Assembly: GCA_020284085.1 (NCBI GenBank)
Contig: JACEVL010005070.1
Location: 321,501 to 385,500, forward strand
From: Aporrectodea caliginosa
Lineage: Eukaryota; Annelida; Clitellata; Crassiclitellata; Lumbricidae
DNA: 64,000 nt
Direction: 5' to 3'
The notes beneath the pieces were generated by a model. That model was not told the origin of the DNA, did no database searches, and was given only the letters and a program-made list of their open reading frames with translations. The position numbers were made by a program, and so were the translations under genes. Of the stretch, positions 1 through 64,000 are shown piece after piece (position 1 is the first letter of the stretch; each line of letters opens with the position of its first letter).

Positions 1-519
1 GCTTTTCAATGGCGGATCAAAAAATCGACAAAGGGGAGAACATTTTAAAACCGTAGCCGAGGTAGTAAAAAATTTGATGATTTCCTTGTGGTTGGTATTT
101 AGGCGGTAAAACACTACCACTTGGACCGTATGCGAGGAAAGTATGTCGAATATTCTCTTTACGCTTAAGGCGGATTATCCATTACAATCGAGTCTTCTGT
201 TCTTGCTACAGCTGCTCCTAGAGGCCCTCTTCTAGCCGAAAAAGAAATGACTAAATATATGACGATGATCACTACTATTGGCTTCATATATAAGTAACTA
301 GATGTTCATATACCCGGCTTCGCAAGGGTTATCTCTACGTTTATACATCGTTCCCGCTTGATTTGATTGGTTAACTTTGGCTGCTTTGGCTGGTGTTCAC
401 CGGGTACCCCGTGTATTTGAATTAGCTCTATCCTATATATCGTTCCCGCTGAATTTGAAAATGTAAAATGTAAAGCTTCGTTTTCTTCTATAGCAACCGA
501 ATAATTAGCCTATAGAATG

Positions 520-770
520 GACCCTGCACATTTTGCAATGAATTGATCGGATGAGTCCCGACCCTTCAACACCGTTCGACCGTTTGAATGAGCGCCACGC
601 CATTTAGTATCACCGTGCAAGGACCGTGCTAGCCCAAGATTTAAATTTCTGAAATAAGCCAGCATCGGGAATCGAACCGCGATCCTCACGCTCTCTATAA
701 TAGCACAGAGGCGCATGAGACGCGCAGCATACGCATCTCTTACCAATGTAGCTAGATTACGCCTTTGGCT
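520..770 (-). repeat. tRNA-derived SINE
   Basis: On the minus strand a box A-like element (TAGCTACATTGGTAAGAG, plus 736-753) is followed about 70 bp later by a box B-like GGTTCGATTCC (plus about 667-680). This is the internal Pol III promoter layout of a tRNA. No clean cloverleaf forms and unrelated sequence follows, so I read it as a SINE head rather than a tRNA gene. The 3' boundary is uncertain. Confidence 0.55.
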
Positions 771-1027
771 TGTAGGAGAAGTCCCGAAATGCCTTGCGAA
801 TGCTCTATTTAGGAGGCCGCGTGTCGTATGACGTTATGAGAAATCAGAAATGGCGGCGTAATTTTGCAACAGTAGTCCGCTTCGAAATTTAAAATGTCCA
901 TATATCAGCATTTTAAGTAAATTGTGAGCTGAAAATAGTCGCGTTTACCTACAAATTCCCGTAACAATGTTTTGTAAAATATTTCATATCGCTAAAGCGT
1001 TCCCTTTCGGAGCCTTTAGTGGGAGGA

Positions 1028-1055
1028 CAAACAAACAAACAAACAAACAAACAAA
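1028..1055. repeat. (CAAA)n microsatellite
   Basis: About seven CAAA units inside the KCTD-like intron. Confidence 0.9.
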
Positions 1056-1158
1056 CGGAAGGACAAACTTTGAGAAATAAAGTATAAGATTTCTGACGTT
1101 TGAAGACAATATTAGGCTACCAGCGTAGTTTACTTTACATTTTATGATCTGGTCTTAC

Positions 1159-1514
1159 TTGGTCAACGTTTCGAGAGACGAAGTGTAGATCGTTCCACCG
1201 ACATCGATGTGGACGGGTGCTGTGTATCGCGTCGGAGTAGCTGGACAAGGGACCCCGGTGATCTTGGCAAAGACGGCAAGCTGACCCGTAGGAGGGCTGG
1301 GCGACGATGCCCTGCTCCCTGCCGCTCCCGTGGTGAAGTCCAGCGGTGGCTTCCAGTCACGATCGAGGCCAGGTAGAACGTTTCCCAAGATGGCGGCTGC
1401 TCGCATGGCGTCGACAGACTTCAGCAGACGACACTTGCGTCGTTTGGCGGATGACGTCAGCACTAGCCTCGGTTGTGAATCGTTCCTGACGTCAGACGGT
1501 CGCAAGGTTAACAT
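1159..1514 (-). CDS. KCTD1/KCTD15-like BTB protein, N-terminal exon
   Basis: An ATG at 1514 opens 118 codons that end in the peptide APVHIDVGGTIYTSSLETLT, followed by a splice donor (AA|GTAAGA, GT at 1158-1157) that splits the next Lys codon. The VHIDVGG.xYTSSL.TLTK signature is the first strand of the KCTD BTB/T1 domain. The preceding S/T/P-rich stretch and the residues just before VHIDVGG most resemble KCTD1/KCTD15, which are oligomeric BTB repressors of AP-2-family transcription factors. The rest of the BTB domain lies beyond the left edge. Stops lie directly upstream of the ATG in frame, but an acceptor-like AG also abuts it (GATAG|ATG), so this could be an internal exon. The KCTD call is strong; assignment to the 1/15 subgroup is inferred. 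Confidence 0.78.
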
Positions 1515-1569
1515 CTATCTTTAAGTCTAAAACGGGATTGCATGTGTGTTTATCGCCCATGTATACGGG

Positions 1570-1748
1570 CCTATGAGCAGTGTTTCCGTTAGAGTCCAAA
1601 AAGGGGACGTATTTTCGCCCTGACCTAGAATTTTTTGGACGTATGTCTCATTCTTTCGGCTATCACACTGAAAAATTTGGACGTTTTGTACGCTCTTTAC
1701 GGACGTAAAAACGGCCATTTGGGCGTTAACGGAAACACTGCCTATATG
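1570..1748. mobile_element. hAT-type MITE (element 1578-1740)
   Basis: The terminal inverted repeats are perfect over 14 bp: CAGTGTTTCCGTTA at 1578-1591 and its complement ending at 1740. The left flank CCTATGAG and right flank CCTATATGAG are nearly the same, consistent with an 8-bp target duplication altered by an AT insertion. CAGTG ends and an 8-bp duplication are hAT hallmarks. It is 163 bp with no coding capacity. Confidence 0.75.
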
Positions 1749-1767
1749 AGCCTAAATATATATATGG

Positions 1768-1957
1768 TCGTTTTGCAGTAACGGCGCCAGGATTTCAGAT
1801 TTGGGGGGGTTAAAACCCCAATTCCTTCCCTTTCTCCCCTCCTCTCTGGCATTGGCAGTGATTACCCACTTTTGTTTGGGGGGGGGGGCTGAGCCGCCGA
1901 TAAGGAGGGGGCTTCAGCCCACCCTAGCCCCATGCTGGCGCCGCCACTGTCGTTTTG
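1768..1957. mobile_element. hAT-type MITE (element 1776-1949), perfect 8-bp TSD
   Basis: A 174-bp element starts CAGTAACGGCGCCAG and ends CTGGCGCCGCCACTG. It is flanked by a perfect 8-bp duplication TCGTTTTG (1768-1775 and 1950-1957). The ends match those of the larger hAT at 4179-6085, so that family or a relative probably mobilised it. It carries a G-rich run and no coding sequence. Confidence 0.88.
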
Positions 1958-2720
1958 TGTTTCAATTGTTCTGTTATTGTCTTCAGTCATAAGATTAAGC
2001 TTGGACCTATATGTCGGCCTATCTGCAGCGACACGATTCTGGTTAAACGAAGTCATCTCACTGCTTGGTTTACTGGTGAGAGTGGTACAAAGATATAAGC
2101 ATATAGGCTATCGTTGGTGTGCATATAATATATAAGTTCGCGTTTGACTAAACGATTTAACGACACAGGTATGAAAGAGTAAAAGAAACGTCCAGAATTG
2201 AAGTCAAATCTATTGGAGCGTGCGTATATAGGTTAAGCACGATGACTTTGTATGCCTGCGAAGTTGGGACATTTAATATGATCGACAAAAAAGCGCAGAT
2301 AACTGGCGCATGAGACGCTCAGTCGAATAAGATTACACTTCATTTAAGCTGGACGTTAACAGTCATAAACATCGTAGTAAAAAGAAGACTAAACGCTTAA
2401 GAAAAAGTCGACTAGGGCCTACATCATAAGACAGAAAACAGATTTTGTCTGGCCGCAAATGCAAGATAATAACTATAGAAAGATCTAGAGTGTGATGTTG
2501 TAAATTGTTGATGGTTGATGGCATAACAAGTAGGGGAAGACTTCCATGCATTGGGAAGACCTTGCATGGAATGGGTTGGCAATGTCGCAATCTCGAGATT
2601 TCTACAGCGATCAAAGAGAAGTGCAGAAGGAAATGATTAAATGTAAGCAGTGGTCACTGCGCATGGGTGAAGAGCGCCTTTGAGAAATCTTAAAAGGTGC
2701 TAGATTAGGTGTTTTAATAC
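1958..2720. other. Non-coding stretch
   Basis: I see no convincing gene, RNA or element between the second MITE and the next one. Short ORFs here lack family features or splice context. Confidence 0.5.
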
Positions 2721-2921
2721 CAGGGATGGGCAACTCACTCGGAAAAATGTAATTGAATTACAAATTAGAAATTACCTTGGGCCATGAAACATAAATTCAA
2801 ATTACAAAAATGTAATTAATTTATAAAATAAAAATAAAAATTTAGCAATTTCAACTAGGTCTAGGCAGCTATAGGCTAATTTCAATTAAGCTTACGTAAT
2901 TTCAGTTACTGCCCATCCTTG
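2721..2921. mobile_element. hAT-like MITE, diverged
   Basis: The ends are CAGGGATGGGCAACT and AGTTACTGCCCATCCTTG, which are imperfect inverted repeats. The interior is AT-rich and shows dyad symmetry (AATTACAAATTAGAAATTACC). The flanking 8-mers TTTAATAC and TCGAATGC agree at 5 of 8 positions, so the target duplication is only tentative. Confidence 0.55.
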
Positions 2922-3133
2922 TCGAATGCATGCATACTAGATAGAGTTGCATATGCGAGTAAATAATTAGTTATCTATTCCTAAGGACATCGACGTCCTC
3001 GCTTAGATGTACCTTCAATCTGTCGAGATGAGCTCTGTTCGTAGCCTTGGAATGACAGAAACGGATTTAAGATTTGCCTTTACTTAACAATAATGATCAG
3101 AGCATGCAGTCTGTGACGTACAGAATTACTTAC

Positions 3134-3331
3134 ATCTTCCTCTTTCTGAACGTGTTCGGACGCTGCGTTTAAACCACCGGAAACCAGAGACAAGTTCCGA
3201 TTGACGACTGGAAGATTGGAGTCGCCTGTTCCGGCGACCGATCGACTTGGCAACAGATAGTCGGCTGCAGTCTGTGCGCTTGACAACCAACCAACTGCGT
3301 CTAGTCTGATGATGCGCCGAAGGCAGATATT
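3134..3331 (-). CDS. Candidate internal coding exon, unknown protein
   Basis: A minus-strand open stretch of 66 codons is bounded by a pyrimidine-rich acceptor (TCTTCGTCGTCTCACAG, exon starting at 3331) and a consensus donor (GAT|GTAAGT at 3133-3132). Entry and exit are both phase 0, so the exon is symmetric. The peptide is Ser/Ala/Val-rich (for example AADYLLPSRSVAGTGDSNLP) with no domain I recognise. It lies upstream of the KCTD-like exon on the same strand and could be an alternative 5' exon of that gene or an unrelated gene. The splice geometry supports it; the function is unknown. Confidence 0.4.
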
Positions 3332-3489
3332 CTGTGAGACGACGAAGATGGCAGTTTGGCCTCGAGTCAAAAGCAATACTACCCCATGTCTCTGCGCTTT
3401 GTCTCTATCTGCATGCTGTTCCCTGAGTTCATAAGTCTCGCATGTCCGGATCTTGCAAAGGAAAACGTCGACAAATACAGAGATATACG

Positions 3490-3790
<301 letters not shown>

Positions 3791-3989
3791 AACAAACTGT
3801 TTTATGACTTCTTACAAAAAGTCGAAATGGTCCTGTAATTGCTGCAATACTCAATCACACGGCTGAACAAATGCGACAAAGAAACTAAGACCTTATTGAA
3901 AGCGGGTGAATGCGAGAAGCTACGAATACAGCGACAGATAGACCAACAACGATTCCCTCTGATCGTCCGTTCTGGCGGCAGAGCACACA

Positions 3990-4010
3990 CGCACACACAC
4001 ACACACACAC
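3990..4010. repeat. (CA)n microsatellite
   Basis: A short run of CA dinucleotides. Confidence 0.9.
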
Positions 4011-4170
4011 CTGCAGATCCTGATAAACTCTTTTCTGTCCGTCTTCTCTCTCTCTTATCGGCGGCGACTGTGCATGCCTTGACCACTGAGCATTTATTCA
4101 GCGGCAAGCACTCTCGCAGCGAACGTACTGAAGACTTCGCGCATTGGGCCATCCGGGCTTAGAATGGGAA

Positions 4171-6093
4171 ATGAAGAGCAGTGGCGGCGCCAGCTATACC
4201 ATTTCAGCAGGTCGCGTCAGGGTCATGGGAGTTATTCAGCAGGTCGAAGAAATTAATGAGTTTGACGCATCAAGCAGCATAGCTTATATATACATGTATA
4301 AATAACGAAGAAAATTATTATTGAACGCTCATAGCCCAGTTGTTGTAGCATATTAAAATAAATTTAAAAGAATTCAGCATTAAAACGTTAAACTAGAGTT
4401 ACTTTACTAGATTTGGAAGTAGGCCTATACTGATGAGCTACTGAGAACATAATGAACATGTAGGCCTATGCTAATAAGATGCACGAATCGCATGACCCAC
4501 GTTTCAACATACGCTCTGGCATTAACGTGTTCATTATTATCGTTCAGAACTACACCAACGTCGGCATTAGGCTAACAGTCATATCATTCTGCTTAACGCG
4601 TTTTCCGACAGATTTATTTCCGAAGAAATCTTCAATGTTGCAGTGACTCATTGTTATTTATTCATTTCTTTGCTAATGTATAATAATATGCCGTTGATGC
4701 TATTCGTAAATTCTGCCCTATTTGACAAAATATCCACTCTTGATATCCCAGACCAAATCTATAGGCTAACTGGCTAGTTGAATATTATCTTGAATGCTCA
4801 CACCTCACTATAGGCCCTATTCAAAGGTCACTCTTCATCTCTCCTCCCAATCAATGCTAGTATAGTTCAAGGCTCTGTCTTATAAGACCTACCAACTTCT
4901 CCATTACTGGTTCAGACCTGCACCCTGCTCAGCCCCTTAATCTTATGTTCAAATTTGCAGATGACACCTCCTTACTGGATACTCTCAAGTATCATACTAT
5001 TCCATCTGAACCGCATTTAATCTGTATACCTGGGCTTCTTCCAATAACCTTACCTTAAATAACTCTAAATCTAAAGAAATTATAATTTTCCGCCCTCGAC
5101 ACCAATTTGACCCTCCTCCTCCATTACCTAGTATTAGGCCTACCCGAGTTAAAACTTCGAAAATACTGGGTGTCATCCTTCAAGATAATCTCACTCAGAG
5201 CCCATATCGGCCACCTCACAGCAACTTCCTCCTCCTCTTTTTATGCGATCAGAAAACTCAAAACCCATGGCCTATCTTCCTCATCCATCCATAATGTAAC
5301 CAAGGCCACTACCGGTGCTAAACTTCTATATGCCTTCCCATCCTGGTGGGGTCTTACTCTGGCTTCCGACGCCTGAGAAAATCCTAAAAAGAGCCTAACG
5401 TCTAGGTTACCTAGAACAATCCTTTCCAACAGTCTCTGAACTTGCAAATATAGCCGATGCGAAACTACTTTTCTACATATTACACAACCGCAAGCATGTA
5501 CTTCACCAACTCCTACCTCCACTCCGACCCCTCTACTCTCACCATTTAAGACTTAGAGCACACAACCTTACTCTCCCACCCAAAGACAACTCTCAATTAA
5601 TTCCCAAATCTTTATATAAAAATATTTACTAGTTTTTTCTAAGATTTTCTAATTAACTTTAATTATCCATTGTCACTCATGTACGCATTTTTGCGTTTTT
5701 GTCAGATTGTTTTTCTCAATAAACGAATATAATTATACACGTGAAACGGCATCCACGCGAAAAGGTTGTTTTCGCGAAGTAATCGACGACGCTCTATTGT
5801 ATTTATTTCCATTTATTTTTGACGAAACAGCGGCAAAGACTACATGTATAGGCCTAAGCATTTCAATTTTAGACTTTACAACATAGGCTTCTGTTGACAT
5901 TTAAACGCTTCGATGTCGTTTAGATCTAATAATTGCAATAGTGATCCTATGGGACAGATGTTGATGTTTGAAATGAAAAGAATATATTAAAAATTCCCAA
6001 GAATTTTAAGCAGGTCATTAAGCAGGTCGGGAGCAAAATAAGCAGGTCAAATGACCTGCTGCGACCTACTGTAGCGCCGCCACTGATGAAGAG
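4171..6093. mobile_element. Non-autonomous hAT transposon (element 4179-6085)
   Basis: The left end is CAGTGGCGGCGCCAGC and the right end, read inverted, is CAGTGGCGGCGCTACAG. Subterminal AGCAGGTCG-type motifs occur near both ends. A perfect 8-bp target duplication ATGAAGAG (4171-4178 and 6086-6093) flanks it. It is 1,907 bp. The interior holds no hAT transposase I can read but carries a LINE reverse-transcriptase fragment (about 4850-5600). Element type and boundaries are read directly; mobilisation in trans is inferred. Confidence 0.9.
4850..5600 (+). pseudogene. LINE reverse-transcriptase fragment, frameshifted
   Basis: Several plus-strand frames piece together a non-LTR retrotransposon: a SIVQGS-like block, then SSNNLTLNNSKSKEIIIFRP and an ILGVILQDNLT-like block. 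These are the order and spacing of the region after the RT catalytic motif in CR1/L2/Jockey-type elements. Stops and frame changes make it dead. It sits inside the hAT element at 4179-6085, so it inserted later or was carried along. Confidence 0.65.
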
Positions 6094-6489
6094 GGGAGGG
6101 AGGGAGGGCCATGGGGAAGACTTTGGCGTAATATTGCTTAACCTGAGGGCGCACTATGATCATCGTAAGTCTCATTCGTAACTTATATATATATAAGCTT
6201 ATATATATATGTTTATATTTATGTATGTATAGAACTGTGTAGCCAAGCGTGTGTATGCATGTATGAAATATATGCATATATATATATGTATATTACAATG
6301 CATATTATATATATATGTGTGTGTGTATATGTATACCTAAGAGTGAGTCTGTTGCCGGAGGGTGTTGTTAGAACGAACGCATCATCACCAGCGTCTGCTG
6401 ATTCTTGCAATGCGCCTCTTCTGCGGCCTTAGGCTGTTGTTAGAAAGGAAGATGATATGTGCAGAAGAGGCGCCTTTAAACTATACAAC

Positions 6490-6640
6490 GCAAACGCCAG
6501 TCGCTCAATCAGCCAACCAACCAGCCAGTTATTTAGTCAGTCAATCGGTCAGTCGGTCATTTAGTCAGTCGGTTAGTCAGCCTGTCGCTCAGTCAGTTGG
6601 TCAGTCAGTCAGTCAGCCATGCAGTCATCTGGTGAGTCAA
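6490..6640. repeat. Degenerate (CAGT)n array
   Basis: CAGT/CAGC/CGGT tetramers with substitutions; the Ser/Gln/Val-rich ORF here is a repeat product. Confidence 0.85.
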
Positions 6641-6904
6641 TCAGCCAGATAGCCTGCAGTCGGTTAATCAAATGACGGAGGACTGTTTGATGGCATGTTG
6701 AATATATGACGATATGATATTGCGCTAAAGACCTTCGTAACATAAAAGACAAAATCTCATCAAAGTCCAGAAATTAATCCTTAATTCTAGTAATATTTAT
6801 TAGAGCCAGGCACGGATTTTATTACGTACGAATATCAGAGGCGCATCAAGTAGGCCTATTTGAAGTTGCGAGAGTGGCAAAGTCAGACCACCATGCTCGA
6901 TGGC

Positions 6905-7285
6905 GTCTATCAGTTATGCATGCATACATACGCACATACATAAATACATACATGCAAATAGTTAGGCTATACATGCACACATGTATTCATATTGACATGC
7001 ACGCATATAGACATGTATGTATGTATGTATGAATACGTATGTATGTATGTGTGCATGTATGTATGCATGTATGCATGTATGTATGCATACACACAGTCAT
7101 ACATACATGTACAATTGTACATACATACGTACATACCCAATTATATAAATAAATAAATGCATGAATACAGACATGCGTGAATACATACACGCACAAGCCT
7201 ACATACAAACATGCATATGGATTCATACATACATACATACATACATGCATGAATGCGTAATAACACATACATAAATGCATGCAGG
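6905..7285. repeat. Degenerate (CATA/TATG)n array
   Basis: Tetranucleotide CATA blocks alternate with the complementary TATG blocks and can fold on themselves. Confidence 0.9.
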
Positions 7286-7465
7286 ACATAGGCCCATAAA
7301 TATAATTAATTAAATAGCCTAGTATATAGGCTATAAACCGCTATATACACCGTGAGGCATAAAAAAGGAAGCCCCTACAAAATCGTTATTATTTTTAACA
7401 ATATTCAAACAATGTCAATGAAATTCATGAAATTTATAGCTAAATAGCAGGCAATGTAGAAACAA

Positions 7466-7691
7466 TTACAATTTGGACTCAAACTGTCCGCCTTCAGCTT
7501 CTACGCATGCGCGAAGTCGCTTGCGCCATTCACGCACCGCCGAGTCAATAATTCGTTGGTCAAGATCGTTCCAAGCTTGCATGATTCGCTGACGAAGATC
7601 TTCAACATCACGGACTTTTGCTTTGTACACCATTTCCTGCATGCATCCCCAAATTTTATAATCTACGGGATTCCGATCTCGGCTGTTATGG
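7466..7691 (-). pseudogene. Mariner transposase C-terminal fragment
   Basis: The reading frame runs from the nested insertion to a stop at 7466. It carries RDRNPVDYKIWG, the region of the third catalytic Asp (canonical DLNPVDY or DLNPID), and ends in an Arg/Glu-rich tail. It continues in frame with the fragment ending at 9994 when the nested element and one copy of its 8-bp duplication are ignored, so it is the broken 3' half of the same gene. Confidence 0.85.
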
Positions 7692-7954
7692 GCCCATAGT
7701 AGGGTGGCCCTTAGCATACAGCCAAAAAATGAAAATCATAAAATTTAGTCTGGCATACGTTCAATCCATGCCAATTATAGAAATAAAATTCTGTGACAAA
7801 AAACTTTGGAATTTTATCATATTTAGGGGTGGCCCTCGAGCTCTGAAATTTGTTATGTAATACGATTTTGCGATTTGAATCACAAAATTTAAAAAATGTT
7901 ATTCAGAACATTCACTGTCATTCAGTCTTTCACTAAGTTGGCTAAAAAAATATA

Positions 7955-8240
7955 CTAATTCATTCATTCATAAATTCATTCATTCATAAATTTACATAGC
8001 GCTCCTTTAAGAGGACTACACAGAGGCGCTCCCGACTCCAGCACGGTCAAAAAGTACAGTTTTCAGTTTAGTAAAGAAAGCTTCAGTAAGAGTCCCAGGG
8101 AGCAGGCGTATCTCCTGGAGGAACCCGTTCCAGACCACTGGGCCTACCACGGGAAAGGCTCGATTCTTGCATACCAAAGCACCTGAGACAGTTTCTTGGA
8201 GTTAGTTGTGCAGAACTTTTCGAGACCTCTGGTGCCAAAA
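7955..8240 (-). mobile_element. LINE 3' end fragment (minus)
   Basis: The minus strand encodes a GPVVWNGFLQ-type block, typical of the extreme C-terminus of CR1/L2/Jockey-like ORFs. The tail hairpin GGGAGCGCC...GGAGCGCTATG and a (GAAT)n-like end follow. It lies within the nested hAT. Confidence 0.65.
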
Positions 8241-8249
8241 ACTGCATCT

Positions 8250-9725
8250 CACTTCACATAGGCGAACGATCTGGAGCTACTTCTTCCATTCCAGTAATCA
8301 TCAGTTTCTTAGAGTCATTGGGTCAAAAAGGGCAAGCCCAATAGGCTCTTCAGACCGTTACCATAGATGAAGCCCTAGCTTCTTGCTTGTAGCAGCAGAA
8401 ATTGTTATATGTGGGTATATTAGAAGTTCTTCCATGAGAGTCAAGTTGGCGAAGTTATCCAGGCTCTCAAGTAGACAACAGCCGAAAAGATGGCAATATC
8501 AGGAATTCTGCGTTCTTCTGCAGCAGTCTTCTTGAAAAGACCACATCTTTATCGTGTAGATAACTTATGCCATCCATCGTGCCCGATGCATAGCGCCAAG
8601 CATCCGAAACCGAATTCCACGAGCTGGAACATCTCCAAGAAAGAAAACTGAGAGCTCGAGAAATTCTCTGTAACTGTCTCGTGGCTGTTCAGTTGCCTGA
8701 TGTTTATGAGCAAATTCCAGGACGTTAGAACGGTTTATGGCCACCAAAGATTCGACCGATGGGTCTGATGAGGTTGCCTGACATTTGTCGCTTTCAATGA
8801 ATTGCCAGTAGTCTTGAAACCTCTTGTAAAGAAGATTATCGGGTCCAGTAGAAGTTCCAATGGAAGTATTATTTGGAATGTAGCTCCAACAATTAGTTCA
8901 ATAACGTGGTGGCGACATGCCAGAAAAAGGAGATCCTTATTCAGTTCCTGCTCTATCAAGCAACATGCACCTGAGCGATGACCTGTGTCACAGCCTGTCG
9001 TATCGAAGCACAAGCTGTTGCTTGCCCATGGCTAAAATGCGAGCCTTTTGTCTTCATTGGCTCTGCACTACGGAACCAGCTTCCTTCTTTGACACGTTCC
9101 TGTTTATTAACTGATGGGCCAAGTGCCCCTTTTCGTTGTCTCAAGACCTCTTTCTTATCTCTGGGTCTCTCGCACTGGGAGCGCCTATGATTGGTGTGCA
9201 CTGCGAGAGGCGCTATATAAATTGATAGGTACAATACAAAGCGAAAACCTGATACTGATTATTCCACTCTCTCAAACACTGGACGACATCTAGGGCTGAG
9301 GCTGTTCCTGAGGATAGTTTTGGAATGCCCAGTAACTGTTCAACTCCTACACCTGAGGTAAGAAGTAAAAAACGATCAACATGTCTCAACATGTCAAACC
9401 TTCCAGTAACTTCCCATCCCAATGAACTGTTAAGGAATATATAACGGCTGTTCGACTTGGTGGTTCTGTTGCTTGCCCTGGCTCGTTGACTGGGATTTCG
9501 GTTGCTGTTCAAAGTGCTGACATCATGACCAAGGCTGGAAGCCACTTCGTTAAGAACGAATGTAGCGTTCCTTGACGAAATCTTGGTTCTAGCCAAAGCC
9601 GACGTCAGACCAGGAGACAGAATGTTGGACGTGGCTCGTTTAGGTGCAGATGCTTCATTGTCACTACTGTTAGTATCACCGGTTTTTTCCTTTACATTCA
9701 GCATCAATTCCATCACTTTCATCAC
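8250..9725 (-). pseudogene. Transposase-like gene of the nested hAT, disrupted
   Basis: Minus-strand frames, in order: a Ser/Asn-rich segment and a LGWEVTGRFDMLRHVDRF-containing block (9725-9240), a LINE-tail insertion, then CLIEQELNKDLLFLACRHHV (about 8955-8890), then a block ending FRMLGAMHRARWMA (about 8570), then SAATSKKLGLHLWY (about 8390). The order is consistent with one ancestral ORF broken by insertions and frameshifts. The 8-bp duplication of its host element suggests hAT; I do not see the canonical hATC dimerisation motif. Confidence 0.6.
9037..9240 (+). mobile_element. LINE 3' tail fragment (plus)
   Basis: A C-terminal LINE-like peptide (GLSHWERL end) is followed by the tail hairpin GGGAGCGCC...GGCGCTATATAAATTG and ACAATACAA. 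It separates two parts of the nested transposase. A related copy lies inverted at 30592-30775. Confidence 0.7.
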
Positions 9726-9993
9726 TTAATTCTGCATCACTTGATGAGGAATCAGTATTCTGAACTACCTGCCTGGCTTGTATAGCATGCGAGCTCCTCC
9801 TGTGATCGTTTCTTGCGCTTCTGGAAGTTTATTCCCGTATTATTAAAACTTGAGAGCTCCAGGGCCACCCCTGAATATTGACCAATTGCAAATATTTTTT
9901 GCACATAGTGTTTTCTTCATAATTGGAATAGATTGGAAGGCTGCCACAAGATTATTTTGCACTTTCATTTCTAAGGGCCACCCTAGCCCATAG

Positions 9994-10400
9994 TGTTGGA
10001 ATTATGCAGTCAGAAGTTTCATTCGTCAGAAGTGCAACCGTTTCTCGAGCTCTGTGCACTGGAGCATCATCTTGCTGGAAAATGTAAAATTAAAAAAATT
10101 ATCGAATTTCAGGTAGAAGGTCTTCCATGAGTAAAACATCTCTGTAGTATTGGCCGTTGATATTTAACCCCGGTTCAACGAAGTGAATTGACGTGCGCCC
10201 CAGAGAAGAAACACCGACTGACACCATCAGGGATTTGCTAAACGTCGGACGTTTGCGTAAAAGGCGGTCGGCTGCAATATCACTCTTCCAACTGCTACAT
10301 ACAGACGATAATTTTGAGCACTGCTAGGAGAAGCAACTGTGAATAATTTTTCGTCAGTAAACCAGATGAAATGCACTAGGCTAGCTGGGTAGCGACGCAA
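9994..10400 (-). pseudogene. Mariner transposase central fragment, frameshifted
   Basis: The minus strand encodes IWFTDEKLF, then after a frame change SLMVSVGVSSLG and NINGQYYRDVL, then FQQDDAPVHRAR. These are successive conserved blocks of mariner/IS630-type DDE/D transposases. At least one frameshift and in-frame stops are present. The segment upstream of FTDEK is absent because the inverted terminal copy begins at 10411. Confidence 0.82.
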
Positions 10401-10607
10401 CAAAAGGCGACTGCGGTGCGTGAATGGCGCAAGCGACTTCGCGCATGCGTAGAAGCTGAAGGCGGACAGTTTGAGTCCAAATTGTAATTATTTTTACATT
10501 GCCTGCTATTTAGCTATAAATTTCATGAATTTCATTGACATTGTTTGAATATTGTTAAAAATAATAACGATTTTGTAGGGGCTTCCTTTTTTATGCCTCA
10601 CGGTGTA

Positions 10608-11600
10608 CATACACATTACGTAGACAGGCAGACATAAATACTGTACATAATTAATACACACAAAGACTCGTACGTGGTGTAATTTCTCGTAAGATCCTGA
10701 AATGGCAAATAGCGTCTTACTCGGATTCCTTTCAATTCTGTTTCTCTCCGCATAGAAATGAAATTTCGTCCGTTTCTCTGATTCATCGTCTGAAAATAGA
10801 CGACCGAAAATAGCACCATATGCAATTAAATCTCCTTCTAGATTGTGTTCGAAGATTGCGGGTCAGAGGTGAACAAGAACCCCGACGAGACACCAGATCT
10901 GACCTTCTTATTTACAGGGTGACTATATAGCATGCCGTCGGCGCTTCCATTGAAATCATTCAGCCGGCGGCACGGATAAAGCGCAAATACCAATTATGCA
11001 AAACGCCAGGCCCGTGAGGCAGGCGAGGTTTAAAAACTCCGAGGATTAATCAGAATTATTATCAGTCGGCCGCAGTCGACTCGTTCGCCGTCGGCCAAGA
11101 CCACTGTCAAGATACATAATACGACGCACAGCCTCAAAGGGTTTTACAACGACGACATTAGACAGCGGCGCACACCGCCGCCGGATGTAAGCCGAGATGA
11201 ACGGCACGTCTGCTAATTGAAGTCCGTTAACGTGCTGGCGGCCATTTTGTAGTCGAATTACCGAAATCCTTCATTTGGCGAGATGTAATACGGTTGCCTT
11301 TGGGTCTGTGCGGCCGTCTGTCCGTCCATCGCTTGAAGCCATGCATCAAATTGGAAAGGAAACGAAAAACACTGCAGGCAACAGTCGTAGTCGTCATCGT
11401 CGTCCAACGAAAAAATGCGGCGGCGTTTCTTCAGAGTACATCATGCAACGTGCATTTCGAGGAGTGATGGCGTTATTGAGTAAGCAAGTAAGCAGATGAA
11501 TTAGTACACAAGTAAGCGATTTGCCGATTGATAGATGTAGTCTATTGTAGGACTATAGATTGTGTAATTTGTGTTGCGCTTAACATTTTGATCTTATGCC
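10608..11600. other. Non-coding stretch
   Basis: I see no gene with family features or convincing splice signals. A 74-codon ORF at 11275-11499 is Arg/Ser-rich and unsupported. Confidence 0.5.
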
Positions 11601-11604
11601 TTAT

Positions 11605-11994
11605 CAGCTTTTGACGTGGTCGATCACGGAATCTTGGTTCAACTCCTAGAATCCTCTTATGATCTGAATGGAATTCCTCTCCTTTGGCTTCAATCCTACA
11701 GTTCCTACCTATCTGATCGTACTCAGATGATCATATCTGGAGACTCCCGGTCTAAAATGGGTTCCAGTTCTTCTAGGAGTTCCACAGGGCTCTGTCCGAG
11801 GACCCCTTCTTTTCATTCTGTTCACGGCTGATGTTACTTCATTAATTTCTAATCTCTCCGCCACGGGTCACCTCTTCGCTGACGACGTTCAGGCTTACGT
11901 TCATGGTTTTCCTTCAGCTCAACTCGTTCTTGCTAGCCGTATTGACACTCTTGCCCATGACATACACCTATAGATGTCTTCCAATCGTCTGTGT

Positions 11995-12025
<31 letters not shown>

Positions 12026-12230
12026 ATGCTAGACAGTTCTCTTACTTTCTCTGAACATATCACTCAGCTTACACGCTCCTCCTACTTTCAGCTCCGGCGT
12101 ATGAAGGTCATTCGCAAATGCGGCAAATCTTCTCCTCTTCCACCTTGACTTCAATAGTCCATGCATTTGTCTGTTCTATTGACTATTGCAATTCTGTTCT
12201 TATACACTGTTACCGAAAAGGGTGGGGAAC
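11605..12230 (+). pseudogene. LINE reverse-transcriptase fragment, frameshifted
   Basis: Plus-strand frames give DVVDHGILVQLLESSYDLNG, then LLGVPQGSVRGPLLFILFTA, then the catalytic-loop motif HLFADDVQAYVHG (canonical YADD). These are RT blocks of CR1/L2/Jockey-type LINEs. Frame changes and a short (CTGTGC)n expansion near 11995-12025 disrupt it. The LINE at 62209-64000 carries the related HLYADDVQAY, so both may be one family. Confidence 0.75.
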
Positions 12231-12359
12231 CCATGGAAAATGCCATCTTTGGGTGGACTTAATTAGAGGAAGGATGGCATGCCATTTTTGTCGTGGAGAT
12301 TACCATCAAGCGTGTGATGCGCTATGTTAAACCTGACCAGGAGTGGAATATAACACGAG

Positions 12360-12530
12360 TTAGATCGAATGCGTGCATCAGGTATGCCCAAGAAGCTGTG
12401 TCCCTTGTATCACCCGGCCGTTAAGGAATTAGTCTCAGGCTGCGACATCTGCGCTCATTATCAGACGGAGACCCAGAGAGCCGTTACTGCCCACCCGCCC
12501 CATGGGATAAAGCCGGTATACCGACAAGGA
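12360..12530 (+). pseudogene. Gypsy-type integrase zinc-finger fragment
   Basis: The frame at 12369-12510 reads LYHPAVKELVSGCDICAHYQ followed by a TAHPPHGI-type stretch. This matches the H2C2 zinc-finger end of Ty3/Gypsy integrases. No RT, RNase H or LTR is recognisable nearby, so it is an isolated fragment. Confidence 0.6.
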
Positions 12531-12639
12531 TCATTTGGTGTGGCAGAATGTCTGAAGTTTGTAGCCCCTAGGAATTCTAGGCAAACACCTCTTCAGCGCG
12601 ATACCCCAAGTAGGCCCCTAATGGCAAGCCGTTAAAGCC

Positions 12640-13275
12640 GTCCAGAGCTTGATGCCAGCGAAGAGGGATGCCCACGTATACACAATATTATACGACATCT
12701 GGATATTGCGGCCCTCTGCGCTCGAACCGTAGCATTATAGAAATAGATGTGTTAGCAATAAAGCTGTATTAAAATACCTTACGTCGTCTAATCTCCGAGT
12801 TTAGAAATAAATTTTTGAAAGCGTAATTCTTCAAGTATTCTTGTAATTAAAATTATGACTGAGGTCTCGAACTCAAGGTGGAGCGTATGCTTATAAAGAG
12901 CCGTTATTTTCAACCATCCGAAAACCGGTGTTAAGCAGCATAAGACAACTTGGAGACATTCCTGTACGCTCAACTAAGAGATCTACAACGAATGCAAACA
13001 GCGCAGTGAGTTGTACTTTTTACTGTTATAGTGCAAATGCCAAATTATTACTGACGTTGATTAAGTCATAAAATTGCGTGTTTCTTTGTATTTTGGTGTT
13101 GAAGGACTCGGACTTGGACTCGATCTTTTGTGACTCGGACTCGGCTTAGGTGGATTCGAATACATCACTGATTTCTATAGCAAATTAATGTAGGACTTCC
13201 ATCGTATAAGCCTACAGATACGTTTATATGTAATGCAATATATGACGTCCATCCACAACACCCAACCACCTACCC
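12640..13275. other. Non-coding stretch
   Basis: No gene or recognisable repeat. Confidence 0.5.
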
Positions 13276-13279
13276 ATAC

Positions 13280-15235
13280 ATTTTATCAATCCATCCATCC
13301 ATCTACCCATCCATCCATCCATCCATCCATCCATCCATCCATCCATCCATCCATCCATTCATCAATTATATCCATTTACCCATCCACCCATTCATCCATC
13401 AATCCGTCCATCCATCCAACCATCCATCCATCCATCCATCCATCCATTCATCCATCGATTCATCCAACCACCCATCCATCCATCCATCGATTTATCCCTT
13501 CATCCATTCATCCATCCAGCCATGTATCAATCCATCCATTTACCCATCCACCCATTCATCCATCAATCCGTCCATCCATCCAACCATACATCCATCCATC
13601 CATCCATCCATTCATCCATCCATCGATTCATCCAACCATCCATCCATCCATCCATCAATTCATCCCTTCATCCATTCATCCATCCATCCATGTATCAATC
13701 CATCCATTTACTCATCCACCCATTCATTCATCAATCCTTCCATCCATTCATAACATGCATATATCCAACTATGGATCCATCTATCCATCCACCCATCCAT
13801 CCATCCATCCATCCATCCATTAATCCATCCATCCATCACTTCATCCATCCAACCATTCTTTCATCCATCCATTCATTCATCCATCCATCCATCCATCCAT
13901 CCATCCATCCATCCATCCATCCATCCATCCATCCATCCATCCATCCATCCATCCATCCATCCATCCATCCATCTATGCATCCATGCATCCATGCATCCAT
14001 CTACCCATTAATCCATGCATCAATGCATCCGTACGTCCATCCGTCCATGCAACCGTCCGTCCATCCATCCATCCATCCATCCAGGTCTCCCCCACTTTAA
14101 ATGTCTCATTCGTGCACACACAATGAATAAATGAAAATATATTCACATCCCGGATTCAGTCTTTGTTGTCAATATAATAATATATCCCCAACATTACATA
14201 TTTTATTAACCAGTCACTTGTCAATTTAAGTAGGCCCATATCTAGCGGAACCCTTCCCTTCTGTAGTGCCTATTGTTCCTGATCAACTCTCGTTGCTTAC
14301 TAGCTCAATGTGTTGTTTTAATCTTCGATTGTTCGATTATATGACTATGTTTTTCAACACTTGTATCTGTTACTGGGATCAATAAAGTGAATCGAATTGA
14401 ATTGAATCCATTCATTCATCCATCCATTCATTCAGTCATTCATCCATCCATCCATCCATCGATCAATCCATATATCCATCCATCTATCAATTCATCCATC
14501 CATCCATCCATCCATCCATCCATCCATCCATCCATCCATCCATCCATCCATCCATCCATCCATCCATCCATCCATTCATCCATCTATCCAATCATTCATC
14601 CATCCATCCGTCTCCCCATTAACCCAGTAATCCATGCATCCATACATCCATCCATCAATCCATCCATCTACTCATCCATCCATCCGTCCATTTCCCAATT
14701 GATCCATGCATCCATTAATCCATCCATGCATCCATCCATCCATCTATCTATCAATCCATCCATCCATCCATCCATCCATCCATCCATCCATCCATCCATC
14801 CATCCATCCATCCATCCATCCATCCATCCATCCATCTCCCATTAACTCAGTAATCCATGCATCCATACATCCATCCATCAATCCATCATTCTACGCATCC
14901 ATCCATGCGTCCATTTCCCAATTGATCCATGCATCCATTAATCCATCCATCCATCCATCCATCCATCCATCCATCCATCCATCCATCCATCCATCCATCC
15001 ATCCATCTTTCTATCAGTCCATCCATTCATCCATCCATTAATCCATCCATCCATCCCTTTATCCATCCATCCATCCGTAAATCCATCCACCCATTCATCA
15101 CTTCATCCATCCATCCATCCACCCAACCATCCATCCATCCATCCATCCATCCATCCATCCATCCATCCATCCATCCATCCATCCATCCATCAATCCATTC
15201 ACCCATTGATCAATCCATTCCTCCAGGTCTCCATC
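13280..15235. repeat. (CATC)n tetranucleotide array, about 1.9 kb
   Basis: Two blocks of CATC repeats with many substitutions, 13280-14085 and 14405-15235, flank a unique spacer. Within the array longer units recur, for example a block beginning CATCAATCCGTCCATCC at about 13397 and 13560, showing segmental amplification. The His/Pro/Ser/Ile ORFs are repeat artefacts. Confidence 0.95.
14090..14404 (+). repeat. LINE-like 3' tail between CATC blocks
   Basis: The spacer ends in GATCAATAAAGTGAATCGAA followed by TTGAATTGAATCC, the kind of 3' terminus seen in non-LTR elements with a short-repeat tail. I see no coding portion. It runs directly into the second CATC block. Confidence 0.4.
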
Positions 15236-15320
15236 CATAGTCACCCACCGCCCATAGTCACCCACCGACCCATCCATGTTATTTTATTTCATTTTTACGT
15301 TTGTATTGTTTCTATTTCAG

Positions 15321-15491
15321 GCAGCAGTAACAGTAGTAATGATGTACTACGTTTTCGATGTGCAGTATCCTTCGGAACTTGAAATACGTGCAATTTTCTC
15401 CATAGCTGTGTGGGTTGACTTGCCCCAAAAAGGAAAAATTCGTCCAGCTATTCAAAGAAACTTAAACTTCCTGCTTAAAGGATTGCATTGA
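15321..15491 (+). CDS. Candidate 3'-terminal exon, unknown protein
   Basis: A pyrimidine-rich acceptor (TTGTTTCTATTTCAG, AG at 15319-15320) opens a 56-codon frame ending at TGA 15489-15491. An AATAAA poly(A) signal lies at 15595-15600, about 100 bp after the stop. The peptide has a hydrophobic start and the pattern [14 protein letters not shown] recall similar endings (VF.V.YP) on uncharacterised transposon-derived or lineage-expanded invertebrate proteins, but cannot name the family. No upstream exon is recognisable before the CATC array. Confidence 0.5.
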
Positions 15492-15594
15492 CAGATACTC
15501 TGCGTACCCGTTTCAGTCATTATTATCATGCATAAATATGTTATTTAGATTTCCAGTCTGGAGTGGCTAAAGACTGTTATGAACTGACTTCTTC

Positions 15595-15600
15595 AATAAA
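15595..15600 (+). terminator. Poly(A) signal AATAAA
   Basis: A canonical hexamer about 104 bp downstream of the stop of the candidate terminal exon at 15321-15491. Confidence 0.5.
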
Positions 15601-15839
15601 TTACTATTATTTTTGCTTTCGTTTGAATCTCTGCTTGGTAATGCATGCTTTTTTATACTGTTATCAGCATAGTGTATACATATTTTGCTTAGTAAAAATC
15701 TCTATCAAAGATATTATGTTTTGTCTTAAATCTAGCTAGAATCAATCATTTCTATTTACATGCAGCCATAATTTTGAGAATCATGATATTATTAGAATAA
15801 TTAAAAGGAAATGAAAATGAGTATAAGTTTAAATTTCCC

Positions 15840-16350
15840 ACGAGTTAGTGGTAGTTTCCACTATTGGGCTAAAGCGAAAATTTCCAATAAGTGAGTGGCA
15901 GATTCCACCATTGAACTGAAGTGGAATATGGTGGAGAGCAGCCATGAGCAAGTGGCAGATTCCACCTTTCAGATAGGGTGGAGAGCAAGTGGTAGATTCC
16001 ACCTTTCAGATAGAGTGGAAAGTTCCCAGTTATGATGGAATATTCCACCTAAAGTCAATGGTGGAACTGGACCACCTTTGTATAATGGTGGAAATATTTC
16101 CACCCTAGGGTGTTGTTTGTGGACCACCAACTTTAGTGGAGATCTCCACCTTTCCCATAGGGTGGAGAGTACCAATCAGTGAGTGGTAGATTCCACCTTT
16201 CAGATAAGATGGAAAGTTCCCAGTTATGATGGAATATTCCACCTAAAGTCAAAGGTGGAACTGGACCACCTTTGTATAATGGTGGAAATATTTCCACCCT
16301 AGGGTGTTGTTTGTGGACCAACAACTTTAGTGGAGATTTCCACGAATTAT
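15840..16350. repeat. GTGGA/TCCAC-rich tandem duplication, unit about 194 bp
   Basis: The block beginning GGTAGATTCCACCTTTCAGA at 15991 recurs at 16185, giving a period near 194 bp. Each unit is full of short inverted motifs (GGTGGA and TCCACC) that can pair. Degenerate partial units precede it from about 15840. Confidence 0.85.
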
Positions 16351-16866
16351 TTTAACAGTGTAGGCGTTTCCAAGGTCCGCCTGAACCCTATGCAGTCAGT
16401 TCTAAATGCTGCCAGATTTATTGCTCGCATTCCTAAATTCTCCCATATCTCCTCGTTTATGATTAATCAATTGCATTGGCTTCCTCTCACAACCCAAATT
16501 CAGTTCAAAGTTCTTGTCCTAGTCCTTAGGTCCAAATTGAGCATTGCTCCTATAATATCTTAGGGATCACATTCGCTTCCCTCTCTCTTCAGTTTCTCAT
16601 CGACCTCTCCGCTCCTTGGTCAGGCATACTCTTTTTGTTCCACGGGTTAGGACCACTATGGCTCAAACTAGATCTTTTGCCACTATTGGGCCCTCTCTAT
16701 GGAATGCCCTTCCTTCCTCTCTACGTGTTACCATTCTTTCTAGGTCTCTTTCTACAGCCTTCTCCCTTCTCAAAACCTTCTCTAGGGGTTCTCGCACTGG
16801 GAGCGCCACTGAATGGCCACTTCTGTGAGCTGCGCTATATAAATTAACAAATACAATACAATACAA
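16351..16866 (+). mobile_element. LINE C-terminal RT region and 3' tail
   Basis: The plus strand encodes LNAARFIARIPKFSHIS, then INQLHWLPLTTQIQFKVL, then after a stop FATIGPSLWNALPSSLR. These are the classic C-terminal blocks of CR1/L2/Jockey-type LINE ORF2. The ORF is followed by the tail hairpin GGGAGCGCC...GCGCTATATAAATTA and a (AATAC)n tail. An in-frame stop near 16560 breaks it. Confidence 0.85.
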
Positions 16867-17111
16867 TAATATGCACTCCCTTCACTACAATTCCACCTAA
16901 CCAAAATCTGTAAATCTACTGATCAATTTTACTTTTATTCGCCTATCTGACCTCCCACGTTGTAGTTGTTCTAGGCTTGTGTTCTCATTCGACCTTGACG
17001 TTGTGTTGACGTGAAACCTTGTCATTTTCTCTCAATACACGAAGTCAATTCACCCCAAATACCAAACTTTGTGGTATTCTCGTTAACAGTTCCCCGTGTT
17101 GTAGAGCAGTG

Positions 17112-17504
17112 ATTCCCAAAACTTTTCAGTGTCATGGACCGGCAGGAATTAACTTTTCAGTGTCAGGGACCGGCAGAAAGTTTGCCAACTGTAGGACGAC
17201 CGGTGCAAATTATTAATCATATATCTTATTCGTTTTCGATAACCTAAATTCCTCAAATATGCATTAAAATTGATTTAAATGAATGTTTATCCAATTGGCA
17301 ATTCTATGACTCTATTGCCCTTTAAATGCCAGCCTAAATTGTTATGACTTTTAAAAATATAAAGGTTAATAAGTTTGTTATGACTTTTAAAAATAGAATA
17401 GCCATTTCCTGATTTCGAGGCATATTTGACCAGTTCGTCGACTCACTTTCTTTGCGGACCGGCAACTGAGGGCTCGCGGACCACCACTTTCTGAAGTACT
17501 GTCC
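17112..17504. mobile_element. Possible diverged hAT remnant
   Basis: The left end CAGTGATTCCCAAAACTTTT resembles the CAGNGGTTCTCAAACTTTT ends of Charlie-like hATs. The right end, read inverted, begins CAGTACTTCAGAAAGTGGTGG. ACCGGCA motifs recur near both ends. No clear 8-bp duplication remains. Confidence 0.45.
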
Positions 17505-19090
17505 CAGACTATATGAATAAAGATATATTATTTCATCAAATGCACTGACCTACACGCTTACATATATAATAGTTGATTTTTCCATCAATATCAGGACCAT
17601 TTGCACCTTGCCCCCAAAATGACGTCCCGGTGTAGGAGATGACGGAACTGGATACGCTTGGACTTGAGTTGGACCTAATGCAGCAGAAGCCGGACCACCT
17701 TAAATAAAGCATATAGACACGAAACGGTATTAGTGCGCGCTGATAACACTGTGTTGCAATTACTGCAGGAAGTAAACGACATATCTTTCAATTACTGAAC
17801 AGGCTAACTGAGCATCATTTTCCTCACGGATATAAGGATATAGAATACAACTTGATCTTTGTAATTTGCCTATATCACATGATTCAAAATTATCAAGTAT
17901 GGAGTGAGATCCTGTATGCATAGGCTACATCGTCAAACATTCGCTAGAGAGGCCTATACATTATGCATGGTTCGAGAAAACAGCAAGTTTTCACATCTTT
18001 CAGGAAGAACGGTTTTGCCAAAAAGATTCACATCCAACAGCCCAAATTTCAAAAGAATGTTTAGACTAGAAACAGTTATTCACATCTTAATCAAAATATC
18101 CATACATCGTATAAATATAAACTAAATATATTGCGACAAACCACAAAGTATACCAAACTATCCCTCAGATGAGCTCTTCATTGCGTTGTTAAATTTGTTT
18201 AGTCTAGATGAACTGCAGGAGGTCTAGCGTATCCCGTTTCTATTTATAGACATTTAAATTTTGGAATTTACGATTACGAAAACGATAACGATTAGTGGGC
18301 ATCATAATCGCGTAATTCAGGCAATCCCTCGCGACTGCACGGCCATCAACCGACCGTCGACCACATTAATTTAAGTAGCCTATGGCGGCAGGCTTGGACT
18401 GGGCCGCCGGGAGTTTCCCGGGGGGGGGGGCCGGTAGACTGGCGGGCCGGTGGGCCGGCTCCCAAAAAGATAAAAATATTATGATATTTTAGTTCTACTT
18501 CTTAATTCTAATTTAATAATGATGTCCGGTACAGAGCGAAAATTCTCCTGGATTCTTTGACATGTTTCGAATGTATTTTGACAGCGCAATTGTTTTTAAA
18601 AGTGTTACAATAAACAACTCCGTTTTCTCAATATTTGCAAATAAGCAGCATGGACATTTTACGAGCCTATAAGATGGTTCAAGATACTATCAATGAATTA
18701 AGCCATTGATATGCATAAAACATTATTGATCTCATTTTTGAAGCAGCTACACGTTTTCAGAACTTAGCCTACTACATGTTACATTGAACTAGATAAAAGA
18801 AATATCGACATTGATGTTGAGACTGCTTTGAACAGAAAAGCGTTAGATCAAGAAAGAAATGTGTTAAATAGGCCTATCAGCAAATCGAAAATGCGAAAGA
18901 TAAATTTCCAGTAAACGTTCACAACATGGTAATGGATCAAATTATTAGTAGGGTTTGAAACGGAGATTCTCTCAGCACGGTAGTCTTTAGCCTATGCTGA
19001 TTTGTCTTGTTTAGATCCAATGAATTTTGCAGAAATTTCGATAAGGATTCCCAGTGATAGACTACAGCACCTAAGTGAGTTGCCCAGAAT
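17505..19090. other. Non-coding stretch
   Basis: AT-rich sequence without a supported gene. A GC-rich segment at about 18385-18470 (CAGGCTTGGACTGG, then GGG runs) resembles one terminus of a hAT-type element, but I found no partner end. Confidence 0.45.
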
Positions 19091-19104
19091 ATTGATAACT
19101 GTGT

Positions 19105-19528
19105 ATTGTATTGTATTGTATTGTATTGTATTGTATTTGAACACTTGTTATAGCGCCCCTACCAGATTTCCCATTCAGAGGCGCTCCCGACTACTGCGCG
19201 AACGCTGAATCGGAGTTTCACGCCGAAGCGCATGAGCAATTGCGAGTGAAGGACTTGCCCAGGGTCCCTACGCGGCGACTTTGAGGTGGATTCGAACCCG
19301 CAACCTTCCAGCTGCAAGGCACCGAACATACCCCCAAACCACCGCGCCCCAGTTGTATTGGATGTGTTGTATTGTGTGTTGTATTGTACTCCACGTTTAT
19401 AATGCGACCGAGCCACCCGCAGTAAAGATCCGAGAAATTAATCTCTGATAAACCGACCCGACCGGGAAGCGAACCCGGGGCGCCGACGTGACGAGCAGGC
19501 TACCAACCCACTCGGCCACTCAGGATCC
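19105..19528 (-). repeat. Composite dimeric tRNA-derived SINE
   Basis: On the minus strand it begins GGATCCTGAGTGGCCGAGTG, with box B-like GGGTTCGCTTCCCGG. A CAATACAACA-rich linker follows, then a second tRNA-like unit (GGGGCGCGGTGGTTTGGGGG, box B GGGTTCGAATCCACC). A unique body ends in the LINE-like tail GGGAGCGCC...GGGGCGCTATAACAAG and an (AATAC)n tail. This is the most complete of the copies at 33645-34860, 56075-56417 and 58012-58215. Confidence 0.85.
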
Positions 19529-19529
19529 C

Positions 19530-21020
19530 TATTCTTTATTTAACCAGTTGCCAAAAAGCAGTGTGTAACGAAATAGTAGCTGCAAAAGGAATAATTGGAC
19601 TTTGGATGAAAATGGGAAAGTTTCAAAACTACTCTTGAAGCAAATGTAGGCCTAGGCCTACTATAATTTGCTAGTTGAAACTGAATTAAGAGACAGAAAG
19701 TGAAGCAGTGCCAATGGCAGAAAACAGCAAGAGAAATAAATGCAAATCTTACAGAAAATTATTGTTTTTCATTTTGAAATTGAAATACATTTTGCACAGA
19801 ATAAGAAACTTGCTAATTCATTCAAGGTTATATAGAGTCTTTTCATGCTGATGGCTTGTGAAAAGAATTAATAATGTTAACATCGTTGACAGTTAGCATC
19901 AACTAGTGATACGATAAAAAACTATTTGTGTGATTGTGAAGTTATGTCTACTAATTCTATCATGATCATTAGTTTTTTTAAATAGGCCTAAACCAAACTG
20001 TCACTATATAATGCAGCAGTTAGTTTCAAACGTAATTAAGAATTTACGACGAGTCAAATATTAAAACGCATGTGCTTAATTTTTTAATCTTTTAATAGTC
20101 ATTTAACAATATTTAGGCCTAGCCGCCTATGCCATTTGGCTCATTAATAACTAAAAAGTCCTTCATTTTATGTTAAACGTTATAAAAAACATCGACAAAA
20201 GTCAACACCTACAGGGTGGAGAGCTGCAATCAATGCTAAACTTTTGTAGAAGTCGATAATATAGAATAAAGTAAATAAGTAAGTATATTCTTTATTTAAC
20301 CAGTTGCCAAAAAGCACTCTGGCGAACAAACATCTAGGTTAAGTAGGCAATCTCTTAAACAGTATGTAGGCCCTATAGCCATTAATATTGATGCCACATA
20401 ATAACACACTGCATAAATGAGTGATTTAAAATCTGATATGTTTTGCTGCCAAGTACTGCATTTTGATACGCTTTGTTGCCAGTTATTTAGATATTATTGT
20501 GTATCTTTTCCTTTAGGCCTACATGCTAAGAAAACGTTGAAAACGCGTGTTTATCCAGAAATAAGATATGTAAATTTTTATATCTAAGCTCTGTAGACTG
20601 TGATAATAATAAATCTCTATGGGTTTACTTATTTTAATTATTTTATTGAGCAGTGCCGTACTGCTAGCCAGCGTGCACGCGTGCGAATGGCTTTTCAAAC
20701 TAGCGCGCACGGTGTTCAAAAGCCCTGTGTACAGTATTATGTATCATCACTCAGCCTGTGCAGTCTAATCGGTAGCCTGTATATGACGGATGTTCCATGA
20801 TACATGATACTAGGGTCACAGACTTCGTATGTGAGATGTCTGCCTAGATCACCTGATTGGCGAACGAACACTCAGTTGTACGGTACATTAAGATTTATCT
20901 TGGTTGTGCATGTGCACTCGGATGCACACAGCATTATACAGCCAACCTGAGTCCGGCTGCAGGCATGATTTTCCCTTGAAGGTTTACTTCCACTGCATGC
21001 CCTTTAATCCTACAGCTCGA
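19530..21020. other. Non-coding stretch with a direct repeat
   Basis: A direct repeat containing TATTCTTTATTTAACCAGTT and the following GCCAAAAAGCA occurs at about 19530 and 20285. No gene is supported. Confidence 0.5.
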
Positions 21021-21039
21021 GAAGAAATGTCTGAAATAA

Positions 21040-21150
21040 TACCTGCCTTGTTCCTCTGTCTCTCTCTGTCTCTCACTGTGTCTGTCTGTCTCTCGTTCGC
21101 TGTCTCTCTGCGTGGGTCTCTCTCTCTGTCTCACTCTGTCTGTCTCTCTT
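21040..21150. repeat. (CTCTGT)n-type low-complexity run
   Basis: Imperfect CTCTGTCT repeats; ORFs on both strands are artefacts. Confidence 0.85.
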
Positions 21151-21159
21151 AATGTTTCT

Positions 21160-22089
21160 CTAATTTAAGGTAGTATTGTTAAAGACATTGACTTTGACGA
21201 TGTAGTGTCCTGTATACATACAGAAGCCCATAGGGGACATGCGATTATTTCTAATTTTTCTAGTGATTATGTACTTAAAAATAAAGACAAGCATGCGAGT
21301 GAATGTAGCCAACTATGACAAAGACAAAAAGCTTCAAACAGTCAAACAGTCGCAGAAGTACTGAAACTGACCAACTTGATTTTGAATCCGTGTGTAATGA
21401 TTTCGTAAAAGGGAACGACATGCGTCGAAAGGTCTTCTATTCGCTTTGTTTCCAGCCCGGATTGTTTAATGACGAACTTGGACTGGAAACTGTTTTTAAC
21501 GAAGATAGGATGAATAACAATGATTGATGAACGATGACAATCAAGTCTAGCTCTGGCTCTGAGTGTCTGAGACTTCGAATGACCAGATCCCATGCCCACC
21601 CAATATTTTGGACAAGTCTACGCCAGTGACTACAGTCAGCATCGAGAGATTTTCTGTTAACAATATCGTAAAAATGTCTAGTTGTGTTTGTACGAATTGT
21701 TTAAGACGTTCATCTGGTATTTAGGAGGTTCAGAATTAATTAACGCACTAGAAATCATAATGCTTGCGTAACGTTCTCCACAGTTATTATTTCATTATTG
21801 ATCAATCGAAATCCTTTAAATATAAAATGTTCAATGGAAATTGTTAGAAAAGCGCTTTAAGGTCTAAATATATATATGAAATCCATCAAAAAGTACATTG
21901 TTCAATGAAAATTCTTTGCAACGCTCTCCAATAGCGCTGCTGCCATATATAAGTCAAAGTCTAGATACACACACGATTTAAATTAAAGGGTTACAACAGC
22001 TTTGAAATAACCTGGCATACCATCTCCCGCCTGGCAACATTGACTAAGCGTAACTTGATTAAACAAAAAGAATTTTTCAAATTATTCTG
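21160..22089. other. Flank of LRAT gene 1 (3' side)
   Basis: No gene is supported. From about 21780 the sequence aligns by eye with the 3' flank of the second LRAT gene at about 28080-28330 (shared ATATATATGAAATC, CGCTGCTGCC and CAGCTTTGAAA motifs), so it belongs to the segmental duplication. Confidence 0.55.
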
Positions 22090-23952
22090 TCAATTTCCTG
22101 AGTCTTTGAAGCTGCAACAGCAGTAGCAACAACAGCAACAGCGATGGCAGCACCAACCAACGATTCGACCTAAAGTATTGGTTATGCACGAATGTATGCA
22201 AGTTAGAACCAAAACTAAAGGTGAAGTGAATAGAACTCCATATCCCGCCCTTGTAAAAGAATTGTGTGTAATTGGAGGAAACTTACAGGACATTTGAAAG
22301 GTGGCAAAGAATACAATAGGAATCCCTACCACAATGACCTCGCTAACGATAACACAAAGTGTTATAACGGCGTATTGTCTGCAGCAGAGCTTCAGAATAG
22401 GGTCATCGCAGCATTGCTTGCACTTGAATTCGCGTGTACCTCCGATAGGCCTACTGCATCCGGTACAACAAATTTCTTTCAACACGCGAATAGGTACTAG
22501 ACAGCACAACATTCTGCAAAGATAGCGGAACCCATTACATCGTTTAGGACAACATTTTCGACAACATTCCGAACAGGATTTGCTATATCCACCCATTGCG
22601 GTTTTCTTGTTTGTATCATGATTCTGTTTATTCGTGGAAGGTTCTTGGTATCTATTTTTTCTGAATTCTTTAATCGAAGAGAAAACCACTTTTAAAGTCA
22701 AGAAAAGAATGCACAAAGACATGGAAACAGTCAGTTCCATTTTGTTCACTTTTTCACTTTCCTCCTGAGCAACTTTCGACGTGGTCATCGTAGCATTGTC
22801 AGAAATTTCAATTTCTTCTATTACAGCCTCGGAGATCCACCATATTGCCAGGATTGCAATTCGCAGAGCAAACATTGCAACGTGTTTACCGCAGTTGTAT
22901 AAGTACGCTTTGACCTGTCTGGACTCGGACTGTCCCGTTTTACAGCGACGAGCGAAATGTTCACAGTTCTCCATCAACGGATCGTAATTTGAATCAAACG
23001 CTTCTTGGGATTTCGAACCTTGTCTTAGAGTTTGTGCTTTTTTGCAGGACTCTGCGAATTTCTCTGCTCTCCTGGCGTTCCATTCTGTCCATTTAGAAGG
23101 GTAGCAACTGTCGTATTCGACTCTATACACATCGATTCCTCCCAGCAATTCTTTGGATTGTATTACTCTTGCGTCTTCTTCGTCAAATGTGTGTGAAATA
23201 ACGTCAATCCACACTTCAACTCCATTTCCGATCAAACGAGACCTTTCATTTGGTCTGTTAGGGTGCTCTTGCGATTCGCTTCTTCCGGTATAGATGGCGT
23301 GGTGCGAAATGCCATACCAACGACGAAACATGATTTCATCACCAGGTTTCAGATCATCGGCTTTTTCTATCACGGTAAGCGTATGGCTATTCGGCGTGTT
23401 TATTTCAAGCGACATTTCCTCACTACAATTAATACACTCCACCGAGCTGACAATCCCAAAGCGATCTAGCATTGCAGGCACAATGTCTGTTTCGTCATCC
23501 GCTTTGCAATTCACGTTGCAGCACAAAGTTTCAGTTGGGTTATGATATCGTAGAAAACGGAAGATATCTTTTTTGACATCAATATGCTCATCGAACATCC
23601 ACCACGGATCAACTTTCTTTGTCATGCCACAATTAGGCCTACGGCACGTCATACTTTTTATAATTCCAAAACGGTTTGCTTCGTATTGAACGATGTCTTC
23701 AGAACAATTTGCCTCACAGTGGCACCAGCGATCTTTACGTTGTAGAAAGGAGTGAATTTCTTTTGCCTGAATAGATAACGCTGAATTCCGATGTGTGTTT
23801 GTCGGTTGTCCGGCAGGATGTCTCACGGATTCGATATCCGAGTTCTGAGAATTGTCATCGATTCGTGAGTTGCTACTTTTCTTACCGTTCCCGAAAACGT
23901 TTTGTTGTGAGTCGACATTCGCAGCCACAGCACCAGTAATACTCTGCGCCAT
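22090..23952 (-). CDS. LRAT-domain multi-pass membrane protein, copy 1
   Basis: An intronless ORF of 620 codons. Residues 74-183 hold two related Cys-rich modules, each with a CxxNC-like pair, a DIV stretch, RFGI(I/V).S and a further Cys pair, resembling zinc ribbons. Residues 201-345 match the LRAT/HRASLS fold of the NlpC/P60 superfamily: LKPGDEIMFRRWYGISHHAI places catalytic His at 217, and MENCEHFARRC places the nucleophile Cys at 330. Family members are thiol acyltransferases or phospholipid acyl-hydrolases at membranes. Hydrophobic segments follow at about 356-377, 405-426, 526-551 and 570-592, and Cys clusters at 460-514 and 601-613 could be lipidated. The reaction here is inferred. It pairs with the copy at 28333-30168. 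Confidence 0.88.
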   Translation of the reverse strand: MAQSITGAVAANVDSQQNVFGNGKKSSNSRIDDNSQNSDIESVRHPAGQPTNTHRNSALSIQAKEIHSFLQRKDRWCHCEANCSEDIVQYEANRFGIIKSMTCRRPNCGMTKKVDPWWMFDEHIDVKKDIFRFLRYHNPTETLCCNVNCKADDETDIVPAMLDRFGIVSSVECINCSEEMSLEINTPNSHTLTVIEKADDLKPGDEIMFRRWYGISHHAIYTGRSESQEHPNRPNERSRLIGNGVEVWIDVISHTFDEEDARVIQSKELLGGIDVYRVEYDSCYPSKWTEWNARRAEKFAESCKKAQTLRQGSKSQEAFDSNYDPLMENCEHFARRCKTGQSESRQVKAYLYNCGKHVAMFALRIAILAIWWISEAVIEEIEISDNATMTTSKVAQEESEKVNKMELTVSMSLCILFLTLKVVFSSIKEFRKNRYQEPSTNKQNHDTNKKTAMGGYSKSCSECCRKCCPKRCNGFRYLCRMLCCLVPIRVLKEICCTGCSRPIGGTREFKCKQCCDDPILKLCCRQYAVITLCVIVSEVIVVGIPIVFFATFQMSCKFPPITHNSFTRAGYGVLFTSPLVLVLTCIHSCITNTLGRIVGWCCHRCCCCCYCCCSFKDSGN

Positions 23953-24169
23953 AGTTGTATTTGTTGTTGGCAGGCAGCTTATCCGTTATTATGAACTACG
24001 TAGACCAATGTTATAGAGAAAAGATGCTTGCTGTTTTTCTTTGCGTTAATTCTGCTGTGAGGATTAAAAACCGACTCTGTCTTTGGCTTAAACTGCGAAT
24101 AACCAGGATGCCCATTATGGATATTATGAGCTTAAACTACACTAGGCCCAGCTTAAGAGTTTGACTCAT

Positions 24170-25829
24170 TCGCAAGGGAGGCTCCACTAGCCATAATATT
24201 ATCACGGCCCCAGACCCACCCCTACCACATTCTACCGCTTATCAGTATGCAAAGCTCTGCGCCCGGTTGAAAATGACAGTGAAATGAATGCGATAATTAT
24301 TGTCTCCGGAATTTCCCTCCAACACGTCGAACATTCAATTAATACCGGTACAGCAACGGCTGCAGAGTCATGCGACTACCGCGTTCTTCCAAAAACACGG
24401 GGCTAACGAGGACTGCGAGGTAGGCCTAATTGGCACACCAGCGGTAGCAGGATCATAATTATGTGTGTGTAACAATGGCTAATTGTTGCACTCAAATGTG
24501 CGTTTATAGACGTTCACGTCAAACAACACCGGTATACCAAACATTCTTTGCAAGATCATTAACGTCAAGCAACATGAGTTATGTGTTTTTAAATGCATAC
24601 CTAATACCAGTCGTTCTTTATGCGTAGCCAGCCGTTTCGCCATTAGCATACATTAGTGTAGCTCAGAGCCTTAAACTGGGGTCTTCTAGCCTGACAGGTC
24701 CGTGTAATCACCGCGCCGGTGTCACGAAATCGAGTATCCCCATTAGAATTATATCCCCTTAGCGAAATGAAGTATCTGGCCGGTGTGGTGCGAGATCTTG
24801 TCCAGGGTGGAGATATGTCCGACTCCGCCCACCTCCGTTGGCAAGACAGTATCTGGCACGACATATGCGAGATATTGTCCGTGTGAAATAATGTCCGGAG
24901 AATAGGCTACAGTAAGACGACGTTTGAAGTATTGTGTTAACGTTTCAAGTATCGCATTAACGTAATATAAAAACGGCATGCAAGACAATATTTTTTATCA
25001 GGGAAGACTAGAAAGAAAGCAAAAAAGTTTGAGCAGTTTAATCATTATTGTAACGCGCGATGCTTGTCTTGCAGCGATGACGCGAGTTTAATTTTTAGAA
25101 ACAAATTCCCCGTGGTCGAAACTTTTTGTTGTTGTTGTGTTACATTAGGCCTACGTATCACTTACAATCAGCCTGTTACCCTGAAGCCAAGAGAGTCAGG
25201 TTATGGTAAGTAGCTGGGATTTACATTTTCCGCAGTCACCTGCAGGAACTGCGCTCTTGCGCCCGCAACCGTTCAGCCAGTCACTTGATCAGCCGACATC
25301 GTGAAGTATACGAAAGAAGTTGCTGGTCATATGAGCGGTATTTTAATTTTAGTTACAATACATATGTAGAAGACAGAGAGTTGATCAATGTTTAGCTAGC
25401 GTAAGAGGACAGCTAATTTGTATAAGTGGTTTAATTGTGTGTTGAATTGAAAGGACAACTATAGGACAACTATAGTAGCTATTTGAAAAATCTTCGGACT
25501 GTGCTTATGTGAATTGACACCCACGCACTACCAGTTAAAGTTGGTGATTAATTATAAAGGGAATATCACAGGACATATAAGTTAATTATTCTCTGTTTCA
25601 GATTGTTAAGAATGAACAATGCAACGTCGTGCGACAATGAGAGACAAACAATCAGTTCGTCAGCAATGACAAACCTGCAACGGATTCCTGAGAACGACGA
25701 GTTATGTTCCTTGCTAAAGCAAGAGAGGGAAGGTCAGAGTATAGTCGTTACATCAAAATAACAACGGCATACTGTTGTTTACTGTCCTTATCAACAGACA
25801 CGTTTCTATAAACTGATTAGAGTAATTAG
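24170..25829. other. Non-coding stretch
   Basis: The first part, to about 24300, continues the 5' flank shared with the second LRAT gene. Around 24770-24900 short GAGAT.TTGTCC motifs recur. No gene is supported. Confidence 0.5.
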
Positions 25830-26984
25830 CAGAGATGTTTCAAGTATTTGGATGTCAAGTACAGGTACTTAACTTAAGTTTCAAGAACAAGAACGTAATT
25901 GGTTCCTATTTGCACCTCTTAAGTGCAAATACAATTAATTTTTCTCAGGTATAAGTACGATCACAAGTACTTAGGTTATAATGGAAGAGCACGTAGTTAC
26001 CACAAGAACAAGGGGATATTTATTTTGTAACATTTAGGCCTGAAGGCTAAATCAACGATTTCTGTTCACTGGTCATGTCGTAAGACACATGCTATCATTT
26101 AGAATTGCTTTTGAGTTATATTATCTTTGTGAGCACCTTGCCATTCATATTCGATTCATATGGTTTTAGTACTAAACCGTCAAAAGTTAAATACAGATTC
26201 ATCAGGTTCGCTATAGATATAGGCACACTCAATGCTCTAAGCGTTGGTTCACAGTTTGTCGAGAACAGTTTTGCTGCATTTTCAGAATTCCGAATAATTG
26301 CCTTCATCAAGTCAATGTGACTCTTGATATTGAAATATGTTGTTAATTATTGCGATGATGGGGTGTTTGGCTTTGCCGGAGATCATGTGCTGTAGTGACA
26401 AAATATTGGTGCAGAAGGACTACACGACGGAGAGCATGCCAGATTTAGATGTTTTTACACCTGTTCCACCCTACCAAAGAAACTTGAAGTCGTAATGAAG
26501 ACAGCGTTGGCTATCTAGCTCATATACCGTATATTTGCATTAAAAACTTGTCACGCATGAAAAGTCTCAAGTGCCAGTGCGTTGGTCTCAAATAAAGTAA
26601 AAGTACATAAAACTGTACTCGAGTTCCACCCTGCCAAAGAAACTTGAAGTGGCAATGAGGAGAGCGTGGGCTATCTAGCTCATAATTATACCGTCTGTAT
26701 GCATTAAAAAACTGTTGTCACGCCTGAAAAGTCTCAAGTACCAGTGCGTTGGTCTCAACTAAAGAAAAGGTTCATAAAACTCTACTCGAGTTCAACCCTG
26801 CCAAAGAAACTTGAAGTCGTAATGAAGAGAGCGTGGGATATCTAGCTCATATACCGTATGTAGGCCTATGCATTAAAAAACTGTTTTCACGCATGAAAAG
26901 TCTCAAGTGCCATGCAGTGCGTTGGTCCCAAATAAAGTAAAGGTACATAAAGCTGAAGTACAAGGACCAAGTACAACATCTCTG
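25830..26984. mobile_element. hAT-like element with internal about 165-bp tandem repeats
   Basis: Ends CAGAGATGTTTCAAGTA and, inverted at the right, CAGAGATGTTGTACTT define 1,155 bp. The flanking 8-mers GTAATTAG and ACAGTTAG agree at 5 of 8 positions. Three internal units start at about 26463, 26623 and 26790 (GTTC.ACCCT.CCAAAGAAAC), each carrying GTACATAAAAC-like and CAGTGCGTTGGTC motifs. No coding sequence. Confidence 0.6.
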
Positions 26985-27271
26985 ACAGTTAGGCTACAAC
27001 TGAATTTTTTGTACGGGGCGCTATGTGGATCGATGTTCGCTTTTCCAATTAAGCCCTGAAACAACTCGGCAAGAACACTGTCATGGAAAACATTATCATT
27101 ACTTTGTAATTGTTCTCAAATGGGTGTATAACACCTTTTCAAGAGACACTAAATAGCACGCTCTACGTTAGTCTAAATGACGTTTAAGATCAACCTCAAC
27201 GAAACGTTCACCGATGAGCAAGCTGATAACGTTAGTGCTCAGATAACGAGAAATATACCACAGACGTTAAT

Positions 27272-27300
27272 TATTATGTATGTATGTATGTATGTATGTT
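27272..27300. repeat. (ATGT)n microsatellite
   Basis: A short run of ATGT units. Confidence 0.85.
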
Positions 27301-27416
27301 ACTAATAATAAAAATATTATTAATATTCGCAATGTTTGGAGTTCTTAAATTGCCTTGCGTCGAGAATGAGGAACAACGACCATGAAGTCTAATCTATAGC
27401 GCATGATTATCATCAT

Positions 27417-27418
27417 CC

Positions 27419-27487
<69 letters not shown>

Positions 27488-27503
27488 CCACCACCACCAA
27501 CAC

Positions 27504-27537
<34 letters not shown>
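27417..27537. repeat. (ATC)n microsatellite
   Basis: A pure ATC array with a short ACC segment near 27486-27500. Its complement reads as poly-Met, an artefact. Confidence 0.97.
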
Positions 27538-27540
<3 letters not shown>

Positions 27541-27579
27541 GTACTAATACTGCTACTACTTACTACTACTTAATGGTAC

Positions 27580-27720
<141 letters not shown>

Positions 27721-28332
27721 TACAGCAGTTTTACTTAGAGCCCTTCAAGGTTGTCTACTCAGTAGCGTTTGATGGCCTCAGGAGAAGAGGAAGCGTCCTG
27801 ACATAATTTCGAGCCACCAGATCTGTGCATGACAGGAATTCGCCAGTATTCGCAGGCAAAACAACGCTCCAAGTAATCACGGACATGAGCAGAAATGGGA
27901 TTGCTTTGCGTCCGTAACCCTCGTAAATCGTATATCTTAAATTTATTAAGTCAACACTACTTAGCAATGTCTTCGAAATGTACAAAGCATAAGCACGCAT
28001 CGTTTAAGTTATTAGTCCGGTAAATAAGAATTTCAAAATAAATGTACGCATTTGCAAATAATACTTTCTTAAAATTCTACACAGTTATTAATATTTTATA
28101 TATCAATCACAATCCTCTAAATATATATGAAATCTATCCTAAAAATAAATTGTTTAATAGAAATTCCTCTCAATGCGTTCCAAAATCGCTGCTGCCCTAT
28201 AGGCTTATGTTAAGATCTAGGTACATAGCCTACGCGATTTAAATTGAAGGGTAAACAGCAGCTTTGAAACAACATGGCAACATTGATTAAGAGTAACTTG
28301 ATTAAACAAAAGGAATTTTCCCAGTAATTCTG

Positions 28333-30168
28333 TCAATTTCCAGAATTTTTGAAACCGAAACAACAAAAGCAACAACAGCAAAAGCGATGGCAGCAACAGC
28401 CAATGACCCGACCTAAACAATTGGTTATGCACGAATGCAAAAAAGATAAAAACAAAACTAGCGGAAAAGTGAATAGAAATCCATATCCCGCCCGAGCCCC
28501 AGAATCGTATGTAATAGCATAAAACTTACTGTACAGTTGAAAGATGGCAAAGAATGCAATAGGAATTCCTACCACAATAACCTCGCTTACGACAACACGA
28601 AGTATGATAACGACATATTGCGTGCAGCAGAATTTCATAATAGGATCATCGCGACATTGCAAGCACTCGTTTGAACATCCGGCACAAAATACAGTATAAT
28701 AAAATTCCTTGCACAAGCGAAAAGGTACTAGACAGCACAACATTCTGCAAAGATAACGGAAACCATTACATCGTTTAGGACAACATTTGCAACAACATTC
28801 TGAACAAGATTTGCCATATCTACCTATTGTCGTTTTCCTGTTTGTATCATGGTTCTGTTTATTCTTCGACGATTCTTGGTATCTAATTTTTCTGCATTCT
28901 TGAATTGAGGATAAAACCACTTTTATAATCAGAAAAAGGATGCATAAAGATGTGGCAACAATCACTTCCATTTTGTTCACTTGCTCACTTTCCTCGTGAA
29001 CAAATTTCAACGTGGTCATCGTAGGATTGCCAGAAATGTCTACGTCTTCTATTGCAGCCTCGGCTATCCACCATGTTGCCAGGATTGCAACTCTCAGAGC
29101 CAGCATCGCAATGTTTGTACCGCAGTTGTATAAGCACGCCTGGACCTGTCTTGACTCGGACTGTCCCGTTTTACAGCGCCGAGCGAAATGTTCACAGTTC
29201 TCCATCAACGGATCGTAATTTGAATCAAACGCTTCTTGGGATGTCGAACCTTGTCTAAGAGCTTGAGCTTTTTTGCAGGACTCTGCGAATTTCTCTGCTC
29301 TCTGGGCATTCCATTCTGTCCATTTCGGAGGGTAGCAACTGTCGTATTCGACTCGATACGTATCGATGCCTCCCAGCCATTCACCGGTTTGTATTACTCT
29401 TGCGTCTTCTTCGTCAAACGTGTGTGAAATAACGTCTAGGAAATCCTCTGAGATCCGACAACAGCTGCTATTGCAACACCCTTTATCTTTTTTCTTTGGT
29501 TCTTTTTTTCCGAGATAGATGGCGTGATGCGAAATGCCATACCAACGACGAAACATTATTTCATCACCAGGTTTGAGACCATCGGCTTTCTCTATCAGGG
29601 TGAGCGTATGGCTATTCGTTCCGTTGATTTCAAACGACATTTCCTCACCACACTTAATACATCCTACCGAGCTGACAATCCCAAAGCGATCTTGCTTTGC
29701 AGGCACAATGTCTGCTCGGTCATTTGCTTTACACTCCTCGTTGCAGCAAAGAGTTTTAGTTGTGTTGTGATACCGCAGAAAACGGTAGATTTCTTCTTTG
29801 ACATCGGTGTACTCATCGAACATCCAATACGGATTTACCTTCATTATCTCTTTACATTTTTCGCATTTCATACTGCTTATATTCTGAAAGCAGTTATTAT
29901 CTCGTAGGTAGCCGTATTCTGATTTATTTGGGCCTAAATCACAGAGGCAGAAGAAAGCATTATTTTTGTCAGTACGATTAAAGAAGGAGTGAATTTTTAA
30001 ATTCTGATCCCGTATTACTTTTGTTGTCCCTTCTGTAGGATTTTCTGTCGAAGAAACTTGATTGGTTTGTGAGTCGCTCCTTTCTGGACCGTTCCGGGAA
30101 TCGTTTTGTTCTGAGTCGTCAGATGGAACCACGGTATCGGTAAATGACGCATTTATATTACCTGCCAT
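28333..30168 (-). CDS. LRAT-domain multi-pass membrane protein, copy 2
   Basis: An intronless ORF of 611 codons, paralogous along its whole length to the gene at 22090-23952. The LRAT core runs about 198-340, with catalytic His214 in GISHHAIYLG and nucleophile Cys325 in MENCEHFARRC. The N-terminal Cys modules are present at about 74-176, although the first (CLCDLGPNKSEYGYLRDNNC) has diverged more than the second. A loop after the catalytic His differs: here residues 221-237 are Lys-rich and hold a CCNSSCC cluster. Transmembrane segments and the Cys-rich tail are conserved. The intact frame and catalytic residues suggest both copies are functional. Substrate is unknown. Confidence 0.88.
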   Translation of the reverse strand: MAGNINASFTDTVVPSDDSEQNDSRNGPERSDSQTNQVSSTENPTEGTTKVIRDQNLKIHSFFNRTDKNNAFFCLCDLGPNKSEYGYLRDNNCFQNISSMKCEKCKEIMKVNPYWMFDEYTDVKEEIYRFLRYHNTTKTLCCNEECKANDRADIVPAKQDRFGIVSSVGCIKCGEEMSFEINGTNSHTLTLIEKADGLKPGDEIMFRRWYGISHHAIYLGKKEPKKKDKGCCNSSCCRISEDFLDVISHTFDEEDARVIQTGEWLGGIDTYRVEYDSCYPPKWTEWNAQRAEKFAESCKKAQALRQGSTSQEAFDSNYDPLMENCEHFARRCKTGQSESRQVQACLYNCGTNIAMLALRVAILATWWIAEAAIEDVDISGNPTMTTLKFVHEESEQVNKMEVIVATSLCILFLIIKVVLSSIQECRKIRYQESSKNKQNHDTNRKTTIGRYGKSCSECCCKCCPKRCNGFRYLCRMLCCLVPFRLCKEFYYTVFCAGCSNECLQCRDDPIMKFCCTQYVVIILRVVVSEVIVVGIPIAFFAIFQLYSKFYAITYDSGARAGYGFLFTFPLVLFLSFLHSCITNCLGRVIGCCCHRFCCCCFCCFGFKNSGN

Positions 30169-30590
30169 TGTTGGCTATGTTGTTGGAGATATGGCAGCTT
30201 ATCCGTTAGTATGTACTACGAAGAAGTTATAGAGGAAAGAGGCTCGCTCCTTTTATGTGTTACTTCAGCTGTGAGGATTGCAGACCGGCTGTGCTGTTGG
30301 CGTAACTGCGAATAACCACGACGCTCATTATCGATTTCATGATCGTTAGCTACGCTAAGCCTATCCTGAGAGTTTGCCACATGCGCAACGGAGACCGCTA
30401 GTCCTATCACTGCCCCACACCGCACCCCAACCACTTCCTTCCGCGTGTTAGAATGCATAACTTCTGCGTTCAGTTGAAAATGAAAGTGAAATTAAAGAAA
30501 ATGGCCAAAACGTCTTCTGAGTTCTGAACCACTGAAAACCCTTGTTATGCTATGTTATGTCAATGAATGAAACTAACAACATATTGTATT
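30169..30590. other. 5' flank of LRAT gene 2, duplicated
   Basis: The sequence just upstream of the ATG (GGCAGCTTATCCGTTAGTAT) matches the same position at gene 1 (about 23970-23990), and similarity continues to about 30480. The duplication therefore includes 5' flanking, possibly promoter, sequence. I see no clear TATA box. Confidence 0.5.
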
Positions 30591-30591
30591 T

Positions 30592-30775
30592 TATCTATCA
30601 ATTTATATAGCGCCTCTCGCAGTGCACACCAATCTGAGGCGCTCCCAGTGCGAAAGACCCAGAGAAGAGAAAGAGGTCTTCAGACAACGAAAAGAGGCAC
30701 TTGGCCCAACAGTTAATAAACATGAACGTGTCAAAAGAGGAAGGAAGTTCCACAGTGCAGGGCCAATGAAGGCAA
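30592..30775 (-). mobile_element. LINE 3' tail fragment (minus)
   Basis: An inverted copy of the tail seen at 9037-9240: hairpin GGGAGCGCC...GGCGCTATATAAATTG and the preceding C-terminal coding region. Confidence 0.75.
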
Positions 30776-31032
30776 TATATCATCAAATTACCTACAGAAA
30801 GTGAAAATGCCAGCTTTTTATGGCGATTTAACTTAAGTCTACGTATGCTAGCGTAGGCCTAATAGCGCTGCAACTGAAACTGGTAGCTGCTTAATTACAA
30901 CCGAAGCATGATGATGAAACTGTTTTGGAATTCGGCGATGAGTAACAGACAACGAATTGTGTTCAGTAACCGTTACTTGCAGACTGCAGAGTCGGATTCA
31001 TGTCTAATCAAGGACTATACATTAATACGATT

Positions 31033-31033
31033 T

Positions 31034-31067
<34 letters not shown>

Positions 31068-31470
31068 TATTTTTGTAACCATTAGAAGAGAAAAAAGAAC
31101 AATGAAACAGTAAGGCAACGGTTTGACATATACTGGCTACATGGAGGCCCAGAAGGGATCATGGATCCCGCTAAATAGGGACACCTAAACATGTAAAAAA
31201 AATACAGATATATAGGGAAAGAAAGACAGTCAATGATACTTAGAGTAGAGTAAGCCTTGGGCTCAAAAAACAAACAAGCAGAAGACATACGAATGCTATG
31301 CGAGCATGGCCCTTGTCAACCAGGCCGCAACCCCAAACCATTTCAGGTTTCTTCAGATGACTTTGGAAGAAAGTTTCAAAAACTTCATGGTACACCAAAA
31401 AGAATGAAAAATGAGATATCAAACAGGAAAGAAATTGGGTTGTTTTTCTTCAACAAGTGATTGATTGATC
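31033..31470. repeat. Sequence bounded by (AATC)n tails
   Basis: An (AATC)n run at 31033-31065 is followed by about 400 bp without coding sequence and then GATTGATTGATC at about 31458. This looks like a short retroelement 3' fragment, but I cannot assign it. Confidence 0.35.
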
Positions 31471-31592
31471 AGTGAATACAATATAAGGGTGTAAGCCTGT
31501 AAGGCGTGTAGAATGCTGACGTCGTGTTATTACGGCAGACCGCATGTGCGTTATGGAACTTTAATAACATCATAATGCTCTGTTATACCTAC

Positions 31593-31864
31593 AGATTTCT
31601 GGATGAACTAATGAGCATTTCTTTCGAATATAATATCTTTGCATAGCGCGCCTTATTTGCATAATTCACATCCACCGTATTACCCAAGTTATGAAGCTCT
31701 AATCCTAAACTCCTACACAGCGTCATCGCCTGTTGAAGTTCGATGTATGTAGGCCCTACGCTCAAAAGACATTGAGTGTAGTGTTTTTGAAGTACTTGAA
31801 GTGCCCTACCTCTCAAAAGCGCTTCTCTTTGTTTGTTATTTAAATCAGAAGCACGCAGGCTAGA
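31593..31864 (-). CDS. Weak candidate exon, unknown protein
   Basis: The minus strand has an acceptor-like CCGAGCGTCCAG at 31865 and then 90 open codons rich in Leu/Arg/Gln (for example LLRGRALQVLQKHYTQCLLS), ending at a donor-like CT|GTAGGT (31592). The helical, non-repetitive composition differs from LINE ORFs around it. I recognise no family; it may be part of a mobile element. Confidence 0.25.
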
Positions 31865-31959
31865 CTGGACGCTCGGAGAGTACAGGATAAGATACAATAA
31901 GATAAGATAAGAAAATTCTTTAATTGACCAATTACTATCCGCATTTTGGTGTACATACA

Positions 31960-32605
31960 TGGTAATATATGGTAATACACCTACACCTGGTAGCCGAGAC
32001 CTTCCCCATATTGCCTTCTCGCTTACTGTTCGTGACCTTGGGGTGACACTTGATCAAGAACTTAGTCTTTCGCAGCACGTCAACCTGGTCACACGAAGCT
32101 GTTACTACCAGCCCGTCAGTTGCGTGCTTTCCTGCGGTCCTTCTCCCATGATGCTGCTGTGGTACTTGTCAACGCCTTCGTCACCAGCAGAATTGATCAT
32201 TGTTGCTCTGTTCTTGCTGGTCAACCATCTGGCTTAATAGGGCGTCTTGACCGGGCACTTGTCTGGCGGTATCTCACTGGTAGTGCTCCGTCCTACTTAT
32301 CTGATCTCTGTCGCCCGGTTTCCGACTTAGCCTCTAAGCTCTGCGCTCTTCGGCTAAGGGGGAGCTACTAGTCCCTCGGACCCGCTTCTCGGTCAGACAG
32401 CGTCGAGCTTTTTCGGTTGTTGGCCCCTCCACTTGGAATGGGCTTTCCTTGCGTTACGCTTACTGCCCCTGAATAATTTGCCTGCTTTCTACCAACTGCT
32501 AAGTGCTTTCTGTTGGGCCGTGGCTGGGTTGGGAGCGCCTGTGAGTAGCCTTCTTGAAGAGGCGCTATATAAATCTCCGGAATGAATGAATTAATGAATA
32601 AATAA
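31960..32605 (+). mobile_element. LINE C-terminal RT region and 3' tail
   Basis: Plus-strand frames give VRDLGVTLDQELSLSQHVN, then LVNAFVTSRIDHCCSVL, then an ALVWRYLTGSAPSYLSDL block, then the tail hairpin GGGAGCGCC...GGCGCTATATAAATC and (GAAT)n. This is the C-terminal half of a CR1/L2/Jockey-like ORF with frameshifts and an internal deletion. Confidence 0.82.
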
Positions 32606-33640
32606 ACATACATCACCAATAGAGCTAATAAAGACAGTGAAATCTTCTAAAATCACACATTTTATCCTAAATCCAAGATCACATAATTATATCATCCTAA
32701 TTATGAAAGTTTTTCTCATCATGCCATCTGCCGGAGGGATTGTGCGGTTATGGGCGCGTGGGCGTAGGTGGTAGAAGACGTCTTTGACTGGCGGGAGCAG
32801 GTCATGCAGTACATGACCCCATCAACCAAGACAGCAGTAAAGATTGGGACCCCGTCCTTATCGCGCAGGATAAAAGCGCGCCGTCAAAAGAGCGAACCGT
32901 TGACAGCGCGCAGGATAAAGCGCGCCTACAATATCGCGCATCCATCAAGACGCAGAGACATAATTATAAAATTGAAGAAACTCTTGTGTAATTAGTATGA
33001 CGATAGCGCTAACAACGGAAAAAACATATGTCAAATGAAGTGAAGTTATGTGAAACAGTAAATAGCTTATGGCTCATGTTTGTTAAGTGTTAGTTCACTA
33101 ATTAGTGTTTGTTTAGTTGTCCGTCGGTTAATTCTGATGTAGGCCTACATGGATTTCGATGCCTCAGGCTGTCAACATCCGGCTCAATAACGCTCGATCA
33201 TAATCTCTTCGTGATCCTGCTCCTTGAAAAAGTGGGCAACGAGCTTGTACACAGATGTATGAAGACAGTCTGCTGTCAGCTGAAACGCCCGATGCAAGGC
33301 ATCAACTCATGGGCGTATTTAGGGGACTTTCGGGGTTCAAACCCCCCCAAATAAGTTTCAGAATTTTTTAAAATGCTTTGAAATGTGAAATACCAAAAAA
33401 CTTTGATTTTTGCGACCATTTCCAATGGAAAACCCTCCCTGAAATCTTAAAACCCCCTCCGAAATGTTTTCCATGCGAGGCTCAACCGAATTATTAGCGC
33501 GTGGTAAACTGTTGTTTAAACGGTCGCGCATGTTCCACAGGCTAATAGGAAATCTCTTTCTACTATCATGTCTTCTCATTCTAGAAAGCTAATTTAATTT
33601 GTTGACTAATTATTTGTTGACAAACCGTATAACCGTATAA
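32606..33640. other. Mostly non-coding stretch
   Basis: At 33306-33350 a GGGCGTATTTAGGGG segment with GGGG/CCCC runs resembles one end of a MITE, but no partner end was found. A minus-strand reading near 33190-33300 gives an open helical peptide (LTADCLHTSVYKLVAHFF) ending in a stop; I cannot assign it. Confidence 0.4.
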
Positions 33641-33769
33641 AACAAGGATCCTGAGTGGCCGAGTGGGTTTGTAGCCTGCTCGTCACGCCGGCGCCCCGGG
33701 TTCGCTTCCCGGTCGGATCGGTTTATCAGAGATTAATTTCTCGGATCTTTACTGCGGGTGGCTCGGTCG

Positions 33770-34710
33770 CATTATAACAGTGTTATTTCTATTAACTGTA
33801 ACTGTAACTGAAATAGCAAAATAACTTAAAAATGTCTTGCAGTTAACTGTAACTGTAACTGAAGCTGAAAAATACTGAATAACTGAAACTGTAATAGTAA
33901 CTGAAAAACGAAAACTGTATAACTGAAAAATAACAAAAGTTAACTGAAAAATAAAACATGAGTGTTTTCTTACTTACTTTTTACTTGTAATCCTACTCTA
34001 GTCTACGGTCAGTTTTCTATACTCATTTTACTTCTGGTTTCTTTTCAGTTTTCTATGCTAGTTTCACTTCTGGTTCCTTTTCAATTGTCTATGCTAGTTT
34101 CACTTCTGGTTCCTTTTCAGTTTTCTATGTTCGTTTCACTTCCGGTTCCTTTTCCTTTCGTTGTGTTGTCGTTGGCGCTAAACCGTAAATTCGTAAAACA
34201 ATCCACGACTACGAGAATAATGTTTAAGCCAAGTGGTGGTCGAAAAGTAGAAAGTGGTGTGTGGGAACATTTTGTTTACGAAGCCGCAGACGACAAAAGT
34301 CGATGTTGTGTTCACACCGTTGCTGGCAATGACGTTGAAAACCACGAGTGTGGCACGTTAATTATTGTCGGAACAGAGCAAGTGTTAAACTGGAATGTCG
34401 TGTTTCCTTAAAGTAAACCGACAATACGTTAAATCGCATTGATTTGCTGCGTAAATATTTCTGGTAACTGTTCAGAATACTTGTGGTCATTGTGTCATTA
34501 GTCATGACTTGTGAAAAATAACTGATGCTATAACTGAAAAATAAAGAAAAATAACTGAAACTGTAACTGAAAAATAAAAAAAATAACTGAAACTGAAAAA
34601 TCTGATTTCAGTTAACTGTAACTATAACTTTAACTGAAAAATCATAAATTAGATAACTTTAACTGTAACTGTAACTGAAAAACCATAACTGAAATAACAC
34701 TGCATTATAA
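33770..34710 (+). mobile_element. hAT transposon fragment with BED-like finger (element 33778-34702)
   Basis: The ends are CAGTGTTATTTC and its exact complement GAAATAACACTG, with a perfect 8-bp duplication CATTATAA (33770-33777 and 34703-34710). Subterminal regions on both sides are arrays of AACTGTAACTGAAA-like motifs. The interior encodes a GVWEHFVYE...C...C segment (about 34225-34350) resembling the BED zinc finger at the N-terminus of hAT transposases. The catalytic domain is absent, so it is a deletion derivative. Confidence 0.9.
33998..34160. repeat. Minisatellite, about 36-bp unit
   Basis: About four repeats containing CAGTTTTCTATGCTAGTTTC lie inside the hAT element. Together with the downstream segment they form one open frame with a hydrophobic repeat. 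Confidence 0.8.
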
Positions 34711-34860
34711 ACGTGGAGTACAATACAACACACAATACAACACATCACAATACAACTGGGGCGCGGTGGTTTAGGGGTATGTTCGGTGCCTTGCAGCTGG
34801 AGGGTTGCGGGTTCGAATCCACCTCAGTAGTGTACAAAGTACAGACTGTCAGCCACCGAG

Positions 34861-35858
34861 GGGTCGGAGGGGGAGGTGCGGAGGGTAGGAAGCCACCTGA
34901 TTGGTCCACGCAAGTCACGTGACCTATGACGTCATATCTATTAATAGCACAATGGGGAATTTGCTGAAGTAGTTTCCATGCGTCATATCTATTAATAGCA
35001 CAACAATTGGGAGTCTGTTGACCTAGTTTCCATGACGACGGCACGCCTAGTTTCTGGCTCAACCACGCTCGACTGCACTTTGACCTAATTAGTATATCAG
35101 TAGTGCACCACCTTACCTATTACGTAACATTCACCTGACCTCATCACACAACCTCATTAGCATACAAATAGCAAGTTTCTTGTCCTCCTTTCCAGCACTA
35201 CGGCACATATAGTTTCTGGCACACATACGTTGAAACTTGTTTCTTATAAATATTAAACAATCACATCATTTCATACTTAGCAGGAATTGTTTGACACTAC
35301 TTTTGTATCGTGCATTTACTTAATTCAGCACATAAGTTGGTATTTTATCATATAAACGATTGAATGTAAATACATAAAGCGAACTCTTGAGCAAGTATAA
35401 AGTTTGATAGATGACATTATACACTAAGAGATTGGTTTTAATTGAATAAAGTTGCGAACTGTGTGACTTATTTACATACTTATTAAAATAGTATATCTTT
35501 GAATTTGAATCCTTGTGCAACGAACGTATTGACTCGTTCTGGCACGGACACAGTTAGCCACCATTGCAGCAGAGTACCAACCTTCCAGAGAATTAGCTAG
35601 TTTTCTAGTCATACATTAGAAGTTGATGAATTTAAACACACACATATATTTAGAAGTATTCAAATTTCATAAGCATTCGAACCTACTATTTCACCAAATC
35701 AACGGATGACATTATAGCGCTTTAGAAGTTACAGAGATTGACAGAGAAGCATCAGAAAGAGAGACACGTGGGATTTTCAGCTGATGCTTTAGAAGTTTGG
35801 AAGAGAGACAGAGAGTGATATTGTAGTATGGAGCTTTAGAAGTTCCAGATATTGGCAG

Positions 35859-35870
<12 letters not shown>
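34861..35870. other. Non-coding stretch
   Basis: A short direct repeat (GTCATATCTATTAATAGCAC at about 34929 and 34983) is the only structure I see. Confidence 0.5.

Positions 35871-35934
<64 letters not shown>
35866..35934. repeat. (GA)n microsatellite
   Basis: An uninterrupted GA run of about 68 bp. Confidence 0.97.
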
Positions 35935-35937
<3 letters not shown>

Positions 35938-35959
35938 GAAACATCAATCTGTGTGAACC

Positions 35960-36540
35960 CAGCAGTTTCTGCCAAACTCGAGTAACCTAAGACTCGAGAA
36001 ACTCACAACTCGGGAAGATTCAAATTGTGAAACTTAAGACTTGCGAAACGTAAAACATGAGAAACTCTCAACTCGAGAAGTTTAAAAGTTGTGAAACCTA
36101 GAAACTTAACACTAATGAAACATAAATCTTGACAAACTCACAACTAGCGAATCTTTAAAATTGACAAACTTGGAAATTTGACCTTTGTGAAACTCGTAAA
36201 CCAGCAATCTTTGAGGAATCCCTAATGTTGGATAACTTAGAAACGTACAAACTCGTAAAAGTTCGACAGAATGAGAGAGTCATAGTGTACCCAGAGAGAG
36301 CGAAACTTGAGAAACTTAGTGAAATTTGAAAGTCTTAGACATCTAAGAACTGGTGAAACTTATAGAGAACTCACAACATGTGAAACTTATAGCTCTTAGA
36401 TAACTTGAAACCTAAGAAACCTGGTGAAATGTACAACTTTTAAAGAACTCACAACTCGTGAAACCTGCAACTCTTAGAAAACAAGAGAAACTTGAGAAAC
36501 TTATAACTTTTAGGAAACTTTAAACCTTGTGCGATGCTTT
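35960..36540. repeat. Degenerate GAAACT-rich repeat array (upstream block)
   Basis: GAAACT, AACTTA and ACAACTCG motifs recur every 10-25 bp without strict period. The same vocabulary reappears at 38220-39190, on the other side of the LDLa receptor gene. Confidence 0.75.
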
Positions 36541-36874
36541 ACGAGTTCGAGAAAGTCAGAAAGCGTGAGCGAGAGACGCATTAGATTAAAATTTTACATC
36601 GTAAAGGACACAAGATTGATAGTGCGTAGTACAAACCCGCGACTTTTAGACTGTATTGCGACACGAGCGGAAGGCTCGTATAGTTAAATTGTATATTTTA
36701 ATGGAGCAGAGATAGAAGAAATGATTAATTGTAATGCAAATGCACATCTTTCAGTTTACAACGTAATATGGATGTTTTCTTAGCAGACTTATGCGATTCT
36801 AGATTGTAAAGAGAACTGCATTGAGAGTTTACTCGAGGGACTTACATATATTGAGATACAAAGATTGTGAGGCA

Positions 36875-36950
36875 TGGTGGTCGACTGGTTAAAGCGCCTG
36901 ATCTGTAACGCACAGAGTACGGGTTCGAGCCTCATCCGAGATAGTTAGGC
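36875..36950 (+). repeat. tRNA-like sequence (SINE head or pseudo-tRNA)
   Basis: A box A-like TGGTCGACTGGTTAAAGCG (about 36886) is followed by box B-like GGGTTCGAGCC (about 36920). Acceptor and anticodon stems do not pair cleanly, so I do not call a functional tRNA. Confidence 0.5.
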
Positions 36951-37428
36951 CTACTGTGTAGGGACTGGACATTGAGGAAGTCCTTCACTCACATTTTCTC
37001 TACAATACACGTGTATCGACGTATTCGACGTATTCTGTACTTTGTCAGGAGGAGGAGGAGGAGGAGGACGACACCAAAATATAGTTGTATTATTACATTA
37101 TATTATAAAAATTCACGAGACTATGGCTTGTTCACTAGAAGTTACAATTGCATAGGTCGAAAGATACACTAGATAGTCGATGGTTTACTACATAAGATTG
37201 TTTGCATTATAAAATTGTAAATTCTAAGGAAACTACGTATGAAGTGAAGATTTCTAGCTTAAAATATTGGTTTGTATGATGAAACTTTGATATTGCGAGG
37301 TTGAAAAGATGTACGGGGCGAAGGTTTAGGTAGTAAATTGAGAACATACAGCTTGCGCGGAGAGGCTTCCTGAAGGATTTGACATTGAATTTATAAATAA
37401 TAATAATAATAATCCGCCAATTGCATCA

Positions 37429-37597
37429 ATGAGAACCCAATCACGCATCGTACGACCATCGATTGATCAAAATTCAAGTTGTCAATGGGATGAATACATA
37501 TGCGTATCCGACAGTAGCTGTATCGATCGAAATCTAACATGTGATGGAAGGAACGATTGCATCGACGGATCGGATGAGAGCATTTGTCCTTTCACCG
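37429..37597 (+). CDS. LDLRAD-like receptor: LDL receptor class A exon
   Basis: The frame encodes one LDLa domain with six Cys (spacing C-x6-C-x5-C-x6-C-x5-C-x8-C) and the calcium-binding end DCIDGSDESIC. It ends at a donor ACC G|GTATGA (GT at 37598-37599), phase 1. The next exon at 37823 continues the frame exactly. The ATG at 37429 may be spurious: no signal peptide follows it, so an upstream exon with a signal peptide is expected, and the true exon start may be an acceptor between 37410 and 37470. One LDLa, one TM and PPxY motifs together resemble LDLRAD3/LDLRAD4-type proteins. Confidence 0.75.
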
Positions 37598-37822
37598 GTA
37601 TGAGTATTATACATATGGATTTTGATTATCATAATATTATTCAAAATATTTAATTATAAAATCGAAGAGACTGCAACAGAAAATCAGGATCCGAGATAAT
37701 GATGTTCGGCGCTTGTGTAAAGAGATGTGATTCATGGTAGAAATGAACACGTCAAGATCATATGTATACCATAGGAAACCTATACACTTACGCGATTTAC
37801 ATGTTAATTGTGTAATACATAG

Positions 37823-38121
37823 GTGGCGAACTTTATACCGGAGTCATCAATCGCATTTTCCTCACAAATCGAGTCATAATCGGTGTCAGCATCGTCTCTA
37901 TCGTCATCTCAGTGCTAGTCGTAATGTACATCATCAACGCATTTCGACGAAGATCCATCTTGTTTCGAACCATCAGACGACAAGCTCAGACCATCGCGGA
38001 ATACCAAGACACCTGTCTGAATCCGCCTCCCTACGACTTCTATCTACCAATCGCACCATCTTATGCGACCAATCCGCCAACATATGCACGGATTTCCACC
38101 GGAGGAGATGATTGTTTATAA
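37823..38121 (+). CDS. LDLRAD-like receptor: TM and PPxY cytoplasmic exon
   Basis: The acceptor ATACATAG (AG at 37821-37822) joins the previous exon in phase 1 (G|GT GGC). The frame encodes a short stalk, a TM helix VIIGVSIVSIVISVLVVMYI, a basic stop-transfer (FRRR) and a cytoplasmic tail with NPPPYDF and NPPTYAR, then a stop at 38119-38121. PPxY motifs bind WW domains of NEDD4-family ubiquitin ligases, and in LDLRAD3/LDLRAD4/PMEPA1-type proteins they link the receptor to ligase recruitment; LDLRAD4 and PMEPA1 dampen TGF-beta signalling. The membrane topology and motifs are seen; the ligase link is inferred. The 225-bp intron is unusually short for this window. Confidence 0.75.
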
Positions 38122-38219
38122 GCTGAATCGACATTATTTGAGACAGTAACAAATTTGAAAACGAATAGATTGAGAAATTTACAACTTTCAACGAACTTTC
38201 AACTCGAACAATGTAAAAT

Positions 38220-39190
38220 GTTGATAACTTACAGCTTTTGAAAGCGCACAGCTTTTGAAATTGAAAATTTTTAGAGAACTTACAACTCCACAGACACGAG
38301 AAACTTACAAACTCAGGAAACTTGCAACCTTTGTGAAACTCGTGAAACTGTCAAATCATGATAAAACTTTTAGAGAACCTACAATCTTTGTGAAACTTAG
38401 AACCTTTGCGAAACTCGAGTTATTTAAAACTTTCAGTGAACTTACAACTTGAACAGATTAAAAATTGTGAAACTCAAGAAACGTCAATCTTTGTGGAGCT
38501 AGGGGTCTTTGTGAAACTTGAGAAACTGTAAACTCGTGAAATTTAAAACTTGGAATATTGAAAATTGTGAAACTTGCAGTCTTTGCCAAACTCGAAGACC
38601 CTAAAACGTGAGAAACTCACAACCTTGGAAGCATACAAAATCGTGGCGAATCCTAGAAACTTAAGACTAGTGAAACAGAAATCTTTAAGAGAACTTACAA
38701 CTTCAGAAACTTCAATCTTTGTGGCGAAACTAGTAGTCTTTACAAAACTTGAGTAACCTAAGACTTGAGAAACTCACGACTCGGTAAGAATCAAATTGTG
38801 AAACTTAACATTCGTAAAACACGAAACATGGGAAACTCACAACTCTGGAAGTTTCAAATTGTGAAACTTAGCATGCGTGAATCTTAGCATTCGCGAAACA
38901 TACAACTTGTGAAGTTTACAAATTGTGATTCCTAGAAACTTAAGACTCGTGAAACGTAGGCCTAAAACTTTTAGAGAACACACAACTTGGATAGCTTGAA
39001 AATTGTCAAACTTAGAAATTTAGTGATTGTGAAACTCGCAAACCCGCAAGCTTTGCGAAATCCATGAGCTGGAAAACTTAGAAACGTACAAACGTCCAAT
39101 CTTTACGAAACTTGAAACCTTAGAAACCCACAAACACACACGCACAATTGGTAGAATGTCGAACCCGTCAAACTCGAGAACACGGAAATC
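38220..39190. repeat. Degenerate GAAACT-rich repeat array (downstream block)
   Basis: The same motif set as at 35960-36540 (GTGAAACTT, AGAAACTTA, AACTCGTGAAA), again without fixed period. Short ORFs in it are artefacts. Confidence 0.75.
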
Positions 39191-40465
39191 GGTAGATTGT
39201 AGCAATTTTATAGAGTAAACAAGCAACTTTTACGATACGCGGAAAGGTTCGCGCTGAGAAATTACACCTTAAACGTCGTATAGTTGGATGTAACTTAAAA
39301 ATTTCGTAGCGCCAGTGCGTCTTCACGATGTCGAGTAGAAAAGCGACCAGAATCTACTTAGTACTATAGGGCGTCGTCATCGAGACTCATGAGATTAGAG
39401 CTTCTTACTTAAAATTATATCCGCACAGAGGTACGAGACAACATTCGACGTATCGAAATTATAAATTTTAAGATCCGACGTTGGTTGGTTTGAATGGACG
39501 CTCGTATAGATCACGCGCGAATTTTAACGTGCAAAAGACAGAAGATTGAAAATGTACTAAGCGCAGAATCCGCAGCGACTCGACCCGACGCGAACTGCGA
39601 AGCGATGATTAAACGATTATATGCGCGAAATTGTCAAATTCTCATAGAGAGGCAGCGTTTATGCTAAAATTCAACTATTATATTCATAAGATGCGTAGGA
39701 CTCGCGTCTTTTCAGGCATAAAGACGTCTGATTTATCGATATGCGCGTTGAACTTGACGCGTTTAGTTTTAAGCAAACGATATAAATTTGCGCATGATGG
39801 GGGAAGGGGGAAGGGGGAAGGGAGGACTAGCCCGCCCCAGCCCCAGCCCCAGCCCGCCCGCCAGCCCAATCACACGTGTAAACTAATGGAGCACGAAGCG
39901 GCGAAGCCGCTTCGGTATAAGCCTATCGACGCTGTCGAAAAATCAAAAAATTTTGAAATTTGAATAGATATCAACTTTTGAAACGCCAAAGTGCGCTATG
40001 CGATGTTCTATCTGAACGTCCGTTTTCAGTTACTCCATAATTTCTATCGTCTAAAGTTATGCATCGCATTACTTACTTACTTACAATCCTGTAAGGTAGA
40101 GTCGGTACTCGTATCACTACTGATGACATTCCGCAAAAATCGAAAAAATCGAACTCGATACGATTAATTAACATTGCGTGCATTGCGTACACTACCTGCA
40201 TTATTATTTTTTAGTATAGGGCCTATATATATTTAATATACATCCGTTTCTGCGTGCACTCCAATATGTATAAACTATCGATTTATTGTCTATGTATTCG
40301 GCTGTATAAACAGTTTAATCGTATACGTACCAACAGTTTCTACTGTCTAGACAGGAATAATTATATCCAACAATCCATCGTTTTAACTTTACAAATGCAT
40401 ACATGTGAACTAATGTTTTGCATATATAATGAGCACAGGTGTTCTTTAGGTTGATATATATATAT
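39191..40465. other. Non-coding stretch
   Basis: A G-rich run (GGGGGAAGGGGGAAGGGGGA, 39799-39826) followed by a CCAGCCC run could form a G-quadruplex or hairpin. No gene is supported. Confidence 0.5.
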
Positions 40466-40469
40466 ATAA

Positions 40470-40833
40470 TGTGTATTCGATTGTTAAGCGTTTTAGTCTT
40501 AGGCCTTAGTTGCGCTGTCGGCTCGTGGGCGCTTGGCCTAAAGTAGCAAAAACATTGACTGACGGTAGATTCTCTACACGTGCAGTTAGCGCGCCAAACT
40601 TAGAAACTGCTGATGACAGTAAATTTGAACAATACAGTGTAGTACAGTTGTTGTAAGGCAAGAGTTGAGTTGTTGTTATTAAACTGTGTTTGAAGAAAGA
40701 AAGAAACATTCAAAGAACTGTGTCAATTTAATTCTTAAACAGTTAGAAGTCGTTGAGCAATTTATATGTAGAGATAAGGAAAGTTCTTGAGGTAGGTCAC
40801 AACTAAGAAAGAAAAGAGTTGGTGACATAATTG
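40470..40833 (+). mobile_element. Possible 5' LTR
   Basis: The interval begins TGTATTCG and ends TGACA just before a primer-binding site, as an LTR should (TG...CA). No second copy exists in the window to confirm it, so the start is a guess. Confidence 0.35.
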
Positions 40834-40860
40834 GTGGCAGCAGCGGTGGAATTCGAAACA
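40833..40860 (+). promoter_or_regulatory. Retrotransposon primer-binding site
   Basis: TTGGTGGCAGCAGCGGTGG followed by AATTCGAA matches the complement of a tRNA 3' end and T-arm: TGG for the CCA end, then a stem, then ATTCGAA for the TPsiC loop. A leucine-type tRNA is my best guess. Confidence 0.6.
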
Positions 40861-40945
40861 ACGTCTGGGATTCGAAACAACGTCTGGAATTCGAAACAAC
40901 GTCTGGAATTCGAAACAACGTCTGGAATTCGAAACAACGTCGACT
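40852..40945 (+). repeat. 20-bp tandem repeat in leader
   Basis: Four to five copies of GGAATTCGAAACAACGTCT lie directly downstream of the primer-binding site. The first copy shares ATTCGAA with it, so the array may have grown from the binding site. Confidence 0.85.
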
Positions 40946-41109
40946 GGTGAATACGCATTCAAATCATTGGTAAATCTACGACAACGAAAGCCTCAACGAC
41001 AAAGGTATACAAGTTGGTTGTTATCAAACAAAGAACAATCCCCAATACTTCAAACACAAAAGAAAACTCGTGTTTTCCAGAAAGGACAGCACTGAAGTAA
41101 AGAAGTAAG

Positions 41110-41697
41110 ATGGAGAAACTAAGTGTCAAGAAACAATCAGAACTGAAGAAGATGTCTTCTGAAAGATTAAAACAGCGCTTGTTAAAGGCTGGTTTTGAAG
41201 AAGAGAAACTGGAAGATATGTCACGTGAAGACATGCTAGAAGCGCTAGCTGAAGTCTGGCTTAAAGAAGAAGCAGAAGAAGAAGGTGCTGTCGGTGGTGC
41301 TGTGGAAAAGGTTACTGAGAAACCGCCTGGGCCTATGTCTATGGAGACGATGATGCAATGGATGATGATGACAAGACAAGAAGAGAAAGAGAAAGAGGAG
41401 AAACGGAGACAAGAAGAGAAAGAAAGAGAGGAGAAACGGAGACAAGAAGAGAAAGAAATGCGACAGGAAGAATTACGTCTTCAAAGAGAAAAAGAAGAGA
41501 AAGCAGAAAATGTACGACAGGAAGAATTACGTCTTCAGAGGGAAAAAGAAGAGAAAGCAGAAAATGTACGACAGGAAGAATTACGTCTTCAAAGAGAGAA
41601 GGAAGAGAAGGCAGAACGTCTTCAGAGGGAAAAAGAAGAGAAAGCAGAACAAGTTCGTGTAGCAGAACTTGAGTTGCAAAGAGTTTACAGACACTGA
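41110..41697 (+). CDS. Coiled-coil gag-like ORF, 3' truncated
   Basis: 195 codons. Residues 1-60 are charged helix (SSERLKQRLLKAGFEEEKLE), like the N-terminal helix of some Ty3/Gypsy gag proteins. Residues 92-190 are a long Glu/Lys/Arg/Gln coiled coil with repeated EELRLQREKEEKAE units. It lies about 250 bp downstream of a primer-binding site, which supports gag. The foldback arm begins at 41681, so the last codons and the stop are contributed by that repeat and the natural C-terminus is lost. No protease or RT follows. A host coiled-coil gene is the alternative. Confidence 0.55.
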   Translation: MEKLSVKKQSELKKMSSERLKQRLLKAGFEEEKLEDMSREDMLEALAEVWLKEEAEEEGAVGGAVEKVTEKPPGPMSMETMMQWMMMTRQEEKEKEEKRRQEEKEREEKRRQEEKEMRQEELRLQREKEEKAENVRQEELRLQREKEEKAENVRQEELRLQREKEEKAERLQREKEEKAEQVRVAELELQRVYRH

Positions 41698-41939
41698 CAA
41701 GCCGCTTGTATTTAACTTGAATTATAGAAAAAGGGTGGAAATAGTGCGCTCAAGCTTTTCTTTTCACTTCTTAGCATTTATTTATTATGCTCACTAAGCA
41801 CTTTTGCAAAACGTGCTTTTACATTTAGGTATGTCTCAAACTATGCTATCTAGAATTATCAAGTATCTTAAATTTAAAGTCAGCAACTTGGGTTTCTCTA
41901 GACATGAGGTGGCTGAGTCGTTTGGGGAAAATTTCAGAA

Positions 41940-43230
41940 CTTGTAATTTTCCACACCCTTTGCATTTCAGAACTTCTCGTTTGCAAATTTAAAATTTCCG
42001 AACTTCTCGTTTTCAATCCTTTAAATTTCTGATCTTATCGTTTGCGACTTTAAAATTTTTCTTAACTTCTTGTTTGCATCTTTTACATTTCAGACGTCGT
42101 GCTTCCAACTTTAAAATTTCAGACATTCTGGTTTGCATCTTTTAGATTTCAGACGTGATGGTTTTCAAAATTTTAATTTTCCATTTCTGTCAAGTTTATC
42201 TTTTTAGATTTCAGACGTTGTGGTTTCCGCTTTAAAATTTCGGAACGTGCGGTTTTCAAACCTTTACATTTCAGATGGTGTGGTTTTGAAAATTAAGATT
42301 TCAGACTTGGTGGTTTTCAAAATTTTAATTTTAGACAACTTCTCGTTTACAAATTTAAAATTTCGGAACTTGTGGTTTTTCCATCCTTTAGATTTCAGAA
42401 CTTTCTCGTTTTCAAACCTTTAGATTTCAGATTGTGTGGTTTTAGCTTTAAAATTTCAAGAACTTCAAGTTTTGCATCTTTTTACATTTCAGACGTCGTG
42501 CTTTGCAACTTTAAAATTTTCAAACATTCTGGTTTGCATCTTTTAAGATTTCAGACGATGTGCTTTCCAACTTTCAAAGTACAGACATTCTGGTTTGCAT
42601 CTTTTAGGTTTCAGACCAGGTGGTTTTCAAAATTTTAATTTTCAGACATTCTGGTTTGCATCTTTAGATTTCAGACCTGGTGGTTTTCAAATTTTTAATT
42701 TCAAAACTTCTCGCTTGCAAATTTAAAATTTCAGAACTAGTGGTTTTCCATCCTTTTAGATTTCAGAACTTCTCGCTTTCAAACCTCTAGATTTCAGATG
42801 GTGTGGTTTTGCAACTTTAAAATTTCAGAACTTCAAGTTTGCATCTTTTGCATTTCAGAGGTCGTGCTTTTGCAACTTTAACTTTTCAGACATTCTGGTT
42901 TGTATCTTTTAGATTTAGACGATGTTGCTTTCCAACTTTAAAATTTCAGACATTCTGGTTTGCATCTTTTAGATTTAGACCTGGTGGTTTTCAAAAATTT
43001 TAATTTTAAAACTTCTCGTTTGCAAATTTAAAATTTCGGAACTAGTGGTTTTCCATCCTTTAGATTTCAGAACTTCTCGCTTTCAAACCTCTAGATTTCA
43101 GATTGTGTGGTTTGCAACTTTAAAATTTCAGTACTTCAAGTTTGCATCTTTTAAATTTCAGACATCGTGCTTTCCAAATTTAAAATTTTCAGACATTCTG
43201 GAGCAGAGTTGACTCTCATTTTAGAAGACT
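41940..43230. repeat. Left-arm outer array, higher-order repeat
   Basis: About 30-bp monomers (TTTAAAATTTCAGA plus variable 14-16 bp) are organised in higher-order units of about 305-370 bp. The block AACTTCTCGTTTGCAAATTT recurs at about 42337, 42704 and 43009. The complement fills 46700-47960. Confidence 0.85.
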
Positions 43231-43253
43231 AGGCATTTCTAATTGTAGAGAGG

Positions 43254-44042
43254 TTGGCGACGAGGCTAAGAAGCAGAGAGGCAGAGAGTGGCGAAGAAGC
43301 AGAAAGAGATACAGAGCTCGCTTTTTCTCTAGACGTGAGGAGGCTGAGTCAACATATAACTTTGAAAGACGACAGAGAGCTATTGGTATTCAACATTGCA
43401 AAGCACACGGTAGGCTTTTCGCTTTTAAAGCAAGCGGAGTTTTCAAAACTTCTTGTCTGCATCATTAAAATTTCAGAACTTTGTGTTTGCGACTTTAAAA
43501 TTTCTGAACTTCTTCATTGCAACTTTAAAATTTATGATCTTCTCGTTTGCGACTTTAACATTTCTAAACTTCTTGTTTGCATCAGTAAAATTTCTGATCT
43601 TCTCGTTTGCGACTTTAAAATTTCTGTACTTCTTCATTGCCTCTTTAAAATTTCTGATCTTCTCGTTTACAACTTTAAAATTTCTGATCTCCTTTGCAAC
43701 TTTAAAATTTCTGAACTTCTCTTTTGCCACTTTAAAATTTCTGATCTTCTCGTTTGCAACTTTAAAATTTCTGATCTTCTCATTTTCAACTTTAAAATTT
43801 CTGAACTTCTCTTCTGCCACTTTAAAATTTCTGATCTTATCGGTTGCAACTTTAAAATTTCATATCTTCACGTTTGCAACTTTAAAATTTCTGATCTTCT
43901 CATTTGCAACTTTAAAATTTCTGAACTTCTCTTTTGCCACTTTAAAATTTCTGATCTTATCGTTTGCAACTTTAAAATTTCAGATCTTCTCGTTTGCAAC
44001 TTTAAAATTTCTGAACTTCTTATTTGCAAATCTAAAATTTGA
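43254..44042 (+). other. Open frame running from foldback unique segment into array
   Basis: A 262-codon frame starts with a unique charged segment (EAESGEEAERDTELAFSLDV) and continues into 10-residue array units. The unique first 73 codons recur on the right arm (46439-46660, minus). No known domain is visible. The repeat part is probably a by-product of a 30-bp unit, so I do not call it a gene. Confidence 0.3.
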
Positions 44043-44160
44043 GATCTTCACGTTTGCAACTTTAAAATTTCAGATCTTATTTTCGATCTTCTCGTTTGCA
44101 AATTTAAAAATTTCAGATCTTCTTATTTGCCATCTTCTCGTTTGCAACTTTAAAATTTAA
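43470..44160. repeat. Left-arm inner array, 30-bp unit
   Basis: Units AACTTTAAAATTTCTGATCT followed by TCTCGTTTGC (30 bp) repeat more than 20 times. Because 30 is a multiple of 3, two plus-strand frames stay open (10-residue units such as FLIFSFATLK and KISDLLVCNF). Confidence 0.9.
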
Positions 44161-45639
44161 GAACAGGTGGTTTTCCATCCTTCACATTTCACACCATGTG
44201 GATTGTAAATTTAAAATTTCAGCTTTGTATCGTTTAGCTTTCAGACTTTTAGATATCTCAGTTTGATATGAGGGTGTCTTCTTTGAAAAGTTGCTGACTG
44301 TGAGTTAAAATGAGATAGTTTAATGGACACATCATTTTTCAAAGTTACATGAACGAGAGAAACTCACAAATTTTAGACCCTGAAACGGAGGCGAACTGGG
44401 CAAACTTAAGACTGTAGCTTGTATGGTACCATTTAAGACGGATCGCTCCTCGAATTTACATGTTTTTAGCTGAAATAACCGAATGAATGAAAGCCTGTAC
44501 AGGTCTTCTATTAGTTTGGAAAGCTAAAGAGGAAGGGCTATGAGATTGGTAATGTTGCATCTTTTAGGTTGAGCAATGCTATTTTTCTTACTAAACCTCC
44601 AACTTGCGCCGTTTCAAGTGTTTCAAAAATGAATGTTTTAATCTATTTGCAGCTCGTTCTCTGCTTGTGCACAGAAGAGTGGCAGCGAAGCTGCCACTCT
44701 GTTACAGCGGCGGAGGCGGCGGGGCCTCCCCTAATCTTACCAGTATCCATGGGCATGGCCATCGTATACAAGCTAATCGGAACATGTCCAAGTCTTTTAA
44801 TTTTTGAGTTTATACTGCAAACAGAGTATCAAACTTGAAATTCTCTAAAGCTCAGAAAGAGGTCAACTGAGCGATGAGAACTGAGAGATGGGAAACCTGA
44901 AACATTCAACTCTGAAAGATGCGAGTGCTGAAGTTGCAAATTTAAAACCTATTGCAAAGGTTTCCATCTTTCCGTTTTCACAACTTTGCATTCGGATCTT
45001 TCAAAGTTGAATGTTTCAGGTTTCCCATCTCTCAGTTCTCATCGCTCATTTTGACCTCTTTCTGAGCTTTAGAAAATTTCAGAGTTTGATACTCTGTTTG
45101 CAGTATAAACTTCAAAATTGAAAGACATTGGACTAACGCTCAGCATGATGTCAACAGACGATGGCTGGGGAACACCATTGAAACTAGAGAGGATGCAGCA
45201 CTCGCTGCCACTCTTCTGTGCTGAAAGCAGGCTGAATGCAAAGCTGTGAATTTTGAAATACTTGAAAACTGCAACAGGTTTGGGGTTTGGCTGAAGCGTG
45301 CTCAACAAAAGATACTTCAAGACCAATGTCTTACACTCGTCCTCATTAACTTTCCCAGCTAACAGCAGCTACAGCCCGCAAACAGTCCGGCATTTCGACT
45401 AATATGCTATGCCATGGAGATTCAGAACTGATGTGACCGCCAATTAACGGTCTGCCCAGTTGCCGGGGTCTAAGAAATGTGAGAGTTTCGTTCATGCTGC
45501 TGTGGAAAAATGATGTGTCCGATTAAACTAGCTCATTTCTAACTCATTTTCAACAGACTCGTTCAGTTCAAACTGAGCTATCAAACTGATTGAAAGGCTA
45601 AAAGAAACTTCAAAAGCTTCAATACACAATGACTCGAAA

Positions 45640-46450
45640 TGTGAAGGATGGAAAACCACCTGTTCTTAAATTTACAAAGTTGCTGAAGATGCAAATAAGA
45701 AGATCTGAAATTTTTAAAATTGCAAAGGAAATCGATAAGATCTGGTACAAAGTTGCAAACGTGAAGATCTCAAATTTTAGATTTGCGCATAAGAAGTTCT
45801 GAAATTTCAAAGAGTTGCAAACGAGAAGATCTACAAACCAAGTTACAGAACTGATACGATCAGAAGTTTTAAAGTGGCAAAAGAAAAGTTCAGAGAAGGC
45901 ACAAAGTTGCTGGAATTGAAGATCAGAAATTACAAAGGTTGATAAACGATGAAGATACATTTTAAAGAGCAATCGATAAGATCAGAAACTTTAAAGAAAG
46001 CTAGAAAGTTCAGAAATTGAAACGTCTGAAGATCAGAAGAACACAAAGTACAAACGGGTCGAGAAGATCAGAAAGTAAAAGTGGCAAAAGAGAAATTCAG
46101 AAAGAAGTTAAATGAGAATCAAAGTTTTAAAGTTGGCAGGCTGAAGATAAAATTTAAAGAGGCCACAAAGAATTACAGAAAGTTTCAAGCTGAGAAGATC
46201 AGAAATTTTACTGATGCAAACAAGAAGTTGCAGAAAATGTTAAAGTTGCACAAGCTGCAGAGATCTGGTAATTTAAAGTTACAATATTCAGAAATTTTCA
46301 AGAGCAAACTGAAAGTTCTCAAGCTTTGCTGATGCCTACTTAAAGTTCAGAGGACACAAAGTCGCAAACGAGAAGATCCGAAATTTTAAAGTTGCAATGA
46401 AGAAGTTCAGAAATTTTAAAGTCGCAAACACAAAGTTCTCAAATTTTAAT
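45640..46450. repeat. Right-arm inner array, decayed copy
   Basis: The complement of the 43470-44160 array is recognisable (GCAAACGAGAAGATC, AAATTTTAAAGTTGC) but has many indels and lost periodicity, in contrast to the clean left array and the well-matched outer arms. Confidence 0.75.
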
Positions 46451-46699
46451 GATGCAGACAAGAAGTTTTGAAAACTCCGCTTGCTTTAAAAGCGAAAAGC
46501 CTACCGTGTGCTTTGCAATGTTGAATACCAATAGCTCTCTGTCGTCTTTCAAAGTTATATGTTGACTCAGCCTCCTCACGTCTAGAGAAAAAGCGAGCTC
46601 TGTATCTCTTTCTGCTTCTTCGCCACTCTCTGCCTCTCTGCTTCTTAGCCTCGTCGCCAACCTCTCTACAATTAGAAATGCCTAGTCTTCTAAAATGAG

Positions 46700-47960
46700 A
46701 GTCAACTCTGCTCCAGAATGTCTGAAAATTTTAAATTTGGAAAGCACGATGTCTGAAATTTAAAAGATGCAAACTTGAAGTACTGAAATTTTAAAGTTGC
46801 AAACCACACAATCTGAAATCTAGAGGTTTGAAAGCGAGAAGTTCTGAAATCTAAAGGATGGAAAACCACTAGTTCTGAAATTTTAAATTTGCAAACGAGA
46901 AGTTTTAAAATTAAAATTTTGAAAACCACCAGGTCTGAAATCTAAAAGATGCAAACCAGAATGTCTGAAATTTTAAAGTTGGAAAGCACATCGTCTGAAA
47001 TCTAAAAGATGCAAACCAGAATGTCTGAAAATTTTAAAGTTGCAAAGCACGACCTCTGAAATGTAAAAGATGCAAACTTGAAGTTCTGAAATTTTAAAGT
47101 TGCAAACCACACAATCTGAAATCTAGAGGTTTGAAAGCGAGAAGTTCTGAAATCTAAAGGATGGAAAACCACTAGTTCCGAAATTTTAAATTTGCAAGCG
47201 AGAAGTTTTGAAATTAAAATTTTGAAAACCACCAGGTCTGAAATCTAAAAGATGCAAACCAGAATGTCTGAAAATTAAAATTTTGAAAACCACCTGGTCT
47301 GAAACCTAAAAGATGCAAACCAGAATGTCTGAAATTTTAAAGTTGGAAAGCACATCGTCTGAAATCTAAAAGATGCAAACCAGAATGTCTGAAAATTTTA
47401 AAGTTGCAAAGCACGACGTCTGAAATGTAAAAGATGCAAACTTGAAGTTCTGAAATTTTAAAGCTGCAAACCACACAATCTGAAATCTAAAGGTTTGAAA
47501 ACGAGAAGTTCTGAAATCTAAATGATGGAAAACCACAAGTTCCGAAATTTTAAATTTGCAAACGAGAAGTTTTGAAATTAAAATTTTGAAAACCACCAAG
47601 TCTGAAATCTAAAAGATGCAAACCACACCATCTGAAATGTAAAGGTTTGAAAACCGCACGTTCCGAAATTTTAAAGTTGGAAACCACAACGTCCTAAAAT
47701 CTAAAAGATGCAAACTTGATGTTTTGAAAATTAAAATTTTGAAAACCATCACGTCTGAAATCTAAAAGATGCAAACCAGAATGTCTGAAATTTTAAAGTT
47801 GGAAAGCACGACGTCTGAAATGTAAAAGATGCAAACAAGAAGTTAAGAAATTTTAAAGTCGCAAACGATAAGATCAGAAATTTAAAGGATTGAAAACGAG
47901 AAGTTCTGAAATTTTAAATTTGCAAACGAGAAGTTCTGAAATGCAAAGGGTGGAAAATTA
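46700..47960. repeat. Right-arm outer array
   Basis: The inverted counterpart of 41940-43230 with the same higher-order units (for example AAAACCACTAGTTC at about 46862 and 47163). Confidence 0.85.
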
Positions 47961-48219
47961 CAAGTTCTGAAATTTTAAAACGACTCAGCCACCTCATGTC
48001 TAGAGAAACCCAAGTTGCTGACTTTAAATTTAAGATACTTGATAATTCTAGATAGCATAGTTTGAGACATACCTAAATGTAAAAGCACGTTTTGCAAAAG
48101 TGCTTAGTGAGCATAATAAATAAATGCTAAGAAGTGAAAAGAAAAGCTTGAGCGCACTATTTCCACCCTTTTTCTATAATTCAAGCTAAATACAAGGGCT
48201 TGTCAGTGTCTGTAAACTC

Positions 48220-48355
48220 ACTCGACATGAAAATGCATGTTACCCAAATGTGCTTCGTGTGCATAATAAATAATTGATGAGAAGTGAAAAAAAGGCTTGA
48301 GCTCTCTATTTCAAACCCGTTTTCTATAATTCCAGCTAAATGCATGGGCTTGTTG
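48220..48355. repeat. Degenerate extra copy of foldback terminus
   Basis: The order ATGTTACC, GTGTGCATAATAAAT, GAAGTGAAAA, GGCTTGAGC, TTTTCTATAATTC, GGGCTTGT repeats in direct orientation the terminal motifs of 48080-48205, with many changes. The right terminus is thus partly duplicated. Confidence 0.7.
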
Positions 48356-48359
48356 TATA

Positions 48360-48785
48360 AGAGTACCATACCATTGTGAAAACATACAGTGGTTTGGTGC
48401 CCTTGCGAAAATATACAGTGGTTGGGAGCCTTTGCTAAACTATACAGTGGTATGTTGACATTGTTAAAACATACAGTGGTATGGAACCCTTGTGAAAACA
48501 TACAGTGGTTCGGTGCCATTGCGAAACCATACTGCTGTACGGTGCCCTTGTGAAACCCTACAGCGCTACGGTGCCCTTGTGAAAACATACAGCGATACGG
48601 GTCCCTTGTGAAACCCTACATCGATACGGGTCCCTTGTGAAACCCTACAGCGATACGGGTCCCTTGTGAAACCCTACAGCGATACGGGTCCCTTGTGAAA
48701 ACCTACAGCGATACGGGTCCCTTGTGAAACCCTACAGCGCTACGGGTCCCTTGTGAAACCCTACAGCGCTACGGAGCCTTTGTGC
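48360..48785. repeat. 29-33 bp minisatellite
   Basis: The first part has 33-35 bp variable units (GTGAAAACATACAGTGGT...). The second part, from about 48570, has near-identical 29-bp units CGATACGGGTCCCTTGTGAA plus ACCCTACAG. Confidence 0.92.
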
Positions 48786-48929
48786 TAATTATATGCATGA
48801 CGTCATAGGTCACGTGGTTGACGTCGACCAATCAGGATCGACTGAGGTAGAACTGTCACTTGTATCACTACTCATCATACACTACAAGTGGTGAAGACGT
48901 CCTGACACATAAGCTTCTTCATCCACTAC

Positions 48930-48932
<3 letters not shown>

Positions 48933-48960
<28 letters not shown>

Positions 48961-49043
48961 TGTATGTATGTATGTATGTATATATATATGTATGTATGCA
49001 TGTATGTATGTATGTATGTGTGTATGTATGTATGTATGTATGT
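48933..49043. repeat. (ATGT)n microsatellite
   Basis: ATGT units with a few interruptions. Confidence 0.95.
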
Positions 49044-49294
49044 AAGGTAATCTTTTCCTTGAATTAACTAAAGTGCTGTAGTAGCTTCTAGTTCTCCAGA
49101 CGTAGACAGAATGATAGCTAGATTTTAGCGCTCGATCATTTCTTGTTCACTTAAAGGTCGCTATATTTAAAGAAACGAAACCTGATTTTCTGTTGTTAAA
49201 TCGCGAGAGCCAATGAGGAATCATACAAATTAGTTATCACAATCACATTTTACAATAGGAAACTATATTAAAAGACAATTCTCTTATTTAATTT

Positions 49295-49450
49295 CCCTCC
49301 TCTCTCTGTCTCTGTCTGTCTGTCTGTCTCTCTGTGTCTGTGTCTGTGTCTGTGTCTCTGTTTCCCTCTCTCTGCCTCTGTCTCTGTCTGTCTGTCTGTC
49401 TCTCTATGTGTTTGTCTGTCTGTTTGTCTGTCTGTCTGTCTCTCTCCCCC
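49295..49450. repeat. (TCTG)n-type microsatellite in P450 intron
   Basis: Imperfect CTGT repeats begin some 25 bp after the P450 exon 8 donor (minus strand). Confidence 0.92.
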
Positions 49451-49476
49451 GATTGCAGATGTATTATATTTCTTAC

Positions 49477-49555
49477 CCCAGCTGGAATGTGAAATCCACA
49501 CACTTCAATATCTTTTGCTATTCTACGACTTGTTGCAAACGTAATAGGGTATAAC
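49477..49555 (-). CDS. Mitochondrial-clan P450, exon 8
   Basis: Acceptor GTGTACAG|G at 49555; donor GGG|GTAAGA at 49476-49475. It completes the Arg of ExxR (residue 437, codon split across the intron) and encodes residues 438-463, [20 protein letters not shown] and then FHIPAG, the strand after the K helix in mitochondrial P450s. Phase is exact with exon 7. The next exon, which should carry the PERF/W meander and the haem-Cys loop, is not in the 49 kb that follow on this strand as far as I can see. Confidence 0.9.
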
Positions 49556-49559
49556 CTGT

Positions 49560-50610
49560 ACACAAACAATTTAATTTCTTTTCCTGAAGAACACGTCTTG
49601 AGGCTTTGAGATTTTAAACTATAGAGCGATAAGTAAATTAATAAGTCAATATTTACAAATCAATGATTCACTTGTTGAATTGAAATCAAAACGAAAACTA
49701 AGGTATACCGTGGCAGACAGATTTATCTTCTCCAGTAAAAACCTTAAGCAGTTATTTTTATCAGCAACTATGCTGCAATTGCATGAAACAATTATTTGAA
49801 TATTCGCCATCCTTCTATGTTCTGGAGTTGGCAGGAATCGTCTTGCTTTGGTTAAGGGCAATGGTTCCTCGTGGTGTTGACGAGTGATTGTCGCAGAAGG
49901 GGAAAAAGGTGTCCCACGGGTCCAAATATGACGTAGGCGTATACCTAAAAAAATGCTGTAGAGATAATTATAGCCTATTGGTCACAGCGCCAGCGTGGCT
50001 GACAGCGGCGAGTCTGGCGAGCGTTAAACGCAACCGGAAGTGCATGTTGCACGCGTCGTAGTTAGAGATGACACCAATAGGGCGAGGAAACGCCCAATTA
50101 TTCTCAATGGATGGACAGTCGGTCAGCTGATACACAAGGATCAGTTAATTGGTGGGTTGCATCCCGTAGAGGTTCGAGGGACTAATGACAGCATCCAGAA
50201 TGCGAAGGGTCTGACGGAAACTGTGTTCGTGGAGGAACTGCATTATAAATGACGTACCTATAACGATGTGCCGCAGGAAGCGAAGGACCGCCCGAGAAAC
50301 GTGTACTGCAGGAGTATGGCAATGTTTTGTCGGTTAAAGATGGAAACGCTGGAAGGATGACGGTGTGCGAGAACCGGATCGAAATGGGCGGACAGACAAT
50401 TATAAGCCATGAGACAGCAACCATTACCTTAAATATAGAGCCGCTGTTGATGCCTCTTTGAAATCTCTTAACTTTCAGAGGTTGTTGTTCAGGAGGATTT
50501 CAGTGGTAGTTGAATATAGTTGAGGAGCAAGCAGCTAAATTCAACTATCACTTAGTCAATACTTGTCTTAGTTGCTAATAATGTCTTTGTTGGATTCTTC
50601 TTGAATTTAC
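49560..50610 (-). other. P450 intron 7
   Basis: No other gene is supported. A segment at about 50040-50430 holds open frames of uncertain, possibly retroelement, origin (KRPIILNGWTVGQLIHKDQL). Confidence 0.5.
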
Positions 50611-50777
50611 CTGAAAGTTTCTCGGAGGCATGCCTTGACGTACTGCATGCTTTGAAGTTTCTCTGGCGTTATTTCCTCCTTATCTGGCATTAAGTCGGCT
50701 GTTTCACGGTAGAGGGCCGCCTGTGCAGAGGGACTTTTCGACAGACAGAAGAGCGTCCAGAGAAGTCCATTGGACGT
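50611..50777 (-). CDS. Mitochondrial-clan P450, exon 7
   Basis: Acceptor CATGCAG|ACG at 50777; donor TTCAG|GTAAAT at 50610. It encodes residues 382-436. It opens with TSNGLLWTLFCLS, the second half of the oxygen-binding I helix, and ends in the K helix KACLRETF; Glu434 and Arg437 form the invariant ExxR, with the Arg split by the intron (phase 2). Confidence 0.93.
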
Positions 50778-50844
50778 CTGCATGAAGATAATTATGCATG
50801 CACACAAAACATTTCTTATAAACTGTCACGAACTGGCATTGGAT

Positions 50845-50997
50845 CTTAAGCCCAGTGGCGTAAATCATGGGGGGGACAGAGGGGGACAGTCCCCCCAAAG
50901 TTTTGACTTAAGCCCTGCTGTCCCCCCCAAAATCCGGTCCTCGTAGGTACTCTGTCCCCCCCAAAGTTATGTATAGATTTTCGCCTCTGCTTAAGCC
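50845..50997. mobile_element. hAT-type MITE (element 50853-50989) in P450 intron
   Basis: A perfect 8-bp duplication CTTAAGCC (50845-50852 and 50990-50997) flanks a 137-bp element with ends CAGTGGCGTAAATC and, inverted, CAGAGGCGAAAATC. The interior has GGGGGG/CCCCCC runs. Confidence 0.88.
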
Positions 50998-51524
50998 CAT
51001 GACTTTGAATTTATGCCCCATTCATTCTCAACATATTGTAATTGGTTTGATGGTTTTGAAAAGAAAGGAATGTCATTCAGTTCTTCCAAGCCTCTTCCTA
51101 GTCATTTTTAACTCAAGACCTATACATAGTATCAAACTTTAGAAAAGCAGTAATAGGTTAAGTCTTTGTCAGATCTAACCCTACTTCAACCAGCATCTTG
51201 CTAGCCGAGTATTATTACTATAGCCTATAGCCTATCGAACCTCCCCATTTCTGTATTCCCCATTTCCGTTTACTCTTGGACCTCCTCAAAGTTAAGCAAA
51301 TTACAAAACAAGTCATAGACGTGTCTCATCTACCTATTGAATCTCGACTGAACTTCCTAACGGATAACAATTGTAGACTGTCGTTTAACTTCAAAACAAA
51401 CATCATTTGATGCTTTGTGCATTAGGGTAACGGCGCTACAAAAGTCTCCTTAGATCGAGGTGAGATCTTATTTCACCATTAGAGCCTACTATATACGGTG
51501 TGAACTGTTGAGAGGAGACTTAAC

Positions 51525-51683
51525 CGTTTCGACGGCTCCCATCATCAGATCAACGCAGTTCGAGTTGGCTTCTTCTGGAGTTAGATTCGTCTGCGACAGA
51601 AGGTAGGTCAGAAACTCAGACCTCTCCTCCTTTTCGCCCTCAACCAAGCCTTGTTTCGCCTGTTTCTCTAAGGCAGCCACTTT
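51525..51683 (-). CDS. Mitochondrial-clan P450, exon 6
   Basis: Acceptor ATTACAG|AAA at 51683; donor ACG|GTTAAG at 51524-51523; 53 codons, phase 0 both sides. It encodes residues 329-381, from the H helix region (EFLTYLLSQTNLTPEEAN) into the I helix, VDLMMGAVET. With exon 7 this gives MGAVETTSN, matching the (A/G)Gx(D/E)T(T/S) proton-delivery motif, with Glu before the Thr. Confidence 0.92.
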
Positions 51684-51749
51684 CTGTAATATCATCAACC
51701 AGTCTATTATAGGTAATGACAGTGCATGGTGGCGATGCTGTTCTGGTGT

Positions 51750-52110
<361 letters not shown>

Positions 52111-52609
52111 AATAGCGGTTGTAGTTACTAATTGCTGGGCCCCGAATAAGCGGTTAGTCTCTTAATTGGCACTTGCAAATAGGCGCTTAAGAGTGCGCCA
52201 GTATAGTCGTGGGCTGTTTATGTCTGACTGTGACCAATAGCTAATCGGGGCAGATGGTTCACCGGAAGTGGTGTGCTGTGGGACATGCGGTAAGGAATTA
52301 GGTTGATCGAATGTTTAACAGTCTCGTCAGAGTTATGAGGTTCGAGGCACAGCTGTCAAAGGACAGAGAACGAGGGCGGATAGATGTCTCTCGACGGACT
52401 GAGATAGATATAATTTAAAATTGTGCACAGTTGACTTTTGTTATGTTTTTCCTTGATGTAACGAAGTTGCCCGTTTCCTTGAATAAAATCTCGAAACGTG
52501 AAAAAAGTATAGTCTGTTCAAGAAACGAAAAATCTTCACAGTGATGACGATGATACCGTTTGTCATATTATGGCCATGAAACTCATTATTAATATAATAT
52601 AGGCCTACC

Positions 52610-53235
52610 TATTTATAAATTTGTCAATAACTTGCTGCCTGATTCATTTTCAAACTATTTTACGAAGGTAGTAGAGATGCATGGTCATTGTACAAGATCT
52701 TCTTCTGGTGGTTTATATGTCATATATGCACGCACTAATTATCGTAGATTTTCAATTTGTTGTAGTGGTCCAAAAATTTGGAATGCAGTACCGATGAGTA
52801 TTCGGAATGCACCCACATACACCCAATTTAAGAAGCTGTGGAATAGTTACTTGAAGGATTAACCATACTTCATTTAACACTGTTTCATCGAATTGTTTAG
52901 ATATTGATTTTCTTAGTAAATTGCAATGTTATTATTTAGTTAAGAACATTATTGAGTTGAACCTTTCTTTCTTACATATTGATTTTCTTAGTAAATTGCA
53001 ATGTTATTATTTAGTTAAGAACATTATTGAGTTGAACCTTTCTTTCTTTCAACTGACTAACCAGCCATAAATGATTATTGTTAAAAGGGGTGACCCTAAT
53101 TAAGCGGGGCTTGTGCCCCTTTTGGGTCTTCCCTGTTCCCTAGCCAATGCACTGATATGTAATAGTCAAGTTATAATTGTTGTTAATTGTTATATGCATT
53201 GTGCTTCTGGAAATAAAAAGTTGTCAGTTGTCAGT
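52610..53235 (+). mobile_element. LINE C-terminal fragment with duplicated 3' UTR segment
   Basis: The plus strand encodes NYRRFSICCSGPKIWNAVPM followed by a LWNSYLKD end, the terminal block of a LINE ORF2. The 3' UTR has a near-perfect 75-bp tandem duplication (52901-52975, 52976-53050). An AATAAA near 53212 and a GTTGTCA repeat end it. It lies inside P450 intron 5, opposite strand. Confidence 0.75.
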
Positions 53236-53570
53236 TACCTTCGTTCGCCAGAAACAAAGATTTTTACATCCTCGCAATAAGAAAAATGATTACAATTTAC
53301 AACAATTGCGTGTAGGCCTATGCTTTGTTTCACTTTGCATATTTTCTGTCTGCGTATAGGCCTACGTGAACTGAGTAGGCGCCGTAGCCTAGGCCTATGT
53401 AGCAGCGCTCGGTCATCCGCAGTTGACAGTGCGTGTAAAGCGTTAAGCGTCCTATAGAAGTCGCTTGCTATTGACGATGCTATCGCTTTGGTCGTAAGTA
53501 CAATTACAATTACAATAGAAATGCTTTGAATGCAGTGTATCTGTAGTCGAGCAGAGTAGCCACTGCCTAC

Positions 53571-53791
53571 CTTGTCGACGAATGTCTGTCCTATCTGTAG
53601 GACTCGGTCTGCGTATCCTTCGTAGATCTTCCAGGTCTTCGTCGGATGGATCTTATAGAGTGGAACGTTGTACATCAGTGGCTGCATGTACTTGAAGAAC
53701 CCGACGAGGTTCTCGATGAAGTCCTGCGCCTGCTTCGGCGGAGGATCGTTGAAGCAACCGATCCTCTCCTCGAACAACATCGTTCCTATGG
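53571..53791 (-). CDS. Mitochondrial-clan P450, exon 5
   Basis: Acceptor GCGTAG|CC at 53791; donor AAG|GTAGGC at 53570-53569. It completes Ser255 and encodes residues 256-328. With exon 4 it gives WALESIGTMLFEERIGCF, a signature stretch of mitochondrial P450s, followed by helices F and G with a basic KIHPTKTWKIYEG region. In this clan the area contributes to adrenodoxin or membrane contact; specific contacts are inferred. Confidence 0.93.
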
Positions 53792-54067
53792 CTACGCATA
53801 CACACACACACATGTATAGGCTACACATAGGCGCAATTCTTAGGGGGTACGAGGGGTCTACGCACCCTCCACTTTTGGACTGGAAGGTACCATACCCCGC
53901 GCTTTGCATATTCAGCAGAAATAATAAATAAATTATTGCCATGGAGGAAGGCCATCATTTAATGAGTCCTTATACAAACATAGGCTTACATGCTGTACGT
54001 TGACTCTGGCTGTTGAGAATTAAATTAATGCCTTGCATGGTTCCATATGTAAGTGGTATTTATATGG

Positions 54068-54112
54068 ACCCAGTGCCGGCGCCAGGATATCAGGTTTGGG
54101 GGGCTAAAGCTC
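54068..54112. repeat. Left end of hAT MITE, truncated
   Basis: CAGTGCCGGCGCCAGGATAT followed by GGGGGG matches the left end of the MITE at 1776-1949. No right end is present. Confidence 0.6.
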
Positions 54113-54249
54113 CGAAACCTTCCATTTTGTCCCCTTTTCCTTGTGATTTAAAATACTACAAGGTTACAAAGACTGATAACTTTGCAAAAACGGGTGATTC
54201 GTATAGTGGCTGGTACTACTTATGGATCTCATACCAACCCTCTATTTGT

Positions 54250-54600
54250 TAACTTTAAAGTATTAAAATTAGAGCAGCTCAGGCTGTACCAAATCGGTGA
54301 ATGTATGCACAAGTACAACCGAGGCCTACTACCTCCAGTGTACAATTAAGGGATTCTTTAATCTTGCCTCAGAGGTTCACTCCCACTTAACAAGAAACTC
54401 CGTAAATTATAGAAGTGTCTTTGCTCAATCTAACACTCGTCAGTTCTCAATAAAATCTATTGGTGCCACTACCTGGAATAAAATTCCTCAAGAAATCAGA
54501 AAATCTCCCTCACTTACACTGTTTAAGAATAAGAGCTCTTCGCACTTATTTAGTTGAAGGTGATTATTATAGCCTACTATCACACGTACATCTTATTACA
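54250..54600 (+). pseudogene. LINE C-terminal RT fragment
   Basis: Plus-strand frames encode NTRQFSIKSIGATTWNKIPQ and a preceding R.GLLPPVYN-like block, the C-terminus of a LINE ORF2. It lies inside P450 intron 4, opposite strand. Confidence 0.65.
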
Positions 54601-54722
54601 GCCAGCTTCAAATTACCAAGGGTTTCCATTAGTCATAAATCATAATGATGACGACGACGATGATGACGACAAATGTGACGATGATGATGGTTGGTGGGGG
54701 TGACAGTGATTGTGATATTTAC

Positions 54723-54913
54723 ATTCGAGCGCCCATTTGAAGATCTCGTGTTCCAGCTTGGGAACTGCTCCGTTGTCCTGTCTCTTGCTGTGGATGTGCT
54801 GTACGAAGTCCGTCGCTGTTTCATCCATTGGTCCGACGTGTTTGAGGACCTCGAATGGTCTGAGGGTCTTTTTGCTCAGAATAGTTCGATGACGATACCA
54901 CTCTTCGCCTTGT
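54723..54913 (-). CDS. Mitochondrial-clan P450, exon 4
   Basis: Acceptor TTGACCAG|A at 54913 (chosen over a second AG at about 54909 because only this one keeps the frame); donor GAAT|GTAAAT at 54722-54721. It encodes residues 192-254: QGEEWYRHRTILSKKTLRP (the C helix, whose W and R contact haem propionates), then the D helix and EIFKWALE. Confidence 0.93.
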
Positions 54914-55074
54914 CTGGTCAACAATTCCAACCAGCAGAATTTATGAAACCAACATTCAGAAAGTAACACTATACTATAGAGTATAGACCATGGATGACAT
55001 TCATTGCGATGTCCTATGAGCCCAAGATGACTGCTGTTTATGTTTCTAGTTCAGTTTGAAAGATTACTAGAGCA

Positions 55075-55860
55075 CAGATAGTATAGTATAGTATAGTATA
55101 GCACTGCATAGCATAGCATAGTATGGTATAGTATGGAATAGTATGGAATAGTATAGTATAGTATAGTATAGTATAGTATAGTATAGTATAGTATAGTATA
55201 GTATAGTATAGTATAGTATAGTATAGTATAGTATAGTATAGTATAGTATAGTATAGTATAGCATAGCATTGCATATCATAGAATAGTATGGTATAGTATA
55301 GTATATATTAAAGTATAGTATAGCATAGTATAGTATAGTATAAGCTTGGTATAGCATAGTATAGTATAGTAGAGTATAGTATAGCATAGTATGGTATAGT
55401 ATAGCATAGTATATATTATAGTATAGCACTGCATAGCATAGTATAGTATAGCGTAGTATAGTAGAGTATAGTATAGTATAGCATAGTATATAGTATAGTA
55501 TAGCATAGTATAGCACTGCATAGCATAGCATAGTATAGCACTGCATAGCATAGCATAGTATGGTATAACATAGTATAGTATAGTATAGTATAGTATAGTA
55601 TAGTATAGTATAGTATAGTATAGTATAGTATAGTATAGTATAGTATAGTATAGTATAGTATAGTATAGTATAGGTAGACACACACCTATAGTATAGGTAT
55701 AGTATAAGTATAAGTATAGTATAGCATAGCATAGCATAGCATAGTATAGTATAGCATAGTATAGTATAGCATAGTATAGCATAGTATAACATAGCATAGC
55801 ATGGCATAGTATATATTATATTATAGTATAGCATAGTATAGTATAGTAAGCTTATAGCAC
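55075..55860. repeat. (TATAG)n pentanucleotide satellite, about 0.8 kb
   Basis: TATAG units with CATAG and TGCATAG variants. Because the unit is 5 bp, all frames can stay open on the minus strand; the Tyr/Ile/Leu ORFs are artefacts. It lies in P450 intron 3. Confidence 0.97.
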
Positions 55861-56074
55861 AATACAATCCAGTACAGAATAGAGACTTGGTTTTGGTGCA
55901 CCATCGGTTGATGCCTTAATTGTGGATCAGACACTGGCGCAACGGAAGTTACTTGTACAATTACAATTATAGGTGTGTGTCTACCAATTGAGTCGCCATG
56001 CGTTGCAGAGCAGAGAAATTTGCGACCGGGAGAGGAAGATACTGTACAGAATAGGCCTATAGTAGGGGCCTATT

Positions 56075-56417
56075 GTATTGTATTGTATTGTATTTGAACA
56101 CTTGTTATAGCGCCCCTACCAGATTCCCATTCAGAGGCGCTCCCGACTACTGCGCGGACGCTGAGTCGGAGTTTCACGCCGAAGCGCATGAGGAATTGCG
56201 AGTGAAGGACTTGCCCCGGCGACTTTGAGGTGGCGCCCCAGTTGTATTGTAATGTGTTGTATTGTATTGTATTGTACTCCACGTTTATATTGCGACCGAG
56301 CCACCCGCAGTAAAGATCCGAGAAATTAATCTCTGATAAACCGACCGACCGGGAATCGAACCCGGGGCGCCGGCGTGACGAGCGGGCTACCAACCCACTC
56401 GGCCACTCAGGATCCCT
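56075..56417 (-). repeat. Composite SINE with internal deletion
   Basis: It has the same termini as the 19105-19528 copy, but the segment from the second box B to box A is missing: GAGGTGG joins directly to CGCCCCAGTTG. The first tRNA-like head and the (AATAC)n tail are intact. It lies in P450 intron 3. Confidence 0.85.
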
Positions 56418-56588
56418 TGAATATTGTATATAGTATTTTATTGTAGAGTGTAATACCGTGCATTATATTATGCACAATATAGTACAGTTTAGTATACTAT
56501 AGTATTGTGCAGTATCTGGTATCTGTGCATATGAACTACATCGCGAGCCTGATATAGACTAGTATATATGCCGACGACGACGACCGAC

Positions 56589-56785
56589 CCGTTGACGGTT
56601 CCGAGCGCCATTCCTCGCTTGCGTCGATAGTAGGCGATTGGTTCCATTTCGATGCGATTCGGATACTTTCCGTCGACGTGGATGACCTTTGCGTACTCCT
56701 CTGGATCACTGATGACGACAGACTTCAGATGACCAATCTGCTCTCGGTAGATTGGACCATACGCTGTCGATCTCTTCTGCATCAC
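56589..56785 (-). CDS. Mitochondrial-clan P450, exon 3
   Basis: Donor AACGG|GTCGG at 56588-56587; acceptor AATGAAG|GTG at 56785 with a poor pyrimidine tract because (ATTA)n lies directly upstream. It encodes residues 126-190: VMQKRSTAYGPIYREQIG (A helix and beta 1), ISDPEEYAKVIHVDGKYPNR (B helix) and RKRGMALGTVNG (end of the B-C region). The peptide fits the family with no gap. Confidence 0.92.
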
Positions 56786-56789
56786 CTTC

Positions 56790-56830
56790 ATTAATTAATT
56801 AATTAATTAATTGATTTATTCATTTATTTA
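56790..56830. repeat. (ATTA)n microsatellite
   Basis: Seven or so ATTA/ATTT units abut the exon 3 acceptor. Confidence 0.9.
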
Positions 56831-57720
56831 TTCATTAACATTCTTATTATATCTGTCCAAGGAACCTACATGTACTTATAATTGGCACATAATAATATTG
56901 CATGTAAACCCAAAGACCTTTAGGGTAAGAAAAATTAAAAGAGAAAAGGGAATGGTGAGAACAATTATCTGGCTTGTCTCCTCGTTTCGATCTATAGTGC
57001 CATAGAAAGCAACGGACGCCGATGGCAAGGATTGTCACGGACAGACCTTGGAGCAAGAATGAAGGAAGACGTACGTCCCGTTGTATGCGGATACAACCAA
57101 ACGAAGACCAAACCGTTTATGATTTATAAACCAAGAGTTTCGAAGGCTAAGGAAACAAAACATTAAGCCGATAATTTGATGTTTTACTTTTGCATATTTC
57201 GTTGGGATGCGATCTCAGCGACATCCACAGCAATTAGGGACGCTATCTGCCAGTATCTGGATCATTACAACAATTAAGAACTATATATAGACTACCGTCT
57301 ACCATGGAGGATGTCACATCCCAGATTAGACACTTCTCCATGCATCTACTCTTAAACAAGGAGAGCTGCGCATTTCGAGACGCTGACTGGCGCATGTGAA
57401 CACACCATGCAGAGATGGCTTTACTTTTGTAGGGAAACCAACCTTCACGACAGCACATCACACTGTGTTAATTGTTAATCATCGCTCTTTCTCTTCGTCA
57501 ATAATAGCGACACTGAGTTGTGTGTTCACTATTTATACGTTCTATGCTGACCCGTCATGAAATACCAATAGATATTGCACTCCATCGATCGATCAGTGGA
57601 CGTTGCTGTTTGGGGTAGCAGTTTAATTGTGCCTGCATTGTTTCTCGCTATTAAAAAGATTAGAGGAGGATTAGAGGAAGATTAGAGGAAGATTAGAGGA
57701 AGAGGCAGCTGAAGACGAAC

Positions 57721-57966
57721 CTCGAACATCTTGTTGAATCGCAGCCCGTCTTTCTTCAAGTAATCCCACAGCGTTCCTATGAACGGTAGACCAGGTGGAC
57801 CTGGAATCTCGCTGAAAGGCCTGACCTGTTCGGACGACGACTGCACAACAGGACAGACATCGTTCACCGAATCTAAGCCATGGCTGTCCTGGTCAGTCTC
57901 TCCAGCAGACGACGACGATGAACTGGTTTGCTTTAACCGTCGAGACAGAACGACGCATCTGTCAAA
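57721..57966 (-). CDS. Mitochondrial-clan P450, exon 2
   Basis: Acceptor TTTTGTCGCAG|TTT at 57966; donor GAG|GTTCGT at 57720-57719; 82 codons, phase 0 both sides. Residues 44-90 are Ser-rich linker. Residues 94-125 hold the proline-rich hinge FSEIPGPPGLPFIGTLWDYL, diagnostic for mitochondrial-clan P450s and needed for folding after import. Confidence 0.93.
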
Positions 57967-58011
57967 CTGCGACAAAACACGTCTTCACTTAATAATAGCA
58001 TGTATGTAGGC

Positions 58012-58215
58012 TATGTATGAGCACTTGTTATAGCGCCCCTTCAAGATTTCTACTCAGATGCGCTCCCGACTACAGCGCGGACACTGAATCGGAGTTTCAC
58101 GCTGAAGCGCAAGAGCAATTGCGAGTGAAGAACTTGCCCAGGGTCCCTACGCGGCGGCTTGAGGTGGATTCGAACCCGCAACCCTCCGGCTGCAAGGCAC
58201 CGAACAAACCCCTAC
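58012..58215 (-). repeat. tRNA SINE, second monomer only
   Basis: Only the second tRNA-like unit and body of the composite SINE, with the LINE-like tail hairpin (GCGCTATAACAAGTG). Box B GGGTTCGAATCCACC is present. It lies in P450 intron 1. Confidence 0.85.
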
Positions 58216-58373
58216 ACCGAACATACCCCATGACAACGCTAGCTGTTACCCATGACCTGAACGTAGATAGGTTTAAATAGGCGTAGGTCCTACATATCAT
58301 GTTCTTCTCGTAATTTACATAAGTTACATCAAAGCCTGTCCTAATAATGATAAGTCTGATCTGTTTGCCTTAC

Positions 58374-58502
58374 GTGTAACTTTTCATCCGGATGACGACC
58401 GGCGGAGGCGCTGAAGTGACCGTCGTTCAGTTGTTTGGACAAAGCTACGACTCCATTCGCCGTTTGTCCTCTGACGAGACTCAATGCATTTACCGACAGC
58501 AT
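58374..58502 (-). CDS. Mitochondrial-clan P450, exon 1 (start)
   Basis: The ATG at 58502 opens 43 codons, ending at donor CAC|GTAAGG (58373-58372), phase 0. The N-terminus MLSVNALSLVRGQTANGVVA is poor in acidic residues and rich in Ser/Arg/Lys/Leu, consistent with a mitochondrial targeting peptide. A TATAAAA box lies about 50 bp upstream. Joined, exons 1-8 give 463 in-frame residues of an expected 500-550; electrons would come from adrenodoxin. Substrate cannot be told; the CYP10/24/27/44-like mitochondrial families are the comparison set. Confidence 0.85.
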
Positions 58503-58550
58503 TTTACGTCCTTCTCTCCATTCACCTAAACCTACGTTGGACGCTTCCAC

Positions 58551-58557
58551 TTTTATA
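58551..58557 (-). promoter_or_regulatory. TATA box of P450 gene
   Basis: TATAAAA on the minus strand, 48-55 bp before the ATG. A start site 25-30 bp downstream would leave a 5' UTR of about 20-25 nt. Confidence 0.6.
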
Positions 58558-58559
58558 GA

Positions 58560-59700
58560 CGGCTGACTGGCTATAGCCTACAACTAGGTGGGTGAGGGTC
58601 GAGAGTGCGCTCGAGCGACGACGTATACGTAGGCCCTAAGTAGATCGCGTCTGATTTGACTGAGACGAAGCATAGAGCGACCAAATCGACATCATACGGC
58701 GATGCTGATTAGAAGCGATGATGATCTGGTCTAAATGCGATCAGGAGATGACATGAGAATCATCCTCGTGTCCTGTCTATAATAGCATTATACAGGGCCT
58801 GATTACGTCTATTAATTCCTGCGCTCTAAATTATATTTCGCGCGATCAGCCACGACGCAACGGGTGTCGGGAAAACAGCTAATTAATCAAAGCAAAAGAA
58901 GACTCATATAGGCCTACTGCTGTGGATATTCCGCCCTTACTTTCTATTTTCCGTCTATTTTCCACATTTATGTCAACAACTGACAATCGTGAGTTCTGAT
59001 GTAGTAGGCCCTATATGGATTAGGTTAATCTGGATCCGAGATTATTCCCAACATTTATTAGAATGATAGCGTCATCGATTGCATCAATGTGACAACAGAA
59101 TTTGAGCAAAGACATTGCTCAAGGACAACGTAGATCTACTAGGCAGCTAAGGCAGGTACCGTAGTTACGTTGGCCTCCTATATCAGCGTATCCGAAGGTG
59201 TGAAACGACTTAAACACGTGCGTTCGTGAACATCACAAACCGAGGATTGTAGCCTACAATAGCGTAACTAATCTGGGCACGCAAGGCCCGCGACTGCTGT
59301 GTCCAGAATCTAAAAAGAGGGGCTGCTGAAGGTCTAATAAAGCATCAACAGGTCCCACAGGATCCATATGAGTACTCTACAATTGGGGTCCACAATTCAT
59401 GTTACGCCACCGGAGATGTGTGAACTGTGAACAACGGGTAGGCTAGGCCTACGCGAGGTATTATTAGGCCTACCGCAAAACAAGGATGTTCACGCAGAGT
59501 GAATTGAACGAAAGCAGCAGACGGAGACCTAGGCTATATCGATCTCGGCCTGACAGAAACTAGAACTGTCGCACTTGTTCCCAAATCTCAAAGTAGTTGC
59601 ACCATATAATAAAAGAATCCGTACACACAATTTTATTGATTAGGATATTTATGTCTGATTGCTTGTGTTGTTTTTTCTTCTGCATACTTTCTTACACAGG
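58560..59700. other. Non-coding stretch upstream of P450
   Basis: No gene or clear repeat. It should contain P450 upstream regulatory sequence, but I identify no specific site. Confidence 0.5.
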
Positions 59701-59703
59701 CAA

Positions 59704-60901
59704 CGGATAAGCAGGGCGCAACCACGGTCCAGAAGTTGGGGGACCTACTGAAATGTGAAAGCGGGGGAATTGCGAGCGCCGAAGGCGCGAAGCTGTGATT
59801 GCCGAAGGCAAGAAGCCCCTAACGACTAGGGGCGTGGAGGAGCGTCGTAAGCTCATCGGGGCCTGGGGCGGAGCCCCAGAACCCGACGCAATTTTGAGCA
59901 TTTGATGCCAAATGGCTTTAATTTACCTCACATTTTTCACCGATGATTTCGATATAAAAGTTCCTAAACCATCTAGATCTGTGAAAAAAATATGACTTTA
60001 TTATATGAATAAACTGAACGTGACAAGGGTTTAAGAGAATTGAACGGAAAAGAGTAGAATCAGCTATAGAACAGTGTTTGTCAAAACTAGGTAAATCGGC
60101 AGGGAGGAACCCTGAACGGGTCAATTTTCTCATAATACCGTTAAGGCGTTTATGTTCCCCTACAGTGGCAAATCCCCACCAAACAGGGGAGGCATAAAGT
60201 AGCCGTGCGAGGGTAGTAGTAGCTCTGACAAACACGTAGCGCGAACATGGATTGTCGGGCCTTGCAGCATATTTTGTTCATGTGTGCCCCAAACCCAATC
60301 CGATCAGAGATGGTGACACCCAAAATAGCCATCTCCTAGACCCGCTCGATGCCAGGGATGAGAGGAGGGAGGGCAATAGGTTTGTGCCTCGGTCGTCTGA
60401 CAACCATTTCTCTGGTCTTAGCATGGTTTAATTTAAGATTGCTAAATGGATGCCAACTTAAAGATATGGTCAAGTTCAGAAAGAGTGCTGTCAATGCAGG
60501 AAGCAGGGACCAGCAAGTATAGCTATCGCCGGAATATTTAGGGAGACGGTTTCCACTATATTTAGGTTTAAGGCCAGAAATGGCTATGCCAAAATCAGTA
60601 GGTCCAAGGCCAGAGCCTTGTACTATACTGGCATAAATGGTACAGAGGGAAGAGATTGCGGAAGGCAAGAAGCTCCTATAACAATTAACAACTAGGCGGT
60701 ATGGGGAGCATCGTAAGTTTCCCAATCGGGGTCTCCTCAGAAGCCGACGCAATTTTGAGTATTTGATACCAAATGGAGTGCATTTTGGGCTCTTGTTTAC
60801 CTCACAATTGTCAAAAGTTGAGGGGGACCGTCCCAACCTGTTCGAAAGTTGGGGGACGCGTCCCACGGGTCCCATAGGGTGGTTGCGCCTATTCGGATAA
60901 G
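59704..60901. mobile_element. hAT-like element (59712-60893) carrying a LINE
   Basis: A perfect 8-bp duplication CGGATAAG (59704-59711 and 60894-60901) flanks ends CAGGGCGCAACCAC and, inverted, AATAGGCGCAACCACCC. A segment containing CGACGCAATTTTGAG and the following (A/T)ATTTGAT occurs on both sides of an internal LINE (about 59875-59900 and 60745-60775), so the element is partly duplicated around it. Confidence 0.85.
59918..60660 (-). pseudogene. LINE RT fragment inside hAT, frameshifted
   Basis: Minus-strand frames give SIVQGSGLGPTDFGIAISGL, KYSGDSY (position of the YADD catalytic motif, mutated), LKLNHAKTREMVVRRPRHKP, ILGVTISDRIGFGAHMNKIC and VRATTTLARLLYASPVWWGF. Order and content are those of a CR1/Rex/Jockey-like LINE. 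Loss of both catalytic Asp neighbours and frameshifts make it inactive. Confidence 0.85.
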
Positions 60902-61227
60902 GTAAAGCAGATATCACTCCCTTTAATCAAACCCCGATCGAAAGACAGCCAGACGCAGGTCGGGCGGTCAGTCCTCCCCAACCTCGGTGGATGTTTCTAC
61001 CAACAACGTACAGTCGATATAATTATAGGCATAGATTTTCCCCTTCCTGTTTCGCTAGAGATGTCGGTGCCTACGACGCATCCACGTGTTTGGTGTGCAG
61101 CGTTGAGGGAGAACATCAGTCAGTTATAACTAGACCATTATAGTATTATAGATAAATGATCTTACAGTCGATGATCTTTCGTATAGAGTTGCAGAGTGGC
61201 TCTGTAACTTCGATGTACCTGCAGATT

Positions 61228-62090
61228 ATTATTATTATTATTTATTTATTTGAATCAGAGAACAGCAAGAACTCAATAGAAGAAACAAAACATACACTAA
61301 AACAATGTTCAGAAATGTTAATTAGACAAGTAAATGCGTATAGTATAAACAGTGCAATGATGGGATACATCAGTTCATAAGCGAAAGAATAACAACTAAT
61401 GAGGAGATGAAGCACAAAGTGCTTATCGAGTCATCCCCATAGGTAGGAAAACTAGATGGGTAGGGTGGGTACTAGAACCAAAAACAGAAAGGCTACATCA
61501 GGAAAAGGAACACTAGAAGTCAACAATATTAGTTTCGAGTAAAGTAGGATAATTTAGGAGTACTGAGAGACTAATAAGGATTTAAAAGTATATTTAAAGG
61601 ATGAAAGAGAAAGGGCAGATCGGACAGAAGGATCAATAGAATTCCATAGTTTGGGACCCGTGATTCGAACCGAGGATGAGCGCGCCCCAATTCTAGATAT
61701 AGCAGATCGTGCTTCTTACATGTATTGTATCGGTGGAGATCAGAATTAGTCGTGAAAAAATTTTTAAATATGGAAGGAAGAAGACCCGACTGATGTCTAT
61801 ACATAAGAGAGGCCAATTGATGACGATAAATATCATATATGGAGAGTAAGTTCAGAGACTTGAATAGTGGGGAACTATGGGCAAGGTAATGTACACCCGC
61901 AATGATTCTAATCAATCTCTTCTGGAGTAAAAAAATAGGTTTAAGGCGCTTTGGAGAGCCTCCAGCCCAAGCAGTAGTACAGTACGTTAAGTAGGGCAGC
62001 ATAAGCGAATTATATAAATTCCTTATGATTCCAGTAGGCAGCTTCCACTTGAGTGTGTTAATAATGCCCACCACCTTAGATAGGGCCTAC
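61228..62090 (-). pseudogene. LINE C-terminal RT fragment
   Basis: A 167-codon minus-strand frame (62074-61571) contains LYNSLMLPYLTYCTTAWAG and LFLLQKRLIRIIAG-like blocks, the C-terminal part of Jockey/CR1-type ORF2. A (TTA)n/(TTTA)n tail at about 61228-61250 marks the 3' end. It is 5'-truncated. Confidence 0.85.
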
Positions 62091-62208
62091 TTTGTTTTTA
62101 ATCATCAAGATATGGTCATGCCAAGTCAAGATCACTGTTCAATAAGGACCAAAAAGTGAATTCGAAATAAGCGAGACTTTGATAAACGCAGGTTTGATAA
62201 AAACAACG

Positions 62209-64000
62209 CCATTCATTCATTCATTCATTCATTCATTCATTTATTCATTCATTCATTAAGAAGACTTATTATAGGGCCCTTCACGGCTACTACTCAGAAG
62301 AACTGTTGACCTCAGCACGGCTGGAAAGCAACAGTGCGGAGCTGGAGCAACTGGTAGCATGAATCACGGCAGAGGCGGTAAATATGAGGAGAGAAGGTTG
62401 CCTCCAGGGAGCCAAAAGCCTGGCTCATTGTCCGAACGGCAGCGGTATAGCATTATATAGAAGCAAGGCAGCACGTGTAGGTAGGCCTGAACGTCATCAG
62501 CGTACAGGTGACCCAGCATAGCAGTGGCTGTAAGGAGGGAACCGCTCTCAGAAGTGTAAATTATGTAAAGAATCCTGAGGACGGCCACAAGAGGCAGGGA
62601 CCCGGGCCATGAGGACTTGGAAGGCCCATAGACCACACAAAGGAAGCGCTCACTAACGAATGAACCTATAGTCAACTAAGAAAGTTCCCAGACACTGGCA
62701 GACAGGCCAAAAATAAATGTCTATAGCCGCTTAAGCAAAATTTCATTGTCGACAGTGTCGAAACTCGCAAGCGGCACTAACGTCGAACAACGCCAGCATT
62801 TAGAGTGAGTTGCGAACTATCTACACTTCTACAGCCCCATAAATGTCGGAGAGGAGACGCGTTAGGAACATCTCAGTGAAGTGACCTTTCCGAAAACCGG
62901 ATTGGCACTCCGGAAGCAACTTATTTGCCTCTAAATAAATATATAGTGAGCTGATAAGCAGTAATCTTTTCAATAATTTTCGACATAAATGAAACATTAG
63001 CAATCTGTCGAAAATTGACCGATGAATCAAGTCCGCTACGCTTGAGGACAGGAACCAGGATTGAGCGCTTCTGCGACGGCGGTAGAACTCCACCCTGGAT
63101 AGACCGGCTGCAGAGAACGGTGGGCAACGGGAGTAGCGATCTTAGCCTCCCAATTCGTCCGCTCCTTGCCCCGGTATTGGCCATGCATGTTTCGCACAAA
63201 CCGCACCCAGACAGAGCGATCGAAGGGCGACCTGTGCGTCGATATGATCTTTACCGATGGCGGACCTGGCAGCGGAGAGAGCGACACTCCACGTCGAACC
63301 ATGGTGAAAGTGCAGATCGACGAACTCTGACCGGGCGCAGCGGAAGGACCTTGCCGACCATAGTTGCCTCGTAGGTTGCGAAGAGAGGTCGGCCAGAATT
63401 GACGGGTCGGCTATATGGTCGGGACTTCGAGTAGCGCCGACCGGAAAGCGTCTCGGTTGAGATTGTGCCAGCCTCAGACCTGTCTGGCAAGGTAGGATGG
63501 CACGTCGTACAGAAGAAGAAACGGGATGGTAGCAGCGACAAGGCCATGGTCGGAGATGCATGGTCGGCGGATGGATTCAGAGGTCGACTAGCGTAGCCTA
63601 CAGTCGTCGCGTGTGAGAATAGCCAACCGCCATACCGATGAGTCGGGCCAGCGACATGCTGGGTTAGGCTGAATTGGTCGATCACGGCTTGGAATTCAAC
63701 TGTGGCTGGCAGGGTAGAATCCTCTTGAAGGTGAAGGTTGAGATCTCCATCTATAACAATCTGAGTGTTTTACAACACAAACTGTTCAAACTGTTTGTTG
63801 AGCGGTGGAGAATGACGATCCTACCTCCTCGGGGTCGATATCCTTGTCCCTATAGGTACGTCTCAGCTGGTCGACGAACGCATAGTCCGAGGGCACCGAA
63901 CGGCGGACAGCAACATCAGTTGGCGACCGGTGCCAAGACTCAGTGATGGCAAGAAGGTCCACGTTGTAATAGTGTACAGTGCCAGCTACTGCCACGTAGC
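62209..64000 (-). pseudogene. LINE with endonuclease and RT, frameshifted
   Basis: In minus order: APE-type endonuclease pieces (LLAITESWHRSPTDVAVRRS near 63960-63900, HVAGPTHRYGG near 63640, PWFDVECRSLR near 63290), then RT (NFRQIANVSFMSKIIEKI near 63020, LLPECQSGFRKGHFTE near 62900, HLYADDVQAY near 62500). A (GAAT)n tail sits at 62213-62260. The 5' end runs off the window. Several frameshifts and a C-terminal deletion inactivate it. The catalytic YADD is intact. Confidence 0.85.

Follow-up and report, generated by a model that had tools for sequence, protein, structure and literature searches.

A 6.5-kb palindrome of tandem repeats in an Aporrectodea caliginosa contig, possibly a fold-back join of two repeat copies

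A stretch of 64,000 nucleotides from Aporrectodea caliginosa (contig JACEVL010005070.1, positions 321,501 to 385,500 of the forward strand; hereafter the window) contains at 41681-48219 an inverted repeat of about 6.5 kb whose arms carry arrays of 30-bp units. Our preferred reading, to which we give nearly an even chance, is that this palindrome arose when a fold-back read, or a fold-back step of the assembly, linked two copies of a recent repeat with arrays. We find such a join a little likelier than a real palindromic element, whether the flanks of the latter were confused by the assembler or exchanged in the chromosome. We infer all three of its parts: the two loci, the nanopore data and the fold-back join. 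What the sequence itself shows is a sharp end common to both sides, the cut in gag, flanking genes whose remainders did not turn up, and noise in the arrays that is specific to one arm or the other. The repeat itself, which has a fixed end, probably is a real mobile element, non-autonomous and of a known kind.

A palindrome of tandem repeats of this size had been proposed in an earlier sequence-only reading of the window, and the arm alignment (E = 0.0, far beyond chance) finds it between these limits. Its main parts are the following:

41681-44957, plus strand: left arm (arm alignment)
44958-48219, minus strand: right arm, the reverse complement of the left arm (arm alignment)
44899-45016, no strand: centre of the palindrome, with the stem running to AAACCT, the loop ATTGCAA and then AGGTTT (fold and alignment)

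Split at 44957, the arms measure 3277 and 3262 bases. At E <= 1e-10 the window contains 87 inverted pairs, of which only 8 do not lie wholly inside 41681-48219 (the longest 199 bp). The outer 1.84 kb of the arms are 98.1% identical (ungapped), and perfect runs between the arms reach 208 and 435 bp. The arms had been described as matching from the outer edge to within tens of base pairs of the centre. Symmetry does continue to the central hairpin with its 7-nucleotide loop, but the inner arms match badly: 43561-44821 and 45097-46343 show 47-84% identity per 100 alignment columns (14 windows). In the block of 100 columns next but one to the centre (44822-44919 against 44997-45096), identity stands at 95%. 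Beyond the 7-nucleotide loop there is no loop or middle domain between the arms, and the turn has no spacer, as in a fold-back artefact.

From the outside in, each arm is made of an outer segment of about 245 bp, array A, segment U, array B and, innermost, a central segment measuring about 0.7 kb:

41681-41924, plus strand: left terminal segment, outside the arrays, beginning GAGTTTACAGACACTGACAAGCC (98 and 100 of 100 columns identical in the outermost windows)
47975-48219, minus strand: right terminal segment (arm alignment and terminal 20-mer)
41945-43193, plus strand: array A of the left arm, 30-bp units, with light noise, mainly one-base indels, to about 43040
46720-47960, minus strand: array A of the right arm, cleaner, with higher-order periods of 61, 121, 303 and 364 bp
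43194-43460, plus strand: segment U of the left arm, not an array, 267 of 267 bases identical to 46454-46720
46454-46720, minus strand: segment U of the right arm, partner of 43194-43460
43449-44160, plus strand: array B of the left arm, 30-bp units, comparatively regular
45690-46380, minus strand: array B of the right arm, heavily garbled (edit distance, k-mer support)
45097-45660, minus strand: central segment of the right arm, with window-wise identities of 58-74% to the left arm

The higher-order periods, all four given by Tandem Repeats Finder, bear out the earlier description of 30-bp units in higher-order blocks. Array A spans about 1.25 kb, or about 40 units. A 27-bp piece of segment U is 93% like a part of the terminal segment, 41893-41919, and a 20-mer within the terminal segment occurs in the whole window only at the two ends of the palindrome, even when as many as 3 mismatches are tolerated. 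Two 20-mers of the arm, this terminal one among them, had no exact match in viral contigs, and Rfam gave no match in the window at gathering scores. At 43.2-44.2 kb, three overlapping frames of at least 110 codons (two forward, one reverse) lie over one another; we rejected coding arrays, since a 30-bp period keeps frames open. The sole Pfam match in the six frames of 39010-49002, to Decapeptide, scores 26.8 bits, far below the cut-off of 45.

The left end of the palindrome falls within a reading frame, which we take to be that of a Ty3-like gag:

41110-41682, plus strand: 5' part of the Ty3-like gag reading frame, cut at the left end of the palindrome (relative P0036)

The frame 41110-41694, 195 codons long, forms the start of such a gag. 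Its relative P0036 (552 amino acids) aligns up to ELELQ(K/R) at 41682 and then continues for 383 residues (QQFDIQLEQL...), whereas the frame in the window enters the arm past 41682 and meets a stop codon four codons on. Neither the gag fragment nor P0036 has a Pfam domain. The gag homology thus ends within 2 bases of the start of symmetry at 41681 and, judged from the sequence, the left limit of the palindrome is an independent junction. The outer ends of the palindrome resemble genuine repeat ends, the left one cutting the gag frame just where symmetry begins. Gag is not continued in the right flank. With five relatives as queries, the rest was not found in the window either, the best match elsewhere being a chance-level 18 residues at 56339 (E = 2.6).

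Beyond the right end of the palindrome lie a relative of the arm end and a gene:

48227-48353, plus strand: diverged direct copy of the arm end 48077-48203 (84%, ungapped), just outside the right end
48374-48784, plus strand: 29-bp tandem array adjoining the diverged copy (Tandem Repeats Finder)
49477-55050, minus strand: cytochrome P450 gene (PF00067 positions 86-365 of 462; C-terminal exons not found)

Five exon pieces of the P450 gene cover PF00067 positions 86-138, 148-219, 226-283, 278-333 and 333-365 of 462. The last exon present, 49477-49555, has an AG acceptor and a GT donor (read by eye), so that further exons are expected leftward of this donor. The missing part turned up in none of the domain scans of the minus strand (39010-49002, 29700-39012, 19710-29702, 9720-19712 and 1-9732), nor when 48220-49482, 40680-41682 and 39680-40692 were scanned again in short frames, the whole covering 1-49482. 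As a control, the same long-frame scan picked up three of the five known exon pieces in 49000-55998, the other two being weak (E = 0.0086 and 0.054 when scanned alone); it is possible that a split or very divergent exon escaped the scan. Strict patterns for the haem motif, run in six frames and without a positive control, gave nothing P450-like. Looser haem patterns gave one match on the plus strand at 24787 and six of a looser pattern, two of these six in frames of the 29-bp array; none looked like the end of a P450.

The outer flanks had been reported to differ, and we indeed find no relation between them beyond 41681 and 48219. Since neither the rest of gag nor the last P450 exons were found, it does not seem that the flanks belong to a single insertion site. 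The differing flanks had also been said to speak against an assembly artefact. They rule out only the simple form in which a single locus folds back and the same flank stands on both outer sides; added to the breaks in gag and in the P450 gene, they point to two joined loci.

The differences between the arms were grouped into 89 clusters, those with a left position below 43540 being counted as outer, and each was scored by which arm's version recurs elsewhere in the palindrome. Among the 40 outer clusters the right-arm version was supported in 27, the left in 3, neither in 8 and both in 2, both arm forms of these last occurring elsewhere in the palindrome. For the 49 inner clusters (overall totals minus the outer rows) there was support for the left-arm version in 13 and for the right-arm version in 1, for both versions in 1 and for neither in 34. 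The odd arm is thus the left one outside and the right one inside, and this switch has a Fisher p of 1.4e-7, with clusters that are not fully independent. None of the 29 gaps in the outer arms exceeds 3 bases, and 25 are of a single base; of 34 gap columns, 19 stand next to the same base. As an array of about 40 units contains no longer gap, the outer arms have the same number of units in the same order. The arms of an artefact should be equal save for read errors. The outer arms lack any whole-unit indel and carry arm-specific errors, apart from the two clusters with both forms elsewhere; the inner arms are too garbled for such a comparison.

Gap events make up 44% of the differences in the outer arms; for the two inner parts the figures are 28% and 25%, and for the innermost part 33%. 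Among eight natural control pairs they come to 0, 0, 4, 6, 9, 10, 17 and 19%, and a ninth pair, inside the noisy left arm, reaches 48%. For array B, the edit distance of 60-mers to clean units is 7.0 on the left and 15.2 on the right (p = 0.00015; shuffled, 23.0); for array A it is 5.3 and 3.8, which is not significant (p = 0.11). One-sided garbling of the right arm is thus established for array B only, and in the central segment at 45097-45660 the garbled arm is not attributable to left or right. On the right side, the disagreement between the arms runs from about 45097, some 140 bp past the centre, to about 46380, where it stops abruptly. We dropped the ratio of transitions to transversions over the arms (73 to 135) as a proof of sequencing error, since small control pairs span transition fractions of 0.00-0.80. 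Taken together, the arm differences look like read or consensus errors. Elsewhere in the window, two frames with LRAT domains are unbroken over 631 and 613 codons, and because of these the noise is suggested to be local to the palindrome.

In the join that we propose, the repeat would be recent, at least 3.3 kb long and probably a mobile element of the non-autonomous sort; it would begin with the fixed end GAGTTTACAGACACTGACAAGCC, continue with 30-bp arrays and be present in at least two places in the genome. One copy would interrupt the Ty3-like gag at a locus A. At a locus B, another would lie beyond the 3' side of the P450 gene, next to an older relative of the element's end. The two copies would be bridged by a fold-back read, in which a sequence is continued by its reverse complement, or by some equivalent step of assembly, and the contig path would run from locus A into the element, turn at about 44957 and pass through the other copy to locus B. 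The garbling of array B in the right arm, after the turn and ending abruptly near 46380, fits nanopore inverted-duplicate reads as characterized in part of the report by Spealman and co-workers (PMC7229812), in which accuracy is lost past the junction for about the length already read; a stop near 46380 would be consistent with a read that started at about 43.5 kb. Good reads of a true palindrome on both strands would supply clean first-pass data for each arm; a stretch left uncorrected in one of them therefore suggests that few reads came from one direction, the sequencing platform itself being presumed.

Several points weigh against the join. A simple fold-back read would carry one and the same flank at either end; as the flanks differ here, two events must coincide. 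The roughly 100 bases just past the centre are clean (95%), and the breaks in gag and P450 could come from a real rearrangement. True inverted duplicates, moreover, show the same nanopore noise in the excerpted results of PMC7229812. Also on this side stand the foldback reads of PMC12870357, which lack extra signal noise at the breakpoints, the central segment with its unassigned garbling, the non-significant difference in array A, the uninformative transition fractions and the two exon pieces that the P450 control scan missed.

Is the palindrome compatible with a true foldback element? On this account the whole 6.5 kb would be a non-autonomous transposon with array-built inverted ends and almost no loop, present in several copies, and its flanks would be wrong only through the assembler switching between two of them. 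We regard this as rather unlikely, while ranking it first among the alternatives. The sequence-only reading had favoured such an element, and part of that view stands: the assembled sequence has long terminal inverted repeats containing tandem repeats, like Tetris and Galileo in the available excerpts, with a common terminus at both ends, of which the left one cuts gag. The element needs no fold-back read, and nanopore noise is expected for a real palindrome too. What is missing is a target-site duplication (none by eye; the left flank ends GAGTTGCAAA and the right flank starts ACTCGACATG), a loop or middle domain, a transposase domain (no match in six frames of 39010-49002) and matched flanks. 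Furthermore, the outer arms are equal unit for unit, whereas the F arms of Galileo differ in repeat number in the portion of PMC3573991 available, and many palindromic copies read on both strands should, we would expect, have led to correction of array B in the right arm. The suggestion that a transcript of the locus might serve as a Dicer substrate presupposes a real palindrome.

Alternatively, the flanks of a true palindromic element may have been exchanged in the chromosome itself, by ectopic recombination or deletion. In the excerpted text of PMC2775673, Galileo copies with exchanged target duplications lie at inversion breakpoints, the swapped duplications marking the inversions that Galileo made, and both flanks here are cut. 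However, such an exchange requires a real rearrangement that broke a P450 gene with an otherwise orderly exon series, and it does not by itself explain the one-sided noise of array B; we consider it improbable. A related version, somewhat less improbable but still doubtful, has a real loopless foldback element of 6.5 kb whose arms were kept identical unit for unit by gene conversion or self-templated copying, and which exchanged flanks, breaking gag and P450 at its insertion sites. Finally, an inverted duplication may have arisen in place by fold-back priming at a break, with no mobile element at all. The tiny loop with its 6-bp stem at the centre and the near-identical outer arms would suit it, yet the left limit of symmetry would then be arbitrary, and it lies within 2 bases of the gag junction. 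This we hold to be very improbable indeed.

If the two-copy join is correct, a fold-back join leaves marks that can be read from an assembly alone: an odd arm that switches part-way, an exact match in unit number, and two flanking genes cut with their remainders missing. These marks would be usable on other assemblies before palindromes are called foldback transposons or hairpin loci. Should the element prove real instead, an exactly matched, loopless palindrome of arrays would be a good test case for the persistence of large palindromes in animal genomes.

How does the palindrome compare with known systems? Foldback reads make up about 0.55-0.6% of nanopore genomic reads according to the excerpted report of Heinz and co-workers, who warn of the assembly tangles that they cause (PMC12870357). 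Such reads are likewise near-perfect palindromes that turn with hardly any sequence in between, and extra signal noise at the breakpoints was seen in none of the eight foldback reads inspected there (PMC12870357). Nanopore inverted-duplicate reads, in the available part of PMC7229812, have poor quality after the turn, like array B in the right arm. Foldback reads differ from the present case in that the two outer flanks are unlike here, and a second locus must be joined.

Drosophila FB is placed among the elements with long inverted ends made of tandem repeats, and some of its copies lack a loop. Elements of the Helentron type that carry arrays have Helentron end motifs and insert into a T-T site without duplication. 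Those named Cg_HINE, non-autonomous Helentrons of the Pacific oyster with satellite-like arrays, likewise have end pieces around central tandem arrays; they are dispersed and, unlike the present stretch, are not described as palindromic in the accessible text of PMC7492417.

Similar in design are Tetris, Galileo and Drosophila FB, which, in the excerpts of PMC4079207 and PMC3573991, likewise have long inverted ends with internal tandem repeats, and many copies of which lack coding capacity, like the palindrome here. The repeats are of about 220 bp in the arms of Tetris of Drosophila virilis (PMC4079207) and of about 210 bp, in unequal numbers, in the F arms of Galileo (PMC3573991), against 30 bp in the palindrome. 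Tetris, as presented in the excerpt, also has a middle domain and target-site duplications of 8-10 bp (PMC4079207), neither of which is visible here. The outer arms of the palindrome are equal in unit number, unlike the F arms of Galileo, with which it nevertheless shares, on the excerpted evidence, the design of the arms and perhaps an exchange of flanks.

Two LRAT-domain proteins, paralogues of each other with cysteine-rich ends, are encoded by unbroken frames away from the palindrome, the large inverted repeat of 30-bp tandem units:

22090-23985, minus strand, LRAT-domain protein of 631 amino acids
28333-30174, minus strand, LRAT-domain protein of 613 amino acids

A protein database search returned three relatives of the 631-residue protein. 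By eye, 37460-38121 reads as two exons: the first codes for an LDL-receptor class A module, and the second for a membrane-spanning tail with a terminal stop.

A dispersed repeat occurs in three copies (19397-19528, 33646-33777 and 56285-56415), with 96-98% identity in two listed copy pairs. The last copy overlaps a tRNA-Val call (56341-56405), and the repeat is probably a tRNA-derived short element. An inverted pair, 7342-7540 versus 10413-10611, is 98.5% identical over 199 bp with 2.9 kb between copies; it looks like the ends of a DNA transposon of about 3.3 kb with broken reading frames.

Upstream of the truncated Ty3-like gag frame, we read by eye TTGGTGGCAGCAGCGG at 40830-40860, which looks like a primer-binding site following a 5' LTR. 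Short degenerate arrays with GAAACTT-type motifs lie at 35974-36500 and 38180-39150; to the eye, their style resembles that of the units in the palindrome.
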